Assembly (NCBI RefSeq): GCF_963677195.1
Contig: NZ_OY781918.1
Span: forward strand, 484,923 to 548,922
DNA length: 64,000 nt
Direction: 5' to 3'
Source of the DNA: an uncultured Marinifilum sp.
GTDB lineage: Bacteria; Bacteroidota; Bacteroidia; Bacteroidales; Marinifilaceae
Shown here in pieces: positions 1-64,000 of this stretch (position 1 is the stretch's first letter; every line of letters begins with the position of its first letter). Both the position numbers and the translations under genes were made by a program. The notes under the pieces are model-generated. The model was not told the origin of the DNA. It worked only from the letters and a program-made list of their open reading frames with translations, and ran no database searches.

Positions 1-65
1 TTTGCCTCATCGGCTTAAGCTTATATTTGCGGTTTTCTTATTATTCTCTCATTAATATTTAAGGC

Positions 66-2249
66 TTACTCACTCTTTATAAAGCGAGTGGCATAAACCT
101 GATCTTCGGTCGTAAGCTTCAATATATAAACCCCCGAAGAAAGTCCTTCCACATCTATAAATGGTAGTTCTTCTCCTTTTGCAATAGGTATTACCTTTAT
201 TAATCTTCCATTAACTCCTAATACTTCTACCCTAGTAATATCTTTGGTATTTTCAGCCAACTCAATTTTTAACCTACTTGCCACAGGATTAGGATATACT
301 ATTAGATTTTTATTACGAGCTTTAAGTTCCTCAATACCCACAGCTTGCGATTTAACTGTAATATGATATACTGTATCTTTTAAGTCATCAAAACTTCCTT
401 TTTCGGGACTAAAAATTACCGCTATTTTATAATCATCAGAAGGAACAAGTTCCTTTGTTATATCAATTGTTCGGGAAAGGGAACGACTTCCAATACGCTC
501 TGTTCGAATTTCACTGGCAACTACTGTATTGTTGTTATCAATTAATTCGATGTTTAAGCGTCCATTTTCGTAAGTCTCATATTCGAATTCAACCTTTACC
601 TCTGTTGCATCTATCTCAATTTGTGTTGGTACAGATAATATTTGTATAGCAGGCTCAATAGCATCTTCAACATTAAAATAAATATTAGGCGAAATAGATA
701 CAGCTAGCGGATCTTGCCAGTCATATCCCTTACGGTGCATATATACCTTATAGAAATAATTATTAGCTTTTGTAGTTGCCGATGAAGTTGTAACATTTAC
801 AGTAGCCACATTATTTCCAGCTCCAACATTAACACTTCCTCCCCCTAACCAACTTCCGTCGGGTTTTCTCATTTCAATGTTAATTTTACAATCTTCATCA
901 GTTTCATATTTTACATCAATAGTATAGCTTGTTTCACCAGGCTGCAATGAAGTTGGTATTCCATCTCTCCAGAGTTTTTTCTCTAAGGGCTTTTCAACAA
1001 TATTAACTATGCTTGTAAATGTTGCTAAAACCGTATCACCATCTTTAATTTCATAAACTATTTTGTAGCCATCGGCAATTTCTAATTCCAAATCAAATTC
1101 TGCAAATATAGATTTCACCCCTTTTTCAACATCAAAACTATTTTCGGCCAATTGAGCATCTGAAGAATCGTATACTTTTGCAACAACTGTTCTGTTTGCC
1201 GATGCTGAATATATTATGGTGGAAGATAAGGAACTAGATGGATAAGTTGTTACATTTTCTTCAAGTGCTTTTATATTATCTTTTTCATCGTTAAATTCTG
1301 CAGCATCTATATCTACTAATTTCCAAACTCGAACCCAGTCGTACATTACGGCTCGCTGCTCCTTTGTACGAAAGTCATTCTCAAACATCCATTCCTCTGG
1401 CTTAGGATTAGTAGCATTATTTTCATCGCTACCCCAACCATAGGTTTCCATTACAATAATTACAGGCATTGGCAAATAAAAATCACGTGCTGGTGTTATT
1501 GTTCCAAAATAAGAATTGTCGTTATAAAACATTGCCGTTTTTTCATCTTTCCACCACATTCCTACTGTATTCCACCCAAGAGGCTCCGCTAATTTGTGTG
1601 CATCTACATTACTATTTTCCGACTCGTATGGTAATTGTTCACAAGAACCACTCTCGTCGGAAAATGGTTTTGCATGCGAATTTACATGCTGGTAATTATT
1701 AAAAGATCCATCGCCATACTCATTAAATGGTCCTGTATATCCCATATTCTCGATAATATCCAACTCTGTGGCATATTTTGTATTGCAATCGTCAGAAGTA
1801 GTAGTTCTTGAATTCATAAACACACCCGATCCCATAGGAAAATCGGATGGTTTTACACGAACTTCAAAATATCCATAAGTTTGTAAAACTCTGGTATCCA
1901 TTCCTCCACCTGCAAAATAATAATCTTCACCATTTCCCCGAGCAAAACGTTCATCCTCGTAGTACCACATTGGGTTCATGCTTAAATAGTAATTATCGGA
2001 ATTGGGATCTTTATATGCTTCCAAAGTACGCTTATCAAACGATGCGGAACGTCCCCATGAATCGGATTTATCAAATACTTTCCATTTATCAATATCTGGA
2101 CTATTGGCATCAAATTCGTCACTCATTTCGTGGTTTAAAATCCAAACTTTTCCCACTGGAGGATCTGGCGGTCCTGCCATAAGAAATACATTATTCAAAC
2201 ACAATAACAGCGCAATACTGCTAATTATTTTCATAGTAGATTTTTGCAT
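66..2249 (-). CDS. Secreted GH16 galactan hydrolase (agarase/carrageenase type) with T9SS tail
   Basis: Predicted endo-acting glycoside hydrolase of family GH16. The catalytic signature ELDIIE (about E162, D164, E167 from the start chosen here) has the ExDxxE form with a beta-bulge, typical of agarases, porphyranases and kappa-carrageenases rather than the ExDxE laminarinases. The N-terminus has a signal peptide (MKIISSIALLLCLNN) followed by the catalytic domain to about residue 315, then two or three beta-sandwich-like regions, and a C-terminal sorting domain (YPNPVASRLKIE ... SGVYILKL) for type IX secretion. I place the start at MQKST (2249); a longer frame reaches 2330 but would put about 27 residues before the signal peptide. 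Exact substrate cannot be read from the sequence. It stands alone, with no SusC/D pair or sulfatase in view. Confidence 0.88.
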   Translation of the reverse strand: MQKSTMKIISSIALLLCLNNVFLMAGPPDPPVGKVWILNHEMSDEFDANSPDIDKWKVFDKSDSWGRSASFDKRTLEAYKDPNSDNYYLSMNPMWYYEDERFARGNGEDYYFAGGGMDTRVLQTYGYFEVRVKPSDFPMGSGVFMNSRTTTSDDCNTKYATELDIIENMGYTGPFNEYGDGSFNNYQHVNSHAKPFSDESGSCEQLPYESENSNVDAHKLAEPLGWNTVGMWWKDEKTAMFYNDNSYFGTITPARDFYLPMPVIIVMETYGWGSDENNATNPKPEEWMFENDFRTKEQRAVMYDWVRVWKLVDIDAAEFNDEKDNIKALEENVTTYPSSSLSSTIIYSASANRTVVAKVYDSSDAQLAENSFDVEKGVKSIFAEFDLELEIADGYKIVYEIKDGDTVLATFTSIVNIVEKPLEKKLWRDGIPTSLQPGETSYTIDVKYETDEDCKINIEMRKPDGSWLGGGSVNVGAGNNVATVNVTTSSATTKANNYFYKVYMHRKGYDWQDPLAVSISPNIYFNVEDAIEPAIQILSVPTQIEIDATEVKVEFEYETYENGRLNIELIDNNNTVVASEIRTERIGSRSLSRTIDITKELVPSDDYKIAVIFSPEKGSFDDLKDTVYHITVKSQAVGIEELKARNKNLIVYPNPVASRLKIELAENTKDITRVEVLGVNGRLIKVIPIAKGEELPFIDVEGLSSGVYILKLTTEDQVYATRFIKSE

Positions 2250-2500
2250 CAATATTAGTTTATTAATTGTAAGATTTCGATTAGTTATTACATGTAAATA
2301 AATAAAGAATCTTGTAATTGCAATAAACATATAATAAGCTTTCTGTACTCACTTAAATATTCCCCCTATATTGATACTAATTTGTCCTTTTTAAGCTTTG
2401 TTGTTTTGTATTTAAGCAATAGCTACTATGAAATAATACCTTCGAATACAGGTATTTATTTTTGATAATATTTTCCTTTAAAGATATTTTGAATTGGATA

Positions 2501-2583
2501 TTAATTAAATACATTTCCCTCTCTCATTCATTCAGTTCTTTACGGTTTACCGAAGCCAGTTCATGGCCAAACATGCGAAGTAC
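2501..2583 (-). pseudogene. Scar of a hipB-hipS locus
   Basis: Positions 2523-2583 match the 3' end of the intact hipB gene at 12344-12404 in 57 of 61 bases and translate to MFGHELASVNRKELNE followed by a stop. The ATGA overlap with the next gene is kept, and the first eight codons of a hipS-like gene (MREGNVFN against MRKGKVFY) follow before a stop at 2501-2503. Everything upstream and downstream of this is gone. It is a remnant of a second, chromosomal HipBST locus lying outside the mobile element. Confidence 0.85.
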
Positions 2584-2650
2584 TTGCACTCACTTTCAGG
2601 CAGCAATTTTGCAGCATTTTGTTTATAAATTGTTGGGCGGTCGTTTTTTA

Positions 2651-2926
2651 TTAAAATGGCAAATCTTCTATTTCATCATCTGATAAATCTGGTTTTTGTT
2701 CACTTGATTCTTCACAATCATTTGAATCTTGTTCACTGCTCATTAACCAATATTCGCCATTTCTGAAGTGGTCAAGATCAGTTGCATTTTTCTCATAAAA
2801 CTCATCTGCTGGAATACCATCTACCACATAAACCCTTCGGAATTTCATTTTACCTCCTATAAAATAGGATTCCTTTACATATTCAAGTCCTCTTTTATCT
2901 TTGTGAATTTTCTTTTTTTTCTTCAA
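2651..2926 (-). CDS. Small unknown protein with acidic tail
   Basis: A 91-residue frame with a lysine-rich start, a central segment (KFRRVYVVDGIPADEFYEKNATD) that looks like a real folded piece, and a strongly acidic C-terminus ending DDEIEDLPF. I do not recognise the family. The start is uncertain: 2926 is a TTG codon and the frame stays open without an ATG further upstream, so the 5' end may be damaged. An internal ATG at 2848 is preceded by AGGAGG only four bases away. It lies between the hipB scar and another small gene in a region full of remnants. Confidence 0.5.
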   Translation of the reverse strand: MKKKKKIHKDKRGLEYVKESYFIGGKMKFRRVYVVDGIPADEFYEKNATDLDHFRNGEYWLMSSEQDSNDCEESSEQKPDLSDDEIEDLPF

Positions 2927-2989
2927 CTTTTTGAATTCTTTTTTATTGGTATCTTTTTGAATCCTTGAATTGACATAAAATACAAAAAT

Positions 2990-3322
2990 TTATATATCTA
3001 CAACCATTAAAGTTGGCTTAAAATCAAAAGGTTCTGCAGTAAATTCGAGATTATTAGTTTCCGCAATTTGCTTAAACTTATGATAGGCTACACTTTCCAT
3101 TGCATATTCGCCACAAGAACATCCATAATCATTCAATATATCTTTAAAAAGTACTTTATCAATTCGAAAATCAGACTTCCTGTAACCACAATCTAACATA
3201 AACTTAGTAGCTGCATCTTCACTTTCTGAAATGTAGCATGCATCTTCATTATACTCGTAACATTCTTCAAATAAAATAAATCCACTAAATCCGACAACTA
3301 CATTTTGATATTCTTTTTCCAT
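2990..3322 (-). CDS. Small unknown cytosolic protein
   Basis: About 110 residues starting MEKEYQNVVVGFSG and ending TLMVVDI. The frame can be extended to 3430, but that extension runs into the neighbouring maturase fragment and encodes an unlikely cysteine-rich start (NYYCCCLLSR), so I use 3322. The protein is rich in Asp/Glu and has five cysteines; CSCGEYAM and CGYRKSDF are the most distinctive pieces. No signal peptide or membrane segment. Family not recognised; possibly a cassette gene of the kind seen inside the adjacent mobile element. Confidence 0.55.
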   Translation of the reverse strand: MEKEYQNVVVGFSGFILFEECYEYNEDACYISESEDAATKFMLDCGYRKSDFRIDKVLFKDILNDYGCSCGEYAMESVAYHKFKQIAETNNLEFTAEPFDFKPTLMVVDI

Positions 3323-3387
3323 ACGACTTAATAAACAACAACAATAATAATTAACTACGTGTAAAATACATAAATTTTCAATATGTA

Positions 3388-3861
3388 TTAAAACAATGAT
3401 GGAAATTGTTTCCGTACTGTTTCGAACCATTTAAAGGCACGGTTTACACTGGTTTTATAACGTTTGTACCTCTTTCTTGCCCAACGAATAATACGCTTAC
3501 GCAGTAACTGAAAAATCGAATGCATTTCATGTTTCCTGAACTTACCGTAGTAGTTAATCCAACCCCGAATGTAAGGGTTTAAAAACTGGGCTACTCCTAC
3601 AATGCTTTTGTAAGTCAGTCCTACGATATCCAATTCTTCCATCTTATCTGCAATACGCTTCTTTGCATTAATGCTAATAGCACAATCGTAGCCCAAGAAC
3701 AATTTTCCTGTTCTTCGTGAGGTCGTACATGGCTGGAACGAATATTTCAAAAAATCGAATTTTACTATCGAATGGTCACCTTGACGGCGATAATAACGGC
3801 AGTAAACCAATTTTGTCTTTTCCGGAAGTATTGCATCGGCGGCATAGCGTACAGAATTCAC
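3388..3861 (-). pseudogene. Group II intron reverse transcriptase/maturase, C-terminal fragment
   Basis: The fragment carries the end of the RT thumb (LPEKTKLVYCRYYRR, FDFLKYSFQP, LFLGYDCAISINAKKR) and the maturase-specific domain (LNPYIRGWINYYGKFRKHEM ... RWARKRYKRYK). The RT palm with the YxDD active site is absent: upstream of about residue 12 the frame continues into unrelated coding-like sequence (to about 3940) and then into the 130-bp repeat, so it is a 5'-truncated fusion, not an active intron. No intron 5' end or domain V/VI structure was found around it. Confidence 0.85.
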
Positions 3862-3925
3862 CGCTTTGTGCTTTAATTCACGCCACTTCTCTCTTCTTGC
3901 CTTGTGGCTAAACTCCTTTATAACC

Positions 3926-4059
3926 CCATTAATGTCGTTTATAATACCAAATAAGACTAGTAAGCTTAGTAAAATGTAATTTTGCCCATGAATCTACAAA
4001 ACAATAATAAAATAATTATCCTGATTGTTTGGAGCATTGGTAGGCTCTGGTGTGTATGT
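3926..4059. repeat. 130-bp direct repeat, copy A
   Basis: Nearly identical to 7271-7402 in the same orientation. The two copies differ by a ~10-base insertion here (near 3944-3953) and an 8-base insertion in copy B; about 124 bases align with very few other changes. The two copies bracket the ABC-3C genes. No coding frame or palindrome explains the sequence. Confidence 0.9.
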
Positions 4060-4120
4060 TTATGAGAATTGGGGCTTAGTGTCTTGTTTTAAATTGTTTG
4101 AGCTAGGGTGTTTAAGAAAA

Positions 4121-4144
4121 AAACTGCAGAATAAACTGCAGTTT
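4121..4144 (-). terminator. Intrinsic terminator after the ABC-3C operon
   Basis: A perfect 9-bp stem (AAACTGCAG / CTGCAGTTT) with a 6-base loop, followed on the minus strand by a run of T. It lies about 150 bases downstream of the ABC-3C ATPase stop codon. Confidence 0.75.
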
Positions 4145-4290
4145 TACAATATTTTTTAAAATGAGACCTCCTTAAAAACCACTTATTCCCGAATTACAAG
4201 TTCCAAAAAGTCTTGTAAAATAAATCATTCCCCATAAGCAGTAAAATAAATCTCCGCTTAGGTCAAGCCAGCGACTGTTAGCTGCGCTTT

Positions 4291-6003
4291 CTACTCCTCT
4301 ATTCTAAAGAGTTTATTATCTTCAGAAAGTTCAAGAACAAAATAATCTTCATTATTCAATTCATCTGGTAACTTGTCTTTCAATATTGAGGCAATAAATT
4401 GAATGTCACTTTTATTGACCAAGTCTGCTATTTTAACAAGTTGCTTGCCATCCATCAATTCTTTCTTATCGTTAAGAATAAAATGCATGCAAGGAATATT
4501 TTCTTCATCAGCAAAAAAAGTGTATGCGATATCAAAACATGAAATTTCTCCTTGCTTTTTTCCAGAACTAAAGTTTGTATTGAATGCACTAAACTTATAT
4601 AACCGTTGCCCCTTCTTGTTTTTAACCTTATCGTACTTTAATGCATATTTTTCATTATACAACACTTCTGAAACTGAAGAAAAGTGCTTATTAAACTTAT
4701 TTAATTGAGTTTTAACGGTAGCTTCAAAATCATCTGAGAATAATTCTTCATCTATTGATTCTAGAGTATCATTAAAGCTTTTAAGATTATCTTCAACATC
4801 ATTTAACTGTTGAACAATATTCTCGTATTCTCCTTTTAACCTATATTTTTCATTCAATTCAGCAATTAAGACTTCAAGCTCTTCGAACGAATCGCTTTTT
4901 GATATAATTTGCGATAATTCCTGTTCTTGTCCTAATAGTTTATTTAATTGAATACTGTTTTTTTTAATCTTAGATTCTAGTATAGGAAGTTCATTTGATA
5001 TGAATTTTTTCTTTTCAGTAATCATGTTGTTGTGATATGCTACCATATCTTCAAATGATTTCTGTAGTTTTCCTAAAACACTAGATGCTTGTTGGTATAT
5101 TTGATTAAGTTGACTTGTATCTATCGTCGAACTAGAATTCTCCAATTCCAATAAAGTTTCATTTATCAAATCTTTTCGAATATTCAACTTACTTATTTCT
5201 GAGCTAAGCCTGTTGATGTCGTATTTTACTTGATTTAATGCATCTAAATCTGATTCAAAATTTTCATTCAAATTAAGATTCGATTTTTTCTTGTTAAGCT
5301 CATCTATTTCGCTTTCAATTATCGCTAAAGTCGATTCGTAAGCTGATTTGGTCTGAATTTTCTCAAGTCTTTTTTTAAATGAATCTTCTTGTTTTATTTT
5401 TTCAAGTAATTCTTGTTTATTGTTTCCTTTTGTAAATTCACAACCTAATAAAAACAAATGCAAAGTTTCATATTCTGCATCTGATGTATATCTATCAAGT
5501 GTCTTTAGAGTGTTATTAATACTTAAATCCTTGTATCTAATATTGTGAGATATAATCTGCCTTAAAGTTGGTTTGTCCGATAAATGATCAGGAAAAAGAA
5601 GTTCTGTCAACTTTGTTTCGAATTCATTTTCTGTTAAATTTTCACCGTTAACTTTTCTTATTACTTTACTTTTAGCACTTAAAAAATTTCTTTCAATTAC
5701 AATTTCAGGAGCAGATTCATCATCGAGATTTTCTGTTAAAGTTAGAGCTACTAAAATATCATTGTTTATCAAATGATTTTTTACAAGTGTATAAACTTCT
5801 TTTTTGTTTTCAGGGTCTTCCCAAATATTCTTTTTATTTGCACCAAAGCAAAAATCAACCAGCTTTAAAACCGTAGTTTTTCCAACACTATTTCCTGTAA
5901 TTTTTCCTTCGCTTTTGTCAACAATTAGATTAATTCCTTTACGAAATTCAATATCTCGTATTACCGAAGCTCCTTTAGTAATTGTTAATGATTTTAAGAA
6001 CAT
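4291..6003 (-). CDS. ABC-3C system ATPase, DUF2326 type
   Basis: A 570-residue SMC/RecN-like ABC ATPase. The P-loop GNSVGKTT lies at about residues 37-44, followed by the LVDFCFGA segment typical of this family. A long coiled coil fills roughly residues 190-400, and the C-terminal domain (FSSGKKQGEISCFDIAYTFF, then MHFILNDKKELMDGKQ) matches DUF2326. It is the last gene of a three-gene operon and its start overlaps the 3' end of the MC6 gene by 10 bases. In ABC three-component systems the ATPase is thought to sense invading nucleic acid or replication intermediates and to license an effector; that role is known by prediction from genome context, not shown here. Confidence 0.85.
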   Translation of the reverse strand: MFLKSLTITKGASVIRDIEFRKGINLIVDKSEGKITGNSVGKTTVLKLVDFCFGANKKNIWEDPENKKEVYTLVKNHLINNDILVALTLTENLDDESAPEIVIERNFLSAKSKVIRKVNGENLTENEFETKLTELLFPDHLSDKPTLRQIISHNIRYKDLSINNTLKTLDRYTSDAEYETLHLFLLGCEFTKGNNKQELLEKIKQEDSFKKRLEKIQTKSAYESTLAIIESEIDELNKKKSNLNLNENFESDLDALNQVKYDINRLSSEISKLNIRKDLINETLLELENSSSTIDTSQLNQIYQQASSVLGKLQKSFEDMVAYHNNMITEKKKFISNELPILESKIKKNSIQLNKLLGQEQELSQIISKSDSFEELEVLIAELNEKYRLKGEYENIVQQLNDVEDNLKSFNDTLESIDEELFSDDFEATVKTQLNKFNKHFSSVSEVLYNEKYALKYDKVKNKKGQRLYKFSAFNTNFSSGKKQGEISCFDIAYTFFADEENIPCMHFILNDKKELMDGKQLVKIADLVNKSDIQFIASILKDKLPDELNNEDYFVLELSEDNKLFRIEE

Positions 6004-6218
6004 AATTCAACTCTCCCTTCTTTAACTTCTGCAATATTTGCAATATACAACCAATCCAAGCAAAGAATAAAGACTGAAAATGTCAGTTCCTTCATTTGTT
6101 TTACTTCTTGATAAAGGTTTACTATATCAAGTCCATTCGTTTTTTGAAGAACTTGTAATACAATTGCACCATTATAATAGATGCTATTTTCTGGGTGCAT
6201 ATTATCAGGAAGAAGCAT
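5994..6218 (-). CDS. ABC-3C middle component, MC6-like
   Basis: A 74-residue protein beginning MLLPDNMHPENSIYYNGAIVLQ and containing LTFSVFILCLDWLYIANIAEV. The pattern P-x-(4)-PENS-x-(3)-G-A-x-(2)-L-Q and the later F-x-LCLDWLY segment fit the middle component MC6 of ABC-3C systems. It overlaps both neighbours (14 bases with the SMEK gene, 10 with the ATPase), so the three are translationally coupled. Middle components are thought to link the ATPase to the partner protein. Confidence 0.75.
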   Translation of the reverse strand: MLLPDNMHPENSIYYNGAIVLQVLQKTNGLDIVNLYQEVKQMKELTFSVFILCLDWLYIANIAEVKEGRVELCS

Positions 6219-7194
6219 AATTATAATTTTGAGGGTTTTCGAATATTTTACATCTTATAAATGCATCGACAACAAGAATATCAATACATAGTTCTAATTC
6301 ATCAATAGGGATTTCTTCAAAATTAGGACTTTCAAGCACCTTTTCCTTTATTTTCTCAATAACTTCTTGAAAAACAAAATCAGCTGTACCAGAGTTTTTT
6401 AGATTACGATATTCTTTTCGAATGCTTCTCAATACCGATGTACTTTTATTAACTCCAGAAGTGTCAAATTCAGAATATTTTTCATCAACTTTTTTATAAA
6501 ACACACAATATTCATCAATTATATCTTTTGAATCCTTTAGGTCATTATGTGTGATTTTACGCTCAATTTCAAAACTATTAACAGACTCACTTTCATTTCT
6601 TTCATCCCATTTTTCTTTGGAAAGTATGTTTATTACAGAAGCAAGATTTGAATCAAGCTTAACAATATCAACTTCCCCTCCAAGCTCTTCTTTTATGAAT
6701 CTGTATACCTCTTTTATTTCAACTGCTTTTTTGCTTAAAGTTGTATTCAGCACAGAAGTAACATCAACTATGTCTGCAATAGGTACAAAAGTCAAAGAAA
6801 AGGGATTCTTAAACGTTTTTTTTCTTAAATCAGAAGCATCCTTTGAAATAGAGATGAATTTAAATGAATAACCTTTATAATTATTCAATAGTTTTTTTGA
6901 TAGAGCCGATTCAACTTTTTGTTTCGTGCAAGTTGCTGATACCTGAACAACTATCTTGTTTGTATGGTCTATTAAATCTATTGCTTCAACGTTTTGCAAC
7001 TTTGCATTTAAATTCTCAAGCGAATAGCCATACAATAAATTTAAAAGGTGCAAATAGAAATTCTCTGAATGTAAATGCAAGTCTAATATATTCAGCTTTC
7101 CCCTAGTTTCAATCCTCCTTGCTAAAACATGGAGTTCTTTTTCTATGTAATTGAAATAAAGGTTTCTATTCATTTTTTCTAATTGTTTTTGCAA
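6205..7194 (-). CDS. ABC-3C partner protein with SMEK domain
   Basis: A 329-residue protein. Residues about 10-90 carry the SMEK-domain pattern: NLYFNYIEKELHVLARRIE, GKLNILDLHLHSENFYLHLL, LLYGYSLENLNA, AIDLIDHTNKIVVQVSAT. This domain occurs as the N-terminal module of effectors in ABC-3C conflict systems. The C-terminal half (about 190-329) is helical and I do not recognise a nuclease or other effector motif in it. It is the first gene of the operon. The combination SMEK + MC6 + DUF2326 ATPase makes the assignment solid even though each protein alone would be less clear. Confidence 0.8.
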   Translation of the reverse strand: MQKQLEKMNRNLYFNYIEKELHVLARRIETRGKLNILDLHLHSENFYLHLLNLLYGYSLENLNAKLQNVEAIDLIDHTNKIVVQVSATCTKQKVESALSKKLLNNYKGYSFKFISISKDASDLRKKTFKNPFSLTFVPIADIVDVTSVLNTTLSKKAVEIKEVYRFIKEELGGEVDIVKLDSNLASVINILSKEKWDERNESESVNSFEIERKITHNDLKDSKDIIDEYCVFYKKVDEKYSEFDTSGVNKSTSVLRSIRKEYRNLKNSGTADFVFQEVIEKIKEKVLESPNFEEIPIDELELCIDILVVDAFIRCKIFENPQNYNYASS

Positions 7195-7270
7195 ATATAC
7201 TTAAAATGTTTTCATCTCTAATTTTAATGCACTACTGTTTCTTGCATTGTTTACAACTCACTTATAAGCT

Positions 7271-7402
7271 CCATTAATGTCGTTTATAAGACTAGTAAGC
7301 TTAGTAAAATGTAATTTTGCCCATGAATCTACAAAACAATAATAAATTAACAAAATAATTATCCTGATTGTTTGGAGCATTGGTAGGCTCTGGTGTGTAT
7401 GT
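7271..7402. repeat. 130-bp direct repeat, copy B
   Basis: Second copy of the repeat at 3926-4059, same orientation. It lies between the start of the ABC-3C operon and the left end of the integrated element. With copy A it frames a 3.2-kb block holding only the defence genes. Confidence 0.9.
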
Positions 7403-7501
7403 GTTGTATGAGTAAAGATATTCTTTTTTGATCCCAGACCAACTTTTGAAACTGATCCCCTAAAATTGAGATTGTTTTTGCGCCCAATTTACTCCATAAA
7501 A

Positions 7502-7534
7502 AAAGCAGTTAGTTGATAATCAACTAACTGCTTT
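7502..7534 (-). terminator. Displaced terminator of the tRNA-Gly/tRNA-Leu operon
   Basis: Perfect 16-bp stem with a single-base loop, followed on the minus strand by seven T. It lies 8 bases beyond the 25-bp tRNA-Leu fragment at 7542-7566, which is where the tRNA terminator should be if the 24-kb element were removed. Confidence 0.85.
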
Positions 7535-7541
7535 CACCCTG

Positions 7542-7566
7542 AGTACCCGGGGCGGGACTTGAACCC
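7542..7566. repeat. Attachment-site core, left end of the element
   Basis: An exact 25-bp copy of 31512-31536, which is the 3' end (T-arm and acceptor strand) of the intact tRNA-Leu gene plus two bases. The sequence diverges immediately on the inner side, as expected for attL/attR of a tyrosine-recombinase element that targets a tRNA 3' end. Confidence 0.93.
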
Positions 7567-7616
7567 AACTCCATATATTGCTTAATACCAATAGCTTACA
7601 AATATTATTTTAAGAG

Positions 7617-7634
7617 GGTGTCGATATTGTCCCT
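7617..7634. repeat. Candidate integrase arm-type site, left
   Basis: The 18-mer GGTGTCGATATTGTCCCT matches 31392-31409 in 16 of 18 bases, in the same orientation, and lies 51 bases inside the left core repeat. Confidence 0.6.
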
Positions 7635-7774
7635 CCAACAACTTTCAATTCATTATTAATACACCAATAAAGGTATCAATTTATCATGATTCCTTCAAAT
7701 AATATTACTGTTTTTAGCTCCCCTTTAGAATTTATAAATGCTATTGTAGCATACAAATATTATAAAAAACACTC

Positions 7775-8767
7775 TTAGCTTCCTTCTAAATTCCAATTTA
7801 TATTCCATTCAATTTTTTCAAATCGTTGACTTACTTCGTTTATTCTTGCCAATATTTCAGATTCTGGAGGCAAAGTTCCAAAAACTAATTCTTTAAAAAC
7901 ACCATTATAAGTTTCAGATAGCTGCAACCATGTATTTTTAGGATCTTTAAATATCAAAGCTTCAATTGGATGATGTTTAAGCCAATTGTTATTGTTTCTA
8001 AAACTTTCTACATCTGCCTCTGCAACTTTTATCAATAGTTTTTCAAAGTCCTCTGAGTAGAAAAAATGATTCAATTTTTTTTCTGATAGGAGCAGGTGAA
8101 TATCATAAGTATGCCGGATCTTATTTCTTAAATCTCCAATTGGATTTTTTGTATGGGAGAAACGAACCAGACTCATTATTTTCTCGCATAATGTACGTTT
8201 GGGATCCAATACCAAAACAGTAAATGGATATAAATCATATTCTTTAGCAACTTCTTCTTGCCCTGTCTCTTTCATCATTTCAAAAACAAAAGAACTTACA
8301 CTTATCGGTTTATATGGTTCATAGCTCCCCAACCATGTAGCTTCAACTATTATTGCATCTCTCACCTGTCCAAAGTTCCCCTCAAATTCCTGTGTAAAAG
8401 AATGTGCAGTTTTTCTAATCATTCCTTTCTTGTTCGTTATTTCAGGCATTTCAACCTCAGGTAATTCATCAACGATAGCTGCACTTACTTCTTTTAGTAT
8501 ATTTTTTAGTTGATTTCCACTTTCATTGCCATCTTTAATCAGAACAAGGTCAATATCTTCTGAAAATCTTTGAATAAGGTTAAAACATTTTGATAAAGCA
8601 GTACCTCCTTTAAAAATAACTCTGTCAGCTATTGAGCTAGAATAAATTCGATGCAGAGCCAGTGTAACCCAATAATCCTTCTCTATATAGATTTCTGGCA
8701 AATTCATCTTCTGAGCAGTAAAGGCAATGGCGTCTTTAAATAATTCGTTATTTGTATGAAGCTTCAT
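7775..8767 (-). CDS. abiEii: AbiEii-type nucleotidyltransferase toxin
   Basis: A 330-residue member of the AbiEii/AbiGii (DUF1814) nucleotidyltransferase family. The nucleotidyltransferase signature is clear near residues 50-80: FKGGTALSK followed by FSEDIDLVLI. The conserved DPKRTLCEKIMSLVR segment lies in the middle of the protein. In known AbiE type IV toxin-antitoxin systems this protein blocks growth (for some members by modifying tRNA acceptor ends) and gives phage abortive infection. It overlaps the antitoxin gene by 4 bases (ATGA) and is translated after it. It is the left-most gene of the mobile element. Confidence 0.9.
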   Translation of the reverse strand: MKLHTNNELFKDAIAFTAQKMNLPEIYIEKDYWVTLALHRIYSSSIADRVIFKGGTALSKCFNLIQRFSEDIDLVLIKDGNESGNQLKNILKEVSAAIVDELPEVEMPEITNKKGMIRKTAHSFTQEFEGNFGQVRDAIIVEATWLGSYEPYKPISVSSFVFEMMKETGQEEVAKEYDLYPFTVLVLDPKRTLCEKIMSLVRFSHTKNPIGDLRNKIRHTYDIHLLLSEKKLNHFFYSEDFEKLLIKVAEADVESFRNNNNWLKHHPIEALIFKDPKNTWLQLSETYNGVFKELVFGTLPPESEILARINEVSQRFEKIEWNINWNLEGS

Positions 8768-9489
8768 TTAATGTTCCATTTTAATGCGGTTTCTAATATT
8801 TGAGTTGATATTCCAAGTTTGAATGCGCTCAGTGGATTCAATGAATCCTTAAGTTTTTCGATTTCCTTAATTTTCCCTTGAGATTCCAATATAGCTCCTA
8901 ACAATGCTCTTACTCTTGGGGGGTAAAAAAGTGCATAGTTTATCATGATGCTAAGTTTATCGGAGTTCTGTTTTTTAACAATGGTAGAAAGAATTCGAAC
9001 AGCGGAATTGATATTGACATTGGGGATTATTTTTAAATCTTTCATTGCATCTAAAAACCCGAGTAACTGATAATTTTTGTCAGTAACTTCAATATAGCTT
9101 TTTACAGGTTTGGCTTTTATGGCTCCTGTATTCACATAAATCCGTTTAGACTGGCATGCGATTTTTAGGACCCCAGTGAGTTGTGTGGTTAATCCCAATT
9201 GATTGTATAGGTAGTTACCCGTTATATAGGCAATTCGTTTTCCATTTTCAAATAAATAGGGCTTTAATAGTTCTTGTTCCTCTGGTTTTAATTCTCCAAA
9301 AAGAGTTTTCTTGGGCTTGTAGAATGTCCCTTTCGATACTTTCTTTATCAGGCCATTTTTTTGAAGGCGCTCCAGTACCTTAGCTGCAGATACATATTGA
9401 TTCTTTTCGATATCAAGTTGTTCATATCGAAATGTTTCTCCTATAGGGAAACTCTCTATTTGTTTTTTTATTTTATCAGCTAAAGTCAT
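8764..9489 (-). CDS. abiEi: AbiEi-type antitoxin, DUF6088
   Basis: A 241-residue protein with an N-terminal winged helix (about residues 1-60; VLERLQKNGLIKKVSKGTFYKP) followed by a larger C-terminal domain typical of DUF6088 / AbiEi antitoxins (AYITGNYLYNQLGLTTQ). Family members bind DNA to repress their own operon and neutralise AbiEii. A perfect 30-bp palindrome at 9548-9577 overlaps the -33 region of the predicted promoter and is the likely operator. Confidence 0.87.
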   Translation of the reverse strand: MTLADKIKKQIESFPIGETFRYEQLDIEKNQYVSAAKVLERLQKNGLIKKVSKGTFYKPKKTLFGELKPEEQELLKPYLFENGKRIAYITGNYLYNQLGLTTQLTGVLKIACQSKRIYVNTGAIKAKPVKSYIEVTDKNYQLLGFLDAMKDLKIIPNVNINSAVRILSTIVKKQNSDKLSIMINYALFYPPRVRALLGAILESQGKIKEIEKLKDSLNPLSAFKLGISTQILETALKWNIK

Positions 9490-9524
9490 ACCTGTTCTGA
9501 TGAATTGTAAAATGAATGCTTAAT

Positions 9525-9553
9525 CAAATTTACAAATTTAATTGAACTGTCAA
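9525..9553 (-). promoter_or_regulatory. Predicted abiE promoter
   Basis: On the minus strand, TTGACA (9548-9553) is followed after 15 bases by TAAATTTG (9525-9532), which fits the Bacteroidota -33/-7 pattern (18 bases from TTG to TA). The ATG of abiEi is about 35 bases downstream. Confidence 0.55.
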
Positions 9554-9577
9554 GTTTTTTGCGCAAAAAACTTGACA
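9548..9577. promoter_or_regulatory. Perfect 30-bp palindrome, likely AbiEi operator
   Basis: Two 15-base arms (TGTCAAGTTTTTTGC and its exact reverse complement) meet at a central GCGC. It overlaps the -33 element of the abiE promoter, so protein binding would block transcription. AbiEi antitoxins are known to repress through inverted repeats. As RNA it would also form a hairpin but without a T-run in the needed place. Confidence 0.65.
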
Positions 9578-9791
9578 AGTGATCTTGTTAATAACTTTAA
9601 TCTTAACTCAAACAAGTTATCCTTTAACTATAGCAAGGGCCTCATTTTATCTAAAAATGAAAATTAATTTTCATTTATCTTACCTAATCAGTTTAAAAGT
9701 TCATTTTTATTTGAAGACATACAAGGGTGAACTTGTTACACCTTTGGCAGACATATTACGTATGACAGAGTGTTACCACCTGAACTTAATA

Positions 9792-10901
9792 TTATTTCAA
9801 TTCATAATTTGTACTCCTACCGCCACTAGCTTCCTTTTGCAAAACATCTTTATTAATCAAATCTTGTATATCTCTTAAAGCTGTATCTTGTGAACATTTA
9901 CATATTTTACCCCATTTTGATGTCGTTAGTTTTCCTGTAAAACCATCAAGAAGTCTATTTACCATTTTTTGTTGACGCTCATTAAATATCGTTGAAGAAT
10001 GAACTTTCCAAAAGTCAGCTTTTATTAAAATCTTTGATAAGGTATTTGATGTCGACTCAAAAGAGTTTGTCAGGCAATCTAAAAACCATAGAATCCACGC
10101 TGTAATATCAGAATTTCCTTTTTGTGTTTTCTCTAATTTCTCATAGTATTCTTTTCTTTCAAGTCTAATCTGAAAAGACATACTATAAAATCGTTTTACA
10201 CTTTTATCAGAACGTGCTAATAACATTTCTGTGATTGCTCTTGTGATTCGACCGTTTCCATCTTCAAAAGGGTGGATTGTAACAAACCATAGATGAGCAA
10301 TAGCTGCCTTTAGCACAGGATCAATTTCTGATTCATTTTCAATCCATTCAATAAGCTTTCCCATCTCACTATCAATTCTTTCAGAGGATGGAGCTTCGTA
10401 ATGCACCTTTTCTTTTCCCATCGGACCAGATACAACCTGCATTGGTCCAGTAGTGTCTTTTCGCCAGTCAGCAACAATAACCTTATACATATTACTCCAT
10501 CCAGTAGGGAAAATAGCAGAATGCCATCCCAATAGCCTGTCTTTTGTTAATGTCAAATCATATCGTTGCGTAGCATCAAGCATCATTTCAACAATTCCGT
10601 CAACATGACGTTCTGAGTCAATTGCTCCAGCAAGCTCAATTCCTAATCTTCGTGCAATTGATGAGCGAACCTGTTCCAAATCTAAAACTTCTCCTTCAAT
10701 TTCTGAAGATTTCACAATTTCTATAGTTAAAGTATTTAATACAGCTTCATCCTGTAGATCAAAACCTAAAGACTCCATTTTTCCAATCAACCGACCTTGC
10801 AAATTTCTGGTTTCTGCCAGTTTTAAACTTACTCGCTTCTCATCCCAGGAAAAATCTGTCCAGTTCTCGTTTTCATGTATGTATAGTTTTATTCTCCGCA
10901 T
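9792..10901 (-). CDS. Fic family protein with DUF4172 domain
   Basis: A 369-residue Fic-domain protein, predicted AMP-transferase (or related nucleotidyl/phosphate transferase). The N-terminal DUF4172 region starts MRRIKLYIHENENWTDFSWD. The catalytic motif is HPFEDGNGRITR. An inhibitory motif SSEIEG in the N-terminal half matches (S/T)xxxE(G/N), so the enzyme is probably held inactive by its own helix (class II arrangement). The C-terminal part carries a winged-helix-like segment (KWGKICKCSQDTALRDIQDLINK). Four copies of a 9-base repeat cover the upstream region and the start codon, suggesting autoregulation through this C-terminal domain. Confidence 0.9.
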   Translation of the reverse strand: MRRIKLYIHENENWTDFSWDEKRVSLKLAETRNLQGRLIGKMESLGFDLQDEAVLNTLTIEIVKSSEIEGEVLDLEQVRSSIARRLGIELAGAIDSERHVDGIVEMMLDATQRYDLTLTKDRLLGWHSAIFPTGWSNMYKVIVADWRKDTTGPMQVVSGPMGKEKVHYEAPSSERIDSEMGKLIEWIENESEIDPVLKAAIAHLWFVTIHPFEDGNGRITRAITEMLLARSDKSVKRFYSMSFQIRLERKEYYEKLEKTQKGNSDITAWILWFLDCLTNSFESTSNTLSKILIKADFWKVHSSTIFNERQQKMVNRLLDGFTGKLTTSKWGKICKCSQDTALRDIQDLINKDVLQKEASGGRSTNYELK

Positions 10902-10986
10902 AATTTACTGTAAATATATTGCCTTTTCTTCGCATTAAGAATTTTCTCCGCATATTTTATTGAGAATACAACATATTTTCTCCGCA
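10892..10986 (-). promoter_or_regulatory. Four spaced 9-base repeats at the fic start
   Basis: TTCTCCGCA occurs at 10892-10900, 10944-10952 and 10978-10986, with a one-mismatch copy TTCTTCGCA at 10926-10934. Start-to-start spacing is 34, 18 and 34 bases. The first copy overlaps the fic start codon. The symmetric spacing suggests binding of a dimer or tetramer, most simply the Fic protein's own winged helix. Confidence 0.6.
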
Positions 10987-10989
10987 AAT

Positions 10990-11062
10990 GCTATTTTTAT
11001 ACATAACAGATCGAATAAAGAGCATTCGGCCTTTCAAAGCACCAACTTATCAAACTGCTATA
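10990..11062 (-). repeat. Half of an attC-like site behind hipT
   Basis: On the minus strand this ends in GTTATGTAT preceded by a 5-base spacer and the stem GAATAAAGAG. It shares CCAACTTATC with the site at 15479-17278 and TATCAAAC with the site at 18661-20058. The matching AAC arm on the hipT side is missing, so only the 3' half of the site remains. Confidence 0.5.
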
Positions 11063-11069
11063 CACAAAG

Positions 11070-12029
11070 CTATTTCAGATGTAAAATTTCAAGCTGTTTG
11101 TATTTTGCTTCCAAAACCTGCTTATAGGCAATTATCATCTCTTCAGACAAAAAAGATTTATCAATCAACTCTAAGGCTTTTGATTTATTCTTTATCATTC
11201 TTTTAAAAGTTCCTGCAATCTGCTTTTCCGTAAGTCCCAATCCCTGCCCCAATTGTTCAAAATGCTCTCGCTTCAACTTACTTTTTTTACCCGATAATGT
11301 TAATGCCAACTCCTCTTTATCATCGGGCAGAACAATCGCAACATTCAACAAATCATAGGCTGGCGACAATACCCATCCGGAAGAGTCCTCTATCATTGAA
11401 AAATTCTTCAGATGCATATCATTGTTCCCGGTCAAAAAAGAAAACAGAACCAATTCGAAATAGAAGATCTTATCGAGCAATGTATTATCGGAATATTCAT
11501 CCAAAGCTTTTCCGATTTTCTCCATTGATCCTTTGTATTTATCAAATGCCTCGGTGATCTGAAACATATCAATCATGTGGATTTTCTCTCCATTTGCTGT
11601 CCTGTCAATCCGTTTGGTAATATAGGAAAGCTCTCCTGATACCAATCGAATCAAGGAAGAAGGAACCACCCGAATGCCGAAAGCTTCCGCCATTCTCATG
11701 CTCACATGTTCGTTTGCTGGCATTTCCGGAAAGTGATCGGAAGGCGGCTTAAAAATATATTGTCCTCCCAAAGCTCCAATTACAGTAAGTCTAGCATCTG
11801 CTGTTTCTTTTGTATTTTTCACCAAAGACATGGATAATTTTGCCTGAACACCAGGTACAGCAACGCTTCGCTCTATGATATTTTTCGCCAATTCATCCAT
11901 TTGATCCAATGAATATTCAATTGCAGGAGGTGTTGAGCTTCCAAAAAACTCCTGAGAACATTTCTCATGAAAATTCTGATCTCCATCGACAGACTCATAA
12001 CAGTACAAACATTTATTCTCCATCTTCAA
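11070..12029 (-). CDS. hipT: HipT-like kinase (C-terminal part of a split HipA)
   Basis: A 319-residue HipA-fold Ser/Thr kinase without the HipA N-terminal subdomain. Visible: a gly-loop RSVAVPGVQAKLSM whose S55 corresponds to the regulatory autophosphorylation serine of HipA, the catalytic loop GNNDMHLKNF (D204), and the metal-binding SPAYDLL (D226). The first 25 residues form a small zinc-finger-like piece (CLYC ... HEKC). In HipBST of enteropathogenic E. coli the homologous kinase phosphorylates TrpS and HipS is the antitoxin; the target here is unknown. The gene overlaps hipS by 17 bases. A second possible start is two codons in. Confidence 0.87.
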   Translation of the reverse strand: MKMENKCLYCYESVDGDQNFHEKCSQEFFGSSTPPAIEYSLDQMDELAKNIIERSVAVPGVQAKLSMSLVKNTKETADARLTVIGALGGQYIFKPPSDHFPEMPANEHVSMRMAEAFGIRVVPSSLIRLVSGELSYITKRIDRTANGEKIHMIDMFQITEAFDKYKGSMEKIGKALDEYSDNTLLDKIFYFELVLFSFLTGNNDMHLKNFSMIEDSSGWVLSPAYDLLNVAIVLPDDKEELALTLSGKKSKLKREHFEQLGQGLGLTEKQIAGTFKRMIKNKSKALELIDKSFLSEEMIIAYKQVLEAKYKQLEILHLK

Positions 12030-12348
12030 CAGGTATTGGTTCTATACTCACAGCACCTATGCAATTCTGACAACAAGCCAGCAACAAACCCATTCTGTCA
12101 TTAGGATTGATCTTCCAGTTTTTGGAAGCAATATCCAACAACCATCCTTCAGGGAGCAATCCTTCAAAAAATGGGAACAATCGCTTATCCTTATATGAAT
12201 TGCCACTTACAGGCATAGTGAATGTGATAAACTTTTCAGTATGATCTTTCACGTATTGCTGATCATACTGAAAAATATACTCCCCTTCATCCGTTTCTGT
12301 AATGATTCCAGCCAAATGATCCTTATAAAATACTTTTCCCTTTCTCAT
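12013..12348 (-). CDS. hipS: HipS-like antitoxin (HipA N-terminal domain alone)
   Basis: A 111-residue protein corresponding to the N-terminal subdomain 1 of HipA (MRKGKVFYKDHLAGIITET, then LFPFFEGLLPEGWLLD and NDRMGLLLACCQNCIGAVS). It overlaps hipB by 4 bases (ATGA) and hipT by 17, which makes a tightly coupled three-gene unit in the order hipB-hipS-hipT. In HipBST systems this separate domain, not HipB, neutralises the kinase. Confidence 0.85.
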   Translation of the reverse strand: MRKGKVFYKDHLAGIITETDEGEYIFQYDQQYVKDHTEKFITFTMPVSGNSYKDKRLFPFFEGLLPEGWLLDIASKNWKINPNDRMGLLLACCQNCIGAVSIEPIPVEDGE

Positions 12349-12554
12349 TCATTCAGTTCTTTACGATTTACCGGAGCCAGTTCATGACCAAACATGCTAA
12401 GTACCAGGTTTACCTTATCCATATTCAGATTAGTTTTCCCTTGCTCAATTTTTCGCAGCACAGTAAGTGCAACACCAGCACGTTCTGCAAATTCCTCCTG
12501 AGTAAGATTAACTTTCTTTCTACGCTCTTTAACAAAGTCTGACAACTGTTTCAT
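12345..12554 (-). CDS. hipB: HipB-like helix-turn-helix repressor
   Basis: A 69-residue Cro/CI-type HTH protein (VNLTQEEFAERAGVALTVLRKIEQGKTNLNMDKVN). The small size and position as first gene of a hipB-hipS-hipT operon identify it as the HipB component, which represses the operon and augments the complex. The end of this gene is duplicated as a scar at 2523-2583. Confidence 0.88.
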   Translation of the reverse strand: MKQLSDFVKERRKKVNLTQEEFAERAGVALTVLRKIEQGKTNLNMDKVNLVLSMFGHELAPVNRKELNE

Positions 12555-12593
12555 TATATGTTTTTAGATATAATACAAAACAAATATAATAAA

Positions 12594-12613
12594 CTATATG
12601 CAATTCGATATAG
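12594..12613. promoter_or_regulatory. Candidate HipB operator
   Basis: Inverted repeat CTATAT and ATATAG with an 8-base spacer, 40-60 bases upstream of hipB. Known HipB operators have 5-base arms around an 8-base spacer. A TATATTTG -7-like box lies at 12581-12588. Confidence 0.45.
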
Positions 12614-12641
12614 ACATAAAAATCAAAGCTATTTTATATGC

Positions 12642-13118
12642 TTAAAGATATAATTCTAATCCAAATTCACTCGCTCTTGACGATATATTTTCTAGTCTCT
12701 CAGTATATTCATCAATGAGTCCTATTTGAGCAATTCCATTAACTGCACTATAGTACATTTTAACCACAGAAACATAATAATTGTCCTCCCAGTAACCAAA
12801 ATCGCTTATGACATCAAGACAACAATCCACATAATGCAATTCGATTTCAATATTTAATTCAATCACATTCATCTTTCGAACCTTCCTAATGAGTTTTCTC
12901 GCTTCGGATTCTTTTAAAACTAAGTTATTTCCACTTGGGTAAACATATTTTTCAATTGCCTTTTTGTATTTCTCTACAAGTTCATCTATGTCACCTGTCG
13001 CATAAATATCCAGAAAGTCTTTTGCAGCAGGAACCTTCTTATACATTTCTGAAATCAACTTCAAAATTTCAGTTTTTTCTAAATTGTTTAATCTTGTTTT
13101 AACTTCTCTAAGTCCCAT
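12642..13118 (-). CDS. DUF6155-like unknown protein
   Basis: About 158 residues from MGLREVKTRLNNLEK to SEFGLELYL, mostly helical. The opening (KTEILKLISEMYKK, then KDFLDIYATGD and ELVEKYKKAIEKYVYP) resembles DUF6155 proteins. The frame extends upstream to 13298; I prefer 13118 because the extension is not family-like, but this is not certain. A GTTGGGGTGC box, the kind that starts a cassette, lies upstream at 13362-13371. Function unknown. Confidence 0.6.
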   Translation of the reverse strand: MGLREVKTRLNNLEKTEILKLISEMYKKVPAAKDFLDIYATGDIDELVEKYKKAIEKYVYPSGNNLVLKESEARKLIRKVRKMNVIELNIEIELHYVDCCLDVISDFGYWEDNYYVSVVKMYYSAVNGIAQIGLIDEYTERLENISSRASEFGLELYL

Positions 13119-13361
13119 TTTAAATTTGAATAGTTTTTCAATCCGATTGGAGAATCCATTTATAGAAGTAATTTTTTCAGCTTCTTGCTTTCTTAAAACT
13201 ATTGATGAATTTTCAAGAACAATAATTATCTCACTAAGAATACCTATCTCATTAAAAATTACTTCCATAAATTGTTGAGTCTTTCCATGGCATAGCAATT
13301 TAATTTTTATCTCAAATTACAACTTAAAAAGTGTAAACGATGTCCCTTTACCATACCAAAT

Positions 13362-13576
13362 GCACCCCAACGTTTTAGTATAAGAAACGTAAGTAGTTTC
13401 GAAATACTTACCTGTCAAGTTACACTGAGCCAAATTTGCGATTAGACACAAATTTATTGTTTTAAAACAACTCGTCAAATCCCAGATTTGACGGAGCTGA
13501 TTAAGTGTGTAAACGATCCATAAACCACTGATCCTCTCATGCTTTTTATACATCATTGGAAGCTGGCGTTAATCAC
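13362..13576 (-). repeat. Degenerate attC-like site
   Basis: On the minus strand it runs from GTGATTAAC at the end of the 179-aa gene to GTTGGGGTGC. Two arms pair over 16 positions with four mismatches or wobbles: the 5' arm at about 13536-13551 (GTATAAAAAGCATGAG) and the 3' arm near 13377-13394. It is 215 bp, longer than the five good sites, and neither box is matched by its own cassette partner. It contains a perfect hairpin CGTCAAAT/ATTTGACG near 13471-13491. Confidence 0.45.
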
Positions 13577-14112
13577 TTTCTTCTTAACTTTATATCCATA
13601 CCCCAAAAATATTCACTGTTTTTTTTAATATCAAAGATGTCAGGATTTTCAGATAAATATATTCCCAATTGCTCCCCATTAAAATCAACATAATCTCCTT
13701 TCATCATTAAATCACAGTATATGTCTGGAACACTGCTAGGTTTTCTCTTTGGTTTTAAAAATTCAGCACATAATTTCAAGGTATCCGAATCAAGTTTTAT
13801 TATTGTAGGTTTTACAATCCAATCATAATCATTCTCAGTTCTGTCCAGCCCTTTTAATGCATCAATAATTTCACATATTCCAAATCCTGACTCATAATTA
13901 TCTTGATAGTAAGGCGTAATAAAATCCAAAGTATCTTCAAATTTATTATTTAAATTGAGAGCTTCTGCAAATCTTTGTTGGGCATATAAATCATCAGGAT
14001 ACTTTTTTGCTCTTTCTTCTCGCAACTTTAATAAATTGGGCCAATCTTCTTTTTCGTAAAGAATCTTATCGTCCTCCCAGCCTTCTAATCCATAAGGGGC
14101 ATCAAAGTCCAT
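13573..14112 (-). CDS. Unknown TPR-like helical protein
   Basis: 179 residues starting MDFDAPYGLEGWEDD. Residues about 25-65 (LLKLREERAKKYPDDLYAQQRFAEALNLNNK...) look like a TPR-type helical pair. No signal peptide, no membrane segment, no catalytic motif. It sits between two small cargo genes in the cassette-rich part of the element and is followed by a degenerate attC-like site that overlaps its stop codon. Confidence 0.6.
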   Translation of the reverse strand: MDFDAPYGLEGWEDDKILYEKEDWPNLLKLREERAKKYPDDLYAQQRFAEALNLNNKFEDTLDFITPYYQDNYESGFGICEIIDALKGLDRTENDYDWIVKPTIIKLDSDTLKLCAEFLKPKRKPSSVPDIYCDLMMKGDYVDFNGEQLGIYLSENPDIFDIKKNSEYFWGMDIKLRRK

Positions 14113-14198
14113 AATCTAAATATCTGTTATTTTTTTATTTATCGTCAAATATACGAATCCGATTATTCATAACTTCCCGCAATCAAATCGCTATATAA

Positions 14199-14252
14199 GC
14201 AAGCCGATTAAATTTGCTTATATTTTTGAATAAACCAGTTTAATTGGCTTGC
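14199..14252. repeat. Inverted repeat in the gap downstream of fic
   Basis: Fourteen-base arms at 14199-14212 (GCAAGCCGATTAAA) and 14239-14252 differ at one position that can pair as G-U. The 14113-14329 gap also holds CCTAAC at the fic side and GTTATGAAT at the other. It may be a decayed cassette site, but neither box matches its cassette partner, so I label it only as an inverted repeat. Confidence 0.5.
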
Positions 14253-14329
14253 TGGTGTTTATTAATTGAACTAATACTCGAGCGACTCGCCACCGCCCAT
14301 GAAATTTAGCTTTTGTTAGGTTTTCGTGT

Positions 14330-15412
14330 TTATTGTTTTAAAATTTCGATTAAGCCCTTATTAATATATAAAGTTTCTCTTCCAACTTTTTGTGATTCAA
14401 TTATTCCTATTTTCTCAAGCTCTTTTAGATATCTTGATGCTGCTTTTCGTTCAACTCTTAGTTTCTTAACAACAAATTCAATTTTAGAATATGGCTGTTC
14501 AAATAACAATTCAACCAATTCCTTTTTATATATTTTGGGAGCTTCTATTTGTACTTTCTGAATTGTGCTATCTAGTTGATTTTTAATTCTTATTATCTTT
14601 TCAATAGTGTCTTTTGAAGTAAATTCTATTGCTTTAAGCATAAATATTATCCATTCTTCCCATTTTCCAGTTCTATTAGTTTGATTTAATAATCTATAGT
14701 ATTCTGGTTTGTTTTCGATAATATATGAACTTAGATACAATATTGGAACATCAATTAAATCGTTAAGAATTAAGTAAATAATATTCAATATCCTGCCAGT
14801 TCTTCCATTACCATCATAGAATGGGTGAATACTTTCAAATTGGTGATGTAGGATTGCTAGATTAATCAACGGTGATAAATCGTTATCAGTTTCATTGTAG
14901 TGTTTAATGAAATTGCTTAATAATTCAATAATTTCCGTTTTATCCTGTGGTGGTGTGTATACAATTTCACCCGTTGTATCATTTTTTAAAACAGTACCAG
15001 GAGTACTTCTAATACCAGCTATATTATCAACTAATTGTTGCTGTATATCTATAATGTCATTGACTTTTAAAAAACCTTGCTGTTTGGCAGTTTCATAACC
15101 ATGAAATATTGCTTTCCGATAATTTACAACTTCTTTAGTTTCATATGAAATTTTAGATTTATTGATTGCTAGAGCCTTGTATAGTTCATCTTGTGTTGTT
15201 ATAATATTTTCAATTTCAGAACTATCCTTTGCTTCTTGAAGTACAATTGCATTAATTAACATAGCTTGATTCGGAATCGTTTTTGCTATACCTTTTAATT
15301 CAGCTAAAGCAGCTGTTGCTTTATTAGTCTGTCTTAATATCTCAATAGTTTCCACTTTTTCTCTTAGAGGTGGAAGTTTTTCTAGAATATATTGTGGTGC
15401 TTTTTGTCCCAT
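14330..15412 (-). CDS. Fic family protein (second)
   Basis: About 360 residues from MGQKAPQYILEKLPPLREK. Catalytic motif HPFYDGNGRTGR, flap region TTGEIVYTPPQ, and an N-terminal inhibitory motif SSEIEN, so a class II Fic protein, predicted AMP-transferase. The C-terminus has a winged-helix segment (IEFVVKKLRVERKAASRYLKELEKIG). The frame extends upstream to 15508 but that part overlaps the IS1182 end and attC-like sequence, so 15412 is preferred. This gene starts the cassette that begins with GTTACCATTC at 15479-15488. Confidence 0.88.
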   Translation of the reverse strand: MGQKAPQYILEKLPPLREKVETIEILRQTNKATAALAELKGIAKTIPNQAMLINAIVLQEAKDSSEIENIITTQDELYKALAINKSKISYETKEVVNYRKAIFHGYETAKQQGFLKVNDIIDIQQQLVDNIAGIRSTPGTVLKNDTTGEIVYTPPQDKTEIIELLSNFIKHYNETDNDLSPLINLAILHHQFESIHPFYDGNGRTGRILNIIYLILNDLIDVPILYLSSYIIENKPEYYRLLNQTNRTGKWEEWIIFMLKAIEFTSKDTIEKIIRIKNQLDSTIQKVQIEAPKIYKKELVELLFEQPYSKIEFVVKKLRVERKAASRYLKELEKIGIIESQKVGRETLYINKGLIEILKQ

Positions 15413-15490
15413 ATGTTTTTTATCTGTACCAAAAATACTAAAAAAAGTACATATGTCAAAAATAAGGTGCTTTTTAGTGAATGGTAACGG

Positions 15491-17151
15491 CAGTTTGTCT
15501 AAAAACACATTAAACTGCCCATTTAAGGTTTAAATATAGCAGTTTTAAGGATACATAAAAATTGAAAAAGTATTTAATTTGAAATTGAATTGAGCTTCTT
15601 ATTTGAGCCAATTTCGACTCTAATGGCATCCTTAATTTAAGAAAACAAGATAATTGCTGTGTTGCCCATTTAATGAGCGTTTTTACGCCAATAATATTGA
15701 TTATTCGACGTAGGTTATAGGCTGTCATAATTAAGCCCACATCAGCACTAGCCCTTTCAATTCCTTTTTTTGTCATAATGTGATTGAAGCCCCATTGCCG
15801 TTTTATGGTTCCATAAGGATGTTCGACTATGGCCTGCCGCCTTTTGTAATAACTTTGATTCTGCTGTACTCTTTGCTTGTTTTTATCAATCAGATCCTGA
15901 TGTTCACTCCGTTGTATCGCTTTTCCACAGATAGCCTTACTACATTGATCTTTTACCTTGCAATTTGCACAAGCTTTGGTGGTGTATCGTTTAAACAGGT
16001 AGGTTCTGGCCTTGTGTAATCTTCCGTTAGTGGTTAGTTTTTTGTTTTGCGGACAAGTATAATAATCCTCGAATTTGTTGTATTTAAAATTCGCAACATT
16101 ATACGCTGGATTTGGAGCTTGTGCGGCGGCTCCAGGTATTGCTACAATTGTTTCAATTCCTAAACGATCTGCAATCTGAAATTCAGATCCAGTATGGTAG
16201 CCTTTATCGTATAGTGCTGTGAACTGGTTGGTTCGTAAAATCGATTTTGCACGTTGCAGCATGTTGCCCATTGCTTTACTATCGTTATGCATTGTAAGTT
16301 TGTAGTCGATAGGGATGTTGTGCTCTGCATCTACAGTTGTTTGCAGGTTGTAGGCTACTTCAGTAATGTTGTTTCTAATTGTCATTTGGCGGCTATCAGG
16401 ATCCGAAGTAGAAATTTGCGGCTGGCCTGTATGTTTGATTTGCTTCTCTATATTTTGATACTCCTTTTTTCGATCCGTCTGCTTTTTTATTTCCTGCTGA
16501 ATACTCTTTTTTTGATCTCCATCACTTTCGGCTAAAGCTTTTTCATACTCGGAAAGTTTTCTGTCAATATAAGCGATGTGACGGTCAATTTTCTTTTGGT
16601 TGAAGTTGTTTTTTTTACTATTCTGAGCTCTGAGTTTAGTGCCGTCACCAGCTAACAATTTGCCACCAATCAGATTAAAGTGTTTGGCCATTTTAACGGT
16701 CTGTCGGAATACCTTTTTAATTGCTTTGGGGTTGTCTCTTCTAAAGTTGGAGATGGTATTGTGATCGGGACACAAGTTCCTTAGTAACCACATCACTTCT
16801 ATATTTCGTTTACACTCTTTCTCTAAGCCGCGAGAAGAACGGGTTCTATTTAAATAACCATAAATATAGAGCTTGAGTAAATCTGCTGGTCGGTAGGCTG
16901 GTCTACCGTTTTCTCCAAAATCAACTTTAAAACCAAAGTCATTCAAATCAAGGCTATCCACAAATAAATCGATTAATCGAACCTCATTGTCTTTAGCAAT
17001 TGATTGGTCTAATGAGATGGGAAAAAGATGAGTTTGTGTTCTGTCTTGTCCTTGTATAAATCTCATACTATAAGATAACAAAGTGCTGAAAATCTATCAA
17101 ATACAAGCATGCTTACTTATCAACAACTTATCAAGGTTTTTAGACAGTCTG
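15491..17151 (-). mobile_element. IS1182-family insertion sequence
   Basis: Terminal inverted repeats of 16 bases (CAGTTTGTCTAAAAAC at the left, CAGACTGTCTAAAAAC reading in from the right) match at 14 positions. The target ACGG is duplicated at 15487-15490 and 17152-17155. Insertion is within a few bases of the GTT box of attC-like site S5. One intact transposase gene. Confidence 0.85.
15510..17066 (-). CDS. IS1182-family transposase
   Basis: DDE transposase of about 518 residues with the DUF772-type N-terminal domain (DLFVDSLDL ... NGRPAYRPADLLKLYIYGYLNRTRSSRGLEKEC), catalytic pieces LAGDGTKLRAQ and ALYDKGYHTGSEF, a Cys-rich segment (CANCKVKDQC), and VEHPYGTIKRQWGFNHIMTKKG near the C-terminus. 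It appears full length. Start MRFIQGQDR at 17066 is preferred over a start five codons upstream. Confidence 0.9.
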   Translation of the reverse strand: MRFIQGQDRTQTHLFPISLDQSIAKDNEVRLIDLFVDSLDLNDFGFKVDFGENGRPAYRPADLLKLYIYGYLNRTRSSRGLEKECKRNIEVMWLLRNLCPDHNTISNFRRDNPKAIKKVFRQTVKMAKHFNLIGGKLLAGDGTKLRAQNSKKNNFNQKKIDRHIAYIDRKLSEYEKALAESDGDQKKSIQQEIKKQTDRKKEYQNIEKQIKHTGQPQISTSDPDSRQMTIRNNITEVAYNLQTTVDAEHNIPIDYKLTMHNDSKAMGNMLQRAKSILRTNQFTALYDKGYHTGSEFQIADRLGIETIVAIPGAAAQAPNPAYNVANFKYNKFEDYYTCPQNKKLTTNGRLHKARTYLFKRYTTKACANCKVKDQCSKAICGKAIQRSEHQDLIDKNKQRVQQNQSYYKRRQAIVEHPYGTIKRQWGFNHIMTKKGIERASADVGLIMTAYNLRRIINIIGVKTLIKWATQQLSCFLKLRMPLESKLAQIRSSIQFQIKYFFNFYVSLKLLYLNLKWAV

Positions 17152-17290
17152 ACGGTTTGTGTAAGAGTAGTAGCCGCTTTCAGGACTCCAACTTATCGAC
17201 CCGTTATTTAGTTTTAGTAAATGTATTAATTCCTGCATTAGCACAATCCGGCTATTACTTTTACATTTTGTTGGGGCATCGTGCTTTTTA

Positions 17291-17653
17291 TCATTTTTTG
17301 CTCCAAATTACAAATCTAGCATTATCAGCACTCCCCATTGCTTTTATAAACTCATCAAAATTGAAATTCTCATATTTCGAGACTATTTCATATATATCAT
17401 CAAATCTAGGAGCCCCTTGAGGTATTGAACAACCATTATCATTTCCTATAAGCATAAGCCAGACATCTGGTAGAAAAGGTCCTTCGTCTGTAGTTTGGAT
17501 TGCTATCTCAATGATATCAGTCCAGTCTATTTGTTCTCTCTCTCGCTCAGGGTGCTCAACTCGTAGATAATCATTTGTGATAGTGATATCAAAATAATCC
17601 TCGGGCTGTTTTTTCCTGATTTTGCTTTTGAACAGTTTCTTAAATATATTCAT
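17291..17653 (-). CDS. Small unknown protein, second gene of cassette E
   Basis: 120 residues, basic N-terminus then IDWTDIIEIAIQTTDEGPFLPDVWLMLIG and SIPQGAPRFDDIYEI ... FIKAMGSADNARFVIWSKK. The pattern (W-x-DI-x-EI-x-I-x-TTDEGP, then GC-x-IP) recurs in small bacterial proteins often found near toxins, but I cannot name the family. No signal peptide. It directly follows a lipoprotein gene and its stop is 12 bases before the AAC box of site S5, as expected for a cassette gene. Confidence 0.65.
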   Translation of the reverse strand: MNIFKKLFKSKIRKKQPEDYFDITITNDYLRVEHPEREREQIDWTDIIEIAIQTTDEGPFLPDVWLMLIGNDNGCSIPQGAPRFDDIYEIVSKYENFNFDEFIKAMGSADNARFVIWSKK

Positions 17654-17669
17654 ACTGATACTTATCGAA

Positions 17670-18101
17670 TCATTTCGTTTTTTCCCAATAATCGAAAGCT
17701 GTTTCCCTAAATGAATTTAATCTTAGCGAATCTCCATCAACGTAGAGGTTAAATTGAGAACCATCTCGTTTTTTTATAGTGAGATATGAAGCACGAGTCC
17801 ATGATTGTGACTTATCAACAGCCACAATATCTATTATATCTGAATAATAAGCGAATTTCTTAAAAGATTTAGTCGTATCACTATCAATCCAATAAGAAAC
17901 AAGTCTCTTATCTGTTATAAAATTGCCCTCAGACTTTAGAAATGATGTTGAGGAAATTCGAACAATCTCTTCTCCATTGTCTAATAAATCTAATCCAGTT
18001 ATATATTGAATATCTGAATCAGATAAGCTTTCTCTATCCAGAAAAGAGCAAGAAATCATTATTAGTATAACAGAACAGAAAGCAATAAATCTTTGCATCA
18101 T
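17670..18101 (-). CDS. Small lipoprotein, first gene of cassette E
   Basis: About 143 residues with a lipoprotein signal peptide MMQRFIAFCSVILIMISC; the rest (DSDIQYITGLDLLDNGEEI ... LTIKKRDGSQFNLYVDGDSLRLNSF) is beta-rich. Family unknown. The frame can start at 18152, but that start lies inside the attC-like site S4, so 18101 is preferred. It pairs with the 120-aa gene in one cassette running from GTTGGGGCA (18141-18133) to TGCCCCAAC (17278-17270). Confidence 0.65.
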   Translation of the reverse strand: MMQRFIAFCSVILIMISCSFLDRESLSDSDIQYITGLDLLDNGEEIVRISSTSFLKSEGNFITDKRLVSYWIDSDTTKSFKKFAYYSDIIDIVAVDKSQSWTRASYLTIKKRDGSQFNLYVDGDSLRLNSFRETAFDYWEKTK

Positions 18102-18131
18102 AGGATAATTTTTTGCAGTGAGTCTTGGCAT

Positions 18132-18270
18132 GTGCCCCAACGTTAAGTGCATGAAGCGGAGCAGGTTTCAAAGCTTTTTCATCGTCCATACACAACGTTT
18201 TTTTACCAAATGTAACAAAATTTGATTATCGCACCAAAACTGCTATGCTTTATTGCACATTGTTATATTT
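18132..18270 (-). repeat. attC-like site S4 (intact)
   Basis: 139 bp. On the minus strand: AAATATAAC (18270-18262), arm TGCAATAAAGCATAGCAG, central region, arm CTGCTCCGCTTCATGCA, spacer, GTTGGGGCAC (18141-18132). Arms pair as TGCA, AAGC and AGCAG blocks with small bulges. AAATATAAC is the exact reverse complement of the GTTATATTT that begins the same cassette. Confidence 0.85.
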
Positions 18271-18669
18271 TGTAGCTTTTCGCTCGAGTCTAGCCTATTT
18301 TACAGGGCGTTGGCCAAAATAAAATTGCTTTAGTATCTCTTGGCTGTTTTCTTGATCGCCAAATGAGAAATAACGTCCTGATAGCAGCGATCGTTTGGTA
18401 AACTTCCAAAAAGCAGAAATGATGCTTTTCAAATCAGGCCTAAAGCAATTTTTGTGCGTCCGGGTAAAATATAAGGTCGGGAGTGGCAGAAATCAAAGCT
18501 ATGGCAGCGACGAACATTTTATGCTTCTTCTTCCCGTTTTTAGCAATCCAAAATGAATATAAATTTTAGCAATCTTCATTTTATCTGGCTGGGATTTTTA
18601 GTTGAAAATCTTCTGGCTAAAAACATTTTTTTCAAAAAAATATGCGAGTTGCAGGCTATTAAATATAAC
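18262..18669 (-). other. Cassette D, without an evident gene
   Basis: A 408-bp unit running on the minus strand from GTTATATTT (18669-18661) to AAATATAAC (18270-18262). Between the boxes I find no frame above about 26 codons in the cassette direction. It could be a promoter or RNA cassette, or a decayed gene. It contains two related GCAGCGA motifs and several runs of A/T. Confidence 0.7.
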
Positions 18670-18820
18670 GTTTAGTATATGCAAAGTAGGCGATTGCGGG
18701 CCTCAAACCTATCAAACCGTTACCGTTTTGAAGCGGGCTACAACCATTGAATTTACTACTATTTCGCCTATTTTGTATATACATCCTAAGTTTACAAATT
18801 ATTATCTTAAAGAATTAACT

Positions 18821-18976
18821 AAAGAACGAAAGAATGGAGCAAGGTTATTTTATACATTGGGTATTCAAACTCGTCAACAATGAAGATCCCCACTCTTTCA
18901 CTACTTGAATACGATTAGTTCTCTGGGCCATTAGAGCCTGTTTTTAGGTTGCTATATCAAAGTAGCTTCGTTCTTT
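18821..18976 (+). ncRNA. Candidate bridge RNA, IS110 copy 1
   Basis: The non-coding left end (209 bases) is longer than the right end (about 90). A perfect 10-bp outer stem AAAGAACGAA/TTCGTTCTTT joins 18821-18830 to 18967-18976. Inside are an 8-bp stem GTATTCAA/TTGAATAC (18861-18868 with 18905-18912) holding a 36-base loop, and smaller stems CTCT/AGAG, CCT/AGG and GCTA/TAGC. IS110 elements are known to encode a structured bridge RNA in the leader; which loop would bind target or donor is not determined. Confidence 0.55.
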
Positions 18977-18991
18977 AATAAATCTTTTACT

Positions 18992-19960
18992 ATGAATAAA
19001 AATACACATTTTATCGGAATCGACATTTCCAAAAAAGTATTTGATGTATGGAGTACCAAATTTGGGCACAAACAGTTTAAAAACACTCCTGAAGGATTTG
19101 CTGAATTACTTCTATTACTTTCCCCACAAAGCTGGTGTGTAATGGAATATACTGGCAATTATTATTATCAGCTTGCGGTGTTCTTATTTGAAAACAGTGT
19201 TCGGGTTTCGGTTATAAACCCATTGGTTATTAAACGATTTATACAAATGAAACTACAACATAACAAAACTGATAAAAGCGATGCCAAAATGATCGTGATG
19301 TATGCACAGGAACAAAGTCTGAACTTATGGAAACCCCTACCGGGATTCATTGATAAATGTAAGGATCTGCATACAACAATCAATTTGTACCACAAACAAA
19401 GTACGGCGTTAAAGAACAAATTGCACGGCTTTATCGACAAAGGCATTAAAGGAAGGGTCGTAACATCGTTAAAACGTCAGATCCGTCAAGTAAAATCCGA
19501 AATTCTATTGCTTGAAAAAGAAATCGAAGCGATAATCAAAGAACATGAACAGGAGCTATTGTCCAACCTCACATCGATCCCAGGAATAGGTAAGAAAACC
19601 GCTATCATACTGATTGTTTCTACCAATGGATTTAGAACTTTCGAAAATGCCAAGCAGCTATCGGCTTTCTTTGGACTTTCCCCAGTTATTACTTCGTCAG
19701 GTACAAGTATCAGGGGAAAAGCAAGAATATCTAAAAAAGGAAATCCAATAGTACGTAACCATTTATTTATGTGCAGCTTTACAGCATGTACCAAAAACAT
19801 GCAATGCAAGGCCCTTTTCGATCGGCTAGTGGACAAAGGGAAATCTAAGAAGCTAGCGTTGATTGCCGTTACAAATAAACTCCTTTCTCAATCTTTGGCG
19901 ATTGCCAAATCTGGAGTGAGATACCATCCGGATTATAGATCTACTCTAAGAATGAAATAA
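18992..19960 (+). CDS. IS110-family transposase, copy 1
   Basis: 322 residues. N-terminal RuvC-like DEDD domain: FIGIDISKKVFDVW (first Asp), WCVMEYTGNYYYQLA (Glu), KTDKSDAKMIVMYA (two Asp). C-terminal Transposase_20 domain: SIPGIGKKTAIILI and a serine-rich segment PVITSSGTSIRGKARISKKGN that includes the catalytic serine. Complete and identical to the product of copy 2, which implies recent duplication. Confidence 0.93.
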   Translation: MNKNTHFIGIDISKKVFDVWSTKFGHKQFKNTPEGFAELLLLLSPQSWCVMEYTGNYYYQLAVFLFENSVRVSVINPLVIKRFIQMKLQHNKTDKSDAKMIVMYAQEQSLNLWKPLPGFIDKCKDLHTTINLYHKQSTALKNKLHGFIDKGIKGRVVTSLKRQIRQVKSEILLLEKEIEAIIKEHEQELLSNLTSIPGIGKKTAIILIVSTNGFRTFENAKQLSAFFGLSPVITSSGTSIRGKARISKKGNPIVRNHLFMCSFTACTKNMQCKALFDRLVDKGKSKKLALIAVTNKLLSQSLAIAKSGVRYHPDYRSTLRMK

Positions 19961-20075
19961 TTTTTCTTTTCGAATCTGCCTCCCTAAAATAAAAGGTAGT
20001 TCGTAAAGAAAAATTATGGCAAAATAACTAGGTTTTTACCTTAGTTCTTTGTTATGCCTTGTTTTTCCTTATCAA

Positions 20076-20528
20076 TCAGTTAATTATCACAGTATTTAAC
20101 AAAGTCAAATCATACTTTTCTCCTTCGTCAATCAAATCCCCACAAATCTCCAAATCAGACATGTTTTCGAGTCTATTTTCGTCTGTTTTACTCAAAAAAG
20201 TTGCAATCATCTTGCGAGTCTTGCCATTCAAGTCAATCTGTGTCGAGATATATTTATGTCCACCACCAGCTCCTGTCGATTTTATATCATATTTGGCTAT
20301 ACATACTTTAAAGTCAATCGCTTTTAGCATATCCTGATTTATTATATACAATGTATCTCCTGATTCATTTTCATAAATCCAGTTTTTGAGCTTTAAAGAT
20401 TCTAAATGGTTATCAAAATCAGATTCGTTATCAAACAATTCTCCAAGTTTGTCACGAATATCAATATAGTAGGATTGGTAGTCCTTAGATTTTAAAAAAT
20501 CAACGATATGTTTTTCTTTGTCAGTCAT
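20076..20528 (-). CDS. Unknown protein, second gene of cassette C
   Basis: 150 residues starting MTDKEKHIVDFLKSKDYQSYYIDI. No signal peptide or membrane segment; a glycine-rich loop STGAGGGHKYIST is the most distinctive piece. Family not recognised. It starts three bases after the stop of the 79-aa gene, so the two form one operon inside a cassette bounded by GTTATGCC (20801-20794) and GGCATAAC (20058-20051). Confidence 0.65.
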   Translation of the reverse strand: MTDKEKHIVDFLKSKDYQSYYIDIRDKLGELFDNESDFDNHLESLKLKNWIYENESGDTLYIINQDMLKAIDFKVCIAKYDIKSTGAGGGHKYISTQIDLNGKTRKMIATFLSKTDENRLENMSDLEICGDLIDEGEKYDLTLLNTVIIN

Positions 20529-20530
20529 TT

Positions 20531-20770
20531 TTAATCTTGAAAATCCCTTCCAATCTTTTCGTTAAATATTTCGATACTTTTTTCTATCAAATCAAGAGGT
20601 ACATCCACTTTTTCGGAAAAGAACTCAATTTGTCTTTTTGAATCATTTCTAAATATCTCGACAATCATAGAATTTGAAGACTTTTCCCAAATCTCAAGAC
20701 CAATCCCATCGCGAATTACATCACTTGCAATAATCAATTCATATTCTTTTTTATCGATTGTCAATTTCAT
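20531..20770 (-). CDS. Unknown protein, first gene of cassette C
   Basis: 79 residues starting MKLTIDKKEYELIIASDVIRDG. Short alpha/beta protein rich in Ile and Glu, no export signal. It begins 24 bases after the GTT box of the cassette, which is a typical integron layout. Partner of the 150-aa gene. Function unknown; a small two-gene unit like this could be a toxin-immunity or toxin-antitoxin pair, but nothing in the sequence proves it. Confidence 0.6.
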   Translation of the reverse strand: MKLTIDKKEYELIIASDVIRDGIGLEIWEKSSNSMIVEIFRNDSKRQIEFFSEKVDVPLDLIEKSIEIFNEKIGRDFQD

Positions 20771-20952
20771 TTTGTAGGTCTCTCATTAAATAAGGCATAA
20801 CGGCTCGCATAAGAATATGTAGCCGACTGCGGTGCAGAAACTCTCAAACTACAAGACAGTTGAAGCGGGCCAAAACCCCTTAATTTACTGCTATTTCGGC
20901 TATTATTTTTATGCATCCTAAGTTTACAAATTATTATCTTAAAGAATTAACT

Positions 20953-21108
20953 AAAGAACGAAAGAATGGAGCAAGGTTATTTTATACATTGGGTATTCAA
21001 ACTCGTCAACAATGAAGATCCCCACTCTTTCACTACTTGAATACGATTAGTTCTCTGGGCCATTAGAGCCTGTTTTTAGGTTGCTATATCAAAGTAGCTT
21101 CGTTCTTT
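20953..21108 (+). ncRNA. Candidate bridge RNA, IS110 copy 2
   Basis: Same sequence and folding as 18821-18976, shifted by 2132 bases. Identity of the leader in both copies fits identical targeting of two sites that share the attC-like core. Confidence 0.55.
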
Positions 21109-21123
21109 AATAAATCTTTTACT

Positions 21124-22092
21124 ATGAATAAAAATACACATTTTATCGGAATCGACATTTCCAAAAAAGTATTTGATGTATGGAGTACCAAATTTGGGCA
21201 CAAACAGTTTAAAAACACTCCTGAAGGATTTGCTGAATTACTTCTATTACTTTCCCCACAAAGCTGGTGTGTAATGGAATATACTGGCAATTATTATTAT
21301 CAGCTTGCGGTGTTCTTATTTGAAAACAGTGTTCGGGTTTCGGTTATAAACCCATTGGTTATTAAACGATTTATACAAATGAAACTACAACATAACAAAA
21401 CTGATAAAAGCGATGCCAAAATGATCGTGATGTATGCACAGGAACAAAGTCTGAACTTATGGAAACCCCTACCGGGATTCATTGATAAATGTAAGGATCT
21501 GCATACAACAATCAATTTGTACCACAAACAAAGTACGGCGTTAAAGAACAAATTGCACGGCTTTATCGACAAAGGCATTAAAGGAAGGGTCGTAACATCG
21601 TTAAAACGTCAGATCCGTCAAGTAAAATCCGAAATTCTATTGCTTGAAAAAGAAATCGAAGCGATAATCAAAGAACATGAACAGGAGCTATTGTCCAACC
21701 TCACATCGATCCCAGGAATAGGTAAGAAAACCGCTATCATACTGATTGTTTCTACCAATGGATTTAGAACTTTCGAAAATGCCAAGCAGCTATCGGCTTT
21801 CTTTGGACTTTCCCCAGTTATTACTTCGTCAGGTACAAGTATCAGGGGAAAAGCAAGAATATCTAAAAAAGGAAATCCAATAGTACGTAACCATTTATTT
21901 ATGTGCAGCTTTACAGCATGTACCAAAAACATGCAATGCAAGGCCCTTTTCGATCGGCTAGTGGACAAAGGGAAATCTAAGAAGCTAGCGTTGATTGCCG
22001 TTACAAATAAACTCCTTTCTCAATCTTTGGCGATTGCCAAATCTGGAGTGAGATACCATCCGGATTATAGATCTACTCTAAGAATGAAATAA
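21124..22092 (+). CDS. IS110-family transposase, copy 2
   Basis: 322 residues, identical to the copy 1 product, complete DEDD and Transposase_20 domains. It reads against the cassette genes (plus strand, cassettes on minus). Confidence 0.93.
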   Translation: MNKNTHFIGIDISKKVFDVWSTKFGHKQFKNTPEGFAELLLLLSPQSWCVMEYTGNYYYQLAVFLFENSVRVSVINPLVIKRFIQMKLQHNKTDKSDAKMIVMYAQEQSLNLWKPLPGFIDKCKDLHTTINLYHKQSTALKNKLHGFIDKGIKGRVVTSLKRQIRQVKSEILLLEKEIEAIIKEHEQELLSNLTSIPGIGKKTAIILIVSTNGFRTFENAKQLSAFFGLSPVITSSGTSIRGKARISKKGNPIVRNHLFMCSFTACTKNMQCKALFDRLVDKGKSKKLALIAVTNKLLSQSLAIAKSGVRYHPDYRSTLRMK

Positions 22093-22193
22093 TTTTTCTT
22101 TTCGAATCTGCCTCCCTAAAATAAAAGGTAGTTCGTAAAGAAAAATTATGGCAAAATAACTAGGTTTTTACCTTAGTTCTTTGTTACCACCTG

Positions 22194-23063
22194 TTATTTC
22201 TCCCATTCTTTATAAAATCCCATCCGAATATATTCTTTGTCTCTATCGTTGACAGGTTTTCCCTTAAATTCTGCAAATATATCAATCGAATCTTCTAGGG
22301 TATTCACACCAATTTCAAAACAAGCACGCCCCCATTTGTATAATGCTATACTACCTAGCGTAGTAAATAGTCCTGGTTTAATTTGAACACCGTTATATTC
22401 TTTCCCTTCAATTTCAGTAAAGAAGTCAAGCTTTCCACCTTTCTTTGTTTCTGAAATGATATATGACTTAATTTCATTCTTTGAAGGTAGCATAATATCA
22501 GAAGGCTTCTTCTTATCTAATTTCTCCTTTTTGATTAAAGTCCAAACAGCTTTTTCAATATCTGAGTTATAAATTATACTTAGTTCTTTACCATTAAAAT
22601 TCAATTTACCATTTTTAATAAATGCCGTTGTATCATATTTTTCAGCGATTATCTCATTTGCTCTATTTTCGGTAATGTCCCCTGATAAATTACATGGAAA
22701 TAGTGTTTGTTTATTGGTCTTCATTACTACAGACATAAACTCTCTTTTAGGGTCATTTTGTAACATTACCATAACCACCATTTTACTTTCTTTCGTGAGA
22801 ATGAAAAAATCAGAGGCAAGATTAACTGCAGCTGATTCAATTTGGTCTAAAGTTGGTTTTTCTGATATATAAACCGAAGATAGTTTGTTCTCAATATTAT
22901 TACTGAGAGTATAATAATTACCTATAAGCAGAAATTTATCAATTGATTTTTCACTAATAGAAACTGAATTAAAAACTGGATTCCCATTTTTGTCAGTCTG
23001 TCCATAAATGTTCCCCATTGAAAGGATTGCTAAAATTACAATTGCTATTTTTTTCATTGTCAT
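22194..23063 (-). CDS. Unknown secreted protein, cassette B
   Basis: 289 residues with a signal peptide (MKKIAIVILAILSMGNIYGQ; cleavage expected after YGQ). The mature part has no family I recognise: mixed alpha/beta, with NDPKREFMSVVMKTNKQTLFPCNLSGDI and a C-terminal ALYKWGRACFEIGVNTLEDSIDIFAEFKGK. The start may be at 23063 or the ATG two codons later. It is the only gene of the cassette that begins GTTACCACC at 23102-23094 and ends GGTGGTAAC at 22191-22183; the stop codon lies three bases from the end box. Confidence 0.7.
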   Translation of the reverse strand: MTMKKIAIVILAILSMGNIYGQTDKNGNPVFNSVSISEKSIDKFLLIGNYYTLSNNIENKLSSVYISEKPTLDQIESAAVNLASDFFILTKESKMVVMVMLQNDPKREFMSVVMKTNKQTLFPCNLSGDITENRANEIIAEKYDTTAFIKNGKLNFNGKELSIIYNSDIEKAVWTLIKKEKLDKKKPSDIMLPSKNEIKSYIISETKKGGKLDFFTEIEGKEYNGVQIKPGLFTTLGSIALYKWGRACFEIGVNTLEDSIDIFAEFKGKPVNDRDKEYIRMGFYKEWEK

Positions 23064-23093
23064 TCTTTAATATTATCGAATTTTGTTATAATT

Positions 23094-23228
23094 GGTGGTA
23101 ACGGTTTGTATATGAAAAGTAGCGGGTTTTGAAGAACTAACTTTTCAGAAAGCAAGATACCTAATTAAATACAAAAACGGTTCAGGTAGTTACCTAAACC
23201 GCTATTTTTTATATACGTTGTTGTACCC
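23094..23228 (-). repeat. attC-like site S1 (intact)
   Basis: 135 bp. On the minus strand: GGGTACAAC (23228-23220) then AAC, arm GTATATAAAAAATAGCGG, a central hairpin region, arm CCGCTACTTTTCATATAC, 5-base spacer AAACC, GTTACCACC (23102-23094). Arms pair over GTATAT, AAAA and TAGCGG blocks with single mismatches. It directly follows the DoxX-like gene (stop at 23231). Confidence 0.87.
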
Positions 23229-23230
23229 AG

Positions 23231-23647
23231 TTATTTTTTTACTTTTCGATTCAAATAGAAGTTAATTGAAATTAGAATTAAGTAAAAAATGGCTAAATAT
23301 GGTGGTTTAGATTCCATTGGTAAAATTTCAGCAGGAACATCTGGGTGTAAATGGACATAAATTGCAACCACCATCATAATTGCAACGGTCAAATTACTTA
23401 AATAAAATAATTTTCTTTTTATAGAATCGTCTAATTTATCTCCCTTAATTACTAAAAATAATAGTGCAAGTCCAACACCAACTTCACCAAATTTTACAAA
23501 ATATTGCATTATTTCTGGGAAAGGCATTTCAGTAATCGATACTTGTCTGTAAATCCAAGTTTTAAATGGTTCAAAAAACTTGGCTATCCCAGGTATTAAC
23601 ATCCCAAATCCTAATAATCCTGTTATGATTTTAACTGACTTTTTCAT
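23231..23647 (-). CDS. DoxX-like small membrane protein
   Basis: 138 residues, four predicted membrane segments (IITGLLGFGMLIPGIAKFF; EVGVGLALLFLVI; LTVAIMMVVAIYVHL; YLAIFYLILISINFYL). The size and topology resemble DoxX/SURF4-type membrane proteins. Last gene of a four-gene run with a TetR fragment, a peroxiredoxin-like protein and an SDR enzyme, spaced by 2 to 55 bases, so an operon with a redox theme is likely. Its stop is two bases from attC-like site S1. Confidence 0.6.
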   Translation of the reverse strand: MKKSVKIITGLLGFGMLIPGIAKFFEPFKTWIYRQVSITEMPFPEIMQYFVKFGEVGVGLALLFLVIKGDKLDDSIKRKLFYLSNLTVAIMMVVAIYVHLHPDVPAEILPMESKPPYLAIFYLILISINFYLNRKVKK

Positions 23648-23652
23648 TGTTT

Positions 23653-24459
23653 TTATATTTTTTTATTTGAAATTGCTTTTCTAATCATCCAACCATTCAT
23701 TTTACTAAACCCCTTAATAGAGAAAATTCTTTTAGCCATAAAGACCATTATTTTGTTCATAAATCCGGGAATTATTGTTCCTTTTTTACCGAGATTTTTT
23801 AATGAAATTTTGGCAACTTCAGAAGGTTGCATACTTGACATAGGTAGTTTTGACCAGTCAATTCCATTATCAGCAACCATATTCGTTTCGGTTAAACCCG
23901 GTGCGAGAACACTAATATCGACATTATTAACCTTAAGCTCAGGGTATAAGGATAGCCCCAAATTGTGAACATAAGATTTGGTTGCAGCATAATTACTGAA
24001 ATATGGTGTTCCCATTAAACCAGCCATACTTGATATTAATAAAATACCTCCTTTTTTAACTGCTGACATTTTTTTTGCGAAATGATTAGTCAGTAAATAG
24101 GTTGAAGTGACATTCAGTTTAATCATTTGTAATTCTTTTTCTTCTGTAATTTTAAGAAAACTACCGTTGTTTTCCATTCCTGCACAATGAACAAGCATTC
24201 CAATTTCCTGTGTATCAATATCTTTAAAAAAGTCTATGATAGCTTGTTCGTTTGATAAATCAACAGAATAAGTTTGAGGCACAATATTGTATTTATTTGT
24301 AATTTCCTCTGCAATGGTTTTTAATTTCTCTTTGTTTCTTGCAACTATAATTGGTTCTATTCCAAGTTCTGCAAGTTCTAAAGCAAATGCTTTTCCAATT
24401 CCTGATGAGCCACCAGTTACTAATGCTTTATTACCATATTTGCTTTTTAAGTTTTTCAT
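23653..24459 (-). CDS. SDR-family NAD(P)-dependent oxidoreductase
   Basis: 268-residue classical short-chain dehydrogenase. Cofactor motif TGGSSGIGKAFA near the N-terminus, NAG-equivalent VHCAGMENNG, catalytic Ser in LLISSMAGLMG, and YAATKSY giving the Tyr-x-x-x-Lys pair, then LAPGLTETNM. Substrate cannot be read from sequence. It starts two bases after the stop of the peroxiredoxin-like gene. Confidence 0.88.
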   Translation of the reverse strand: MKNLKSKYGNKALVTGGSSGIGKAFALELAELGIEPIIVARNKEKLKTIAEEITNKYNIVPQTYSVDLSNEQAIIDFFKDIDTQEIGMLVHCAGMENNGSFLKITEEKELQMIKLNVTSTYLLTNHFAKKMSAVKKGGILLISSMAGLMGTPYFSNYAATKSYVHNLGLSLYPELKVNNVDISVLAPGLTETNMVADNGIDWSKLPMSSMQPSEVAKISLKNLGKKGTIIPGFMNKIMVFMAKRIFSIKGFSKMNGWMIRKAISNKKI

Positions 24460-24461
24460 TT

Positions 24462-25130
24462 TTATTTCTTTTTAAATAGATTGTTTTTTAATGATGTTAA
24501 TTCTTTTAGGATATCTGCAGGTTCTGCTCTAAAAGTATAGTCTGCTTTGGCAAAAGTAAAGAGTACAGTATTATCACTATCAACAATAAATGTTGCAGCT
24601 AATGGTACTTCAAATTGACCGATACCATTATGTTTTTCAATTTCAATACCAAACGCTTTATAAATTGGCCTGATTTCCTCACTTATGGTAAATGTGATTC
24701 CTAACTGTTTCGCATATTCAGACTTATCATCAGTCAGTACTTCAAATTCTAAATTGTGTCTTTCTGAAGTTGTTAGGGATTCATCGGGGTTTTCAGGTGT
24801 AATTGCTACAAGATTTGCTCCTAGTGCTTTGATTTCAGGAAGAATATCTTGATAAGCACGTAATTCTAGATTGCAATATGGACACCATCCACCACGATAG
24901 AAGGTAATTACAACTGGTCCTTTAGCTCTTAAAGTGGATAGATTTACATTAGTACCCAAATGGTTAGTTAAATTAAAGTCTAATAATTTATCTCCTTTTT
25001 TAGGAATTCTTTTTACAATTCCAGAGCCTTCTAGTATTTCTAAATCTTCTAATACTTTAAGTCTTACTTCACTTGGAAGTTTTGACAGGTTTTCTTTTTT
25101 TAAGGCTGTTAATTTTTCTTGTAATTTCAT
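24462..25130 (-). CDS. Peroxiredoxin-like AhpC/TSA protein
   Basis: 222-residue thioredoxin-fold protein: VVITFYRGGWCPYCNLELRAYQDILPEIKALGA carries the CxxC active site (WCPYC), and the domain order fits the AhpC/TSA family members that have a long N-terminal helix (about 35 residues). Probably reduces peroxides or acts as a thiol-disulfide reductase in the cytosol. Operon with the SDR and DoxX-like genes. Confidence 0.85.
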   Translation of the reverse strand: MKLQEKLTALKKENLSKLPSEVRLKVLEDLEILEGSGIVKRIPKKGDKLLDFNLTNHLGTNVNLSTLRAKGPVVITFYRGGWCPYCNLELRAYQDILPEIKALGANLVAITPENPDESLTTSERHNLEFEVLTDDKSEYAKQLGITFTISEEIRPIYKAFGIEIEKHNGIGQFEVPLAATFIVDSDNTVLFTFAKADYTFRAEPADILKELTSLKNNLFKKK

Positions 25131-25183
25131 AATTATTGTTGTTTTAAACTAAACAGTCATTTAGTTATTGATTAAAAAAAATG

Positions 25184-25660
25184 TTATAGTTGTTTGAAAA
25201 TGTTTTCTATATAATTAGCTAGTTGTTTTTGATTAAAAATCCTTGATGCAGAAGAAAGACCAACCATTGAAATGATTAGATAATCTCCTAATTCCTGAAT
25301 TTCTGATGCTACTTTGATGTTTTCTTGTTCTAAATTTTTTATAAATAGCTGTCTAACGTCTGTACTGAATTTTACTATTTGGGCGAGTATATTTGGGTCT
25401 GCATCTTTATCAACTTCATTTGCAGTATTAGTAATTAAACAACCTTTGGATAAATCATTTTCTTTCGAGAAATCAATAAAATTATAGAAGTATTCTTTTA
25501 TTCCAATAATTCCGTTGTTTGAGTTCTGTAATTTATGAGTGATTGTATTTAAACGTTTTCTATATAATTTCATACTCTCAACAAATAAACCATCCTTACT
25601 GCCAAAACTTGAATAAATGGAAAACTTATTTATTCCCATTTCCTTCTCAAGCAATTGCAT
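25184..25660 (-). pseudogene. TetR-family regulator, 5'-truncated
   Basis: The frame begins MQLLEKEMGINKFSIYSSFGSKDGLFVESMKLYRKRL, the second half of a TetR HTH, and continues with a helical ligand domain. The first HTH helices are missing: read in frame upstream, ETTS fits the family but TGA and TAG stops follow within 15 codons. The product of 158 residues is too short to bind DNA normally. The truncation point lies between the cassette recombinase and the operon, at the head of the array, and the expected start box of this cassette (GTTGTACCC) is also absent, so the cassette's front end was probably lost in a rearrangement. Confidence 0.7.
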
Positions 25661-25756
25661 AGAGGTAGTTTCATTTCAGTAACCCTACCTATGGTCTCAA
25701 TATATCCATTTTAGTGAAAGTTACTGTTTAATATTAACCCGAAAATAATGATTATT

Positions 25757-27202
25757 TTACAATATAATATCATCTAATGGACTTTTTATCTGACGTAAAT
25801 TTTTATTACTAACATGTGTGTAAATTTCAGTAGTTTTCGAAGAATTATGTCCTAATATTACTTGAATATAACGCAAATCGGTACCCGATTCCAATAAATG
25901 AGTGGCAAAACTATGACGTAAAGAATGAAGGCCTCCTCGTTTTGGAACCTTAGATTTTGCAATAGCATTAGCAAGTATTTTTCCTGCACTGCAAGCAGAA
26001 TATTTCCCTCCAAACTGTCCTTCAAACAAGTAATTCTTTGGTTTGTATTCTTTATAATAATCCCTAAGTGTATTTAATGTTACCTCACCTAAAATAGTCG
26101 ATCTGTCCTTTTTCCCTTTAGCCTTACAAATATTTATTAACATCCTTTTCGAATCAACATGCTCTATTTTAAGATTCAGTGCTTCACCTATTCTTAATCC
26201 ACTGCCATATACCAAATACAATAAAGCTTTGTGTTTTAAATTCGTAACAGAATTCAAAATTTTCTGAATTTCTTCTTTATTCCAAACCTTAGGTAACTTA
26301 CGTCCAAGTTTAGGTCTTATTACCTGATCTAGTTCAACTTGCTTCCCTAAAACACTGCTATAATAACGTTTTATAGCATTTATCGATTGATTTATTGTTT
26401 GTTCACTGCACGACTTTTCAGCAATCATATTCTGATGATATGCATTGATTACTTCTGAAGTAAATTCATTTATTTTACTAATTTGATCTTGTTTATAGGT
26501 ATTAATAAAACGTAATAAAAAATAATAATACGTCGTAATCGTGTTTACACTATAGCCTTTAAGAACCATGTATTGCAGATATTCTTTCGGACAACTTTTA
26601 AAATGCGACCCCTTAACATAAGCTTGTTCAAATAAAATTTGCATTATTCTATAATCTCTTATCTCTAATTCGTTGTGCAATTTTACCCGTAACTGATGGC
26701 TTACAGTATTTAAAAATAAGGCAATCACTTTTACTTTAGGATCAATCACAAATAGCTTTAAACTCCTATCCCATCTGGCATTTTTATTCTCAACTAATAT
26801 TTTATTAATACTACAACTGTTGTTATATTTTATAACAATGCATCGCTTTCCATCATTTTTATATGGTACTAGTGTGATATTGCCAATTTTCGGTGCCGAT
26901 TCCAAAACTCCTTTAAAATAGGTAGCACTCCCTATTGTAATAGATTCGGTATTGCTAATTAAATTTGCTTCAAAATATTTTGTGCTTATTACTGCGATAT
27001 CACAAAAAAGATCTTTCAATAAACCAATTGTTTTTGCTGTACTTTTTACTTTATATTCCTTATGCTCCACACTCCATACAATCCAACTGTTTCTAGCAAT
27101 TCGTGATACAATAGCATCATTGCTCTTAAAATAAAGAATCGAAATATCCTCATTACTATTTTTTACGTGATTTAAATAAATGACAGGCCTGTTTTGTTTC
27201 AT
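25757..27202 (-). CDS. Tyrosine recombinase at the head of the cassette array
   Basis: 481 residues. Core-binding SAM-like domain at about 205-290 (EYLQYMVLKGYSVNTITTYYYFLLRF), catalytic domain about 300-475 with R337 (GSGLRIGE), K363/K365 (AKGKKDR), H426 and R429 (HSLRHSFATHLL), H452 (LGHNSSKTT) and Y461 (EIYTHV). The C-terminus IKSPLDD resembles the RSPLD end of integron integrases, but the extra helix typical of IntI between boxes I and II is absent. Residues 1-200 are an unusual extension, apparently two copies of a small alpha/beta module (around 18-75 and 115-175). It is transcribed toward the array. A role in moving the cassettes is inferred from position. Confidence 0.85.
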   Translation of the reverse strand: MKQNRPVIYLNHVKNSNEDISILYFKSNDAIVSRIARNSWIVWSVEHKEYKVKSTAKTIGLLKDLFCDIAVISTKYFEANLISNTESITIGSATYFKGVLESAPKIGNITLVPYKNDGKRCIVIKYNNSCSINKILVENKNARWDRSLKLFVIDPKVKVIALFLNTVSHQLRVKLHNELEIRDYRIMQILFEQAYVKGSHFKSCPKEYLQYMVLKGYSVNTITTYYYFLLRFINTYKQDQISKINEFTSEVINAYHQNMIAEKSCSEQTINQSINAIKRYYSSVLGKQVELDQVIRPKLGRKLPKVWNKEEIQKILNSVTNLKHKALLYLVYGSGLRIGEALNLKIEHVDSKRMLINICKAKGKKDRSTILGEVTLNTLRDYYKEYKPKNYLFEGQFGGKYSACSAGKILANAIAKSKVPKRGGLHSLRHSFATHLLESGTDLRYIQVILGHNSSKTTEIYTHVSNKNLRQIKSPLDDIIL

Positions 27203-27240
27203 TTTTTTTACTGGAAATATAAATTGAATTCTTATCTTAA

Positions 27241-27290
27241 ACGTTTTACAGACGCTTATAAACGATTATAAACGTCTATAAAACGAATAG
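27241..27290. promoter_or_regulatory. Iterated operator between divergent genes
   Basis: Three 10-base direct repeats of the form TTATAAACGA / TTATAAACGT / CTATAAAACG at about 27257-27286, flanked by AGACG and CGTCT inverted arms, in the 102-base gap between the recombinase and the divergent zinc-finger gene. AAACGTTT, a palindrome, overlaps the upstream edge. Likely binding site for a regulator of the recombinase. Confidence 0.5.
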
Positions 27291-27304
27291 TAAAGTTTTA
27301 AACC

Positions 27305-27670
27305 ATGAAACAAAAAAAATGTTTGTATTGCAAAGAACCATTTGTTGGTCGAGCCGATAAAAAATTTTGTAATAGTCAATGTAAAAGCGCTTACCACAAC
27401 CAAACAAGCCAATCATGCGAATCCTACATAAGACTCACCAATAAACAATTAAGAGCAAACAGAAGAGCATTACGCAAAGCATGTCCATCGGGCAAAGCAA
27501 CCGTTCGGAAGTCTTTCCTTAAAAAATTAGGTATGGATTTTAAACATCTAACCCATACCTGGAAAAGTAAAAGTGGTATTTTATACTATTTCTGTTACGA
27601 TTACGGATATACTGCATCAATAGAACCTGAAAAGGTTATGATAATTCAACAACAAGATTACATGAATTAA
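27305..27670 (+). CDS. Zinc-finger protein of unknown role
   Basis: 121 residues. The N-terminus CLYCKEPFVGRADKKFCNSQCKSAYHN is a four-cysteine zinc ribbon of the DUF2116-like kind widespread in Bacteroidota. The rest is basic (RANRRALRKACPSGKATVRKSFLKKLGMDFKHLTHTWKSKSGILYYFCYDYGY). It is divergent from the recombinase and shares its regulatory gap; it could regulate or assist it, but related genes also occur in core genomes, so the link is only positional. Confidence 0.75.
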   Translation: MKQKKCLYCKEPFVGRADKKFCNSQCKSAYHNQTSQSCESYIRLTNKQLRANRRALRKACPSGKATVRKSFLKKLGMDFKHLTHTWKSKSGILYYFCYDYGYTASIEPEKVMIIQQQDYMN

Positions 27671-27813
27671 TCAAATTAACTTCATATACTTTGTTATGCT
27701 CTAAATTCAAATTATCCGGTCCGAAATCGGCATGTTTTTTTTACGGCTCGCTAAAGTGAATAATCTATAAATTGATCTTTTAGGAGCGATCAATTCTCTT
27801 CACCTAAAATATT

Positions 27814-28341
27814 CTATTTCTTTACTGCCTCTTGAATCCTCTCGATTACCTTCTCATCTCTATTCACATTAAAAATCGTATCTAGTTTTAACAAACCTCT
27901 AGAATTAATACCTCCCTGATTCTGAATGTATTTAAATTTTAAATCATTGTCTCTTAACAGCCTATTATTTAGAAATAATCCAATCGTTAAAAGCAATAAA
28001 ACTGCAGCTATTGATTGCCAAACCACCAATTTTCGAAACATCAACTTTCTTTTTTTATTCTGCTCGCTTAATTCTCTAATTTTTTGTTTCAACTCCTGAG
28101 TTTCCTGAGTCAGCTGATTAAACTGCCTGGTTGTAGATTGATCTGACAATGAAAATTTCTGCTGTATTGACTTATCAATTGACTGATAAATAAATTCCAG
28201 TAGTTGTCTTGGGATCATTTTTTGTGCTTCTTTTTCTGCAGACTTATCCTGTTCTATTTTTTCTTGAATAAGCACCAATTTTTCTTTAATCTCCTCAAAC
28301 ATTGCTGATACAAAATCATTCCTTTTCATAGTTGTTTCCAA
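27814..28341 (-). CDS. Coiled-coil membrane protein of the mobilization region
   Basis: 175 residues. An N-terminal helical half with heptads (about 5-110, RQFNQLTQETQELKQKIRELSEQ), one membrane segment at about 120-140 (LVVWQSIAAVLLLLTIGLFL), and a C-terminal soluble tail. It follows mobA by six bases on the same strand. Similar proteins accompany MobA/MobC in Bacteroidota elements; a role in docking the relaxosome at the membrane is plausible but inferred. Confidence 0.65.
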   Translation of the reverse strand: METTMKRNDFVSAMFEEIKEKLVLIQEKIEQDKSAEKEAQKMIPRQLLEFIYQSIDKSIQQKFSLSDQSTTRQFNQLTQETQELKQKIRELSEQNKKRKLMFRKLVVWQSIAAVLLLLTIGLFLNNRLLRDNDLKFKYIQNQGGINSRGLLKLDTIFNVNRDEKVIERIQEAVKK

Positions 28342-28347
28342 TATTTA

Positions 28348-29238
28348 TTAATGCCTAAGACTTTTCTTTTTAATTTTTTTTCCAAGCTTATGTTTTCGTT
28401 CAGGATAAAACTCATCCCTGCAATTTTGCTTTTGAGATTGTATCAACAATTCACTAAGCAAACTGTTAACTTTTAATTTTCTCTCTGAACTTCTAAATCT
28501 TTGCTCTTTTACATTTTGCTTTAATCGAGCATCTATCTTCGAAAAACTGAACTGCCGATCTATTTTCGAACCATTAAAACTCAATCCATTTTTAATAAAC
28601 CGAACACCTTGCACCTCGGTGGTTTTCCCCTTAGTTTTAAAATCGATGCTGATCCCCTGCTCTTCTAAATTCATAACCAATTCAAGCCAATCACCACTTT
28701 CTGGCACATATTTCTGCAAGGCATTATAAATTTCATACTTGGATTTATCAGGTTCATGAAGTCGATTCACTTTCACCTGCTCTTTTCCTTTGGCAAAATA
28801 AAGGCCATGCTGCTTTGTTAAATTTTTACAAATCTTTTCGCTTCTGATTCGGTCATTACGATCCGAAATTGTCTTCCCATGATAATCTACCCTGTTAATG
28901 ACCAGATGAATGTGTGGATGTTCTTTGTCAAAATGGCGAGCTATCAGAAACTGCGTCTCACAAATATTCATACGACACATATACTGTCTGGCAATATTTA
29001 CCATTAGTTCATTAGCTAGAAACCATTTGTCTTTTGCCGAAAACGAAAGAGAAATATGGTACACAGGCTTGCTAATTCTAGGATTCAATTCAGATTGCTG
29101 CCTGAAACTTTCAATCATTGTTTCCTTGTTTTTCAAACGCAAACCTTCACTATCCAAAAGTTCTGTTCCCTTCTTTTTGTCCAGTATGTAATTCACAACT
29201 CCGGCAAAATCCTGCCCCTTCACTATCTTTGCAATCAT
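28348..29238 (-). CDS. mobA: MobA-type relaxase
   Basis: 296-residue relaxase/mobilization nuclease domain protein. The metal-binding motif ARHFDKEHPHIHLVINRVDYHGK (HxDxxHxHxH type) is intact; the N-terminal catalytic tyrosine is probably in VVNYILDKK. It would nick oriT and lead the strand in conjugation, using another element's secretion system. It follows mobC with one base between stop and start. Confidence 0.9.
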   Translation of the reverse strand: MIAKIVKGQDFAGVVNYILDKKKGTELLDSEGLRLKNKETMIESFRQQSELNPRISKPVYHISLSFSAKDKWFLANELMVNIARQYMCRMNICETQFLIARHFDKEHPHIHLVINRVDYHGKTISDRNDRIRSEKICKNLTKQHGLYFAKGKEQVKVNRLHEPDKSKYEIYNALQKYVPESGDWLELVMNLEEQGISIDFKTKGKTTEVQGVRFIKNGLSFNGSKIDRQFSFSKIDARLKQNVKEQRFRSSERKLKVNSLLSELLIQSQKQNCRDEFYPERKHKLGKKIKKKSLRH

Positions 29239-29239
29239 A

Positions 29240-29581
29240 TCAAAGCTGGTCTATTATTTCATCAATCTTCTCTGCCAAATAGATATATTCCCTACGAGCA
29301 TTTGTATAGCCTTGTGCATTGGCTTTTCTGGCAATCTGATTCAGATTATTAGCCATCCCGCACAATTTTCGGATTTGATTCTGAACTTCCGGTGTGATTC
29401 TCTCCCTAACGGAGCTTTCAGTAATGCACTGTCTCATGTACTCACTAATACTTAGTTTTGCTTCATTAGATTTTGCCTTCAAACGATAGTATTCTTCTGT
29501 ATTCATTTTCACATTCACCCTGTACCTTCTTTTCTGAGAAATACTTTTCCTGGGACGTCCTCCTTTCTTAAAATGTTCCAT
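29240..29581 (-). CDS. mobC: MobC relaxosome accessory protein
   Basis: 113 residues: basic N-terminus (KKGGRPRKSISQKRRYRVNVKMNTEEYYRL), a ribbon-helix-helix DNA-binding pattern (SISEYMRQCI) and the MobC domain (LCGMANNLNQIARKANAQGY). It should bind oriT beside the relaxase. First gene of the mobC-mobA-membrane protein operon. Confidence 0.9.
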   Translation of the reverse strand: MEHFKKGGRPRKSISQKRRYRVNVKMNTEEYYRLKAKSNEAKLSISEYMRQCITESSVRERITPEVQNQIRKLCGMANNLNQIARKANAQGYTNARREYIYLAEKIDEIIDQL

Positions 29582-29822
29582 AGATGTTATCTTTTAATTT
29601 GAGACCAACGGGATGTTTTCAAGAGTTTTGGGCATACCAAAACATAAACTTGCTTAGTAGACCTTTTAAAGTGATGATCCTAATAGAAAAGAAACGATTT
29701 ATTCCATTGTCCATCACCAAAATTTGATCTAATTACATATAGTAAGGCCTTCATACATGCGTAAGCATCCCTTTAATTAAAGGTCATGCTTTCTGCAAAA
29801 GGAAGCGGAATAAATAGCTTGT

Positions 29823-29964
29823 GCGCCGGAGAGAAAATCATTTCAATGTGTTTTGTGCGGGGCAAGGCAAAATGCTTTGTAAATCGGTTGGAAACAGATG
29901 TCAAAGCTTTTTGCTGCCTAAGCCCTTGCATTGGAAAAAAAACGCTTTGAAATGATTGGGCGCC
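29823..29964. other. Large imperfect inverted repeat, candidate oriT or RNA
   Basis: In the 451-base gap upstream of mobC. Arms of about 25 bases: GCGCC with AATCATTTCAA and GTTTT on the left (29823-29855) pair with AACGCTTTGAAATGATTGGG and CGCC on the right (29941-29964). Inner GGGCAAGGC and GCCCTTGC pair too. Position beside mobC fits oriT, which commonly has inverted repeats; a structured RNA is the alternative. The rest of the gap shows nothing I can name. Confidence 0.5.
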
Positions 29965-30032
29965 TTTATGCCGAACTCTTTTGCTGAAATCATGGCCGTT
30001 TTCAACTTTGTCTTCGCATGTATGAAGTATAA

Positions 30033-31238
30033 TTACCAGCCCAACTTATTCTTCAACTTCCCCATATCTTTAGAAATTTTATCATCCAATACTCTGGCAT
30101 ATATTTGAGTAATTTTAAGCGAATTGTGTCCGAGTATTTTAGATACCGTTTCTATGGGAACGCCATTAGAAAGGGTTACAGTAGTCGCAAAAGTATGCCT
30201 GGCCATGTGCATGGTCAAATTCTTATTAATGCCGCAAACCTCTGCTAATTCCTTTAAATAGCTATTCAATTTCTGATTGGAAGAGACAGGCAAGACTCGC
30301 CCTTTTAAAACTTCCTCAGGGTAATCAGCATATTTACTTATTATATTTAAAGAATTTTCGAATAAGGGGATTTTACATTCTGTCTTGGTCTTGGTACGAT
30401 TTATAATAATCCATGCATTACCATCATTTCTTTTTTGAATATGCGTTCTTTTCAATTTTGAGATGTCGGCATAGGATAAACCGGTATAACATGCAAAAAC
30501 AAAAATATCTCTTACTGTAGACAAGCGAATCAGATCAATTTCTTTATTCTCTAATCGCTTCAACTCTTCCAATGTTAAAAAATCTCTATGCGATTTCTCT
30601 AATTTTACCTTAAATCTGGTGTATGGGTTTTTTTCAATATACTCCAAAGAGATGGCCAGATTTAAAACTCTTTTAAGGTGCTTGTGATAATTCCAAGCCG
30701 TATTCTGATGAATTTGGTATTCTTTCTTTAAATAAACATCAAAACCATTCAAGAATTTATAATCAATATTATTCAGAGCAATATCATCTTTTCTTAAGTG
30801 CACATTAATATACTCTGCTAGCTTTTTTCTGCTGCCTTTGTAATGCACTAGCGTTTTAAAAGCATATCCTTTTCCAATATTGCTTTTAATGGTATGCAAA
30901 TAGTAGTCAAATGTTTTTAGTAAACCCTCAAATTTATCCTCATTCAAAAACCGACTTTTGATATCCAAAACATCAAATGGTTCATCTAAAGAAACCAACT
31001 GATTATAAATATCATGTAATTCTGTAGTAGTTTTAAGAATTTGGTTGTTGAATACTCCTGCTCCAGACGCTTTTGGCTTTAGCAATTGCTTTACTTCATC
31101 CCAATCATCCCTGCCAACTTTAATTCCAGTAGATAATTGAACCCGTTTTTGGTTCAAAGTGAAACGAACATACAATGGGAATAACCCCTTAGACCTCTGT
31201 CTATCAGACCTTAACAAATAACTCACAATCAATCTCAT
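30033..31238 (-). CDS. int: CTnDOT-like tyrosine integrase of the element
   Basis: 401 residues with the three-domain layout of Bacteroidota conjugative-transposon integrases: arm-binding N-terminus (YVRFTLNQKRVQLSTGIKV), SAM-like core-binding domain (about 110-205), and catalytic domain with RTKTKTECKIPL (Lys region), HMARHTFAT (His and Arg), LGHNSLKITQIYARV (His and Tyr). The box I arginine is replaced: CYTGLSYADI has Ser where TGLR is usual, as in IntDOT. It lies 275 bases from the tRNA-Leu core site it is expected to use. Confidence 0.92.
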   Translation of the reverse strand: MRLIVSYLLRSDRQRSKGLFPLYVRFTLNQKRVQLSTGIKVGRDDWDEVKQLLKPKASGAGVFNNQILKTTTELHDIYNQLVSLDEPFDVLDIKSRFLNEDKFEGLLKTFDYYLHTIKSNIGKGYAFKTLVHYKGSRKKLAEYINVHLRKDDIALNNIDYKFLNGFDVYLKKEYQIHQNTAWNYHKHLKRVLNLAISLEYIEKNPYTRFKVKLEKSHRDFLTLEELKRLENKEIDLIRLSTVRDIFVFACYTGLSYADISKLKRTHIQKRNDGNAWIIINRTKTKTECKIPLFENSLNIISKYADYPEEVLKGRVLPVSSNQKLNSYLKELAEVCGINKNLTMHMARHTFATTVTLSNGVPIETVSKILGHNSLKITQIYARVLDDKISKDMGKLKNKLGW

Positions 31239-31391
31239 AATTATTTCTTTTAAAATCGGCTTGATTTTATTAAAATTAGAGCATTATTGTTAGAAATGCA
31301 AGGCTTAATAATATCAAAAACCAATCAAATTAGACAATAGTTATCAGAGAGTTACGAATTTGCCGACACCACGATGTTAAATAGAATTGAT

Positions 31392-31409
31392 GGTGTCGTT
31401 TTTGTCCCT
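31392..31409. repeat. Candidate integrase arm-type site, right
   Basis: GGTGTCGTTTTTGTCCCT, 16 of 18 matches to 7617-7634, same orientation. It also forms the right arm of an 8-bp hairpin (CGACACCA at 31364-31371, TGGTGTCG at 31391-31398). Confidence 0.6.
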
Positions 31410-31457
31410 TTTAAAATGATATTTAATGGCCTTTTTTGAACTTTCAGGGTACAAAAA

Positions 31458-31487
31458 AAACGCTTAAAACATTAGTTTTAAGCGTTT
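31458..31487 (-). terminator. Terminator supplied by the element to the tRNA operon
   Basis: 13-bp perfect stem (AAACGCTTAAAAC / GTTTTAAGCGTTT), four-base loop, T-run on the minus strand. It stands 26 bases beyond the tRNA-Leu 3' end and replaces the original terminator now at 7502-7534. Confidence 0.8.
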
Positions 31488-31511
31488 TTACATCTATTTA
31501 ACATTCTAAAT

Positions 31512-31536
31512 AGTACCCGGGGCGGGACTTGAACCC
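31512..31536. repeat. Attachment-site core, right end of the element
   Basis: Exact 25-bp partner of 7542-7566, overlapping the 3' end of the intact tRNA-Leu gene. Confidence 0.93.
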
Positions 31537-31597
31537 GCACGGCCGTGAAGCCACTGGATTTTAAGTCCAGCGTGTCTACCAATTCCACCACCCGGGC
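31514..31597 (-). tRNA. tRNA-Leu (UAA)
   Basis: 84 nt. Acceptor GCCCGGG pairs with CCCGGGT, anticodon stem-loop CTGGACTTAAAATCCAG gives UAA, a long variable arm GTGGCTTCACGGC typical of tRNA-Leu, and T-loop GTTCAAGTC. CCA is not encoded. It is the integration target of the 24-kb element and its 3' end is regenerated by it. Confidence 0.97.
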
Positions 31598-31604
31598 ATC
31601 CTTG

Positions 31605-31677
31605 AGCGAGAAACGAGACTCGAACTCGCGACCCTAACCTTGGCAAGGTTATGCTCTACCAACTGAGCTATTCTCGC
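31605..31677 (-). tRNA. tRNA-Gly (GCC)
   Basis: 73 nt. Acceptor GCGAGAA/TTCTCGC, D-loop AGCTCAGTTGGTAGAGC, anticodon loop TTGCCAA (GCC), T-loop GTTCGAGTC. It lies seven bases upstream of tRNA-Leu in the same transcript. Confidence 0.97.
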
Positions 31678-31722
31678 ATTATTTGCTTTTAAAAGTGAAC
31701 CGTTGTTCTCTCAATTGCGATG

Positions 31723-31754
31723 CAAATATATGCGTATTTTTTGATTCTGCAAAA
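31723..31754 (-). promoter_or_regulatory. Promoter of the tRNA-Gly/tRNA-Leu operon
   Basis: On the minus strand TTTG (31753-31750) is followed after 19 bases by TATATTTG (31730-31723), a consensus Bacteroidota promoter, about 45 bases before tRNA-Gly. Confidence 0.8.
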
Positions 31755-31899
31755 GAAAAAAAACATTTCTGCTATTTTTTTTTAATCACACTAAAAGCTT
31801 TCAGAAATTTTACTTTTCTGACTCATTGAAATTCAGATAGTACGCGCCGAAAGCCTTTATAAATGCGGCACTCACTTTTTTTTTATTTTTTTTATCTAA

Positions 31900-34515
31900 T
31901 TACAATCCTGAGATCTTTTTTATCTCATTTAGTTTATTCAAGGCTTCAATAGGAGTTAAATTATTTATATCCAAATCTGAGATCTCTCCTCTAATTTGTT
32001 CCAAGACCGGATCATCTAATTGAAAAAAGCTCATTTGGTAACCTTCTCTTTGTTGTGCTAAATCACCAATAGGTTTACCCAAAGATTCTTCATTATTATT
32101 CCCCTCAAGCTGAACCAGTATTTCATTGGCTCGTTTTACAACCGATTTGGGCATACCAGCCATTCTTGCCACATGTATACCAAAACTATGATTTGATCCT
32201 CCAGACACCAGCTTTCTAAGGAAAATTACTTTGTTATTTACTTCCTTTACCGAAACGTTATAATTCTTTACTCTATTAAACGATTTTTCCATCTCATTTA
32301 ATTCATGATAATGGGTCGCAAATAATGTTTTTGCTTTCGATTTCACATTTTCATGGATATACTCAACAATAGACCAAGCAATAGAAATTCCATCGTAAGT
32401 ACTGGTTCCTCTACCTAACTCATCGAGTAAAATTAAACTTCGCGAAGATAGATTATTTAAAATACTTGCTGCTTCGTTCATTTCTACCATAAAGGTCGAT
32501 TCTCCAAGCGAAATATTATCGGAAGCACCTACACGAGTAAAAATTTTATCTACATAACCAATTTTTGCCGATTCGGCAGGAACAAAACTACCCACTTGTG
32601 CCATAAGAACTATTAAAGCTGTTTGGCGCAATAATGCCGATTTACCAGCCATATTAGGACCGGTAATTATAATTACCTGCTGGTTTTCATTATCAAGAAA
32701 AACATCGTTGGCAATATACTGCTCATCAATGGGCAATTGTTTCTCGATTACCGGATGTCGGCCTTGCTTAATATCAATTACCTGTGAATCGTTAATTTCA
32801 GGACAAGAGTATTTATTCTCTCTTGCCAAACGCGCAAAAGACAACAAACAATCTAAACGACCAATCATGGCTGCATTTAACTGTATTGTTGATATATAAT
32901 CGGCAATACCTAAAACCAATTCGTTATACAAACGAGTTTCCAGAGATAAAATTTTCTCCTCGGCACCCAATATTTTTTCTTCGTATTCTTTTAATTCCTG
33001 TGTTATATATCTTTCAGCACTAACTAAAGTTTGTTTTCTAATCCATTCTTCAGGTACTTTATCTTTATGGGTATTTCGTACTTCTATATAATATCCAAAT
33101 ACATTGTTAAAGCCTATTTTAAGCGATGGTATTCCTGTTCGCTCACTTTCTCTAACCTGCATTTGCACCAGGTAATCTTTACCCGAGAAAGCAATTTTTC
33201 TTAGTTCATCCAACTCTTTAGAAACTCCATCGGCAATTACTCCACCTTTGCTAAGCATATTAGGCGGATCAGCTTTTATTTCTTTCTCAATCTTCTCTCT
33301 TACACTTAAACAAGGATTCAGCTGATCTCCGATTTTTAAAAGTCCATCGTTCCCACTATTTAAACAAAAATCCCGAATAGGTTCTATGGCAATTAATGCA
33401 TTCTTTAACTGTATAACTTCGCGTGGACTAACTCTGGCAACAGCAACCTTTGAGATAATTCGCTCTAAATCGCCAATCTGTCTTATTTCATCTTCTATGC
33501 TACTAGCTTCATTTTCATTTTTGTGAAAAAATTTCACCACATCCAACCTGCTGTTTATTCTGGCAGTATCTTTTAATGGTAAAGCAATCCAGCGTTTTAA
33601 TAATCGCGATCCCATAGGCGATAAGGTTTTATCCATTACCTGCGATAAAGTATGAGCACCATCGTTTAAAGCACCAAATAATTCAAGATTACGAACCGTA
33701 AATTTATCTAACCACACATATCTATCCTCCTCGATTCTCGATAAGTGAGTTACATGTGCAGCCTCACTGTGTTTGGTAAAATCGAGATATTGAAGAATGG
33801 CTCCCGAAGCAATTATTCCGTTTCGAAGATTCTGCACACCAAATCCTTTTAAGGACGATGTTTCAAAGTGATGCAACAAACGATCCTTGGCAGCACTTTC
33901 TGTAAACACCCAATCGTCCATGGTAAAAGTGTAGAACTTACCTCCAAACAATTCATGAAAAACTTTCTCTTTCCCTTTCTGATATAAAACCTCTTTTGGC
34001 TGAAAATTTCCTAAAAGCTTATCTATGTATTCGAAATTTCCTTCTGCTGTTAAAAATTCTCCTGTTGATGCATCAATGAAAGCAATACCTGCCATTTTTT
34101 TTTCTAAATGAATACAAGCCAAAAAATTATTTTCCCGATACTCAAGCACATTATCATTGTAGGAAACTCCTGGTGTTACCAACTCAATTATTCCGCGCTT
34201 AACAATTTTCTTTGTTTTTTTCGGATCTTCGAGCTGCTCGCATATAGCCACACGCATTCCCGCACGAACCAATTTAGGCAAATAGGTATCTATGGCATGA
34301 TGCGGAAATCCAGCCAATTCAACATAAGATGCTGAACCATTAGCTCTTTTGGTTAGTGTTATTCCTAAAATTTCGGACGCCCGAACTGCATCGTTTTCAA
34401 ATGTCTCGTAAAAATCGCCAACTCTAAAAAGTAAAATTGCATCAGGATGCTTGTCTTTCATCTGATAATATTGCTTCATTAAGGGCGTTTCGACAGCTTT
34501 TTTTTGTTTTGCCAA
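31900..34515 (-). CDS. mutS: DNA mismatch repair protein MutS
   Basis: 871 residues, normal length. Mismatch-recognition motif [10 protein letters not shown] near the N-terminus (Phe and Glu of FYE), connector and lever/clamp domains, then the ATPase: Walker [11 protein letters not shown]-loop region [17 protein letters not shown], Walker [17 protein letters not shown], and THYHEL. A C-terminal helical dimerisation piece follows. It recognises mispairs and recruits MutL. Stand-alone gene, divergent from the saccharopine-dehydrogenase-like gene. Confidence 0.97.
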
Positions 34516-34793
34516 GGGAAAAATATTTAGAATTACTCTCTTTTATTATCTCGAACAAATATACTCATTCCTTAAAAATAGATAGGATATATATTCAAAT
34601 ACATAATGCTTACAATTCCCTTTCGAAAAAAATTATTGAAAAATCTATCTATTCTAATGGTATTTACTTTTGTATTGTTGTAAATTTAAACAAAGCTGAA
34701 ATTAAAAAACAGATAATTTATTCCCTTAAACAATAAAGCAATCTCTTTTTTATAGAAGTTTTACATCTTAAATTAGATACAAACAATATTAAT

Positions 34794-36125
34794 ATGAAAA
34801 ACATTCTAATTATTGGTGCAGGTCTTTCTTCTACCGACCTAATACAGTATTTGCTTAAACAATCGGATAAATATAATTGGAAAATTACCCTTGGCGACAT
34901 GTCGCTGCAAGCTGCTCAGAAAAAAATTGGTCTTCATCCTAATGGCACTGCATTACGATTTAACTTAAAAGATTTAGAGCAAAGAGCTAGTGAAATATCG
35001 GCTGCCGATATTGTTATAAGCATGGTACCTGCATCTTTGCATATTATTGTTGCAAAAGAATGCTTAAAGTATGGCAAACATTTGTTAACTCCTTCTTATG
35101 TTTCCTCAGAAATGCTAGACTTACACGAAGAAGCAAAAGAACTGGGACTTTCGTTTTGGAACGAATTGGGTGTCGACCCAGGAATTGATCACATGTCGGC
35201 CATGAGAGTTATCAATAAAATAAAAAAGGAAGGTGGAAAATTGCTTTCGTTTAAATCATTTTGTGGTGGTTTGCTTGCACCCGATTGCGATAATAATCCA
35301 TGGCATTATAAGTTCTCCTGGAATCCAAAAAATGTAGTTCTCGCCGGACAAGGCATTGCTCAATACAAAGAAAATGGTCATTACAAATATATTCCCTATA
35401 ATAATCTATTTAATAATATTATAAAAACAGAAATAGATACTTACGGAGAATTTGAAGTGTATCCAAACAGAAATTCATTGCAATATTGTAAACTTTACGG
35501 ATTAGAAGATATTCCGACCATTATTAGAGGTACCATGCGTCGTCCCGGATATTGCGAAGCTTGGAACATATTGGTGAGATTGGGCTGCACCGACGATTCC
35601 TATACAATAAAAAATTCGCAACTATTATCTAACAGGTCCTTTTTAAATAGTTTCCTTCCTGGCGATCTTGTACATACCGAAGAAAATCTATGTAAATTTA
35701 TAAACATAAATAAAAATTCTGAAGCTTTTAGTAAACTACAATGGCTTGGTTTGTTTTCAGATAAAACAATAGGCATTAAGGATGCTAGTCCGGCAATGAT
35801 CCTGCAAAAAATTCTGGAAGAAAAATGGTCCTTAGGCGAAAAAGACCGAGACTTATTGGTTATGCAGCATCAATTTGAGTTTACAAACACAGGCATGAAA
35901 AAACAGATTATCTCGTCGATGTGCTACGAAGGAAAAGACAAAGATAATACTGCTATGTCGTACACCGTTGGCACCCCATTGGGCATTGCCACTAAACTTC
36001 TTGCAATAGGTAAAGTTAATTTACCTGGAGTTCAAATTCCTACTGCTAGGGAACTTTACGAGCCAATTTTAAATGAACTGGAAGTACTAGGTGTTAAATT
36101 TATTGAAAAGGAAATTATTTTATAA
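34794..36125 (+). CDS. Saccharopine dehydrogenase family protein
   Basis: 443 residues. N-terminal Rossmann domain with IIGAGLSSTDLIQYLL, then SAADIVISMVPASLH and LTPSYVSSEM; catalytic-domain segment NELGVDPGIDHMSAM is characteristic of saccharopine dehydrogenase-like enzymes, and the C-terminal part returns to the fold (KVNLPGVQIPTARELYEPIL). Probably NAD(P)-dependent; in Bacteroidota such proteins may serve lysine or carboxynorspermidine-type metabolism, which the sequence alone does not settle. Confidence 0.85.
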   Translation: MKNILIIGAGLSSTDLIQYLLKQSDKYNWKITLGDMSLQAAQKKIGLHPNGTALRFNLKDLEQRASEISAADIVISMVPASLHIIVAKECLKYGKHLLTPSYVSSEMLDLHEEAKELGLSFWNELGVDPGIDHMSAMRVINKIKKEGGKLLSFKSFCGGLLAPDCDNNPWHYKFSWNPKNVVLAGQGIAQYKENGHYKYIPYNNLFNNIIKTEIDTYGEFEVYPNRNSLQYCKLYGLEDIPTIIRGTMRRPGYCEAWNILVRLGCTDDSYTIKNSQLLSNRSFLNSFLPGDLVHTEENLCKFININKNSEAFSKLQWLGLFSDKTIGIKDASPAMILQKILEEKWSLGEKDRDLLVMQHQFEFTNTGMKKQIISSMCYEGKDKDNTAMSYTVGTPLGIATKLLAIGKVNLPGVQIPTARELYEPILNELEVLGVKFIEKEIIL

Positions 36126-36204
36126 TTTTTAAATACTTTAGACTTGTTCGCTTAAATTAGAATAGTATTTTTCTATTTTTGAATAAAATCTAATATTAGC
36201 TTTT

Positions 36205-36948
36205 ATGTTTCGAATTTACCTTTTACTAACGGTTTTTATAATTACTGTTATATCCTGTTCCTCTGGCAAATATTTTAATTCTTACTGGAATCCGGTATCC
36301 TCTAAAGAAAATTTTAAAACTACCGAAGCAATATATTATCACTCAAGCGATCAGTTAAGTTTAAAAGTTTTTAATAACAATGAATTTATTGATATTATTC
36401 TCGAGACCAATTCTCCTTTTACTTTACAAAAAATATACAACTTAGGACTAAGTATTTGGATTGATCCGGATGGAAAATCGAAAAATATTTATGCTGTAAA
36501 TTATCCAATGCCTGTTGATATTCCATTTACCGATAATAAATTCAGATCTTATTTAAAAAGGTTTTCAACTATTGAGTTTCAGGAGGAGTTAATAGATAGA
36601 TTTCAGGACTATGAAATTGTAGATAGGCAAATTAATGAGAATATTTTACTGAGTACAACCAATATAAACGAAGAAGTTAGAGTATATTTAAACACAAACA
36701 AACAAGTTTTATTTAGCTGTCGAATTCATATTCCCTTAAAAAATCTGTATCTCGAAAAAATACCTACAAATCCAATACTCAGCATTGGTATTGCCAGTAT
36801 AAATGAAGCTAATCAGGAGTATTATTCGGCCCTAAGCAGTAAAGAATACATTCAAAAACGAGTAGATGAATTAAAAGCCGGAGCTTACGAAAGTAAATTT
36901 GAACTGGAGGAATGGTGGACTAATTTTCGATTACAATCAGAAAAATAA
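36205..36948 (+). CDS. Unknown lipoprotein
   Basis: 247 residues with a lipoprotein signal (MFRIYLLLTVFIITVISC; lipid on C18). The mature part is beta-rich, about 90-140 (SIWIDPDGKSKNIYAVNYPMP), with a helical C-terminus. No named family recognised. It lies 79 bases after the saccharopine-dehydrogenase-like gene on the same strand and faces the methyltransferase gene. Confidence 0.7.
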   Translation: MFRIYLLLTVFIITVISCSSGKYFNSYWNPVSSKENFKTTEAIYYHSSDQLSLKVFNNNEFIDIILETNSPFTLQKIYNLGLSIWIDPDGKSKNIYAVNYPMPVDIPFTDNKFRSYLKRFSTIEFQEELIDRFQDYEIVDRQINENILLSTTNINEEVRVYLNTNKQVLFSCRIHIPLKNLYLEKIPTNPILSIGIASINEANQEYYSALSSKEYIQKRVDELKAGAYESKFELEEWWTNFRLQSEK

Positions 36949-36962
36949 TGTTATCTTAATTC

Positions 36963-37682
36963 CTAAAATTTAAGGTAAAAATCTTTTGTTAGCTCAATAT
37001 ATTCAGGAGAATAAACATGTCTTTGTCCGTTTTCAACAGCAAATTTATATTCCTGTAGTAGCGATTCATGTAAGGAAAATTCCAACAAGTATCTTTTTGC
37101 TGGTTTTCCCGGATTTGGTAAAACACACACTTTCCTTTTTAAATAAAAACCACTTAGTTTTGCTATGCGAATAAAGTAATCTCCCTCTTCAATGGGTAAA
37201 ATAAGCGAAAATGTACCCGATGATCTTAGTAATTTTTTTGCTCCCTCCAACAGTTCCTCAAATGGCAAATGATCAGCATGCCTGGCTTTGGTTCGGGCAT
37301 CCCCTTTAGCATTTAAGCCATTCATAAAATAAGGAGGATTGCTTACAATTTTATCGTAAGAGCTTACTTCTGTTTTACAAAAATCCTGAAAAGAAATATG
37401 GTAAATTTTAATTCTTTTGTTCCAGATACAACTATTTATATTCTCACTAGCTTGTTCATAAGCCGATTCATCAATTTCAACAGCATCAATTTTTACATTC
37501 TCACTTGTTCGTTGAGCAAGCATAATTGCAATTAATCCGCTTCCAGTACCAATATCAAGAATTCTCTCAGCTCCGTCAATCTCAGTCCAGGCACCCAATA
37601 AAACCCCATCGGTTCCTACTTTCATAGCCGAACCTACCTGATTAATTCTAAATTGTTTAAAGTCGAAATAATTGTTCGCCAT
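36963..37682 (-). CDS. trmN6: tRNA1(Val) A37 N6-methyltransferase-like protein
   Basis: 239-residue class I SAM methyltransferase. SAM loop ILDIGTGSGLIAIMLAQ, acidic end VEIDESAYEQA, and the N6-adenine motif IVSNPPYF. The start FRINQVGSAMKVGTDGVLLGAW is typical of TrmN6/YfiC, which methylates A37 of tRNA-Val. Confidence 0.88.
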   Translation of the reverse strand: MANNYFDFKQFRINQVGSAMKVGTDGVLLGAWTEIDGAERILDIGTGSGLIAIMLAQRTSENVKIDAVEIDESAYEQASENINSCIWNKRIKIYHISFQDFCKTEVSSYDKIVSNPPYFMNGLNAKGDARTKARHADHLPFEELLEGAKKLLRSSGTFSLILPIEEGDYFIRIAKLSGFYLKRKVCVLPNPGKPAKRYLLEFSLHESLLQEYKFAVENGQRHVYSPEYIELTKDFYLKF

Positions 37683-37742
37683 TATTAATAAATGAGTGAA
37701 TAAGAAAATAAAGAATGTTAGGTTGAAATATACAATTAGAAT

Positions 37743-38516
37743 TTAAAATTTCTCAAAAATCCCCAATCCAAAAAGAGCAAAATCATATTTAACAGGATCG
37801 TTTGAATCAAGCGTTCTTAAATTTTTGGTTATCTCATCAACAGCAGTCCAATCGTTTTGTTTTCGAGTTAGCAGTCCTAGTTTTCGACCTACATTTCCGG
37901 TATGAACATCTAAAGGCAAAAATAAATCAGCAGACTTAATACCATTCCATAAACCTAAATCAACACCACGGTCATCCTTTCTTACCATCCAGCGCAGAAA
38001 CATATTTATTCGCTTGGCTGCCGATTTTTTATCTACATTCGAAATGTGCTTCTCTGTTCTTTGTAGATGATCTACTTCGAAGAATATTTTACGAAAATAA
38101 GATATAGCACCTTTTACATTGCCCGATTGTTTTCTTCCTTGAGTAAACACACCTTCTAAACCAGAGTGATTCTGATAAATATTTCGCAAAGATTTTAAAA
38201 AGAAAATACAATCTTCGCCATTAAAAGTTCTATGTTTAAAATCCTTGAAAATTTCAAATTCTAAATCGGAGGCATTCATAATAAACTCGAAAGGTTGATT
38301 TCCCATAAGTTCAGTAATACGCTTAGCATTACGAACAATAGTTAAGCGTTGTCCCCAAGCAATGCTAGCACTCATAAAAGCTGCAATTTCAATATCTTCT
38401 TTTCGAGTGTAACGTTTGGCAAGTAAAATAGGATCGCTCTCAATAAAAGATTCACGATTATACAAATCGTACTTTTCTTCCAAAAAGTCTTTTAATTCCT
38501 GTTTGTTTAAATCAAG
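37743..38516 (-). CDS. TIGR02757 family protein (DUF2400)
   Basis: About 258 residues starting [22 protein letters not shown]. The conserved pieces [53 protein letters not shown] and [19 protein letters not shown] are those of the TIGR02757 family, which resembles helix-hairpin-helix DNA glycosylases; function not established. The start overlaps the end of the ABC ATPase gene, so they are coupled; a longer frame reaching 38549 lies fully inside that gene and is not preferred. Confidence 0.87.
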
Positions 38517-39177
38517 CATTCTTTTCAATCTGTCCGTCAGAAATAACAATCTGCCGATCCGACAATTCGGCTAAGTCTGGATCGTGCGTTACAATAATAA
38601 AAGTCTGGTTAAATTGATCGCGCAAAGTAAAGAATAGTTCATGAAGTTCTTGTCTGCTTTTAGAATCAAGATTTCCAGATGGCTCATCGGCTAAAATAAC
38701 CAAAGGATCGTTTATTAAGGCACGTGCCACAGCTACCCGCTGCTTTTCTCCGCCCGATAATTCGGATGGCTTATGATTTAAACGATGTCCTAAGCTTAGC
38801 ATTTCCAGTAACTCCTTGGCTCTTTTAGTAGCTTCATTCTTAGATTTATTAGCTATATAAGCAGGAATACAAACATTCTCTAAAGCAGTAAATTCGGGCA
38901 ATAAATGATGAAATTGAAAAACAAATCCGATATTAGAATTTCGAAAAGCAGATAAATCGGTCTCATTTAATAGAGAAACATCTTTTCCGTCGTAAAAAAT
39001 AGAACCGGCATCTGGTCTATCTAAGGTTCCTAATATTTGTAATAAAGTTGTTTTTCCTGCTCCACTGGCTCCAACCACCGAAACAATCTCACCTTTTTTA
39101 ATACAAAGATCGACTCCTTTTAAAACATTTACACTTCCAAAACTTTTTTTGATTTGCTCTGCGCTGATCATATACAC
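38512..39177 (-). CDS. lolD: ABC transporter ATPase, LolD-like
   Basis: 221 residues. Walker [11 protein letters not shown]-loop [16 protein letters not shown], signature [15 protein letters not shown], Walker [14 protein letters not shown], switch His in [11 protein letters not shown]. The [12 protein letters not shown] pattern is the mark of LolD, the ATPase of the lipoprotein-release complex at the inner membrane, although MacB-type ATPases are close. No permease gene is adjacent. Confidence 0.87.
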
Positions 39178-39181
39178 ACAA

Positions 39182-40117
39182 TTATTGCTTGAAAACTAAA
39201 TATACATAAATAAAATAGCTTGCCATAAGCAAAACACCTTTCCAACGATGAAGCTTACCATTTTTAAGTGGTAATATCAATAAAAAAAGTAATAAAGATA
39301 CTGCAAGCATAACCAATATATCGAATGAAATAATTGCCTCACTTACCTGTATATTTTTAACAACAGATGTTACACCAAGCACACCCAGAATATTGAAAAT
39401 ATTAGAACCAATAATGTTACCAATAGATATATCCATTTCTTTTTTGAATGCAGCTACTGCAGAAGTTGCCAATTCGGGAACCGATGTGCCAAAAGCAACA
39501 ACAGTAAGTCCAATTACGCGCTCGCTAACACCAAAATCTATAGCTATATTTTTGGCACTATCAACCAATAAATTTGCTCCATAGTACAATCCAAACGAAG
39601 AGGCTACCAATAACAATACAGATACAGGAATAGAATACTTCGCTTTTTTAAATTCTTCGGCCATACTTCTGCTTTCTCTTCTAGAGTTCCAAACGGTCCA
39701 TACCATAAACGAAATCAAAAGCAAAACAAATATTATTCCTTCATAAGTTTCTAGCTTATTATTTAATATAAAAACATAAAATAAGGCCGAAGCACCCATC
39801 ATAACAGGCCAGTCGAATTTTATGGAATTACTGCGCACAGGCAAAGGAAGTAAAATAGCTGTAAAACCAAGCACTAAGGCGATATTTGATATATTTGAGC
39901 CAACAATATTACCAATAGAAATATCGGGACTACCAGATAAAGCAGCATCTAAACTAACAAATAGCTCTGGTGCCGAAGTTCCAAACGATACTACGGTAAC
40001 ACCTACAACTAAAGTTGAAATTTTAAAATGCGAGGAAAGTGCAACTCCACCTTTTACAAGCAGATCGCCACTATATAACAGGACTACAAATCCTATAATT
40101 AAAAATAAATAATCCAT
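39182..40117 (-). CDS. Sodium/calcium antiporter, YrbG/CaxA type
   Basis: 311 residues, about ten membrane segments in two inverted halves. Each half has the alpha-repeat motif: [18 protein letters not shown] ... [17 protein letters not shown] and [18 protein letters not shown] ... [17 protein letters not shown]. Exchanges Na+ (or H+) against Ca2+ across the inner membrane. It ends four bases before the LolD-like gene. Confidence 0.93.
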
Positions 40118-40160
40118 TTATATAAAGAAATTTACCAAATTTAGGTAAGATCAAATTAAG

Positions 40161-40388
40161 TTATAATTTTTTACTGATATCATCTTTAAAATCCTTGATG
40201 CTATCAAGAACATCGGTCTCGTCTTTTATCTCTTTTTTGATATCGTCGGCTGCTCGTTTAAATTCTTTCATTCCTTTACCTAAACCTTGTGCTAGTTCTG
40301 GAATTTTCTTAGAGCCAAACAGCAATAAAACAACAATAAACACAATAACAATCTCTCCTCCACTAATAAATAAAAGCATGTTTTCCAT
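40161..40388 (-). CDS. tatA: Twin-arginine translocase subunit TatA/E
   Basis: 75 residues: one N-terminal membrane helix ([21 protein letters not shown]), the [21 protein letters not shown] amphipathic helix with the conserved FG-x-x-x-PE pattern, and a charged tail. Forms the protein-conducting part of the Tat pathway. No tatC in view. Confidence 0.92.
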
Positions 40389-40618
40389 TTAAATTACTCC
40401 TTTATAATCGAATAATAAATACTTTATAATGAGAAATAAAGAATTATCTATATTGATCTTTAATTAGAATTGATAAAATAGTAACTGTTATCAAATTCAT
40501 TTTGTACAAATATACCTAAGAAATTTTAAATAGATGAGTGATCGTAGATTTAAGATAAACTACCCAACGAGAAAATCATTTTCCACCTCGTATTCTTTGA
40601 GAAAATAATGGCAAAAAA

Positions 40619-40649
40619 AAATCCTCCGAATCAAAAGACTCGAAGGATT
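40619..40649 (-). terminator. Terminator after secDF
   Basis: Stem AATCCTTCGAGTC / GATTCGGAGGATT with small mismatches and a short loop, followed by a T-run on the minus strand, about 20 bases after the secDF stop. Confidence 0.75.
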
Positions 40650-40669
40650 AGATGATTTTATACTATATA

Positions 40670-43654
40670 CTATTTTTTCTTAGCATGCACTTTTTGTACA
40701 CGTAAGCTAGTATCGTAAGCAATTGGAGATGCAATAAATAGAGAAGAGTATGTACCAACAATTACTCCGACTAATAATGCAAATGTAAATCCTTGGATTG
40801 AAGTACCACCGAACAAGAAGATCGCTAATAATACAACCATTGTAGAAAGCGATGTACTAAATGTACGACGCATTGTACTGTTCAAGGCTTTATTTACAAC
40901 CTCTTCGCGATCGCGTTTAGGATATAATCCCAAATACTCACGAATACGGTCAAATACAACCACGGTATCATTAATAGAATAACCCACTACAGTAAGAATT
41001 GCCGCAATAAATGCCTGATCAATCTCTAACGAGAATGGTAACCATCCGTAGCAAATTGAGAAGATACCCAATACAATAATTGAATCGTGAGTTAAGGCAG
41101 CAACTGCACCTAAACCATATTGCCAGTTCGAGAAACGGAACATGATGTAAAGGAAGATTACGATTAATGCTCCAATAATAGACCAGAATGCAGAAGTACG
41201 AATATCGTCGGCAATGGTTGGTCCTACTTTTTGTGACATTTTACGGTTGTTTTCCAAGAAATCAACTTTTGTAGTTCCATCAGCTAAGTATGATTTCAAA
41301 CCATCATATAATAAGCCTTCAACCTCATCATCAACCTCTGTACCCGATTCTTCAATCTTGTATTTTGTAGATATTTTAACCTGATTATCGCCACCAAAAG
41401 TTTTTACCTCTGGAGCATGTCCGTATACTTTATCAAGAGATTGCGCAATATCTTCAACAGCTACTGGCTGATCGAATGCTACAACATAAGTTCTACCTCC
41501 TGTAAAATCGATACCTTGATTCAAACCTTTTGTAGCAAGAGAACCAATACTCAATACAATTGCTACTCCAGAAATTACATAGAATATTTTTCTTTTCTGT
41601 AAAAACTTAACTCCTGCATTACGCAACCAGTTATCGGTAAACTTAGTTGAGAAAGTAATTTTTCTGTTTCGAGCTAATGATGCTTCAAAAATTAAACGAG
41701 TAATGAAAATTGCTGCGAATAATGAAGAGAAAATACCAATTACCAATGTAGTTGCAAAACCTTTAATTGGACCTTCACCAAATAAGTAAAGAATAATACC
41801 AGTTAATAAAGTAGTAATGTTACCATCAATAATTGCAGAATAAGCATTCTTATAACCATCGCTTACCGCAAGGCTTAATCCCTTACCGGATTTCAATTCT
41901 TCCTGAATACGCTCATAAATAAGTACGTTGGCATCGACCGACATACCAATTGTAAGTACAATACCGGCAATACCTGGTAAAGTAAGAACAGCACCTAAAG
42001 AAGCAAGAATACCAAAAATAAAGAACAAATTGGCAATCAGTGCAATATTTGCAGCTAAACCAGCACCTTTACTATAGAAGAAGAACATGTAAACCAATAC
42101 CAACACGAAAGCGATGATAAATGAATACATACCTTTCTGAATAGATTCTTTACCAAGAGATGGTCCAACAACCTCATCGGCAATAATGTGAGCCGGCGCT
42201 GGAAGTTTACCTGATTTTAGAATGTTAGCAAGGTCTTTTGCTTCAGTAACCGAAAAATCACCACTAATACTTGATTGTCCACCTTTAATTTCTCCCATTA
42301 CATTAGGAGCAGTGTATACATATCCGTCCAAAACAACTGCAATGGCACGGTTTACGTTATCTTTTGTTAAGCGAGCCCAGGTTTTAGAACCTTCACCACT
42401 CATACTCATTGATACTTCATAACGAGCTGTATTTTGATCTACTTGCTCACGAGCTGAAGTTACAGCATCACCATCAAGAGGAGCTTTTCCATCTCTACTG
42501 GTAACTTTAATTGCAAATAATTCGAATATATTGCCACCTTCATCAATTGGCTTAACACCCCAATAGAATTTTAAGTTACGAGGTAAAACCGATTTAATAG
42601 CTGGCATTGCCAACATCTTATTAACTTCTGCAGTATCTCTTACTAATGATCTACCCACAACAGCTTTTGATGATCCACCTTGTTGAGCTGGATTTAATTT
42701 TGAAAACAAAGGATACATTTTTTCCATTGCTTTAGCATCCTGAGTTGCCAAAGAATCTTGCGCACCTTCTTCTTCAATTTTATCTAAAAGAGAAGCTTCC
42801 TCATCTTTTGCTTTTTCTTTAACTTCTTCTTTGGCTTTGGTAGTATCTTCTTCTTCAAGGTCAGAAGCAGCATTAATTTCTACCAATTTAGTATTTGCAG
42901 CATTAAGATACCCCATTACCTCGCCAGTACTGTAAGTTTCCCAGAACTCTAAACTTGCAGTTCCCTGTAAAAGCTTACGAACACGAGCAGCATCTTTAAT
43001 ACCTGGAAGTTCGATAATAATACGACCCGATACATCAGCTTTTTGAATATTTGGCTGTGCTACACCGAAACGGTCGATACGAGAACGAAGAATATTAAAT
43101 GTATTATCAATCGCACCATCGGTTTCTTCCTTTATTACCTTTAACACATCAGCGTTAGAAGCTCCAAATGGAATTTTATCTTTCAACTCAAGAGTTCCAA
43201 AAATATCTGGAGATGATAACTGAGCATTAGGATCTATTTCGTTAAATGCTTCTCCAAACAGGGTAACAAATCCCTTATTACTGTTAGCCTGCATCTCTTT
43301 TGCTTTAGCAATTGCAGCATTGAAAGTTTTATCTTTGCTGTTGTTAGCCATCGCTTTGATGATATCAACAACAGATACTTCCATTGTAACGTTCATACCG
43401 CCCTTTAGGTCAAGCCCAAGATTCATTTCCAACTCTTTACACTCTTTATAAGTGTACTTTTTCAGCCAAAAGAAATTATAAACCTCTTCTCCTCTTATCG
43501 AGTCAAGATAAGTTTGTTCCTTTTTAATGTCGCCAGCTCCAAATTCCTGAGCCTCCTTTTCAACTTTTTTCGTTACGTAAGTAAAAGTCAATTGATACAA
43601 ACTCACTAACGCAAAGACAATAGCGAGTAGACGAATCGCTCCTTTATTTCGCAT
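40670..43654 (-). CDS. secDF: Fused protein translocase subunit SecDF
   Basis: 994 residues, a natural fusion common in Bacteroidota. SecD part: LGLDLKGGMNVTMEV near residue 80, a large P1 periplasmic domain with an inserted low-complexity Lys/Glu segment (about 255-310), and six C-terminal membrane helices including GIAGIVLTIGMSVDANVLIYERI. SecF part from about 680: GIDFTGGRTYVVAF and ALTHDSIIVLGIF, TVVGYSINDTVVVFDRIRE. It uses the proton-motive force to pull secreted proteins from the Sec channel. Confidence 0.97.
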   Translation of the reverse strand: MRNKGAIRLLAIVFALVSLYQLTFTYVTKKVEKEAQEFGAGDIKKEQTYLDSIRGEEVYNFFWLKKYTYKECKELEMNLGLDLKGGMNVTMEVSVVDIIKAMANNSKDKTFNAAIAKAKEMQANSNKGFVTLFGEAFNEIDPNAQLSSPDIFGTLELKDKIPFGASNADVLKVIKEETDGAIDNTFNILRSRIDRFGVAQPNIQKADVSGRIIIELPGIKDAARVRKLLQGTASLEFWETYSTGEVMGYLNAANTKLVEINAASDLEEEDTTKAKEEVKEKAKDEEASLLDKIEEEGAQDSLATQDAKAMEKMYPLFSKLNPAQQGGSSKAVVGRSLVRDTAEVNKMLAMPAIKSVLPRNLKFYWGVKPIDEGGNIFELFAIKVTSRDGKAPLDGDAVTSAREQVDQNTARYEVSMSMSGEGSKTWARLTKDNVNRAIAVVLDGYVYTAPNVMGEIKGGQSSISGDFSVTEAKDLANILKSGKLPAPAHIIADEVVGPSLGKESIQKGMYSFIIAFVLVLVYMFFFYSKGAGLAANIALIANLFFIFGILASLGAVLTLPGIAGIVLTIGMSVDANVLIYERIQEELKSGKGLSLAVSDGYKNAYSAIIDGNITTLLTGIILYLFGEGPIKGFATTLVIGIFSSLFAAIFITRLIFEASLARNRKITFSTKFTDNWLRNAGVKFLQKRKIFYVISGVAIVLSIGSLATKGLNQGIDFTGGRTYVVAFDQPVAVEDIAQSLDKVYGHAPEVKTFGGDNQVKISTKYKIEESGTEVDDEVEGLLYDGLKSYLADGTTKVDFLENNRKMSQKVGPTIADDIRTSAFWSIIGALIVIFLYIMFRFSNWQYGLGAVAALTHDSIIVLGIFSICYGWLPFSLEIDQAFIAAILTVVGYSINDTVVVFDRIREYLGLYPKRDREEVVNKALNSTMRRTFSTSLSTMVVLLAIFLFGGTSIQGFTFALLVGVIVGTYSSLFIASPIAYDTSLRVQKVHAKKK

Positions 43655-43804
43655 GTGTTTAGGTTTAAAAAATTCTTATTATATGTGGTATTTTATATTT
43701 TTACCCTCAAATTAACGCACAAATATATCAATTTTTTTCAAATTCCTTTGTTCAATATATTCAAGCGTTTAATGCATTTTCAGACTTTTTGAAATCTGGA
43801 AGAA

Positions 43805-44233
43805 TTAGAAGCTTTCTAATTTCAGTTTTTTTTCTCTATAATTAATAATTCCATGATGCTTTAAAAGGAAGTCGCTACCCAATAAACCGCAAATTTTCCT
43901 CTGACAATATTGCTGATACATTTCGTTAATGCCTGATAGATCGATTAATGCACAAGAAAAATCATCAACAATTAGTTCTCCAATCTGAAAACTCTCAATT
44001 TTTCCCATTTGGGTTTCAATACTTCCTTCTCCTAATCCTCTGGATTGCATCTCCGATTCATTTTGTTCAAATTTTTCATAAACATCAACAAAATTTTTAT
44101 CTAAAACTGTTTTAGATGCTCCTGTATCAATTACCAATTCGCCTTCTTGTAATGAATTTATTGTACACTTAATAAGAAGGTGATAGCTATTATTTTCTAA
44201 TTCTATTATTTCTATGGGTATTTCTATATCCAT
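43805..44233 (-). CDS. Retropepsin-like aspartic protease
   Basis: About 142 residues from MDIEIPIEIIELENNSYH. Catalytic motif LVIDTGASKTVLD (DTGA), flap-like loop, and a distal hydrophobic motif CGLLGSDFLLKHHGIINY. Such one-domain proteins act as dimers. No signal peptide with this start, so likely cytosolic; a start at 44272 would add 13 residues. Confidence 0.8.
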   Translation of the reverse strand: MDIEIPIEIIELENNSYHLLIKCTINSLQEGELVIDTGASKTVLDKNFVDVYEKFEQNESEMQSRGLGEGSIETQMGKIESFQIGELIVDDFSCALIDLSGINEMYQQYCQRKICGLLGSDFLLKHHGIINYREKKLKLESF

Positions 44234-44353
44234 TATCTGTATTTTCAAAGGATAGCAAATATACCAAAACATGAGATATTTACACTATCAATACTAAACA
44301 AAATCTAAATGAGATTTGATACTGTATCATTCAAAATAATTTTATATAAAAAA

Positions 44354-44379
44354 AGGTTGTTTCAAAATAGAAACAACCT
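44354..44379 (-). terminator. Terminator after mdh
   Basis: Perfect 10-bp stem (AGGTTGTTTC / GAAACAACCT), six-base loop, T-run on the minus strand; 27 bases after the mdh stop. Confidence 0.88.
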
Positions 44380-44405
44380 CTTTTACCTTTAATAAAATGA
44401 ATTAA

Positions 44406-45344
44406 TTAAGATATAATATTCATTTCATCTAAAACTTTCATTACAGACTTAACAGCTTCTGCCGAATCTTTCAACATAGCCATTTCTTCTTCGTTTAATT
44501 TTACTTCGATAATTTCTTCGATACCATTCTTTCCTAATTTTACAGGAACTCCTAGGTAAATATCTTTCATTCCATATTCGCCATTAAGCAATGCACAAAC
44601 TGGGAAAATTCTTTTTTGATCGCGAACAATTGCCTCAACCATTTGAGCTGCTGCTGCTCCTGGCGCATACCAAGCAGATGTTCCCATCAAGTTCACTAGC
44701 TCACCACCACCAAATTTAGTTCTTTCGATAATAGCATTCAGCTTATCTTCCTCAATTAAATCAGTAACAGGAATACCTGCAACGGTAGTATAACGAGTCA
44801 ATGGAACCATTGTATCTCCGTGTCCACCCATAAGTAAAGCCTGAATATCCTTAGGAGAAACATTTAACTCCTCGGCAAGGAATGCACGGTAACGAGCTGT
44901 ATCCAATACACCAGCCATACCAAATACTTTGTTCGATGCTTTTTTAGCAGTTAAAAATGCTGCATAAGTCATAACATCTAAAGGATTAGATACAATGATA
45001 ATGATTGCATCAGGAGAATGAGCAATTACATTTTCGGTTACCATTTTAACGATACCTGCATTGGTCGCGATTAAGTCATCACGACTCATACCCGGTTTAC
45101 GAGGAAGTCCCGAAGTAATTACAACAACCTCTGATCCTGCAGTTGCTGCATAATCATTAGTTACACCTTTTACTCTTGTATCATAGTAATTAATTGGAGC
45201 AGTTTGCCACATATCTAAGGCTTTTCCTTCTGCCAAACCATCTTTAATATCTACAACAATTACCTCGTTTGCCAATTCTTTTTGAGCAATGCAATTAGCA
45301 CAAGTTGCGCCCACGTTTCCTGCACCTACAACTGTAATTTTCAT
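44406..45344 (-). CDS. mdh: Malate dehydrogenase
   Basis: 312 residues, LDH-like malate dehydrogenase. NAD loop VVGAGNVGATCANCIAQ, substrate arginines in SGLPRKPGMSRDDL, IIIVSNPLDVMTY, and the active His in ALLMGGHGDTMVPL. Converts malate to oxaloacetate in the TCA cycle. Normal length, own terminator, promoter-like TATATTTG at 45493-45500 (minus). Confidence 0.96.
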   Translation of the reverse strand: MKITVVGAGNVGATCANCIAQKELANEVIVVDIKDGLAEGKALDMWQTAPINYYDTRVKGVTNDYAATAGSEVVVITSGLPRKPGMSRDDLIATNAGIVKMVTENVIAHSPDAIIIIVSNPLDVMTYAAFLTAKKASNKVFGMAGVLDTARYRAFLAEELNVSPKDIQALLMGGHGDTMVPLTRYTTVAGIPVTDLIEEDKLNAIIERTKFGGGELVNLMGTSAWYAPGAAAAQMVEAIVRDQKRIFPVCALLNGEYGMKDIYLGVPVKLGKNGIEEIIEVKLNEEEMAMLKDSAEAVKSVMKVLDEMNIIS

Positions 45345-45801
45345 GTCAATAAGTTTTTAAATAAAGCAATATGTAATAATCACGAATCAAATAATTAAAA
45401 TCTCTTTTTATCATGAATATTTCATAAAGCATTTAGTCTATGATTATATAATTTATTTCTCTTTAATGAAGAATTTTTTCTTTATTATGTGACAAATATA
45501 TATACAATGATGAATTTTAAATTAGAAATTAACCTGCTATTCAACAGGATTTAATAAATATATAAAATTTAAAAAATATACATACACTTTTGTACATATT
45601 TAGAAACTTTAGACAATGGGTAAAAACACCCACACAACACTTTAGCTCATTAACAGATATTCGGACCTCTTAGTATTTATGCTATTTTCAACATCCATTG
45701 AAGAAAATAATTCACTTAAAAAAAAACACCAAATACAGTCTAAAAAACTTTGAAGAATAGCAGTGCAAACGATTACGGAATTTTTTCTCTTTATAAACTA
45801 A
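45345..45801. other. Intergenic gap between mdh and glmM
   Basis: AT-rich, about 460 bases. It holds the mdh leader with a -7-like TATATTTG (45500-45493, minus) and ends at the glmM terminator. I see no coding frame, tRNA or strong structure in the rest. Confidence 0.5.
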
Positions 45802-45832
45802 AAAAGTGTAGCAGATATCCCACTACACTTTT
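45802..45832 (-). terminator. Terminator after glmM
   Basis: Ten-bp stem AAAAGTGTAG / CTACACTTTT with an 11-base loop and T-run on the minus strand, 20 bases after the glmM stop. Confidence 0.85.
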
Positions 45833-45852
45833 CATAATTATAATGATAATAT

Positions 45853-47241
45853 TTATTTTATAATCTCTTTTATCTCCGAAATGATCTTTTCTGCCAATTT
45901 ATTTGCAGTATCTTGACTTTCACTTTCAGAATAAATACGAATAATTGGTTCGGTATTCGATTTTCTTAAATGAACCCACTCTTCTGCAAAATCTATTTTA
46001 ACACCATCAATATCATTTACTTTTTCGTTTTGATATTTCTCTTTCATGGCAACTAAAACAGCATCAACATCAATTTCGGGTGTTAATTGAATTTTATTTT
46101 TCGAAATAAAATAATTTGGATATGATGCTCTTAAGTCTGATGCTTTTTTACCGGTTTTAGCCAAATGTGTTAAAAACAAAGCAACTCCAACCAAAGCATC
46201 TCTTCCATAATGGCTCTCAGGATAAATAATCCCACCATTACCCTCGCCACCAATAATTGCATTATTAGCTTTCATCTTGCTTACAACATTAACCTCTCCA
46301 ACTGCCGATGCTTCGTAATCTCCTTGGTGTTTTTTTGTAACATCGCTTAAGGCTCTTGTTGAGGAAAGATTAGAAACAGTATTACCCGGAGTATTTGCCA
46401 AAACATAATCGGCACAAGCAACTAAAGTATATTCTTCTCCAAACATACTTCCATCTTCGTTTACAATTGCTAGTCTATCTACATCGGGATCTACAACAAA
46501 ACCCAAATCGGCTTTCCCTTCCTTCATTACCTTTGCAATTTCGGTAAGATTTTCGGGAAGCGGCTCTGGATTATGAGGAAATTGTCCGTTTGGTTCACAA
46601 TACAATTCAACAACATTTTGCACTCCCAATGCTCTTAACAATTCTGGAATTGCAATTCCACCAACCGAGTTAACAGCATCAACAGCAACTGAGAAATTTG
46701 CTTTTTTAATTGCTTCTACATCAACTAGGTTTAAAGATAAAACATGTTCGATGTGCTTTTGAGTATAATTATCAATGTTGGTAACTTTTCCTAAGTCATC
46801 AACATCAGCAAAATTAAAATCTTCGTTTTCGGCAATGGATAAAACTAATTTTCCATCCTCATCGTTAAGAAACTCGCCTTTTTCGTTTAATAATTTTAAT
46901 GCATTCCATTGTTTTGGATTATGACTTGCTGTAAGAATAATACCACCATGAGCATTTTCGCCTGTTACAGCCAATTCTGTTGTTGGTGTTGATGCTAATC
47001 CTATTTCTATAACATCAATTCCAAGTCCTAATAAAGTTCCAACCACTAACTTATCTACCATTTCTCCAGAAATACGTGCATCGCGACCTACCACAACTTT
47101 AATTTTATTGCCATTGTGTCGGCGTAGTGCCCAAGTTCCATAAGCTGCAGCAAATTTCACAACATCAAGAGGACTTAAGCCATCGCCAACTTGCCCACCA
47201 ATGGTTCCTCGAATTCCCGATATAGATTTTATTAATGTCAT
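45853..47241 (-). CDS. glmM: Phosphoglucosamine mutase
   Basis: 462 residues. Catalytic Ser106 in ILTASHNPKQWNALK, metal-binding DPDVDRLAIV, sugar-binding GGEGNGGIIYP, phosphate-binding RKSNTEPIIRIYSES. Interconverts glucosamine-6-P and glucosamine-1-P for cell wall and LPS precursors; GlmM is preferred over a general phosphomannomutase by length and motifs, though this cannot be proved here. Confidence 0.9.
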   Translation of the reverse strand: MTLIKSISGIRGTIGGQVGDGLSPLDVVKFAAAYGTWALRRHNGNKIKVVVGRDARISGEMVDKLVVGTLLGLGIDVIEIGLASTPTTELAVTGENAHGGIILTASHNPKQWNALKLLNEKGEFLNDEDGKLVLSIAENEDFNFADVDDLGKVTNIDNYTQKHIEHVLSLNLVDVEAIKKANFSVAVDAVNSVGGIAIPELLRALGVQNVVELYCEPNGQFPHNPEPLPENLTEIAKVMKEGKADLGFVVDPDVDRLAIVNEDGSMFGEEYTLVACADYVLANTPGNTVSNLSSTRALSDVTKKHQGDYEASAVGEVNVVSKMKANNAIIGGEGNGGIIYPESHYGRDALVGVALFLTHLAKTGKKASDLRASYPNYFISKNKIQLTPEIDVDAVLVAMKEKYQNEKVNDIDGVKIDFAEEWVHLRKSNTEPIIRIYSESESQDTANKLAEKIISEIKEIIK

Positions 47242-47590
47242 ATTATAATTTTATTTAAAGTTTACAGATTAGTTAAATAATCAAAATTTTGCTTTTAAAA
47301 TTCCTATACAATTCTAGAAACTCGAAAGTAAATTTTGCATCAAATTTAGTAAAACAAATCAAGCCATTATTCCTTTTTATGTCGATTATTGTTTAAAAAA
47401 TAATGGAATAAGCCTTATTCTCGGAACCTTTATAAATCTACACCTGCCTTACAACTTAATTGCATGGGAGTAAAATTAAGGGCAAGATTAATTTTTAATA
47501 CTATTAATTTTTATTTATTAAGACCCGAAATTAATATATTCTTTGATTATTAATACCTTTGCAGGTTCAGAACAGATGATTTAATCAGAA
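47242..47590. other. Divergent promoter region glmM / S4 pseudouridine synthase
   Basis: 349 bases without a gene. TACCTTTG at 47554-47561 is a possible -7 box for the plus-strand gene. AT-rich, otherwise nothing recognisable. Confidence 0.5.
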
Positions 47591-48763
47591 ATGGAAGAGA
47601 ATAAAAAACAAAAACCAGGCAGAGGCAGATCTTCATTTGGGTCGAAAAGATACAACAATAGAAAATCAGAAGACTCGAATTCGAGATTGGACAAGAAACG
47701 TGGCTCCAATTTCGAAAGAAACCAGGAAGAAGGCGAGAAAACTTTTAAGGGTAAAAGAAAATTTAATAAAGGTTTTCGAAAACACGATGGAGAATCGTTT
47801 TCAAATTATTCGGAGGATGATTCACCAAGAGATCGCAGAGGTAATAGAGATTGGAAATCGAGAAATCGTAAGGACGACAGAAGAAGACCAAACTTTGCTG
47901 ACAAAAAAAGAACCTTTGAAGAAAAATCTGAAAAAGAAATAGAAGAACAAAAAGCAGAGCGATTTAAAAATAAACCAGAGAAAGAGGTGCTTCGTAAAAA
48001 GCATTATAGCAAAAAGAAACAGCTAGAACATGCAAAATTGGTAGGACCTGCCGATGGAATATTACGATTAAACAAATACATTTCGAACACAGGCGCCTGC
48101 TCGAGAAGAGAAGCTGACACTAGAATTGCCGATGGCAGAATAACTGTTAATGGTACTGTTGTAACCGAAGTAGGTACAAAGGTTAACATTAAGGATAAAG
48201 TGTGTATGGATGGAACTCTTCTTCAGCCCGAAGCAAAAGTTTATATTGCCATAAACAAACCTAAAGATTTTGTGACTACACTAGATGATCCGATGGGGCG
48301 CAAAACGGTTATGGACTTAATTAAAAATGCTTGCAAGGAAAGAGTTTATCCGGTAGGAAGATTAGACAGAATGACAACTGGAGTATTACTTTTTACTAAT
48401 GATGGTGATTTAACAAAACGCTTAACTCACCCAAGCTATAACAAGAAAAAAATCTATCATGCATTTCTTGATCGAGAAATTACCCAAGAAGAGCTTGATA
48501 AGGTTTTAGAAGGTTTGGAACTGGAAGATGGATTAATAAAGGCTGATGCCATTAGCTTTGCCGATTCTGAAGACAAAAAGCAAGTGGGATTAGAAATTCA
48601 CTCTGGAAAAAATAGAATTGTTCGTCGTATTTTCGAACATTTGGGTTACGAAGTTGAAAAACTTGACAGAGTATTTTTTGCAGGAATTACCAAGAAAAAT
48701 CTCCCTAGAGGAAAATGGAGATTCCTAAGCGAAGAAGAAGTTAGAATGCTGAAAAACTTCTAA
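47591..48763 (+). CDS. rluB: S4-domain pseudouridine synthase, RluB type, with basic extension
   Basis: 390 residues. Residues 1-150 are an unusual Arg/Lys/Glu-rich low-complexity extension (KKQKPGRGRSSFGSKRYNNR...), common in Bacteroidota RNA-binding proteins. Then an S4 domain (LRLNKYISNTGACSRREAD) and the RsuA/RluB-type catalytic domain with VYPVGRLDRMTTGVLLFTNDG (catalytic Asp in GRLD) and GKNRIVRRIFEHLGYEV. Isomerises uridine in 23S (or 16S) rRNA. Confidence 0.9.
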   Translation: MEENKKQKPGRGRSSFGSKRYNNRKSEDSNSRLDKKRGSNFERNQEEGEKTFKGKRKFNKGFRKHDGESFSNYSEDDSPRDRRGNRDWKSRNRKDDRRRPNFADKKRTFEEKSEKEIEEQKAERFKNKPEKEVLRKKHYSKKKQLEHAKLVGPADGILRLNKYISNTGACSRREADTRIADGRITVNGTVVTEVGTKVNIKDKVCMDGTLLQPEAKVYIAINKPKDFVTTLDDPMGRKTVMDLIKNACKERVYPVGRLDRMTTGVLLFTNDGDLTKRLTHPSYNKKKIYHAFLDREITQEELDKVLEGLELEDGLIKADAISFADSEDKKQVGLEIHSGKNRIVRRIFEHLGYEVEKLDRVFFAGITKKNLPRGKWRFLSEEEVRMLKNF

Positions 48764-48791
48764 AAATTGCTGCCATTATAAGCATTTAGCT

Positions 48792-48846
48792 AAAAAACTG
48801 CAATCTACTATTGAGAAATACACTCAAAACAGATTGCAGTTTTTTT
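48792..48846 (+). terminator. Terminator between rluB and ribH
   Basis: Arms AAAAACTGCAATCT and AGATTGCAGTTTTT enclose a smaller TTGAG/CTCAA hairpin; T-runs follow on both strands, so it can serve both convergent genes. Confidence 0.85.
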
Positions 48847-48887
48847 ATTTATACTCTTACAGCCAATTGCTGAGAACAGTTTACTAA

Positions 48888-49349
48888 TTAAAACTGCTTT
48901 AATAGGTTAGCCATTTCAATTGCAGAAACTGCTGCTTCAAAACCTTTGTTTCCAGCTTTTGTTCCGGCACGTTCAATTGCCTCTTCGATAGAGTTGGTAG
49001 TTAAAACTCCAAAAATAACAGGAACTTCGGAGTCTAAAGAAACACTAGCCACACCTTTGGTAACTTCGTTCGACACATAGTCGAAATGAGGAGTAGAACC
49101 TTTAATAACAGCTCCCAAACAAATTACCGCATCGTACTTTCCACTTTTCACCATTTTTTTAGCAAGCAATGGAATTTCGAATGCTCCAGGAACCCATGCA
49201 AGATCAACATCAGCTTCGGATGCACCATGACGCTTAATTGCATCTAAAGCACCACCTAATAATTTGCTTCCAATAAATTCGTTAAAACGTCCTGCTACAA
49301 TTCCAAACTTAAGACCTTCAGCTATTAATTTACCTTCAATTGTATTCAT
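48888..49349 (-). CDS. ribH: 6,7-dimethyl-8-ribityllumazine synthase
   Basis: 153 residues. [65 protein letters not shown] (the substrate-binding GAVIKG) and [17 protein letters not shown] are diagnostic. Condenses the two riboflavin precursors. Downstream of ribBA, ribE and ribD on the same strand, spacing 60, 29 and 47 bases. Confidence 0.97.
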
Positions 49350-49409
49350 TTTATCTTAGATTTTAGATGTGAGAAATGAGATTCCTCATATTCTCATTAA
49401 CACATTAAC

Positions 49410-50648
49410 TTATTTTATTTTTTTATCGTCGTTCTGAAGATTCCACTTCACATCCTGATGCAACATGTGGCCCATTTTTTTCATCTTCGTCATTAGGTAA
49501 AATTCATTTTTCTCATGATGAGACATTTCAATCTCTTCCCGATCGACAATTTTAATTCCGTATCCTTTTATTCCCGCTATTTTTAGAGGATTATTGGTCA
49601 TCAGCTTCAAATTCTTAATGCCTAAATCAGCAAGAATTGCTGCACCAATACCATAATCGCGCAAATCGGCTTTAAAGCCTAAAGCAAGGTTTGCTTCAAC
49701 AGTATCCATACCCATATCCTGCAACTGGTAAGCACGTAATTTATTTATCAAACCAATTCCTCTTCCTTCCTGACGCATGTATAACAACACACCTCTTCCT
49801 GCTTCGTTAATTCTTCGCAGCGCCTCTTGCAACTGATCACCACAATCGCAACGCAGCGACCCAAAAGCATCTCCGGTTAAACACTCCGAATGCACTCGGG
49901 TTAATACAGGCTCTTCGGTATTCACATCACCTTTTACCAAAGCAACATGATGCTCTCCTGTTATTTTATTGATATAACCATGAGCTCTGAATTCACCATG
50001 TTTGGTTGGCATTTCGGTCTCGGTTATTTTTTCAATCATGCTCTCTGTCTGACGACGATACTCAATCAAATCAGCAATGGTAATCATCTTAAGATTGTGA
50101 GCTTTGATGTATTCCTTTAACTGAGGAACACGAGCCATGGTTCCATCTTCATTCATGATTTCACAAATCACTCCTGCCGGATACAAACCTGCCATTCGCG
50201 CCAAATCGACTGCTGCCTCGGTATGTCCTGCCCGAACCAATACTCCATTTTTGCGAGCTACCAATGGAAAAATATGTCCCGGACGAGTAAAATCTTCCGG
50301 TTTGGCAGCTTTATCTAATACTTTTTTTATGGTATGCGCTCTTTCATGGGCCGAAATTCCTGTTGTACAATCTGCAGCATCAATACTAACTGTAAAAGCC
50401 GTTTGCTTTGCATCTGTATTGTTGTACACCATCATATCGATGTTTAATTCATCCAATCTTTCCTTAACAATTGGCATACAAATTAAACCGCCTGCCTGAC
50501 GAGCCATAAAATTAATTGCTTCCGGTGTTACCATCTCGGCAGCCATTAACAAATCACCCTCATTCTCACGATCTTCATCATCAACCACCACAATCATTTT
50601 TCCTTGTCTGATGTCCTCAATCGCTTCTTCTATAGTATTAAAATCCAT
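49410..50648 (-). CDS. ribBA: Bifunctional DHBP synthase / GTP cyclohydrolase II
   Basis: 412 residues. RibB part (1-205): [57 protein letters not shown]. RibA part (205-400): [22 protein letters not shown] with three zinc cysteines and [14 protein letters not shown]. Supplies both branches of riboflavin synthesis. Confidence 0.97.
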
Positions 50649-50677
50649 AGCTTTATGTATTGTTGTTATGTTGTTTG

Positions 50678-51337
50678 TTATACAAATCCGTTTTCTTTCA
50701 AAAAATCCATCGAGATATCTGATTTTTTTTTCTGATCTTTCTCGTCATCTCTATGAAACATAAATTTTTCAATATATTTAGCAGTCATATCACATTCTAA
50801 ATTCACTTTTTCGCCTGCCTTTTTGGAGCTTAAAGTGGTATCATCCTGTGTTAAAGGAATAATCGACACTTTAAAAATTTTATCATCCACATAAGCCACC
50901 GTAAGACTGATTCCATCAATCGCAATCGATCCTTTTTCAATCACATATTTCAGAATGTTTTTAGGAGCGGCAATACTCACCCATATCGCATTATCGTCTT
51001 GTTCTTTTCCTACAATTTCTCCCAATCCATCAACATGTCCGCTTACCATGTGGCCACCTAATCTATCTCCTACACGAACAGCGCGTTCCAAGTTCACACA
51101 ACTTCCTGCTCCGAGCAATCCAAAATTGGTTCGGCTCATGGTTTCCGGCATTACATCTGCAGAAAAACCATTGGAATCGAAACTTACAACAGTCAGGCAA
51201 ATTCCATTAGTTGCAATGCTGTCGCCCAATTTCACATCGTCCATTATTTTACTGGCCGAAACATCCAAACGAATGGCTTTCCCACCTTTTTTTATGGATT
51301 TAATATTTCCTATTTCTTCAATTAATCCTGTAAACAT
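50678..51337 (-). CDS. ribE: Riboflavin synthase, alpha subunit
   Basis: About 219 residues starting [15 protein letters not shown], the classic start. Two lumazine-binding repeats: [16 protein letters not shown] ... [14 protein letters not shown] and [15 protein letters not shown]. Dismutates two lumazines to riboflavin. Confidence 0.96.
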
Positions 51338-51393
51338 ATTTTTCAAGTATCAAGTAACAAGCTCAAAGTATTAAAACTTCTAATGCCTTTACT

Positions 51394-52521
51394 TTATTTA
51401 CACTCCAGAATATCTTCAGAGTTCTTTTTAATTCTTCCTGTTAACACTAAATCCTGATCTATCTGATCAATTTTTATATCACTCAACTGAATAGCATTTT
51501 TCATTAATTCAATTCCATCACCTCCTACTGGCGATTTAGCTTCTGCTCCTCCAATTATTTTAGGAGCAATAAAAGAGATTACCTCATCAACAATTCCGGT
51601 TTGCAAAGCTGAGAAGTTGAGTGTTGCTCCACCTTCTAATAGAATACCATCAATTCCTTCCTCTCCTAATTTTATCATCAGTTTTTGCAAATCAACTCGT
51701 TCGTTTAAAGAATCAATCACAAGAACCTTATTTCCTAAAGCTTCAACCGCTTCTATTTTATCTGATTTAGCATTTTCAGTAACAGCAAGTATTGTTTTTG
51801 CTTCAACACTGCTATTTAAAATTCTCGAGTCCAAAGGAATTCTTAAATTACTATCCACAACAATTCTTATTGGATTTCTTCCTTCTCTACTTTCTAATCT
51901 GGTCGTCAGCATTGGATCATCTGCTATCACTGTATCAACACCAACCATTATTGCTGCCAATTTGTTTCTTAACTCATGAACCTTAGCTCTCGATTTTTCA
52001 TTGGAAACCCAACGAGAATCACCTGTTTTGCTGGCAATTTTTCCATCGAGAGTCATTGCAGTTTTCATGACCACATAAGGCTTTTTGCTTTGGATATATT
52101 TCAGAAAAACCCGATTCATATCGGTCAATTCTTCACACAAATAACCAAAATCAACCTCAATTCCATTCTCTTCTATAATTTTTGCACCCTTACCTGCTAC
52201 CAGAGGGTTTGGATCCAACATTCCAATTACTACTTTACCAATCTTGTTTTTCACAATTGCCTCGGCACAAGGAGGTGTTTTCCCATAATGAGAACATGGT
52301 TCTAATGTTACATACATTGTTGCACCTTCCACCGATTCTTTAGCAGAACGAAAAGCATTTACTTCAGCATGTGGTCCTCCAAAATATTCATGGTAACCTT
52401 TCCCAATTACTTTATCGTTCTTAACAATAACAGCTCCAACCAAAGGATTTGGATTTACTTTCCCAATTCCTTTTTTGGCTAGCTCGAAAGCCATTTGCAT
52501 GTATTTGTAATCTCTGTTCAT
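51394..52521 (-). CDS. ribD: Riboflavin deaminase / reductase
   Basis: About 375 residues from MNRDYKYMQMAFELAKKG. Deaminase zinc site: HAEVNAFRSAKE and EPCSHYGKTPPCAEAIV. Reductase domain: MKTAMTLDGKIASKTGDSRW, GVDTVIADDPMLTTR, LLEGGATLNFSAL. The frame continues to 52566, but the added residues do not match RibD. Controlled by the FMN riboswitch upstream, with a terminator hairpin in the leader. Confidence 0.94.
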   Translation of the reverse strand: MNRDYKYMQMAFELAKKGIGKVNPNPLVGAVIVKNDKVIGKGYHEYFGGPHAEVNAFRSAKESVEGATMYVTLEPCSHYGKTPPCAEAIVKNKIGKVVIGMLDPNPLVAGKGAKIIEENGIEVDFGYLCEELTDMNRVFLKYIQSKKPYVVMKTAMTLDGKIASKTGDSRWVSNEKSRAKVHELRNKLAAIMVGVDTVIADDPMLTTRLESREGRNPIRIVVDSNLRIPLDSRILNSSVEAKTILAVTENAKSDKIEAVEALGNKVLVIDSLNERVDLQKLMIKLGEEGIDGILLEGGATLNFSALQTGIVDEVISFIAPKIIGGAEAKSPVGGDGIELMKNAIQLSDIKIDQIDQDLVLTGRIKKNSEDILECK

Positions 52522-52573
52522 TCTTTTCGTTAATGAGTAAATACAAATCTCATTTCTATGATCCAAAAATAAA

Positions 52574-52609
52574 AAAGCCCTGAACAGTTCTTGAACTATT
52601 CAGGGCTTT
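52574..52609 (-). terminator. Attenuator hairpin of the FMN riboswitch
   Basis: Long stem (AAAGCCCTGAATAGTTC pairing with GAACTGTTCAGGGCTTT), followed by a T-run on the minus strand, between the aptamer and ribD. Ligand binding is expected to favour this terminator. Confidence 0.85.
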
Positions 52610-52680
52610 AACTATACGGTTTGCCACACGGAAAAATACTTCCATTGGCATGAATTAATCAAATTGATCAATTGTTTTTC

Positions 52681-52788
52681 TTCTCCCATCCAGACTGTAC
52701 TGTCGGTACTGGAATCACACCAGTTCAATCTCGTTAAAGATTCGCGGACTATCACCGCCGGTCGGGAATTTCACCCTGCCCTGAAGAA
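52681..52788 (-). ncRNA. FMN riboswitch (RFN element)
   Basis: The minus strand shows CAGGGCAGGGTGAAATTCCC, GACCGGCGGTGATAGTCCGC, a variable arm, then CTGGTGTGATTCCAGTACCG and ACAGTCTGGATGGGAGAAG, the conserved blocks of the RFN aptamer. Precedes ribD. Confidence 0.96.
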
Positions 52789-52835
52789 ACAATAAAATAT
52801 GTTGAAACAGAGTTTTTAAGCTCTCTTTTCTGATA

Positions 52836-52866
52836 CAAATATAGCTGTTTTAGTTTTAAAAACAAA
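52836..52866 (-). promoter_or_regulatory. Promoter of the riboflavin operon
   Basis: On the minus strand TTTG (52866-52863), 19 bases, TATATTTG (52843-52836): same spacing and -7 box as the tRNA promoter at 31723-31754. It starts the FMN riboswitch transcript. Confidence 0.8.
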
Positions 52867-52982
52867 TGAGGCGGATGTGCTTTAAAGAATATTAACAAAC
52901 TACAAAACATTTAACCTCAAAAAAAATACAAGTCGCACACTTAAAGAATATTATACATTTTCGTAAATGATATTAATTATTC

Positions 52983-52990
52983 TATCTTTG
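52983..52990 (+). promoter_or_regulatory. Possible era promoter, -7 box
   Basis: TATCTTTG with a weak -33 (TTTC about 20 bases upstream). The leader to era is about 190 bases, and includes CCCGAAAGCTTTCGGG, a palindrome just before the gene (about 53146-53162). Confidence 0.5.
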
Positions 52991-53183
52991 CAAAAATTTT
53001 TAAATCACTAAATTGGAGTTAGTATCGATTATCATTTAATACCGACAAATATCGGGAGATTGTTTAGTCTACTTCCACGGAATAATTCGGGGCAAGCTAT
53101 TTCTAATAATCTCATTAAATGTATATCGGCATTATACTAGAATTCCCCGAAAGCTTTCGGGATTAAAATTAAAATGATATAAT

Positions 53184-54065
53184 ATGTCGCATAAGTCAGG
53201 TTTTGTAAATATCATTGGAAATCCGAACGTTGGAAAATCAACCTTAATGAATAATTTGGTTGGCGAACGCATTTCGATTATCACATCGAAATCGCAGACC
53301 ACTCGTCATCGTATTAAAGGAATCGTTAATGGAGATGATTTTCAGATTGTATATTCGGATACTCCCGGAGTATTGAAACCGAATTACAAACTTCAGGAGT
53401 CGATGATGAAGTTTTCAACCTCTGCATTGGTAGATGCTGACATTATTTTATATGTGACCGATGTGGTTGAAACTATCGATAAGAATGAAGATTTTTTAAA
53501 GAAGGTACAAAACACAGATAAGCCTGTAATTTTAATTCTCAATAAAATCGATTTGACCAATCAGGAAAAATTGGTTGAAATGATGGATGTTTGGAAAGAA
53601 AAGCTTCCAAAAGCTGAAATTTTCCCAATGTCGGCCAAAGAGAATTTTAATGTATCCAATTTATTTGATAGAATTTTAGAGCTTTTACCAGAAGGAGCTC
53701 CTTACTTTGCTAAGGATGAAATGACAGATTTACCTTCTCGATTTTTTGTGAATGAAATTATCCGCGAAAAAGTTTTAACCAACTACGACAAGGAAATTCC
53801 TTATGCGGTTGAGGTTGAAGTAGAAGAATTTAAAGATGAACCAAAAATCATCAACATTATGGCGGTGATTAATGTTGAACGAACTTCTCAAAAGGGAATT
53901 ATTATTGGACATCAGGGAAAAGCACTTAAAAAAGTAGGTACCGAGGCAAGAAAAGACATGGAGGCATTTTTTGGAAAAAAAGTTTTTCTGAAATTGTATG
54001 TGAAAGTTGCCAAGGACTGGAGAAATAAAGAGAATAAGTTGAAAGGCTTTGGCTATCAACAATAA
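53184..54065 (+). CDS. era: GTPase Era
   Basis: 293 residues. G1 [12 protein letters not shown]3 SDTPGVLKPNYKLQESM, G4 LNKIDL, G5 MSAKENFN; C-terminal KH domain with IIGHQGKALKKVGTEARKDMEAFFGKKVFLKLYVKV. Binds 16S rRNA in 30S assembly. Followed after 52 bases by der. Confidence 0.97.
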   Translation: MSHKSGFVNIIGNPNVGKSTLMNNLVGERISIITSKSQTTRHRIKGIVNGDDFQIVYSDTPGVLKPNYKLQESMMKFSTSALVDADIILYVTDVVETIDKNEDFLKKVQNTDKPVILILNKIDLTNQEKLVEMMDVWKEKLPKAEIFPMSAKENFNVSNLFDRILELLPEGAPYFAKDEMTDLPSRFFVNEIIREKVLTNYDKEIPYAVEVEVEEFKDEPKIINIMAVINVERTSQKGIIIGHQGKALKKVGTEARKDMEAFFGKKVFLKLYVKVAKDWRNKENKLKGFGYQQ

Positions 54066-54117
54066 TACATTTAACGGATATTTTTATAATTCCGTTTGCA
54101 GATAACAAATAATTAAA

Positions 54118-55425
54118 ATGAGCAATATCGTTGCAATCGTAGGTCGTCCAAATGTTGGAAAATCTACACTTTTTAACAGACTTACAGGAACAAGACAAGC
54201 TATCGTAAATGAAACTGCTGGTGTTACCCGCGACCGTAATTACGGAAAAGCAGACTGGAACGGGCAAGAATTTTCGGTAATAGATACAGGAGGATACTCT
54301 TTTAATTCGGAAGATGTATTTGACGACGAAATTCGCAAGCAAGTACTTCTTGCCATTGAAGAAGCCGATTCTATTCTTTTTGTTTTAGATGTACAGCACG
54401 GACTTACCGATTTAGACGAAGCAGTTGCTCGTGTTCTTCGCCGAACAAATAAAAAAGTTTATTTAGTTGCCAATAAGGCAGATAACAGTGAATTAATTTT
54501 TGCAGCCAACGAGTTTTATTCTGTTGGAATTGGTGAATTTGTTTATCCTATTTCGTCGGTTAATGGTTCGGGAACAGGAGATTTACTTGATGCAGTAGTT
54601 GCTGATTTTGAGGAAAAGCCTGAGGAAGAAAACTCGGATTTACCAAGAATTGCTTTTGTTGGTCGTCCTAATGTTGGAAAATCATCAACCGTAAATGCTT
54701 TAATTGGCGTTGAGCGAAATATTGTTACCGATGTAGCAGGAACCACACGAGATTCTATTCATACCCGTTTCCAAAAATTCGGTCACGATTTTATGATGGT
54801 TGATACTGCTGGCGTTCGCAAAAAACCAAAGGTAAATGAAGATTTAGAGTTTTATTCGGTAATGCGTTCGATCCGAACCATAGAAACTGCTGATGTTTGC
54901 GTTATGATTCTGGATGCGACTCGCGGTGTTGAAGCTCAGGATTTAGCAATTTTCGATTTAATTATTAAAAACCGAAAAGGTGTTGTAATCATGGTTAATA
55001 AGTGGGACTTGATAGAAAAAGAAACCAATACCATGAAAGATTTCGAAGAACAAATCAGAAATCGAATTGCCCCTTTCAACGATGTGCCGATTGTATTTAC
55101 ATCGGCAACCGAGAAACAAAGATTACTAAACGTATTGGAATCGGCTCTTGATGTTTACGAAAACAGGGTTCGTAAAATTACAACCTCTGAATTAAACAAA
55201 GTAATGCAAGCAGCTATTGATGCTTTTACGCCTCCATCGGTAAAAGGAAAATTTATTAAAATTAAGTATGTTACTCAACTACCTACTTTAGCTCCAACAT
55301 TTGCCTTTTACTGTAATTTACCACAGTACGTTAAAGATCCATACAAAAGATATCTTGAAAATCAGATTAGAAAGAACTGGCAATTTACCGGAGTTCCTAT
55401 TCAGATATTTATCCGAAAAAAATAA
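54118..55425 (+). CDS. der: Ribosome assembly GTPase Der
   Basis: 435 residues with two G domains: [18 protein letters not shown] ... DTGGYS ... NKAD, and [18 protein letters not shown] ... [11 protein letters not shown] ... NKWDL, then a KH-like C-terminus ([22 protein letters not shown]). Required for 50S maturation. Terminator follows at 55449. Confidence 0.97.
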
Positions 55426-55448
55426 ATTGCTAAAACATGCAATTTCAT

Positions 55449-55477
55449 TAGCCGACTCATAATTTCAGAGTCGGCTA
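55449..55477 (+). terminator. Terminator after der
   Basis: Perfect 10-bp stem TAGCCGACTC / GAGTCGGCTA, nine-base loop, followed by TTTTTTT on the plus strand. Confidence 0.92.
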
Positions 55478-55560
55478 TTTTTTTATTCTAAGTGATAAAA
55501 TTTTTTATAACTAATCTTTTAGTTATATTTATACTGATAATTACCAAACCCAAAAAACCA

Positions 55561-56820
55561 ATGATAAAACTAAGCATAAGTTTAATTGTAACACTTGCTG
55601 TATTTTCACTTAAAGCATACCCACAGAAAGTAAATAAAATCGATCAGCTATTGTTTTCTGGTAAATATGAAAGTGCAATTCCGCTATTAAATCAGTTAAT
55701 CGATAAAGACAGTACCAATAGCCAATTACATTTTCGTTTGGGAAAAGCATATCAAAATTTAAACCAGAATAAGCAGGCTATTGAAAATTATCAAAAAGCA
55801 TATCAATTAAATTCAAAGTCGATTCCAACGCTAATAAACCTTGGAAATTGTTTGTTTTCTATGGGCAATTATCCTGCTGCCAGAAATACTTTACAAAAAA
55901 TACTAAAAATTGATAGTACTAATTACCAAGGCAGTTTACTACTTGCAAAAACCTATACAATATTAGGCAGCTACAATAAAAGTTTAAATATTTATGAACG
56001 ATTAATAGTTAAAGACTCGCTAAACACATACCTGCACAAACAAATTGGTAGTGTAAAGAATAAAATGCAAAACTACCTTGGCTCTTTGGCATCTTATTTA
56101 AAAGCATACGAATTAAACGAAACCGATCTGACTGTAATTCTTCATATTATGCAAAAATTTTATGAAATGGCTGCTTATGAACAAGCTTTAGCATTTGCCA
56201 ACAACGGACTAAATACTTTCCCCAACAATCATCTTATTTTAAAAAAGAAAGCGCAATGTTTAATTGGTTTGGAATGGTATGAAAACGCCCTAAACATTTT
56301 TGAAGATTTAAACGAAAGAAATAAGCTTAAGCTTAGCGATTACAAACAGTTTGGAATTTGTTATATGCAAACAAGGCAATATAAAAAAGCAATTAATTGG
56401 CTTGAAAAATATAATAAAACATTAGAAAAAGACCCAATGATTAACTTTTATTTGGGGGTTTGCTATTCGAGGTTAAACGACAGTGAAAAAGGAATAAAAT
56501 TTCTTGAAGATGCTTTATTTTACGTAACGCCTTCGATTAAAGCTTCTATGCATTTACATTTAGCAAAAGCCTACAATAAAAACCGACAATTCGAAAAATC
56601 AGTAAAGGAATATCTTAAAAATATAGAACTTGACGATTCTAATCCTGAAACTCTATACGAGATTGCAAGCACTTACGAAGAATTTGGAAACAATAAATCT
56701 AAAGCGTTAAAATACTATTCGAAATACATTCAACAAACCAGTGATATTGGCGGAGAAAGATATGAGTATGCCAAATCGAGAATTCTTTATATTAAAGAGA
56801 AAATACACTTTGAAAAGTAA
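55561..56820 (+). CDS. Secreted or periplasmic TPR protein
   Basis: About 419 residues with a signal peptide (MIKLSISLIVTLAVFSLKAYPQK). Roughly ten TPR units follow, e.g. LHFRLGKAYQNLNQNKQAIENYQKAYQLN, MINFYLGVCYSRLNDSEKGI and ETLYEIASTYEEFGNN. A longer frame starts at 55492, but the added residues look like a second hydrophobic stretch, so the internal ATG is preferred. Scaffold function is likely; no enzyme domain. Confidence 0.8.
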   Translation: MIKLSISLIVTLAVFSLKAYPQKVNKIDQLLFSGKYESAIPLLNQLIDKDSTNSQLHFRLGKAYQNLNQNKQAIENYQKAYQLNSKSIPTLINLGNCLFSMGNYPAARNTLQKILKIDSTNYQGSLLLAKTYTILGSYNKSLNIYERLIVKDSLNTYLHKQIGSVKNKMQNYLGSLASYLKAYELNETDLTVILHIMQKFYEMAAYEQALAFANNGLNTFPNNHLILKKKAQCLIGLEWYENALNIFEDLNERNKLKLSDYKQFGICYMQTRQYKKAINWLEKYNKTLEKDPMINFYLGVCYSRLNDSEKGIKFLEDALFYVTPSIKASMHLHLAKAYNKNRQFEKSVKEYLKNIELDDSNPETLYEIASTYEEFGNNKSKALKYYSKYIQQTSDIGGERYEYAKSRILYIKEKIHFEK

Positions 56821-57066
56821 ATTACACTTCAAAAATCATTAAATGTTGGTATTGTGAAAACTTTCCTATCATCCTACATTTGTAATGTCATAAAAACATG
56901 CCTTCGAAGCTGAGACCAGATGAAACCAAAGAAATCTTTTGCCATAATGTTTCTTTTTTTTTAATGTTATACTATTCTTCATTTGGTTTCAGTTTTCGTT
57001 TTTTTATGCTCCTGTTTAAAAATCACTGTTTTTTATTAATTTAGACTTATTAAAAACATTAACGAT

Positions 57067-57795
57067 ATGCGCATAAGCCGAAATATGAAATTAGCCGACG
57101 TAATTCAGATGAATTACCTGTTAATTCCTGTTATCCACCGATTTGGAATTAATTTAGGCTTTGGAGATAAAACAGTATCAGATGTTTGCGAAGAAAACAA
57201 TGTTGATCTGAACTTTTTTCTTCAGTTGGTAAATGCTTATCACGATCAGGATTATTTTCCTAAAGAAGAGCTTCAGAGTATCTCGGTTAAAAATATTGTT
57301 GCTTATTTAAGAATGACTCATTCCAGTTATTTAAATACTACTTTGCGTGAAATAGAACAAAAAATACTTAATCTGGCTTCGGAAGAGCATGAAAATAAGA
57401 AGTTTATTAACTTAATAAAAAATTTCTTCGAAGATTATAAAAATGAACTTACAGCGCATATTATGCACGAAGAAGATGTTGTTTTCCCTTATGTATTAAC
57501 AGTTAACGAGATAATTAAAAATCAGAATTTATCGACTGAAAATAAGGAAATATTCGATTCATTTTCGATTGAAGAATACGAGGAAGGCCATGATGATGTG
57601 GAAGAGAAATTAATGGATTTACGAACCATAATGATTAAGTACCTTAGACCGCCTGCAAATACAACCTTATATCATTCTATTATTCAGGATTTATTCAGGC
57701 TAGAAGAAGATTTAAACTACCATTCCCGCATAGAAGACAAGGTGTTAACACCTAAGATTATATTGATGGAGAAATCAATTAAAAACCTTTTTTAA
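57067..57795 (+). CDS. Hemerythrin-like protein
   Basis: 242 residues. N-terminal part (VIHRFGINLGFGDKTVSDVCEENNVDLNFFLQLVNAY) resembles the ScdA/DUF542 domain of RIC/YtfE proteins but lacks their paired cysteines. The rest is a four-helix bundle with likely di-iron ligands: HSSYLNTTLREIE, HIMHEEDVVFPYV, EGHDDVEEKL, YHSRIEDKVLTPKI. Possibly repair of iron-sulfur clusters or sensing of O2/NO. It is 13 bases from the regulator gene downstream. Confidence 0.8.
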   Translation: MRISRNMKLADVIQMNYLLIPVIHRFGINLGFGDKTVSDVCEENNVDLNFFLQLVNAYHDQDYFPKEELQSISVKNIVAYLRMTHSSYLNTTLREIEQKILNLASEEHENKKFINLIKNFFEDYKNELTAHIMHEEDVVFPYVLTVNEIIKNQNLSTENKEIFDSFSIEEYEEGHDDVEEKLMDLRTIMIKYLRPPANTTLYHSIIQDLFRLEEDLNYHSRIEDKVLTPKIILMEKSIKNLF

Positions 57796-57807
57796 ACTCC
57801 TGAATCT

Positions 57808-58401
57808 ATGCCAAAAACGACTATACTTATTGCTGAAAATCTCTGCTTAATTAGAAAAGGTTTGTATTCTATTTTACAAAAACTGGAAAATGCCGAAGTA
57901 GTGCAAACCATTTGTAATAAAGACATACTTATGGATTCGCTTAATCGGATTAAGCCGAATATTTTAATTGTAAATCCAAATATGCTCGATACCAATATTA
58001 ATAACTTGAATGAAATTTTCGAGAATGGTAAAAATATGAGCTTGGTGCTTATTTCTGACAATCAAAAAATAAATATAAAATATAAAGCGGACGCCTATTT
58101 GCTATATTCCGATTCTCAAAACAGTATTCTGGACAAAATACAAGAAGTTATAAATAAAGCAAACAAAGACATCCCTGCAGAAAAACCGAATGATCCCTTA
58201 AGTGCTCGCGAAAAAAATATACTAACGCATATTGCATTGGGCTTAACAAATAAGGAAATCGCCGATCAGCTTTTTATTAGCATACACACGGTTGTAACGC
58301 ATCGAAAAAACATTACTCATAAACTTGGCATAAAGTCTGTTTCCGGATTAACGGTTTATGCCATTTTACACAATCTTATTTCTATGGACGAAGTAAATTA
58401 A
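57808..58401 (+). CDS. LuxR-type regulator with degenerate receiver domain
   Basis: 197 residues. The N-terminal receiver-like domain lacks the phosphate-accepting Asp: N56 (NILIVNPNML) stands where LLDLxMP is usual, the acidic pair is E10-N11, and the conserved Lys position reads AYLLYSDS. The C-terminal HTH is complete (LSAREKNILTHIALGLTNKEIADQLFISIHTVVTHRKNI). It is probably not controlled by phosphorylation; coupling to the hemerythrin gene suggests a ligand or partner signal. Confidence 0.88.
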   Translation: MPKTTILIAENLCLIRKGLYSILQKLENAEVVQTICNKDILMDSLNRIKPNILIVNPNMLDTNINNLNEIFENGKNMSLVLISDNQKINIKYKADAYLLYSDSQNSILDKIQEVINKANKDIPAEKPNDPLSAREKNILTHIALGLTNKEIADQLFISIHTVVTHRKNITHKLGIKSVSGLTVYAILHNLISMDEVN

Positions 58402-59178
58402 CTACAATTCCATTACAGATCCTGCATCAAGATTTATCACTTTTAAATGCTTTTTAAACTCGTCGCGAACCTTAAAACTCGTGCAATGAGTTGGTCCTAC
58501 TAATTCAACTTTTTCATCTTTTAAAAATTGAATGGTTTTATTGGTTACCTCATCTATTTCTTTTAAATGGAAACCACCTAAAACAGCATAAACCTTATCT
58601 ACTCCACATACTTTTCGTGCATAAGATACTGTATTGCAAATTCCTGCATGTGCGCAACCACTAATTACAACTAATCCCTTGGTCAATTTAATAGCTATTG
58701 CCGAATCGTCGGGTACAAAATCGGGCATTCCATCAGGTAAAAGGAATGGACTTTCCTGCGATTCGAAATCATTTTCTCGAGGTATTTCACCTAAAAAAAC
58801 CATTTGCTCAGAAAGCCAATATGGTTCGCACGATTCTATAATTTCATATTTTTTTTGTAGTTCTTCTTTAGACATTGCAAGTCCAACATGGGTATTATTC
58901 CTTTTTCTAAACCTTTCGATAAAACTACTTGGATGCAAAATCAATTTCTTATTGGATAAATAAGCCAAGCCATCGCCATGATCCCAGTGCCCGTGACTTA
59001 AAACAATTGTGTCGATATCCTTAAGATCTTCGCCTAGTTTTTCGGCATTCTTTAAAAATAGCTCATTAGGTCCTAAATCGAACAGTATTTTTTTCCCAGC
59101 TTCAACAATAGAAGAAAATCCGTGTACTGAATCGAACCCTTCCTTAGCGGTATTATCCATTAAGATCTTTATTTTCAT
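58402..59178 (-). CDS. MBL-fold hydrolase, DHPS-like
   Basis: 258 residues. Metal motif LSHGHWDHGDGLAYL, GCAHAGICNTVSYARKV, and GGFHLKEID define the MBL subfamily related to the methanopterin-pathway ribofuranosylaminobenzene phosphate synthase. Its start overlaps the kinase stop by 4 bases (ATGA), so it is translated after the histidine kinase. Substrate unknown. Confidence 0.85.
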   Translation of the reverse strand: MKIKILMDNTAKEGFDSVHGFSSIVEAGKKILFDLGPNELFLKNAEKLGEDLKDIDTIVLSHGHWDHGDGLAYLSNKKLILHPSSFIERFRKRNNTHVGLAMSKEELQKKYEIIESCEPYWLSEQMVFLGEIPRENDFESQESPFLLPDGMPDFVPDDSAIAIKLTKGLVVISGCAHAGICNTVSYARKVCGVDKVYAVLGGFHLKEIDEVTNKTIQFLKDEKVELVGPTHCTSFKVRDEFKKHLKVINLDAGSVMEL

Positions 59179-62100
59179 AACTCTTTATATTTTGGTATTT
59201 TAACGAAAAAACAAGAGCCTATATTCTCTTCTGAATCGACCCATATTTTCCCATTTGCATTTTCTACAATATTTTTAACAATTGCTAAACCGAGCCCCAT
59301 TCCTCCCGATTTAGTAGTAAAATTAGGATAAAACAATTTTTCTTTTACCAAATTATCAATACCTAAACCATTATCGATAACCGATGCCTGATAGAAACTA
59401 TCCTGTTCTTCCAACTCCAGTACAATTTGGCCAGGTCTATCTTCGGGAATAGATTGTATTGCATTATTAATCAAATTTACAAATACTCTTACAAATTGCT
59501 CTCTATCGACAAAAACTTTTGCATTTTCGATACCATTTAATACCAGTTTTAAATCAAACTTATCATTTTTAAACAAGGATATTACATGATTAATAATATC
59601 GACCAAATTTAAGCTCTCGCTTTTAGCTTTTGGCATTTTTGCAAAATTAGAAAAAGCTGTGGCGATAGACGATAAAGCATTAATTTGTTCAATTAATGTT
59701 TTGCTAACCTGCTTAAGGTGCTCTTCTCTATTTTCTGATTTTTCATCGAACCTCCTCTGTAAAAACTGAATACTCAATTTCATTGGGGTAAGCGGATTTT
59801 TAATTTCATGTGCTATTTGGCGAGCCATTTCTCTCCAAGCCGATTCCCTTTCCGATTTAGATAATCGTTCTGCACTCTCTTCCAACTCTAGCAGCATCTG
59901 ATTGTATTCCTTAACCAAGCTTCCAATTTCATCATCTTTCGAATACTCAATTTTTTCTCCGTAAGATCCAAAACGCGTTGCTTTTAATCGATTTTGAATC
60001 ATTCTTAAAGGGTTAGTAATTTTATTCGAAATAAAAACAGAAAGAAAAATAGCCAATAAAATCATGAACACATGAAGATTTACACCTGCCAAAACAAGAT
60101 TAAACATCTCCTTCTCTAGCTCCTGACTTTTAAGAAAATATGGCAAATTCACAAAAGCTATCAACTCGTTATTTTCATCAAAAATAGCTTCATAAGCCGA
60201 TAAATACGACATGGTTCCAATTTCCTCGCGATGTATAAAGCTTGTTTTCTCCTGAAAAAATAATTGATAATAAGCTGCAAAATTCATTCTTGTATGCTGC
60301 AATCCTTTTTCAAATATCTCTGGTCTCGATGAAGATATCAGTTTACCTGAAGGATCGTAAATGTGTATATCTGCATATATTAGTCCAGATAATCGACGCA
60401 ATTGGTCTGTTAAAAAATCAAGACTATTATCTTTATTTAAATTTGAAATAACCTCTCGTTTAACCAACTGCAACTTCTCTCGCAACTGCCTATTGTTCAA
60501 CTGTTCACTTCTCTCAATAGTATAATAAACAGTTCCTCCTCCCAGTAAAATGAAAAATATCATTAATAAACCAACTATCGAATACTGTATTCGATACTTA
60601 AAACTCATATTAAATTTAAGTTTCCAGGGACATCTTTCTAAAAACCAAATTAGAAATCCAAAAACATAGAGCATTACAAAAATATACGGAACAGTAATTA
60701 CTCGATTATACCAACCTACAATTTTACTACTTACAACAACTGCATTATTGCCAAATTTGTATACCAAATGATCATATCCATCTAATTCAAGTCTAAATAC
60801 ATTTTTATCCGAATGACCAAACACCTTATTACTCATGTAATATGAGTACTCCCCCGAAGATGCAATAAGCTTTCCCTTTCGATATTTTCCGTAAGAATAA
60901 TCATTACCTCTAGGGCGAAGAGCAACTTTTTCGTCCAACAATAAATCGGGATAGCCCAAACCCTCATTGCCTACTTTTGAGTCTAAACGAATATAAATTT
61001 TAACCAAATCGTTCCGTTTCGATTTTGTTTCGATAACTCCAAGATAGGATACCATTCCGTTAAATTCATTCAGATAGTAAAAATTTGTATTGGGAATAGC
61101 TTCTCCAGCTTCCAGAATCATCTCATGAAAAAATTCAAAACAATTTCTCACTTCATTATCGGGCTCAATATTTAAATCGTCGCTATCATTACAAATTGTT
61201 ATTTGTAAATGATATTGCTCCCAATATCCTGTAAAGTATTCTGCCTGAATATGATCCATTATTCTCATTTCGTTTAAAAATGGCCGATCACATAGGTTTG
61301 CTAGTATCTTATCCTCATCCAGTTTTTTCTGCATATCTATCAGAAGATTCTCAGAAGTTGGGTCATACTCGGTTGAAAGATTCATGGCAGCAACCATTCG
61401 GTTCTGTACCTCTTTTTTCTCTGATAAAACATTAATGCGATGAGTAATGGCAATGGCTACTAACAATAATAAAATAATGAGAGACGAGTATCTGGCTCGC
61501 TTATCTTCCCAATAGGCAACAAAACCAGTAAAAAGAAACAGTGCAACAGGAAACAGGTAATAGCTTATATCCTTATCAACAGAATCGCAAAAATAAATAA
61601 GAGCAGAAGCAAATATTGCTACAACAAAAACCAATGTAAAATACTTGTTGCGAGCACATCGGAATTTTGCCAACACTGCTGTTGTATATGTTAAATAACC
61701 AAGAGAATACAGAAGCAATATCAAAATAAAGAAGCCTGTAAAAATATACATTCCCTTATCCTGAAAAACAAACATCTGTAAACTAAAACTGGAATCTACT
61801 ACCAAACTGGCAATTAATTCACCAATCCAATAATAAAGAATCCAAAAAACAATAAAATGAGTAGCAATATATAAATAAAACCAAACTGCTTTAATACTCT
61901 TACTTAATTCATTCTTTACAGAGTAAACCGAGTAAGCATATACTAAAGCAAAAAGAAATACTGCATTTAACACAAAATCGCCAAGCGATGGAAAAAAGAA
62001 TGAGCTGGCAAATAATAGTGGGGAAAAAATTTCGAGATCGGACAGAACACCCGGAGCATTATATAACAACATAAAATACCTGACAAAAAATAAAGAAAGA

Positions 62101-62879
62101 GCATACAAAATAAGTAAGGCTACTCCAAGTTTCTTATTTCTTATATCGGTAATTATAATATTACAAAAAATAAGTGCGAGAATAGTAAAAATACCATATA
62201 GCACACCTGTTCCGTCTTCTTCTTTCTGCGTAATAAAACTTAAATCACTTTCGTTAATAGAAAAAAGATAATCGCCATTCTTATCCTTTATGGGCACTCC
62301 ACTTTCTTTATCTAATGATATGGTGTAGTCTGCAGGAATCTTAAATTCTTTATCGAAGTAATTTCGCAAAAATTTATTTTGATATGGATATATCTTTTTT
62401 AATAGAAGTAAACCATAAAAATCTATAGAGTCCTGTCTTTGTTTTTGAATATAGTACCAACCATTTGGAAGCCTAGCAACCGAAGCCTCCATATTTCTTA
62501 ACGAATAATCCTTTGGCAGAATAAATGAATTATCGCTCCAAAAAATAATACTATCCCCTTTAAATCCAAAAAGTACAAAACCATCTTTTTTTAAATCGTG
62601 CTCAAATTCAGAAAAATCTTTGTAACGGTTTAAACCAATATTTTTATCCTTAATAGCAGAACGAAGTTCTCCTATATCCTTAGAGAGGAGTAATTCTTTT
62701 TTTTGAAAAACCTGCTGAATACGATCAGCAGAATGAATGAGACTATTACTACGACTAAAAAAATAATTAGACGAAATTGCCAGTATCAGAAAAACCAACA
62801 ATAACAGCCCCAATACATATTTGAGAAGTGCTTTTTTCAAGAGAGAAAATTTTGAGATTATTGTTTCGATTAACAACAT
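59175..62879 (-). CDS. Large membrane sensor histidine kinase, NtrY-like
   Basis: 1234 residues. An N-terminal membrane anchor, an extracytoplasmic domain (about 45-225), a run of about nine membrane segments (about 225-480), another extracytoplasmic domain, further membrane helices, a HAMP domain (SNKITNPLRMIQNRLKATRFG), then H-box QIAHEIKNPLTPMKLSIQFLQRRF, N-box NLINNAIQSIPEDRPGQ, G-boxes DNGLGIDNLV and GGMGLGLAIVKNIVENANG. The NPLTPM H-box is typical of NtrY-like kinases. No response regulator is adjacent except the atypical LuxR protein on the other strand. Confidence 0.9.
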   Translation of the reverse strand: MLLIETIISKFSLLKKALLKYVLGLLLLVFLILAISSNYFFSRSNSLIHSADRIQQVFQKKELLLSKDIGELRSAIKDKNIGLNRYKDFSEFEHDLKKDGFVLFGFKGDSIIFWSDNSFILPKDYSLRNMEASVARLPNGWYYIQKQRQDSIDFYGLLLLKKIYPYQNKFLRNYFDKEFKIPADYTISLDKESGVPIKDKNGDYLFSINESDLSFITQKEEDGTGVLYGIFTILALIFCNIIITDIRNKKLGVALLILYALSLFFVRYFMLLYNAPGVLSDLEIFSPLLFASSFFFPSLGDFVLNAVFLFALVYAYSVYSVKNELSKSIKAVWFYLYIATHFIVFWILYYWIGELIASLVVDSSFSLQMFVFQDKGMYIFTGFFILILLLYSLGYLTYTTAVLAKFRCARNKYFTLVFVVAIFASALIYFCDSVDKDISYYLFPVALFLFTGFVAYWEDKRARYSSLIILLLLVAIAITHRINVLSEKKEVQNRMVAAMNLSTEYDPTSENLLIDMQKKLDEDKILANLCDRPFLNEMRIMDHIQAEYFTGYWEQYHLQITICNDSDDLNIEPDNEVRNCFEFFHEMILEAGEAIPNTNFYYLNEFNGMVSYLGVIETKSKRNDLVKIYIRLDSKVGNEGLGYPDLLLDEKVALRPRGNDYSYGKYRKGKLIASSGEYSYYMSNKVFGHSDKNVFRLELDGYDHLVYKFGNNAVVVSSKIVGWYNRVITVPYIFVMLYVFGFLIWFLERCPWKLKFNMSFKYRIQYSIVGLLMIFFILLGGGTVYYTIERSEQLNNRQLREKLQLVKREVISNLNKDNSLDFLTDQLRRLSGLIYADIHIYDPSGKLISSSRPEIFEKGLQHTRMNFAAYYQLFFQEKTSFIHREEIGTMSYLSAYEAIFDENNELIAFVNLPYFLKSQELEKEMFNLVLAGVNLHVFMILLAIFLSVFISNKITNPLRMIQNRLKATRFGSYGEKIEYSKDDEIGSLVKEYNQMLLELEESAERLSKSERESAWREMARQIAHEIKNPLTPMKLSIQFLQRRFDEKSENREEHLKQVSKTLIEQINALSSIATAFSNFAKMPKAKSESLNLVDIINHVISLFKNDKFDLKLVLNGIENAKVFVDREQFVRVFVNLINNAIQSIPEDRPGQIVLELEEQDSFYQASVIDNGLGIDNLVKEKLFYPNFTTKSGGMGLGLAIVKNIVENANGKIWVDSEENIGSCFFVKIPKYKEL

Positions 62880-62922
62880 TCATGCTAAACTTCTCCCAAA
62901 TTAGCATAATTCAATTAAATCA

Positions 62923-63396
62923 TCAAACATGATGATAAGGTTCTCCCTTAATTATTGTCATTGCCCTGTAAAGTTGTTCAACAAAAATCATTCGAATCAT
63001 TTGATGCGAAAAAGTCATTTTAGACAAAGACACTTTTCCTTGTGCCTTATTATACACATCCTTAGAAAAACCATAAGGCCCTCCAATAACAAAAATCAAA
63101 TTCTTAACTCCAGCAATCATTTTCTGTTCAATAAACTTCGAAAATCCCACCGACGAAAACTCTTTTCCATTTTCATCTAACAAAATTAAAGTATCCGAGT
63201 TTTTTACTTTATCCAGAATTAATTCACCTTCTTTTTGCTTTTGCTGATTTTCAGACAAATTTTTAGTATTCTTTAAATCAGGAATTATTACCAATTCGAA
63301 AGGAAGATAATGCACTAATCTCTTTCTATATTCTTCAATTCCTTTTATCACGAAATCCTTATCTGTTTTGCCAATTACAAGAAGAGATATTTTCAT
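62923..63396 (-). CDS. rlmH: 23S rRNA pseudouridine1915 N3-methyltransferase
   Basis: 157 residues, SPOUT fold. LILLDENGKEFSSVGFSKFIEQ, FVIGGPYGFSKDVY and the C-terminal SLSKMTFSHQMIRMIFVEQLYRAMTIIKGEPYHHV are diagnostic. Methylates pseudouridine 1915 in helix 69. Divergent from the DUF4783 gene. Confidence 0.96.
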   Translation of the reverse strand: MKISLLVIGKTDKDFVIKGIEEYRKRLVHYLPFELVIIPDLKNTKNLSENQQKQKEGELILDKVKNSDTLILLDENGKEFSSVGFSKFIEQKMIAGVKNLIFVIGGPYGFSKDVYNKAQGKVSLSKMTFSHQMIRMIFVEQLYRAMTIIKGEPYHHV

Positions 63397-63620
63397 TTTT
63401 ATATTTTTAATCTGTTTTTTCTGTTTATAAACTCTATATTACACATCAAAACAGAAGCCAATTAAACACTATAACACTTACCAAATCAATCACATACTAA
63501 AATTCATTAATGATTTATTATCAATCAGTCATCTTCATTAATGAGATTTTTTTATCTTGCGATATACTTTTCGCACAGAATTTGTACAAAGGTAAATGAT
63601 ATTAGATTAAAACTATTCAG

Positions 63621-64000
63621 ATGAGAATTATTAAATACATATTTATAGGTATTCTTGTATTGGGCAATTGTTCAGATGCTTCATCTCAAAATGGAAATAA
63701 TTTACCAAGTGATTTGATTCAAGCTTTTAAACAAGGAAATAGCATTAGCTTATCTAATTTTTTTGGCGATAGAGTTGCTTTAAGCATTCAGGATAAAGAG
63801 TCGAGCTACAGTAAATCGCAGGCTAAACAAATCATAGCAAAGTTTTTCAAAGACTTTCAACCATCCGATTTTAGAAAGAAGCATGTTGGAGGTAAAACTG
63901 GAGCTAGATACGTAACTGGTGATCTGATCACTAAAAAAGGAAATTTCCGTGTGAGCTTTCTACTAAAAGAACAAAATGGAAAGTTTATAATACATCAATT
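63621..64000 (+). CDS. DUF4783 lipoprotein-like protein (runs off the window)
   Basis: Starts MRIIKYIFIGILVLGNC, a signal peptide with a lipobox-like LGNC, then PSDLIQAFKQGNSISLSNFFGDRVALSIQDKE and KFFKDFQPSDFRKKHVGGK, the pattern of DUF4783 (NTF2-like) proteins of Bacteroidota. The window ends inside the gene. Divergent from rlmH, an arrangement common in the phylum. Confidence 0.85.
   Translation, partial: MRIIKYIFIGILVLGNCSDASSQNGNNLPSDLIQAFKQGNSISLSNFFGDRVALSIQDKESSYSKSQAKQIIAKFFKDFQPSDFRKKHVGGKTGARYVTGDLITKKGNFRVSFLLKEQNGKFIIHQ

What the first reader, a model, noticed from the sequence alone, without database searches (positions are those of the whole stretch)
15479..23228. Integron-like cassette array in a Bacteroidota element
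Seen directly: five sites (S1 23094-23228, S2 20794-22191, S3 18661-20058, S4 18132-18270, S5 15479-17278), each an imperfect inverted repeat of 130-139 bp once insertions are removed, with an AAC box at the 5' end and a GTT box at the 3' end on the minus strand, and usually a 5-base spacer before GTT. For every cassette with both ends present, the start box is the reverse complement of its own end box: GTTACCACC/GGTGGTAAC, GTTATGCC/GGCATAAC, GTTATATTT/AAATATAAC, GTTGGGGCA/TGCCCCAAC. In integrons this follows from folding and recombining a circular cassette at attC. Four independent matches of 8-9 bases are very unlikely by chance. All cassette genes point the same way, begin close to a start box, and are small unknown genes. 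I know of no well-described integron of this type in Bacteroidota; the novelty claim is inference.
Basis: partly seen in the sequence, partly recalled or inferred. Interest (0 to 1): 0.93.

Follow-up and report, generated by a model that had tools for sequence, protein, structure and literature searches.

The report
Bacteroidia integron without the integron helix
This bacterium carries two arrays of gene cassettes, each beside a recombinase gene that lacks an insert found in all the standard integron integrases we compared; that recombinase likely captures and shuffles the cassettes, and similar recombinase genes and sites occur in about half of the related genomes sampled.

Summary
S1-S5 are attC-type sites: 10 of 19 stem pairs change on both sides, and all four cassettes between them have complementary end boxes. 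A model of the sites found a second, about 55-kb array in the same chromosome, just downstream of a 79%-identical integrase paralogue. There 30 of 34 cassettes keep complementary boxes (0 of 20,000 shuffles as good) and three cassettes are duplicated GTT to GTT. The same element in a related genome has other cassettes between attI and the last site. The likely integrase, 25757-27202, lies outside the stated interval. Its family lacks about 42 residues present in canonical IntI, the region of the I2 helix. In 395 genomes of the class: 1 with canonical IntI, 200 with this family; among printed rows 20 of 20 nearby sites lie downstream on the integrase strand. No recombination was tested. Common origin with IntI is not excluded (AU p 0.095 and 0.104). 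Verdict: an integron by anatomy, with a non-IntI integrase; new variant of a known kind.

The parts
25757..27202 (-). tyrosine recombinase, 481 aa, proposed cassette integrase; SAM-like plus catalytic domain (about 207-472) and a 200-aa N-terminal extension
   Evidence: Pfam PF00589, PF13495; TIGR02249 185.8 bits, below cut-off 265, genome match broken between model positions 178 and 245; best PDB fold match 2A3V, IntI4
25675..25726 (-). attI-like site: CAGTAAC ... GTTACTG inverted repeat just after the integrase stop
   Evidence: shared with the chromosomal paralogue and with G008; blastn identity to G008 ends one base past it. Such a repeat is not general in the family
23094..23228 (-). S1, attC-type site
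22183..23102 (-). cassette C1, boxes GTTACCACC/GGTGGTAAC; gene 22194-23063 (289 aa, no Pfam match)
20794..22191 (-). S2, attC-type site interrupted by an IS110-family element (about 20915-22182)
20051..20801 (-). cassette C2, boxes GTTATGCC/GGCATAAC; genes 20531-20770 and 20076-20528 (no Pfam match)
18661..20058 (-). S3, attC-type site interrupted by an identical IS110-family element (about 18783-20050)
18262..18669 (-). cassette C3, boxes GTTATATTT/AAATATAAC; no ORF of 60 aa
18132..18270 (-). S4, attC-type site
17270..18140 (-). cassette C4, boxes GTTGGGGCA/TGCCCCAAC; genes 17670-18101 and 17291-17653 (no Pfam match)
15479..17278 (-). S5, attC-type site interrupted by an IS1182-family element
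14330..15415 (-). Fic/SoFic-like gene after S5; its end box does not match its start box
13363..13563 (-). weak terminal attC-type site, 25.9 bits; sequence beyond it is conserved in G008
7543..31536 (.). host element: 24 kb between 24-bp repeats 7543-7566 and 31513-31536 at tRNA-Leu, with a MobB-like relaxase 28348-29238 and its own tyrosine recombinase 30033-31238

Best explanation
It is an integron-type cassette platform: gene cassettes separated by attC-type sites lie beside a tyrosine recombinase (25757-27202) that lacks the IntI insertion and that likely inserts and excises the cassettes at G^TT. Shown: the sites, their covarying stems, boxes complementary within a cassette but not within a site, cassettes duplicated GTT to GTT, a different array between the same flanks in a related genome, and the integrase gene upstream of the array on the same strand. 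Inferred: an excised circular cassette pairs its own two 9-nt boxes into a complete hairpin; the bottom strand is the substrate; the integrase joins it to attI; replication resolves the product. Which part of the protein reads the hairpin in place of the I2 helix is unknown; the N-terminal domain is the candidate.
For: Covariation among the five sites: 10 of 19 pairs, score 0.537 vs 0.173 shuffled. On 50 distinct matches: 94.3% of cells paired vs 61.8%, score 0.691 vs 0.140, 0 of 500 shuffles (alignment fitted to the model). Two conserved A.C mismatches, 47 and 50 of 51 matches. Boxes: 30 of 34 cassettes with a run of 5 or more beyond GTT, versus 36 of 1122 non-cognate pairs; mean 5.62 of 6 vs 2.11 non-cognate and 2.41 within site; 0 of 20,000 permutations. 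Other loci: 14 of 20. Duplicated cassettes: 16 of 527, 1 of 881 and 0 of 772 mismatches, flanks unrelated; a fourth present three times at 99.8-100%. Array difference in G008. In 32 cassettes of up to 3.2 kb, 35 ORFs on the array strand, 1 opposite. Association: 141 genomes with both family and site, Fisher p 5e-14; 20 of 20 printed sites within 30 kb downstream, same strand. At E up to 0.01: 34 of 35 in 80 loci, 16 of 16 in 13 regions. Own genome: no TIGR02249 match over the cut-off.
Against: No recombination has been seen; circles, ssDNA use and strand choice are untested. The integrase lacks a domain reported as necessary for IntI activity. The first stretch (TetR to DoxX) and the Fic stretch break the box rule. 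In one search two of five measures are not exceptional: pairs changed on both sides 15 vs 13.1 shuffled (25 of 500 as high), further pair types 42 vs 38.8 (68 of 500). An attI-type inverted repeat was found in 3 of 27 family loci, two of them the window integrase and its paralogue; about 1 expected from shuffles. 59 of 200 family genomes have no site hit and 64 of 205 site genomes no family hit. Weaker matches (E 0.04-0.94): one downstream on the integrase strand, three on the opposite strand. The last box differs between window and G008 while the bases after it agree, which a crossover fixed at G^TT does not explain.
Confidence: 0.87

Rival explanations
1. A canonical integron whose integrase merely lost the I2 insertion: the family and IntI share one integron ancestor.
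For: Best fold match is V. cholerae IntI4, 2A3V, E 2e-14. A tree with family and IntI held together is not rejected, AU p 0.095 and 0.104. Two weak R1 matches lie downstream of canonical IntI on its strand in sister classes (L175, L170).
Against: IntI is one clade at 100/99 without the family; 21 of 22 family rows are another at 97/91; six Patescibacteria, archaeal and Firmicutes rows group with IntI at 93/91, not starred. All 31 family rows have 89-94 residues in the span where IntI has 131, none between.
Confidence: 0.3
2. The sites are recombined as ordinary double-stranded sites by a Xer-like recombinase, without folded single strands.
For: The integrase has Xer-like spacing and no I2; Xer enzymes act on dsDNA (established knowledge). 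Solved XerA-type sequences score slightly above IntI4, 195.5 and 177.6 vs 176.1 bits.
Against: Pairing kept by changes on both sides, boxes complementary within cassettes and not within sites, mismatches fixed in position: expected of a folded strand, not of duplex sites.
Confidence: 0.1
3. The sites are transcription terminators or a REP-like repeat with no role in recombination.
For: They are intergenic hairpins, and IS110/IS1111 elements can target such repeats (PMC11187229, passages).
Against: Box rule, cassette copies, different array between the same flanks, and fixed side and strand relative to one recombinase family. No Rfam family matched them at the gathering score.
Confidence: 0.02

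Closest known systems
Chromosomal integrons with an IntI integrase (V. cholerae superintegron, recalled)
   Same: attC-type hairpins, GTT boundary, cassettes in one orientation, attI-like site beside the integrase gene, long array with many genes of unknown function
   Different: integrase lacks the I2-containing insertion and has an N-terminal extension; box is GTTR plus five free bases rather than GTTRRRY (recalled); integrase reads towards the array on the same strand, unlike most IntI integrons (recalled)
Integrons reported in Bacteroidota (PMC9024848, PMC9668308, PMC8618304; passages only)
   Same: integrons in the same broad phylum; two of the papers list Bacteroidota among phyla with integrons without detail
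   Different: PMC9024848 names complete integrons in Chlorobi, Ignavibacteriae and Salinibacter ruber M1; here the class of the window genome, with another integrase
XerA / Xer recombinases
   Same: closest solved sequences (4A8E, 5HXY) and Xer-like catalytic spacing
   Different: Xer acts at dif sites without cassette arrays (established knowledge)
IS1111/IS110 elements that target attC (PMC11187229, passages only)
   Same: 4 of 5 genomic copies of the IS110-family element sit at one point of an attC-type site
   Different: a resident of the sites, not the cassette system; the fifth copy lies in another sequence

Membership tests
Integron (cassette platform) | array of attC-type sites, structure conserved more than sequence | tested here: met
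Integron (cassette platform) | cassette start box complementary to its own end box | tested here: met
   4 of 4 between S1 and S5, not for the two flanking stretches; 30 of 34 in the second array
Integron (cassette platform) | cassettes move as units | tested here: met
   copies GTT to GTT with unrelated flanks; different array in G008; movement itself not observed
Integron (cassette platform) | site-specific integrase gene beside the array | tested here: met
Integron (cassette platform) | attI site | tested here: inconclusive
   conserved in three related loci; not general, 3 of 27
Integron (cassette platform) | recombination of a folded single strand by the integrase | not testable with these tools
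   only a predicted stability bias of the bottom strand, 32 of 36 stems, 29 of 36 whole sites
Integron (cassette platform) | promoter Pc driving the first cassettes | not tested
   not looked for
IntI integron integrase | I2-containing additional domain between catalytic R and HxxR | tested here: not met
   89-94 residues in 31 family rows vs 131 in 17 IntI rows and 2 more IntI-like rows
IntI integron integrase | TIGR02249 score over the curated cut-off | tested here: not met
   185.8 bits vs 265; genome search 0 over the cut-off
IntI integron integrase | inside the IntI clade | tested here: not met
   IntI clade 100/99 without it; sister relation open, AU p 0.104
Tyrosine recombinase | catalytic R, K, H-R, H, Y | tested here: met
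   R337, K362, H426, R429, H452, Y461 invariant in 70 rows; their roles are recalled
HARP / XPB damage-recognition / MutS mismatch fold (N-terminal domain) | shared fold | tested here: inconclusive

The most novel reading that the evidence does not exclude
Folded-strand cassette recombination arose twice: the class Bacteroidia has its own integron type, in which a Xer-like recombinase reads attC hairpins and their conserved mismatches through a repeated N-terminal domain akin to mismatch- and fork-reading domains, with no I2 helix.
Probability: 0.33. Interest if true: 0.96.

Novelty: new variant of a known kind. Interest (0 to 1): 0.9.

Why it matters
PMC7790495 (passages seen) says that I2 and single-strand recombination are found only in integron integrases and takes the gain of I2 as the step that made them possible. 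A cassette platform whose integrase family has no I2 makes that directly testable. A survey that selected integrases by the additional domain or patch, as PMC2426708 did (passage), would leave this family out. About half of the 395 sampled genomes of the class carry a family member (200) and 205 carry a site match, so a large pool of mobile genes may be uncounted; how many family members run arrays is not known.

Tried and rejected
Viral contigs: no relative of the 289-aa cassette protein. Rfam: no attC-type hit at the gathering score. A second covariance model from 84 matches was not built, its calibration forecast being too long; R1 was kept, so distant sites may be missed. The 395-genome scans scored only a few candidates per genome: 8 for sites, 4 for the family, 5 for TIGR02249; the own-genome site scan scored 150 of 1440. 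attI-type repeat elsewhere: 3 of 27, about 1 expected. A strict model-free site finder gave 24 sites on the array strand, 1 on the other, 0 in three shuffles, but found one of the two R1 sites in G008, and following the boxes in G008 stopped after the first interval of 6.7 kb. The N-terminal domain has no Pfam match and no confident fold match. PADLOC: one weak match among seven chromosomal cassette proteins, SoFic for two window Fic proteins, none for the 289-aa protein. Counts of the R-to-H span by a text pattern missed many rows and were replaced by an alignment count. Tree rows were picked by hand from 159 cores: 85 in the first tree, 58 in the second; cores of 330 residues or more were dropped. 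could use only the printed rows (148 integrases; 142 sites, own genome left out); 5 further sites lay on an integrase contig beyond 30 kb. In one search one further pair had no box located.

Literature: ten searches of an open-licence library, eight of them on this question; no title or abstract start listed an integron type with a non-IntI integrase in this class. Subscription papers and preprints are not held. PMC8138268 (section 7 read) says the insertion is not fully conserved in its integron-like subgroup, so relatives may have been pooled there.
Full report
What is there. Window 15479-23228 holds five sites on the minus strand. Read 5' to 3' on that strand each has a box ending AAC, a 3-base spacer, an arm of about 18 bases, a variable middle, the complementary arm, a 5-base spacer and a box beginning GTT. 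Ten of the 19 pairs change on both sides among the five sites, and 97.9% of 95 cells pair. S2 and S3 carry one and the same IS110-family element at the same point, S5 an IS1182-family element. The four cassettes between S1 and S5 have start and end boxes that are reverse complements. The stretch before S1 and the Fic stretch after S5 do not.

A second array in the same chromosome. R1, built from the five sites, found 35 places in it at E up to 1, the five included, and 51 matches in the window and the fetched regions, among them S1 read on the other strand and two sites seen twice in overlapping stretches. Most lie on one strand between 3105528 and 3160589. Just upstream, at 3102191-3103633 on that strand, is a 79%-identical copy of the window integrase. 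In that array 34 cassettes had both boxes located: 30 have a run of five or more matching bases beyond GTT; the mean is 5.62 of 6 against 2.11 for non-cognate pairs and 2.41 for the two boxes of one site; none of 20,000 permutations reached the sum. Three of the four failures were intervals of 2.5-2.9 kb. One missed site turned up in a model-free scan and three by following the boxes from attI. With these four, 41 sites are listed and 38 of 39 cassettes match at 5 or 6 of 6, a count that is partly circular.

Movement. Three cassettes occur twice, alike from GTT to GTT but for 16 of 527, 1 of 881 and 0 of 772 bases, with unrelated flanks. A fourth, 852-854 bp from box to box, occurs three times at 99.8-100%. 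G008, of the same family by the tool's kinship, has a 97%-identical integrase. Its contig length equals that of the Labilibaculum MAG protein, so it is probably that genome, and the class is then Bacteroidia (inference). Its flanks match the window at 90-96%; identity stops at window 25674, one base past the attI-like site, and resumes at 13350, beyond the last site. The 12.3 kb and 7.5 kb between gave no window match at E up to 1e-8; against the second array only three pieces of 121-185 bases matched there, at the places of G008's two sites.

The integrase. ORF 25757-27202 is a tyrosine recombinase of 481 aa whose catalytic residues are invariant in 70 aligned relatives. It scores 185.8 bits with the NCBIfam integron integrase model, below the cut-off of 265; the match breaks between model positions 178 and 245. 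On an alignment the span from catalytic R to HxxR is 89-94 residues in 31 family rows and 131 in 17 canonical IntI rows. That the missing part holds the I2 helix rests on papers and recall; the gap itself is from the calls. The own genome has no TIGR02249 match over the cut-off. AlphaFold2 gives mean pLDDT 87.7; the best PDB match is IntI4 of V. cholerae, 2A3V. The first 200 residues are predicted as two beta-beta-alpha-beta-beta-alpha units, pLDDT 90.8; many other family frames are shorter at the N-terminus. Weak matches to MutS-beta, the SMARCAL1 HARP domain and XPB are a lead, not a result.

Spread. Among 395 genomes of the class, canonical IntI over the cut-off: 1. Among 395 of the phylum: 105, of which only one is listed in the same class. 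The family at E up to 1e-50: 200 of 395. R1 matches at E up to 0.001: 205 of 395. Both 141, family only 59, site only 64, neither 131; Fisher p 5e-14, not corrected for kinship. Among printed rows with a site within 30 kb of an integrase, 20 of 20 sites are downstream on the integrase strand. In 80 loci of the genome scan, 34 of 35 matches at E up to 0.01 are downstream on the same strand, in 12 loci including Algibacter, Seonamhaeicola, Flavobacterium, Winogradskyella, Algoriphagus and Alkalitalea; the exception is a Calditrichia locus. Of four weaker matches, three are on the opposite strand. In 13 fetched regions, 16 of 16 at E up to 0.01, in seven of them. Boxes in five such loci: 14 of 20.

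Strand. Two stem positions are A opposite C in 47 and 50 of 51 matches; on the other strand they are T opposite G. The bottom strand is predicted more stable in 32 of 36 stems and 29 of 36 whole sites, the strand that canonical integrons use (recalled). In the array the two boxes of one site come from two cassettes and share little beyond AAC/GTT; in an excised circle the two boxes of one cassette would pair over nine bases. So circles would fold better than integrated sites. This is inference.

Origin. IntI is a clade at 100/99; 21 of 22 family rows form another at 97/91; holding both together costs 25 log units but is not rejected (AU p 0.104; 0.095 in the quick tree). The family is not inside IntI in this sample; a shared integron ancestor stays open.

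Setting. The window array rides on a 24-kb element between 24-bp repeats at tRNA-Leu, with a MobB-like relaxase and its own tyrosine recombinase.

Verdict. An integron by anatomy and comparison, with an integrase that fails the defining tests of IntI. It works like an integron (confidence 0.87, recombination untested); it is not an IntI integron as defined.

Noticed in passing
window 18783-20050 and 20915-22182; genome C1:3150265-3151533, 3159199-3160467, 817469-818737: Four of five copies of one IS110-family element sit at the same point of an attC-type site; the fifth lies in another sequence with similar bases at the junction. It looks like an attC-targeting IS110 element.
   Followed up: partly
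window 7543-31536: tRNA-Leu-integrated mobilizable element with 24-bp repeats, MobB-like relaxase and a second tyrosine recombinase; it carries the integron between its ends.
   Followed up: partly
window 14291-14319: The minus strand matches 29 bases of the first half of a chromosomal-array site (3116597) exactly, right after the Fic gene; possible decayed site.
   Followed up: no
window 13363-13371 and L155 around 16815: The 9-base box at the last site differs between window and G008 although the bases after it (CATTTGGTATGGTAAAGG) agree; a crossover fixed at G^TT does not explain this.
   Followed up: no
genome C1:1318515-1325713 and 3733402-3735584: Three and two further R1 matches away from both integrases: small clusters without a family integrase beside them.
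   Followed up: no
L175, L170: Canonical IntI loci of sister classes give weak R1 matches downstream on the integrase strand (28.9 and 19.8 bits), so this layout may also occur with canonical IntI.
   Followed up: no
L049:11639-12961, L050:12533-14095: Chromosomal cassettes include a beta-lactamase-family protein (PF00144) and a family 20 glycoside hydrolase; of ten cassette proteins scanned, four had no Pfam match and three only domains of unknown function.
   Followed up: no
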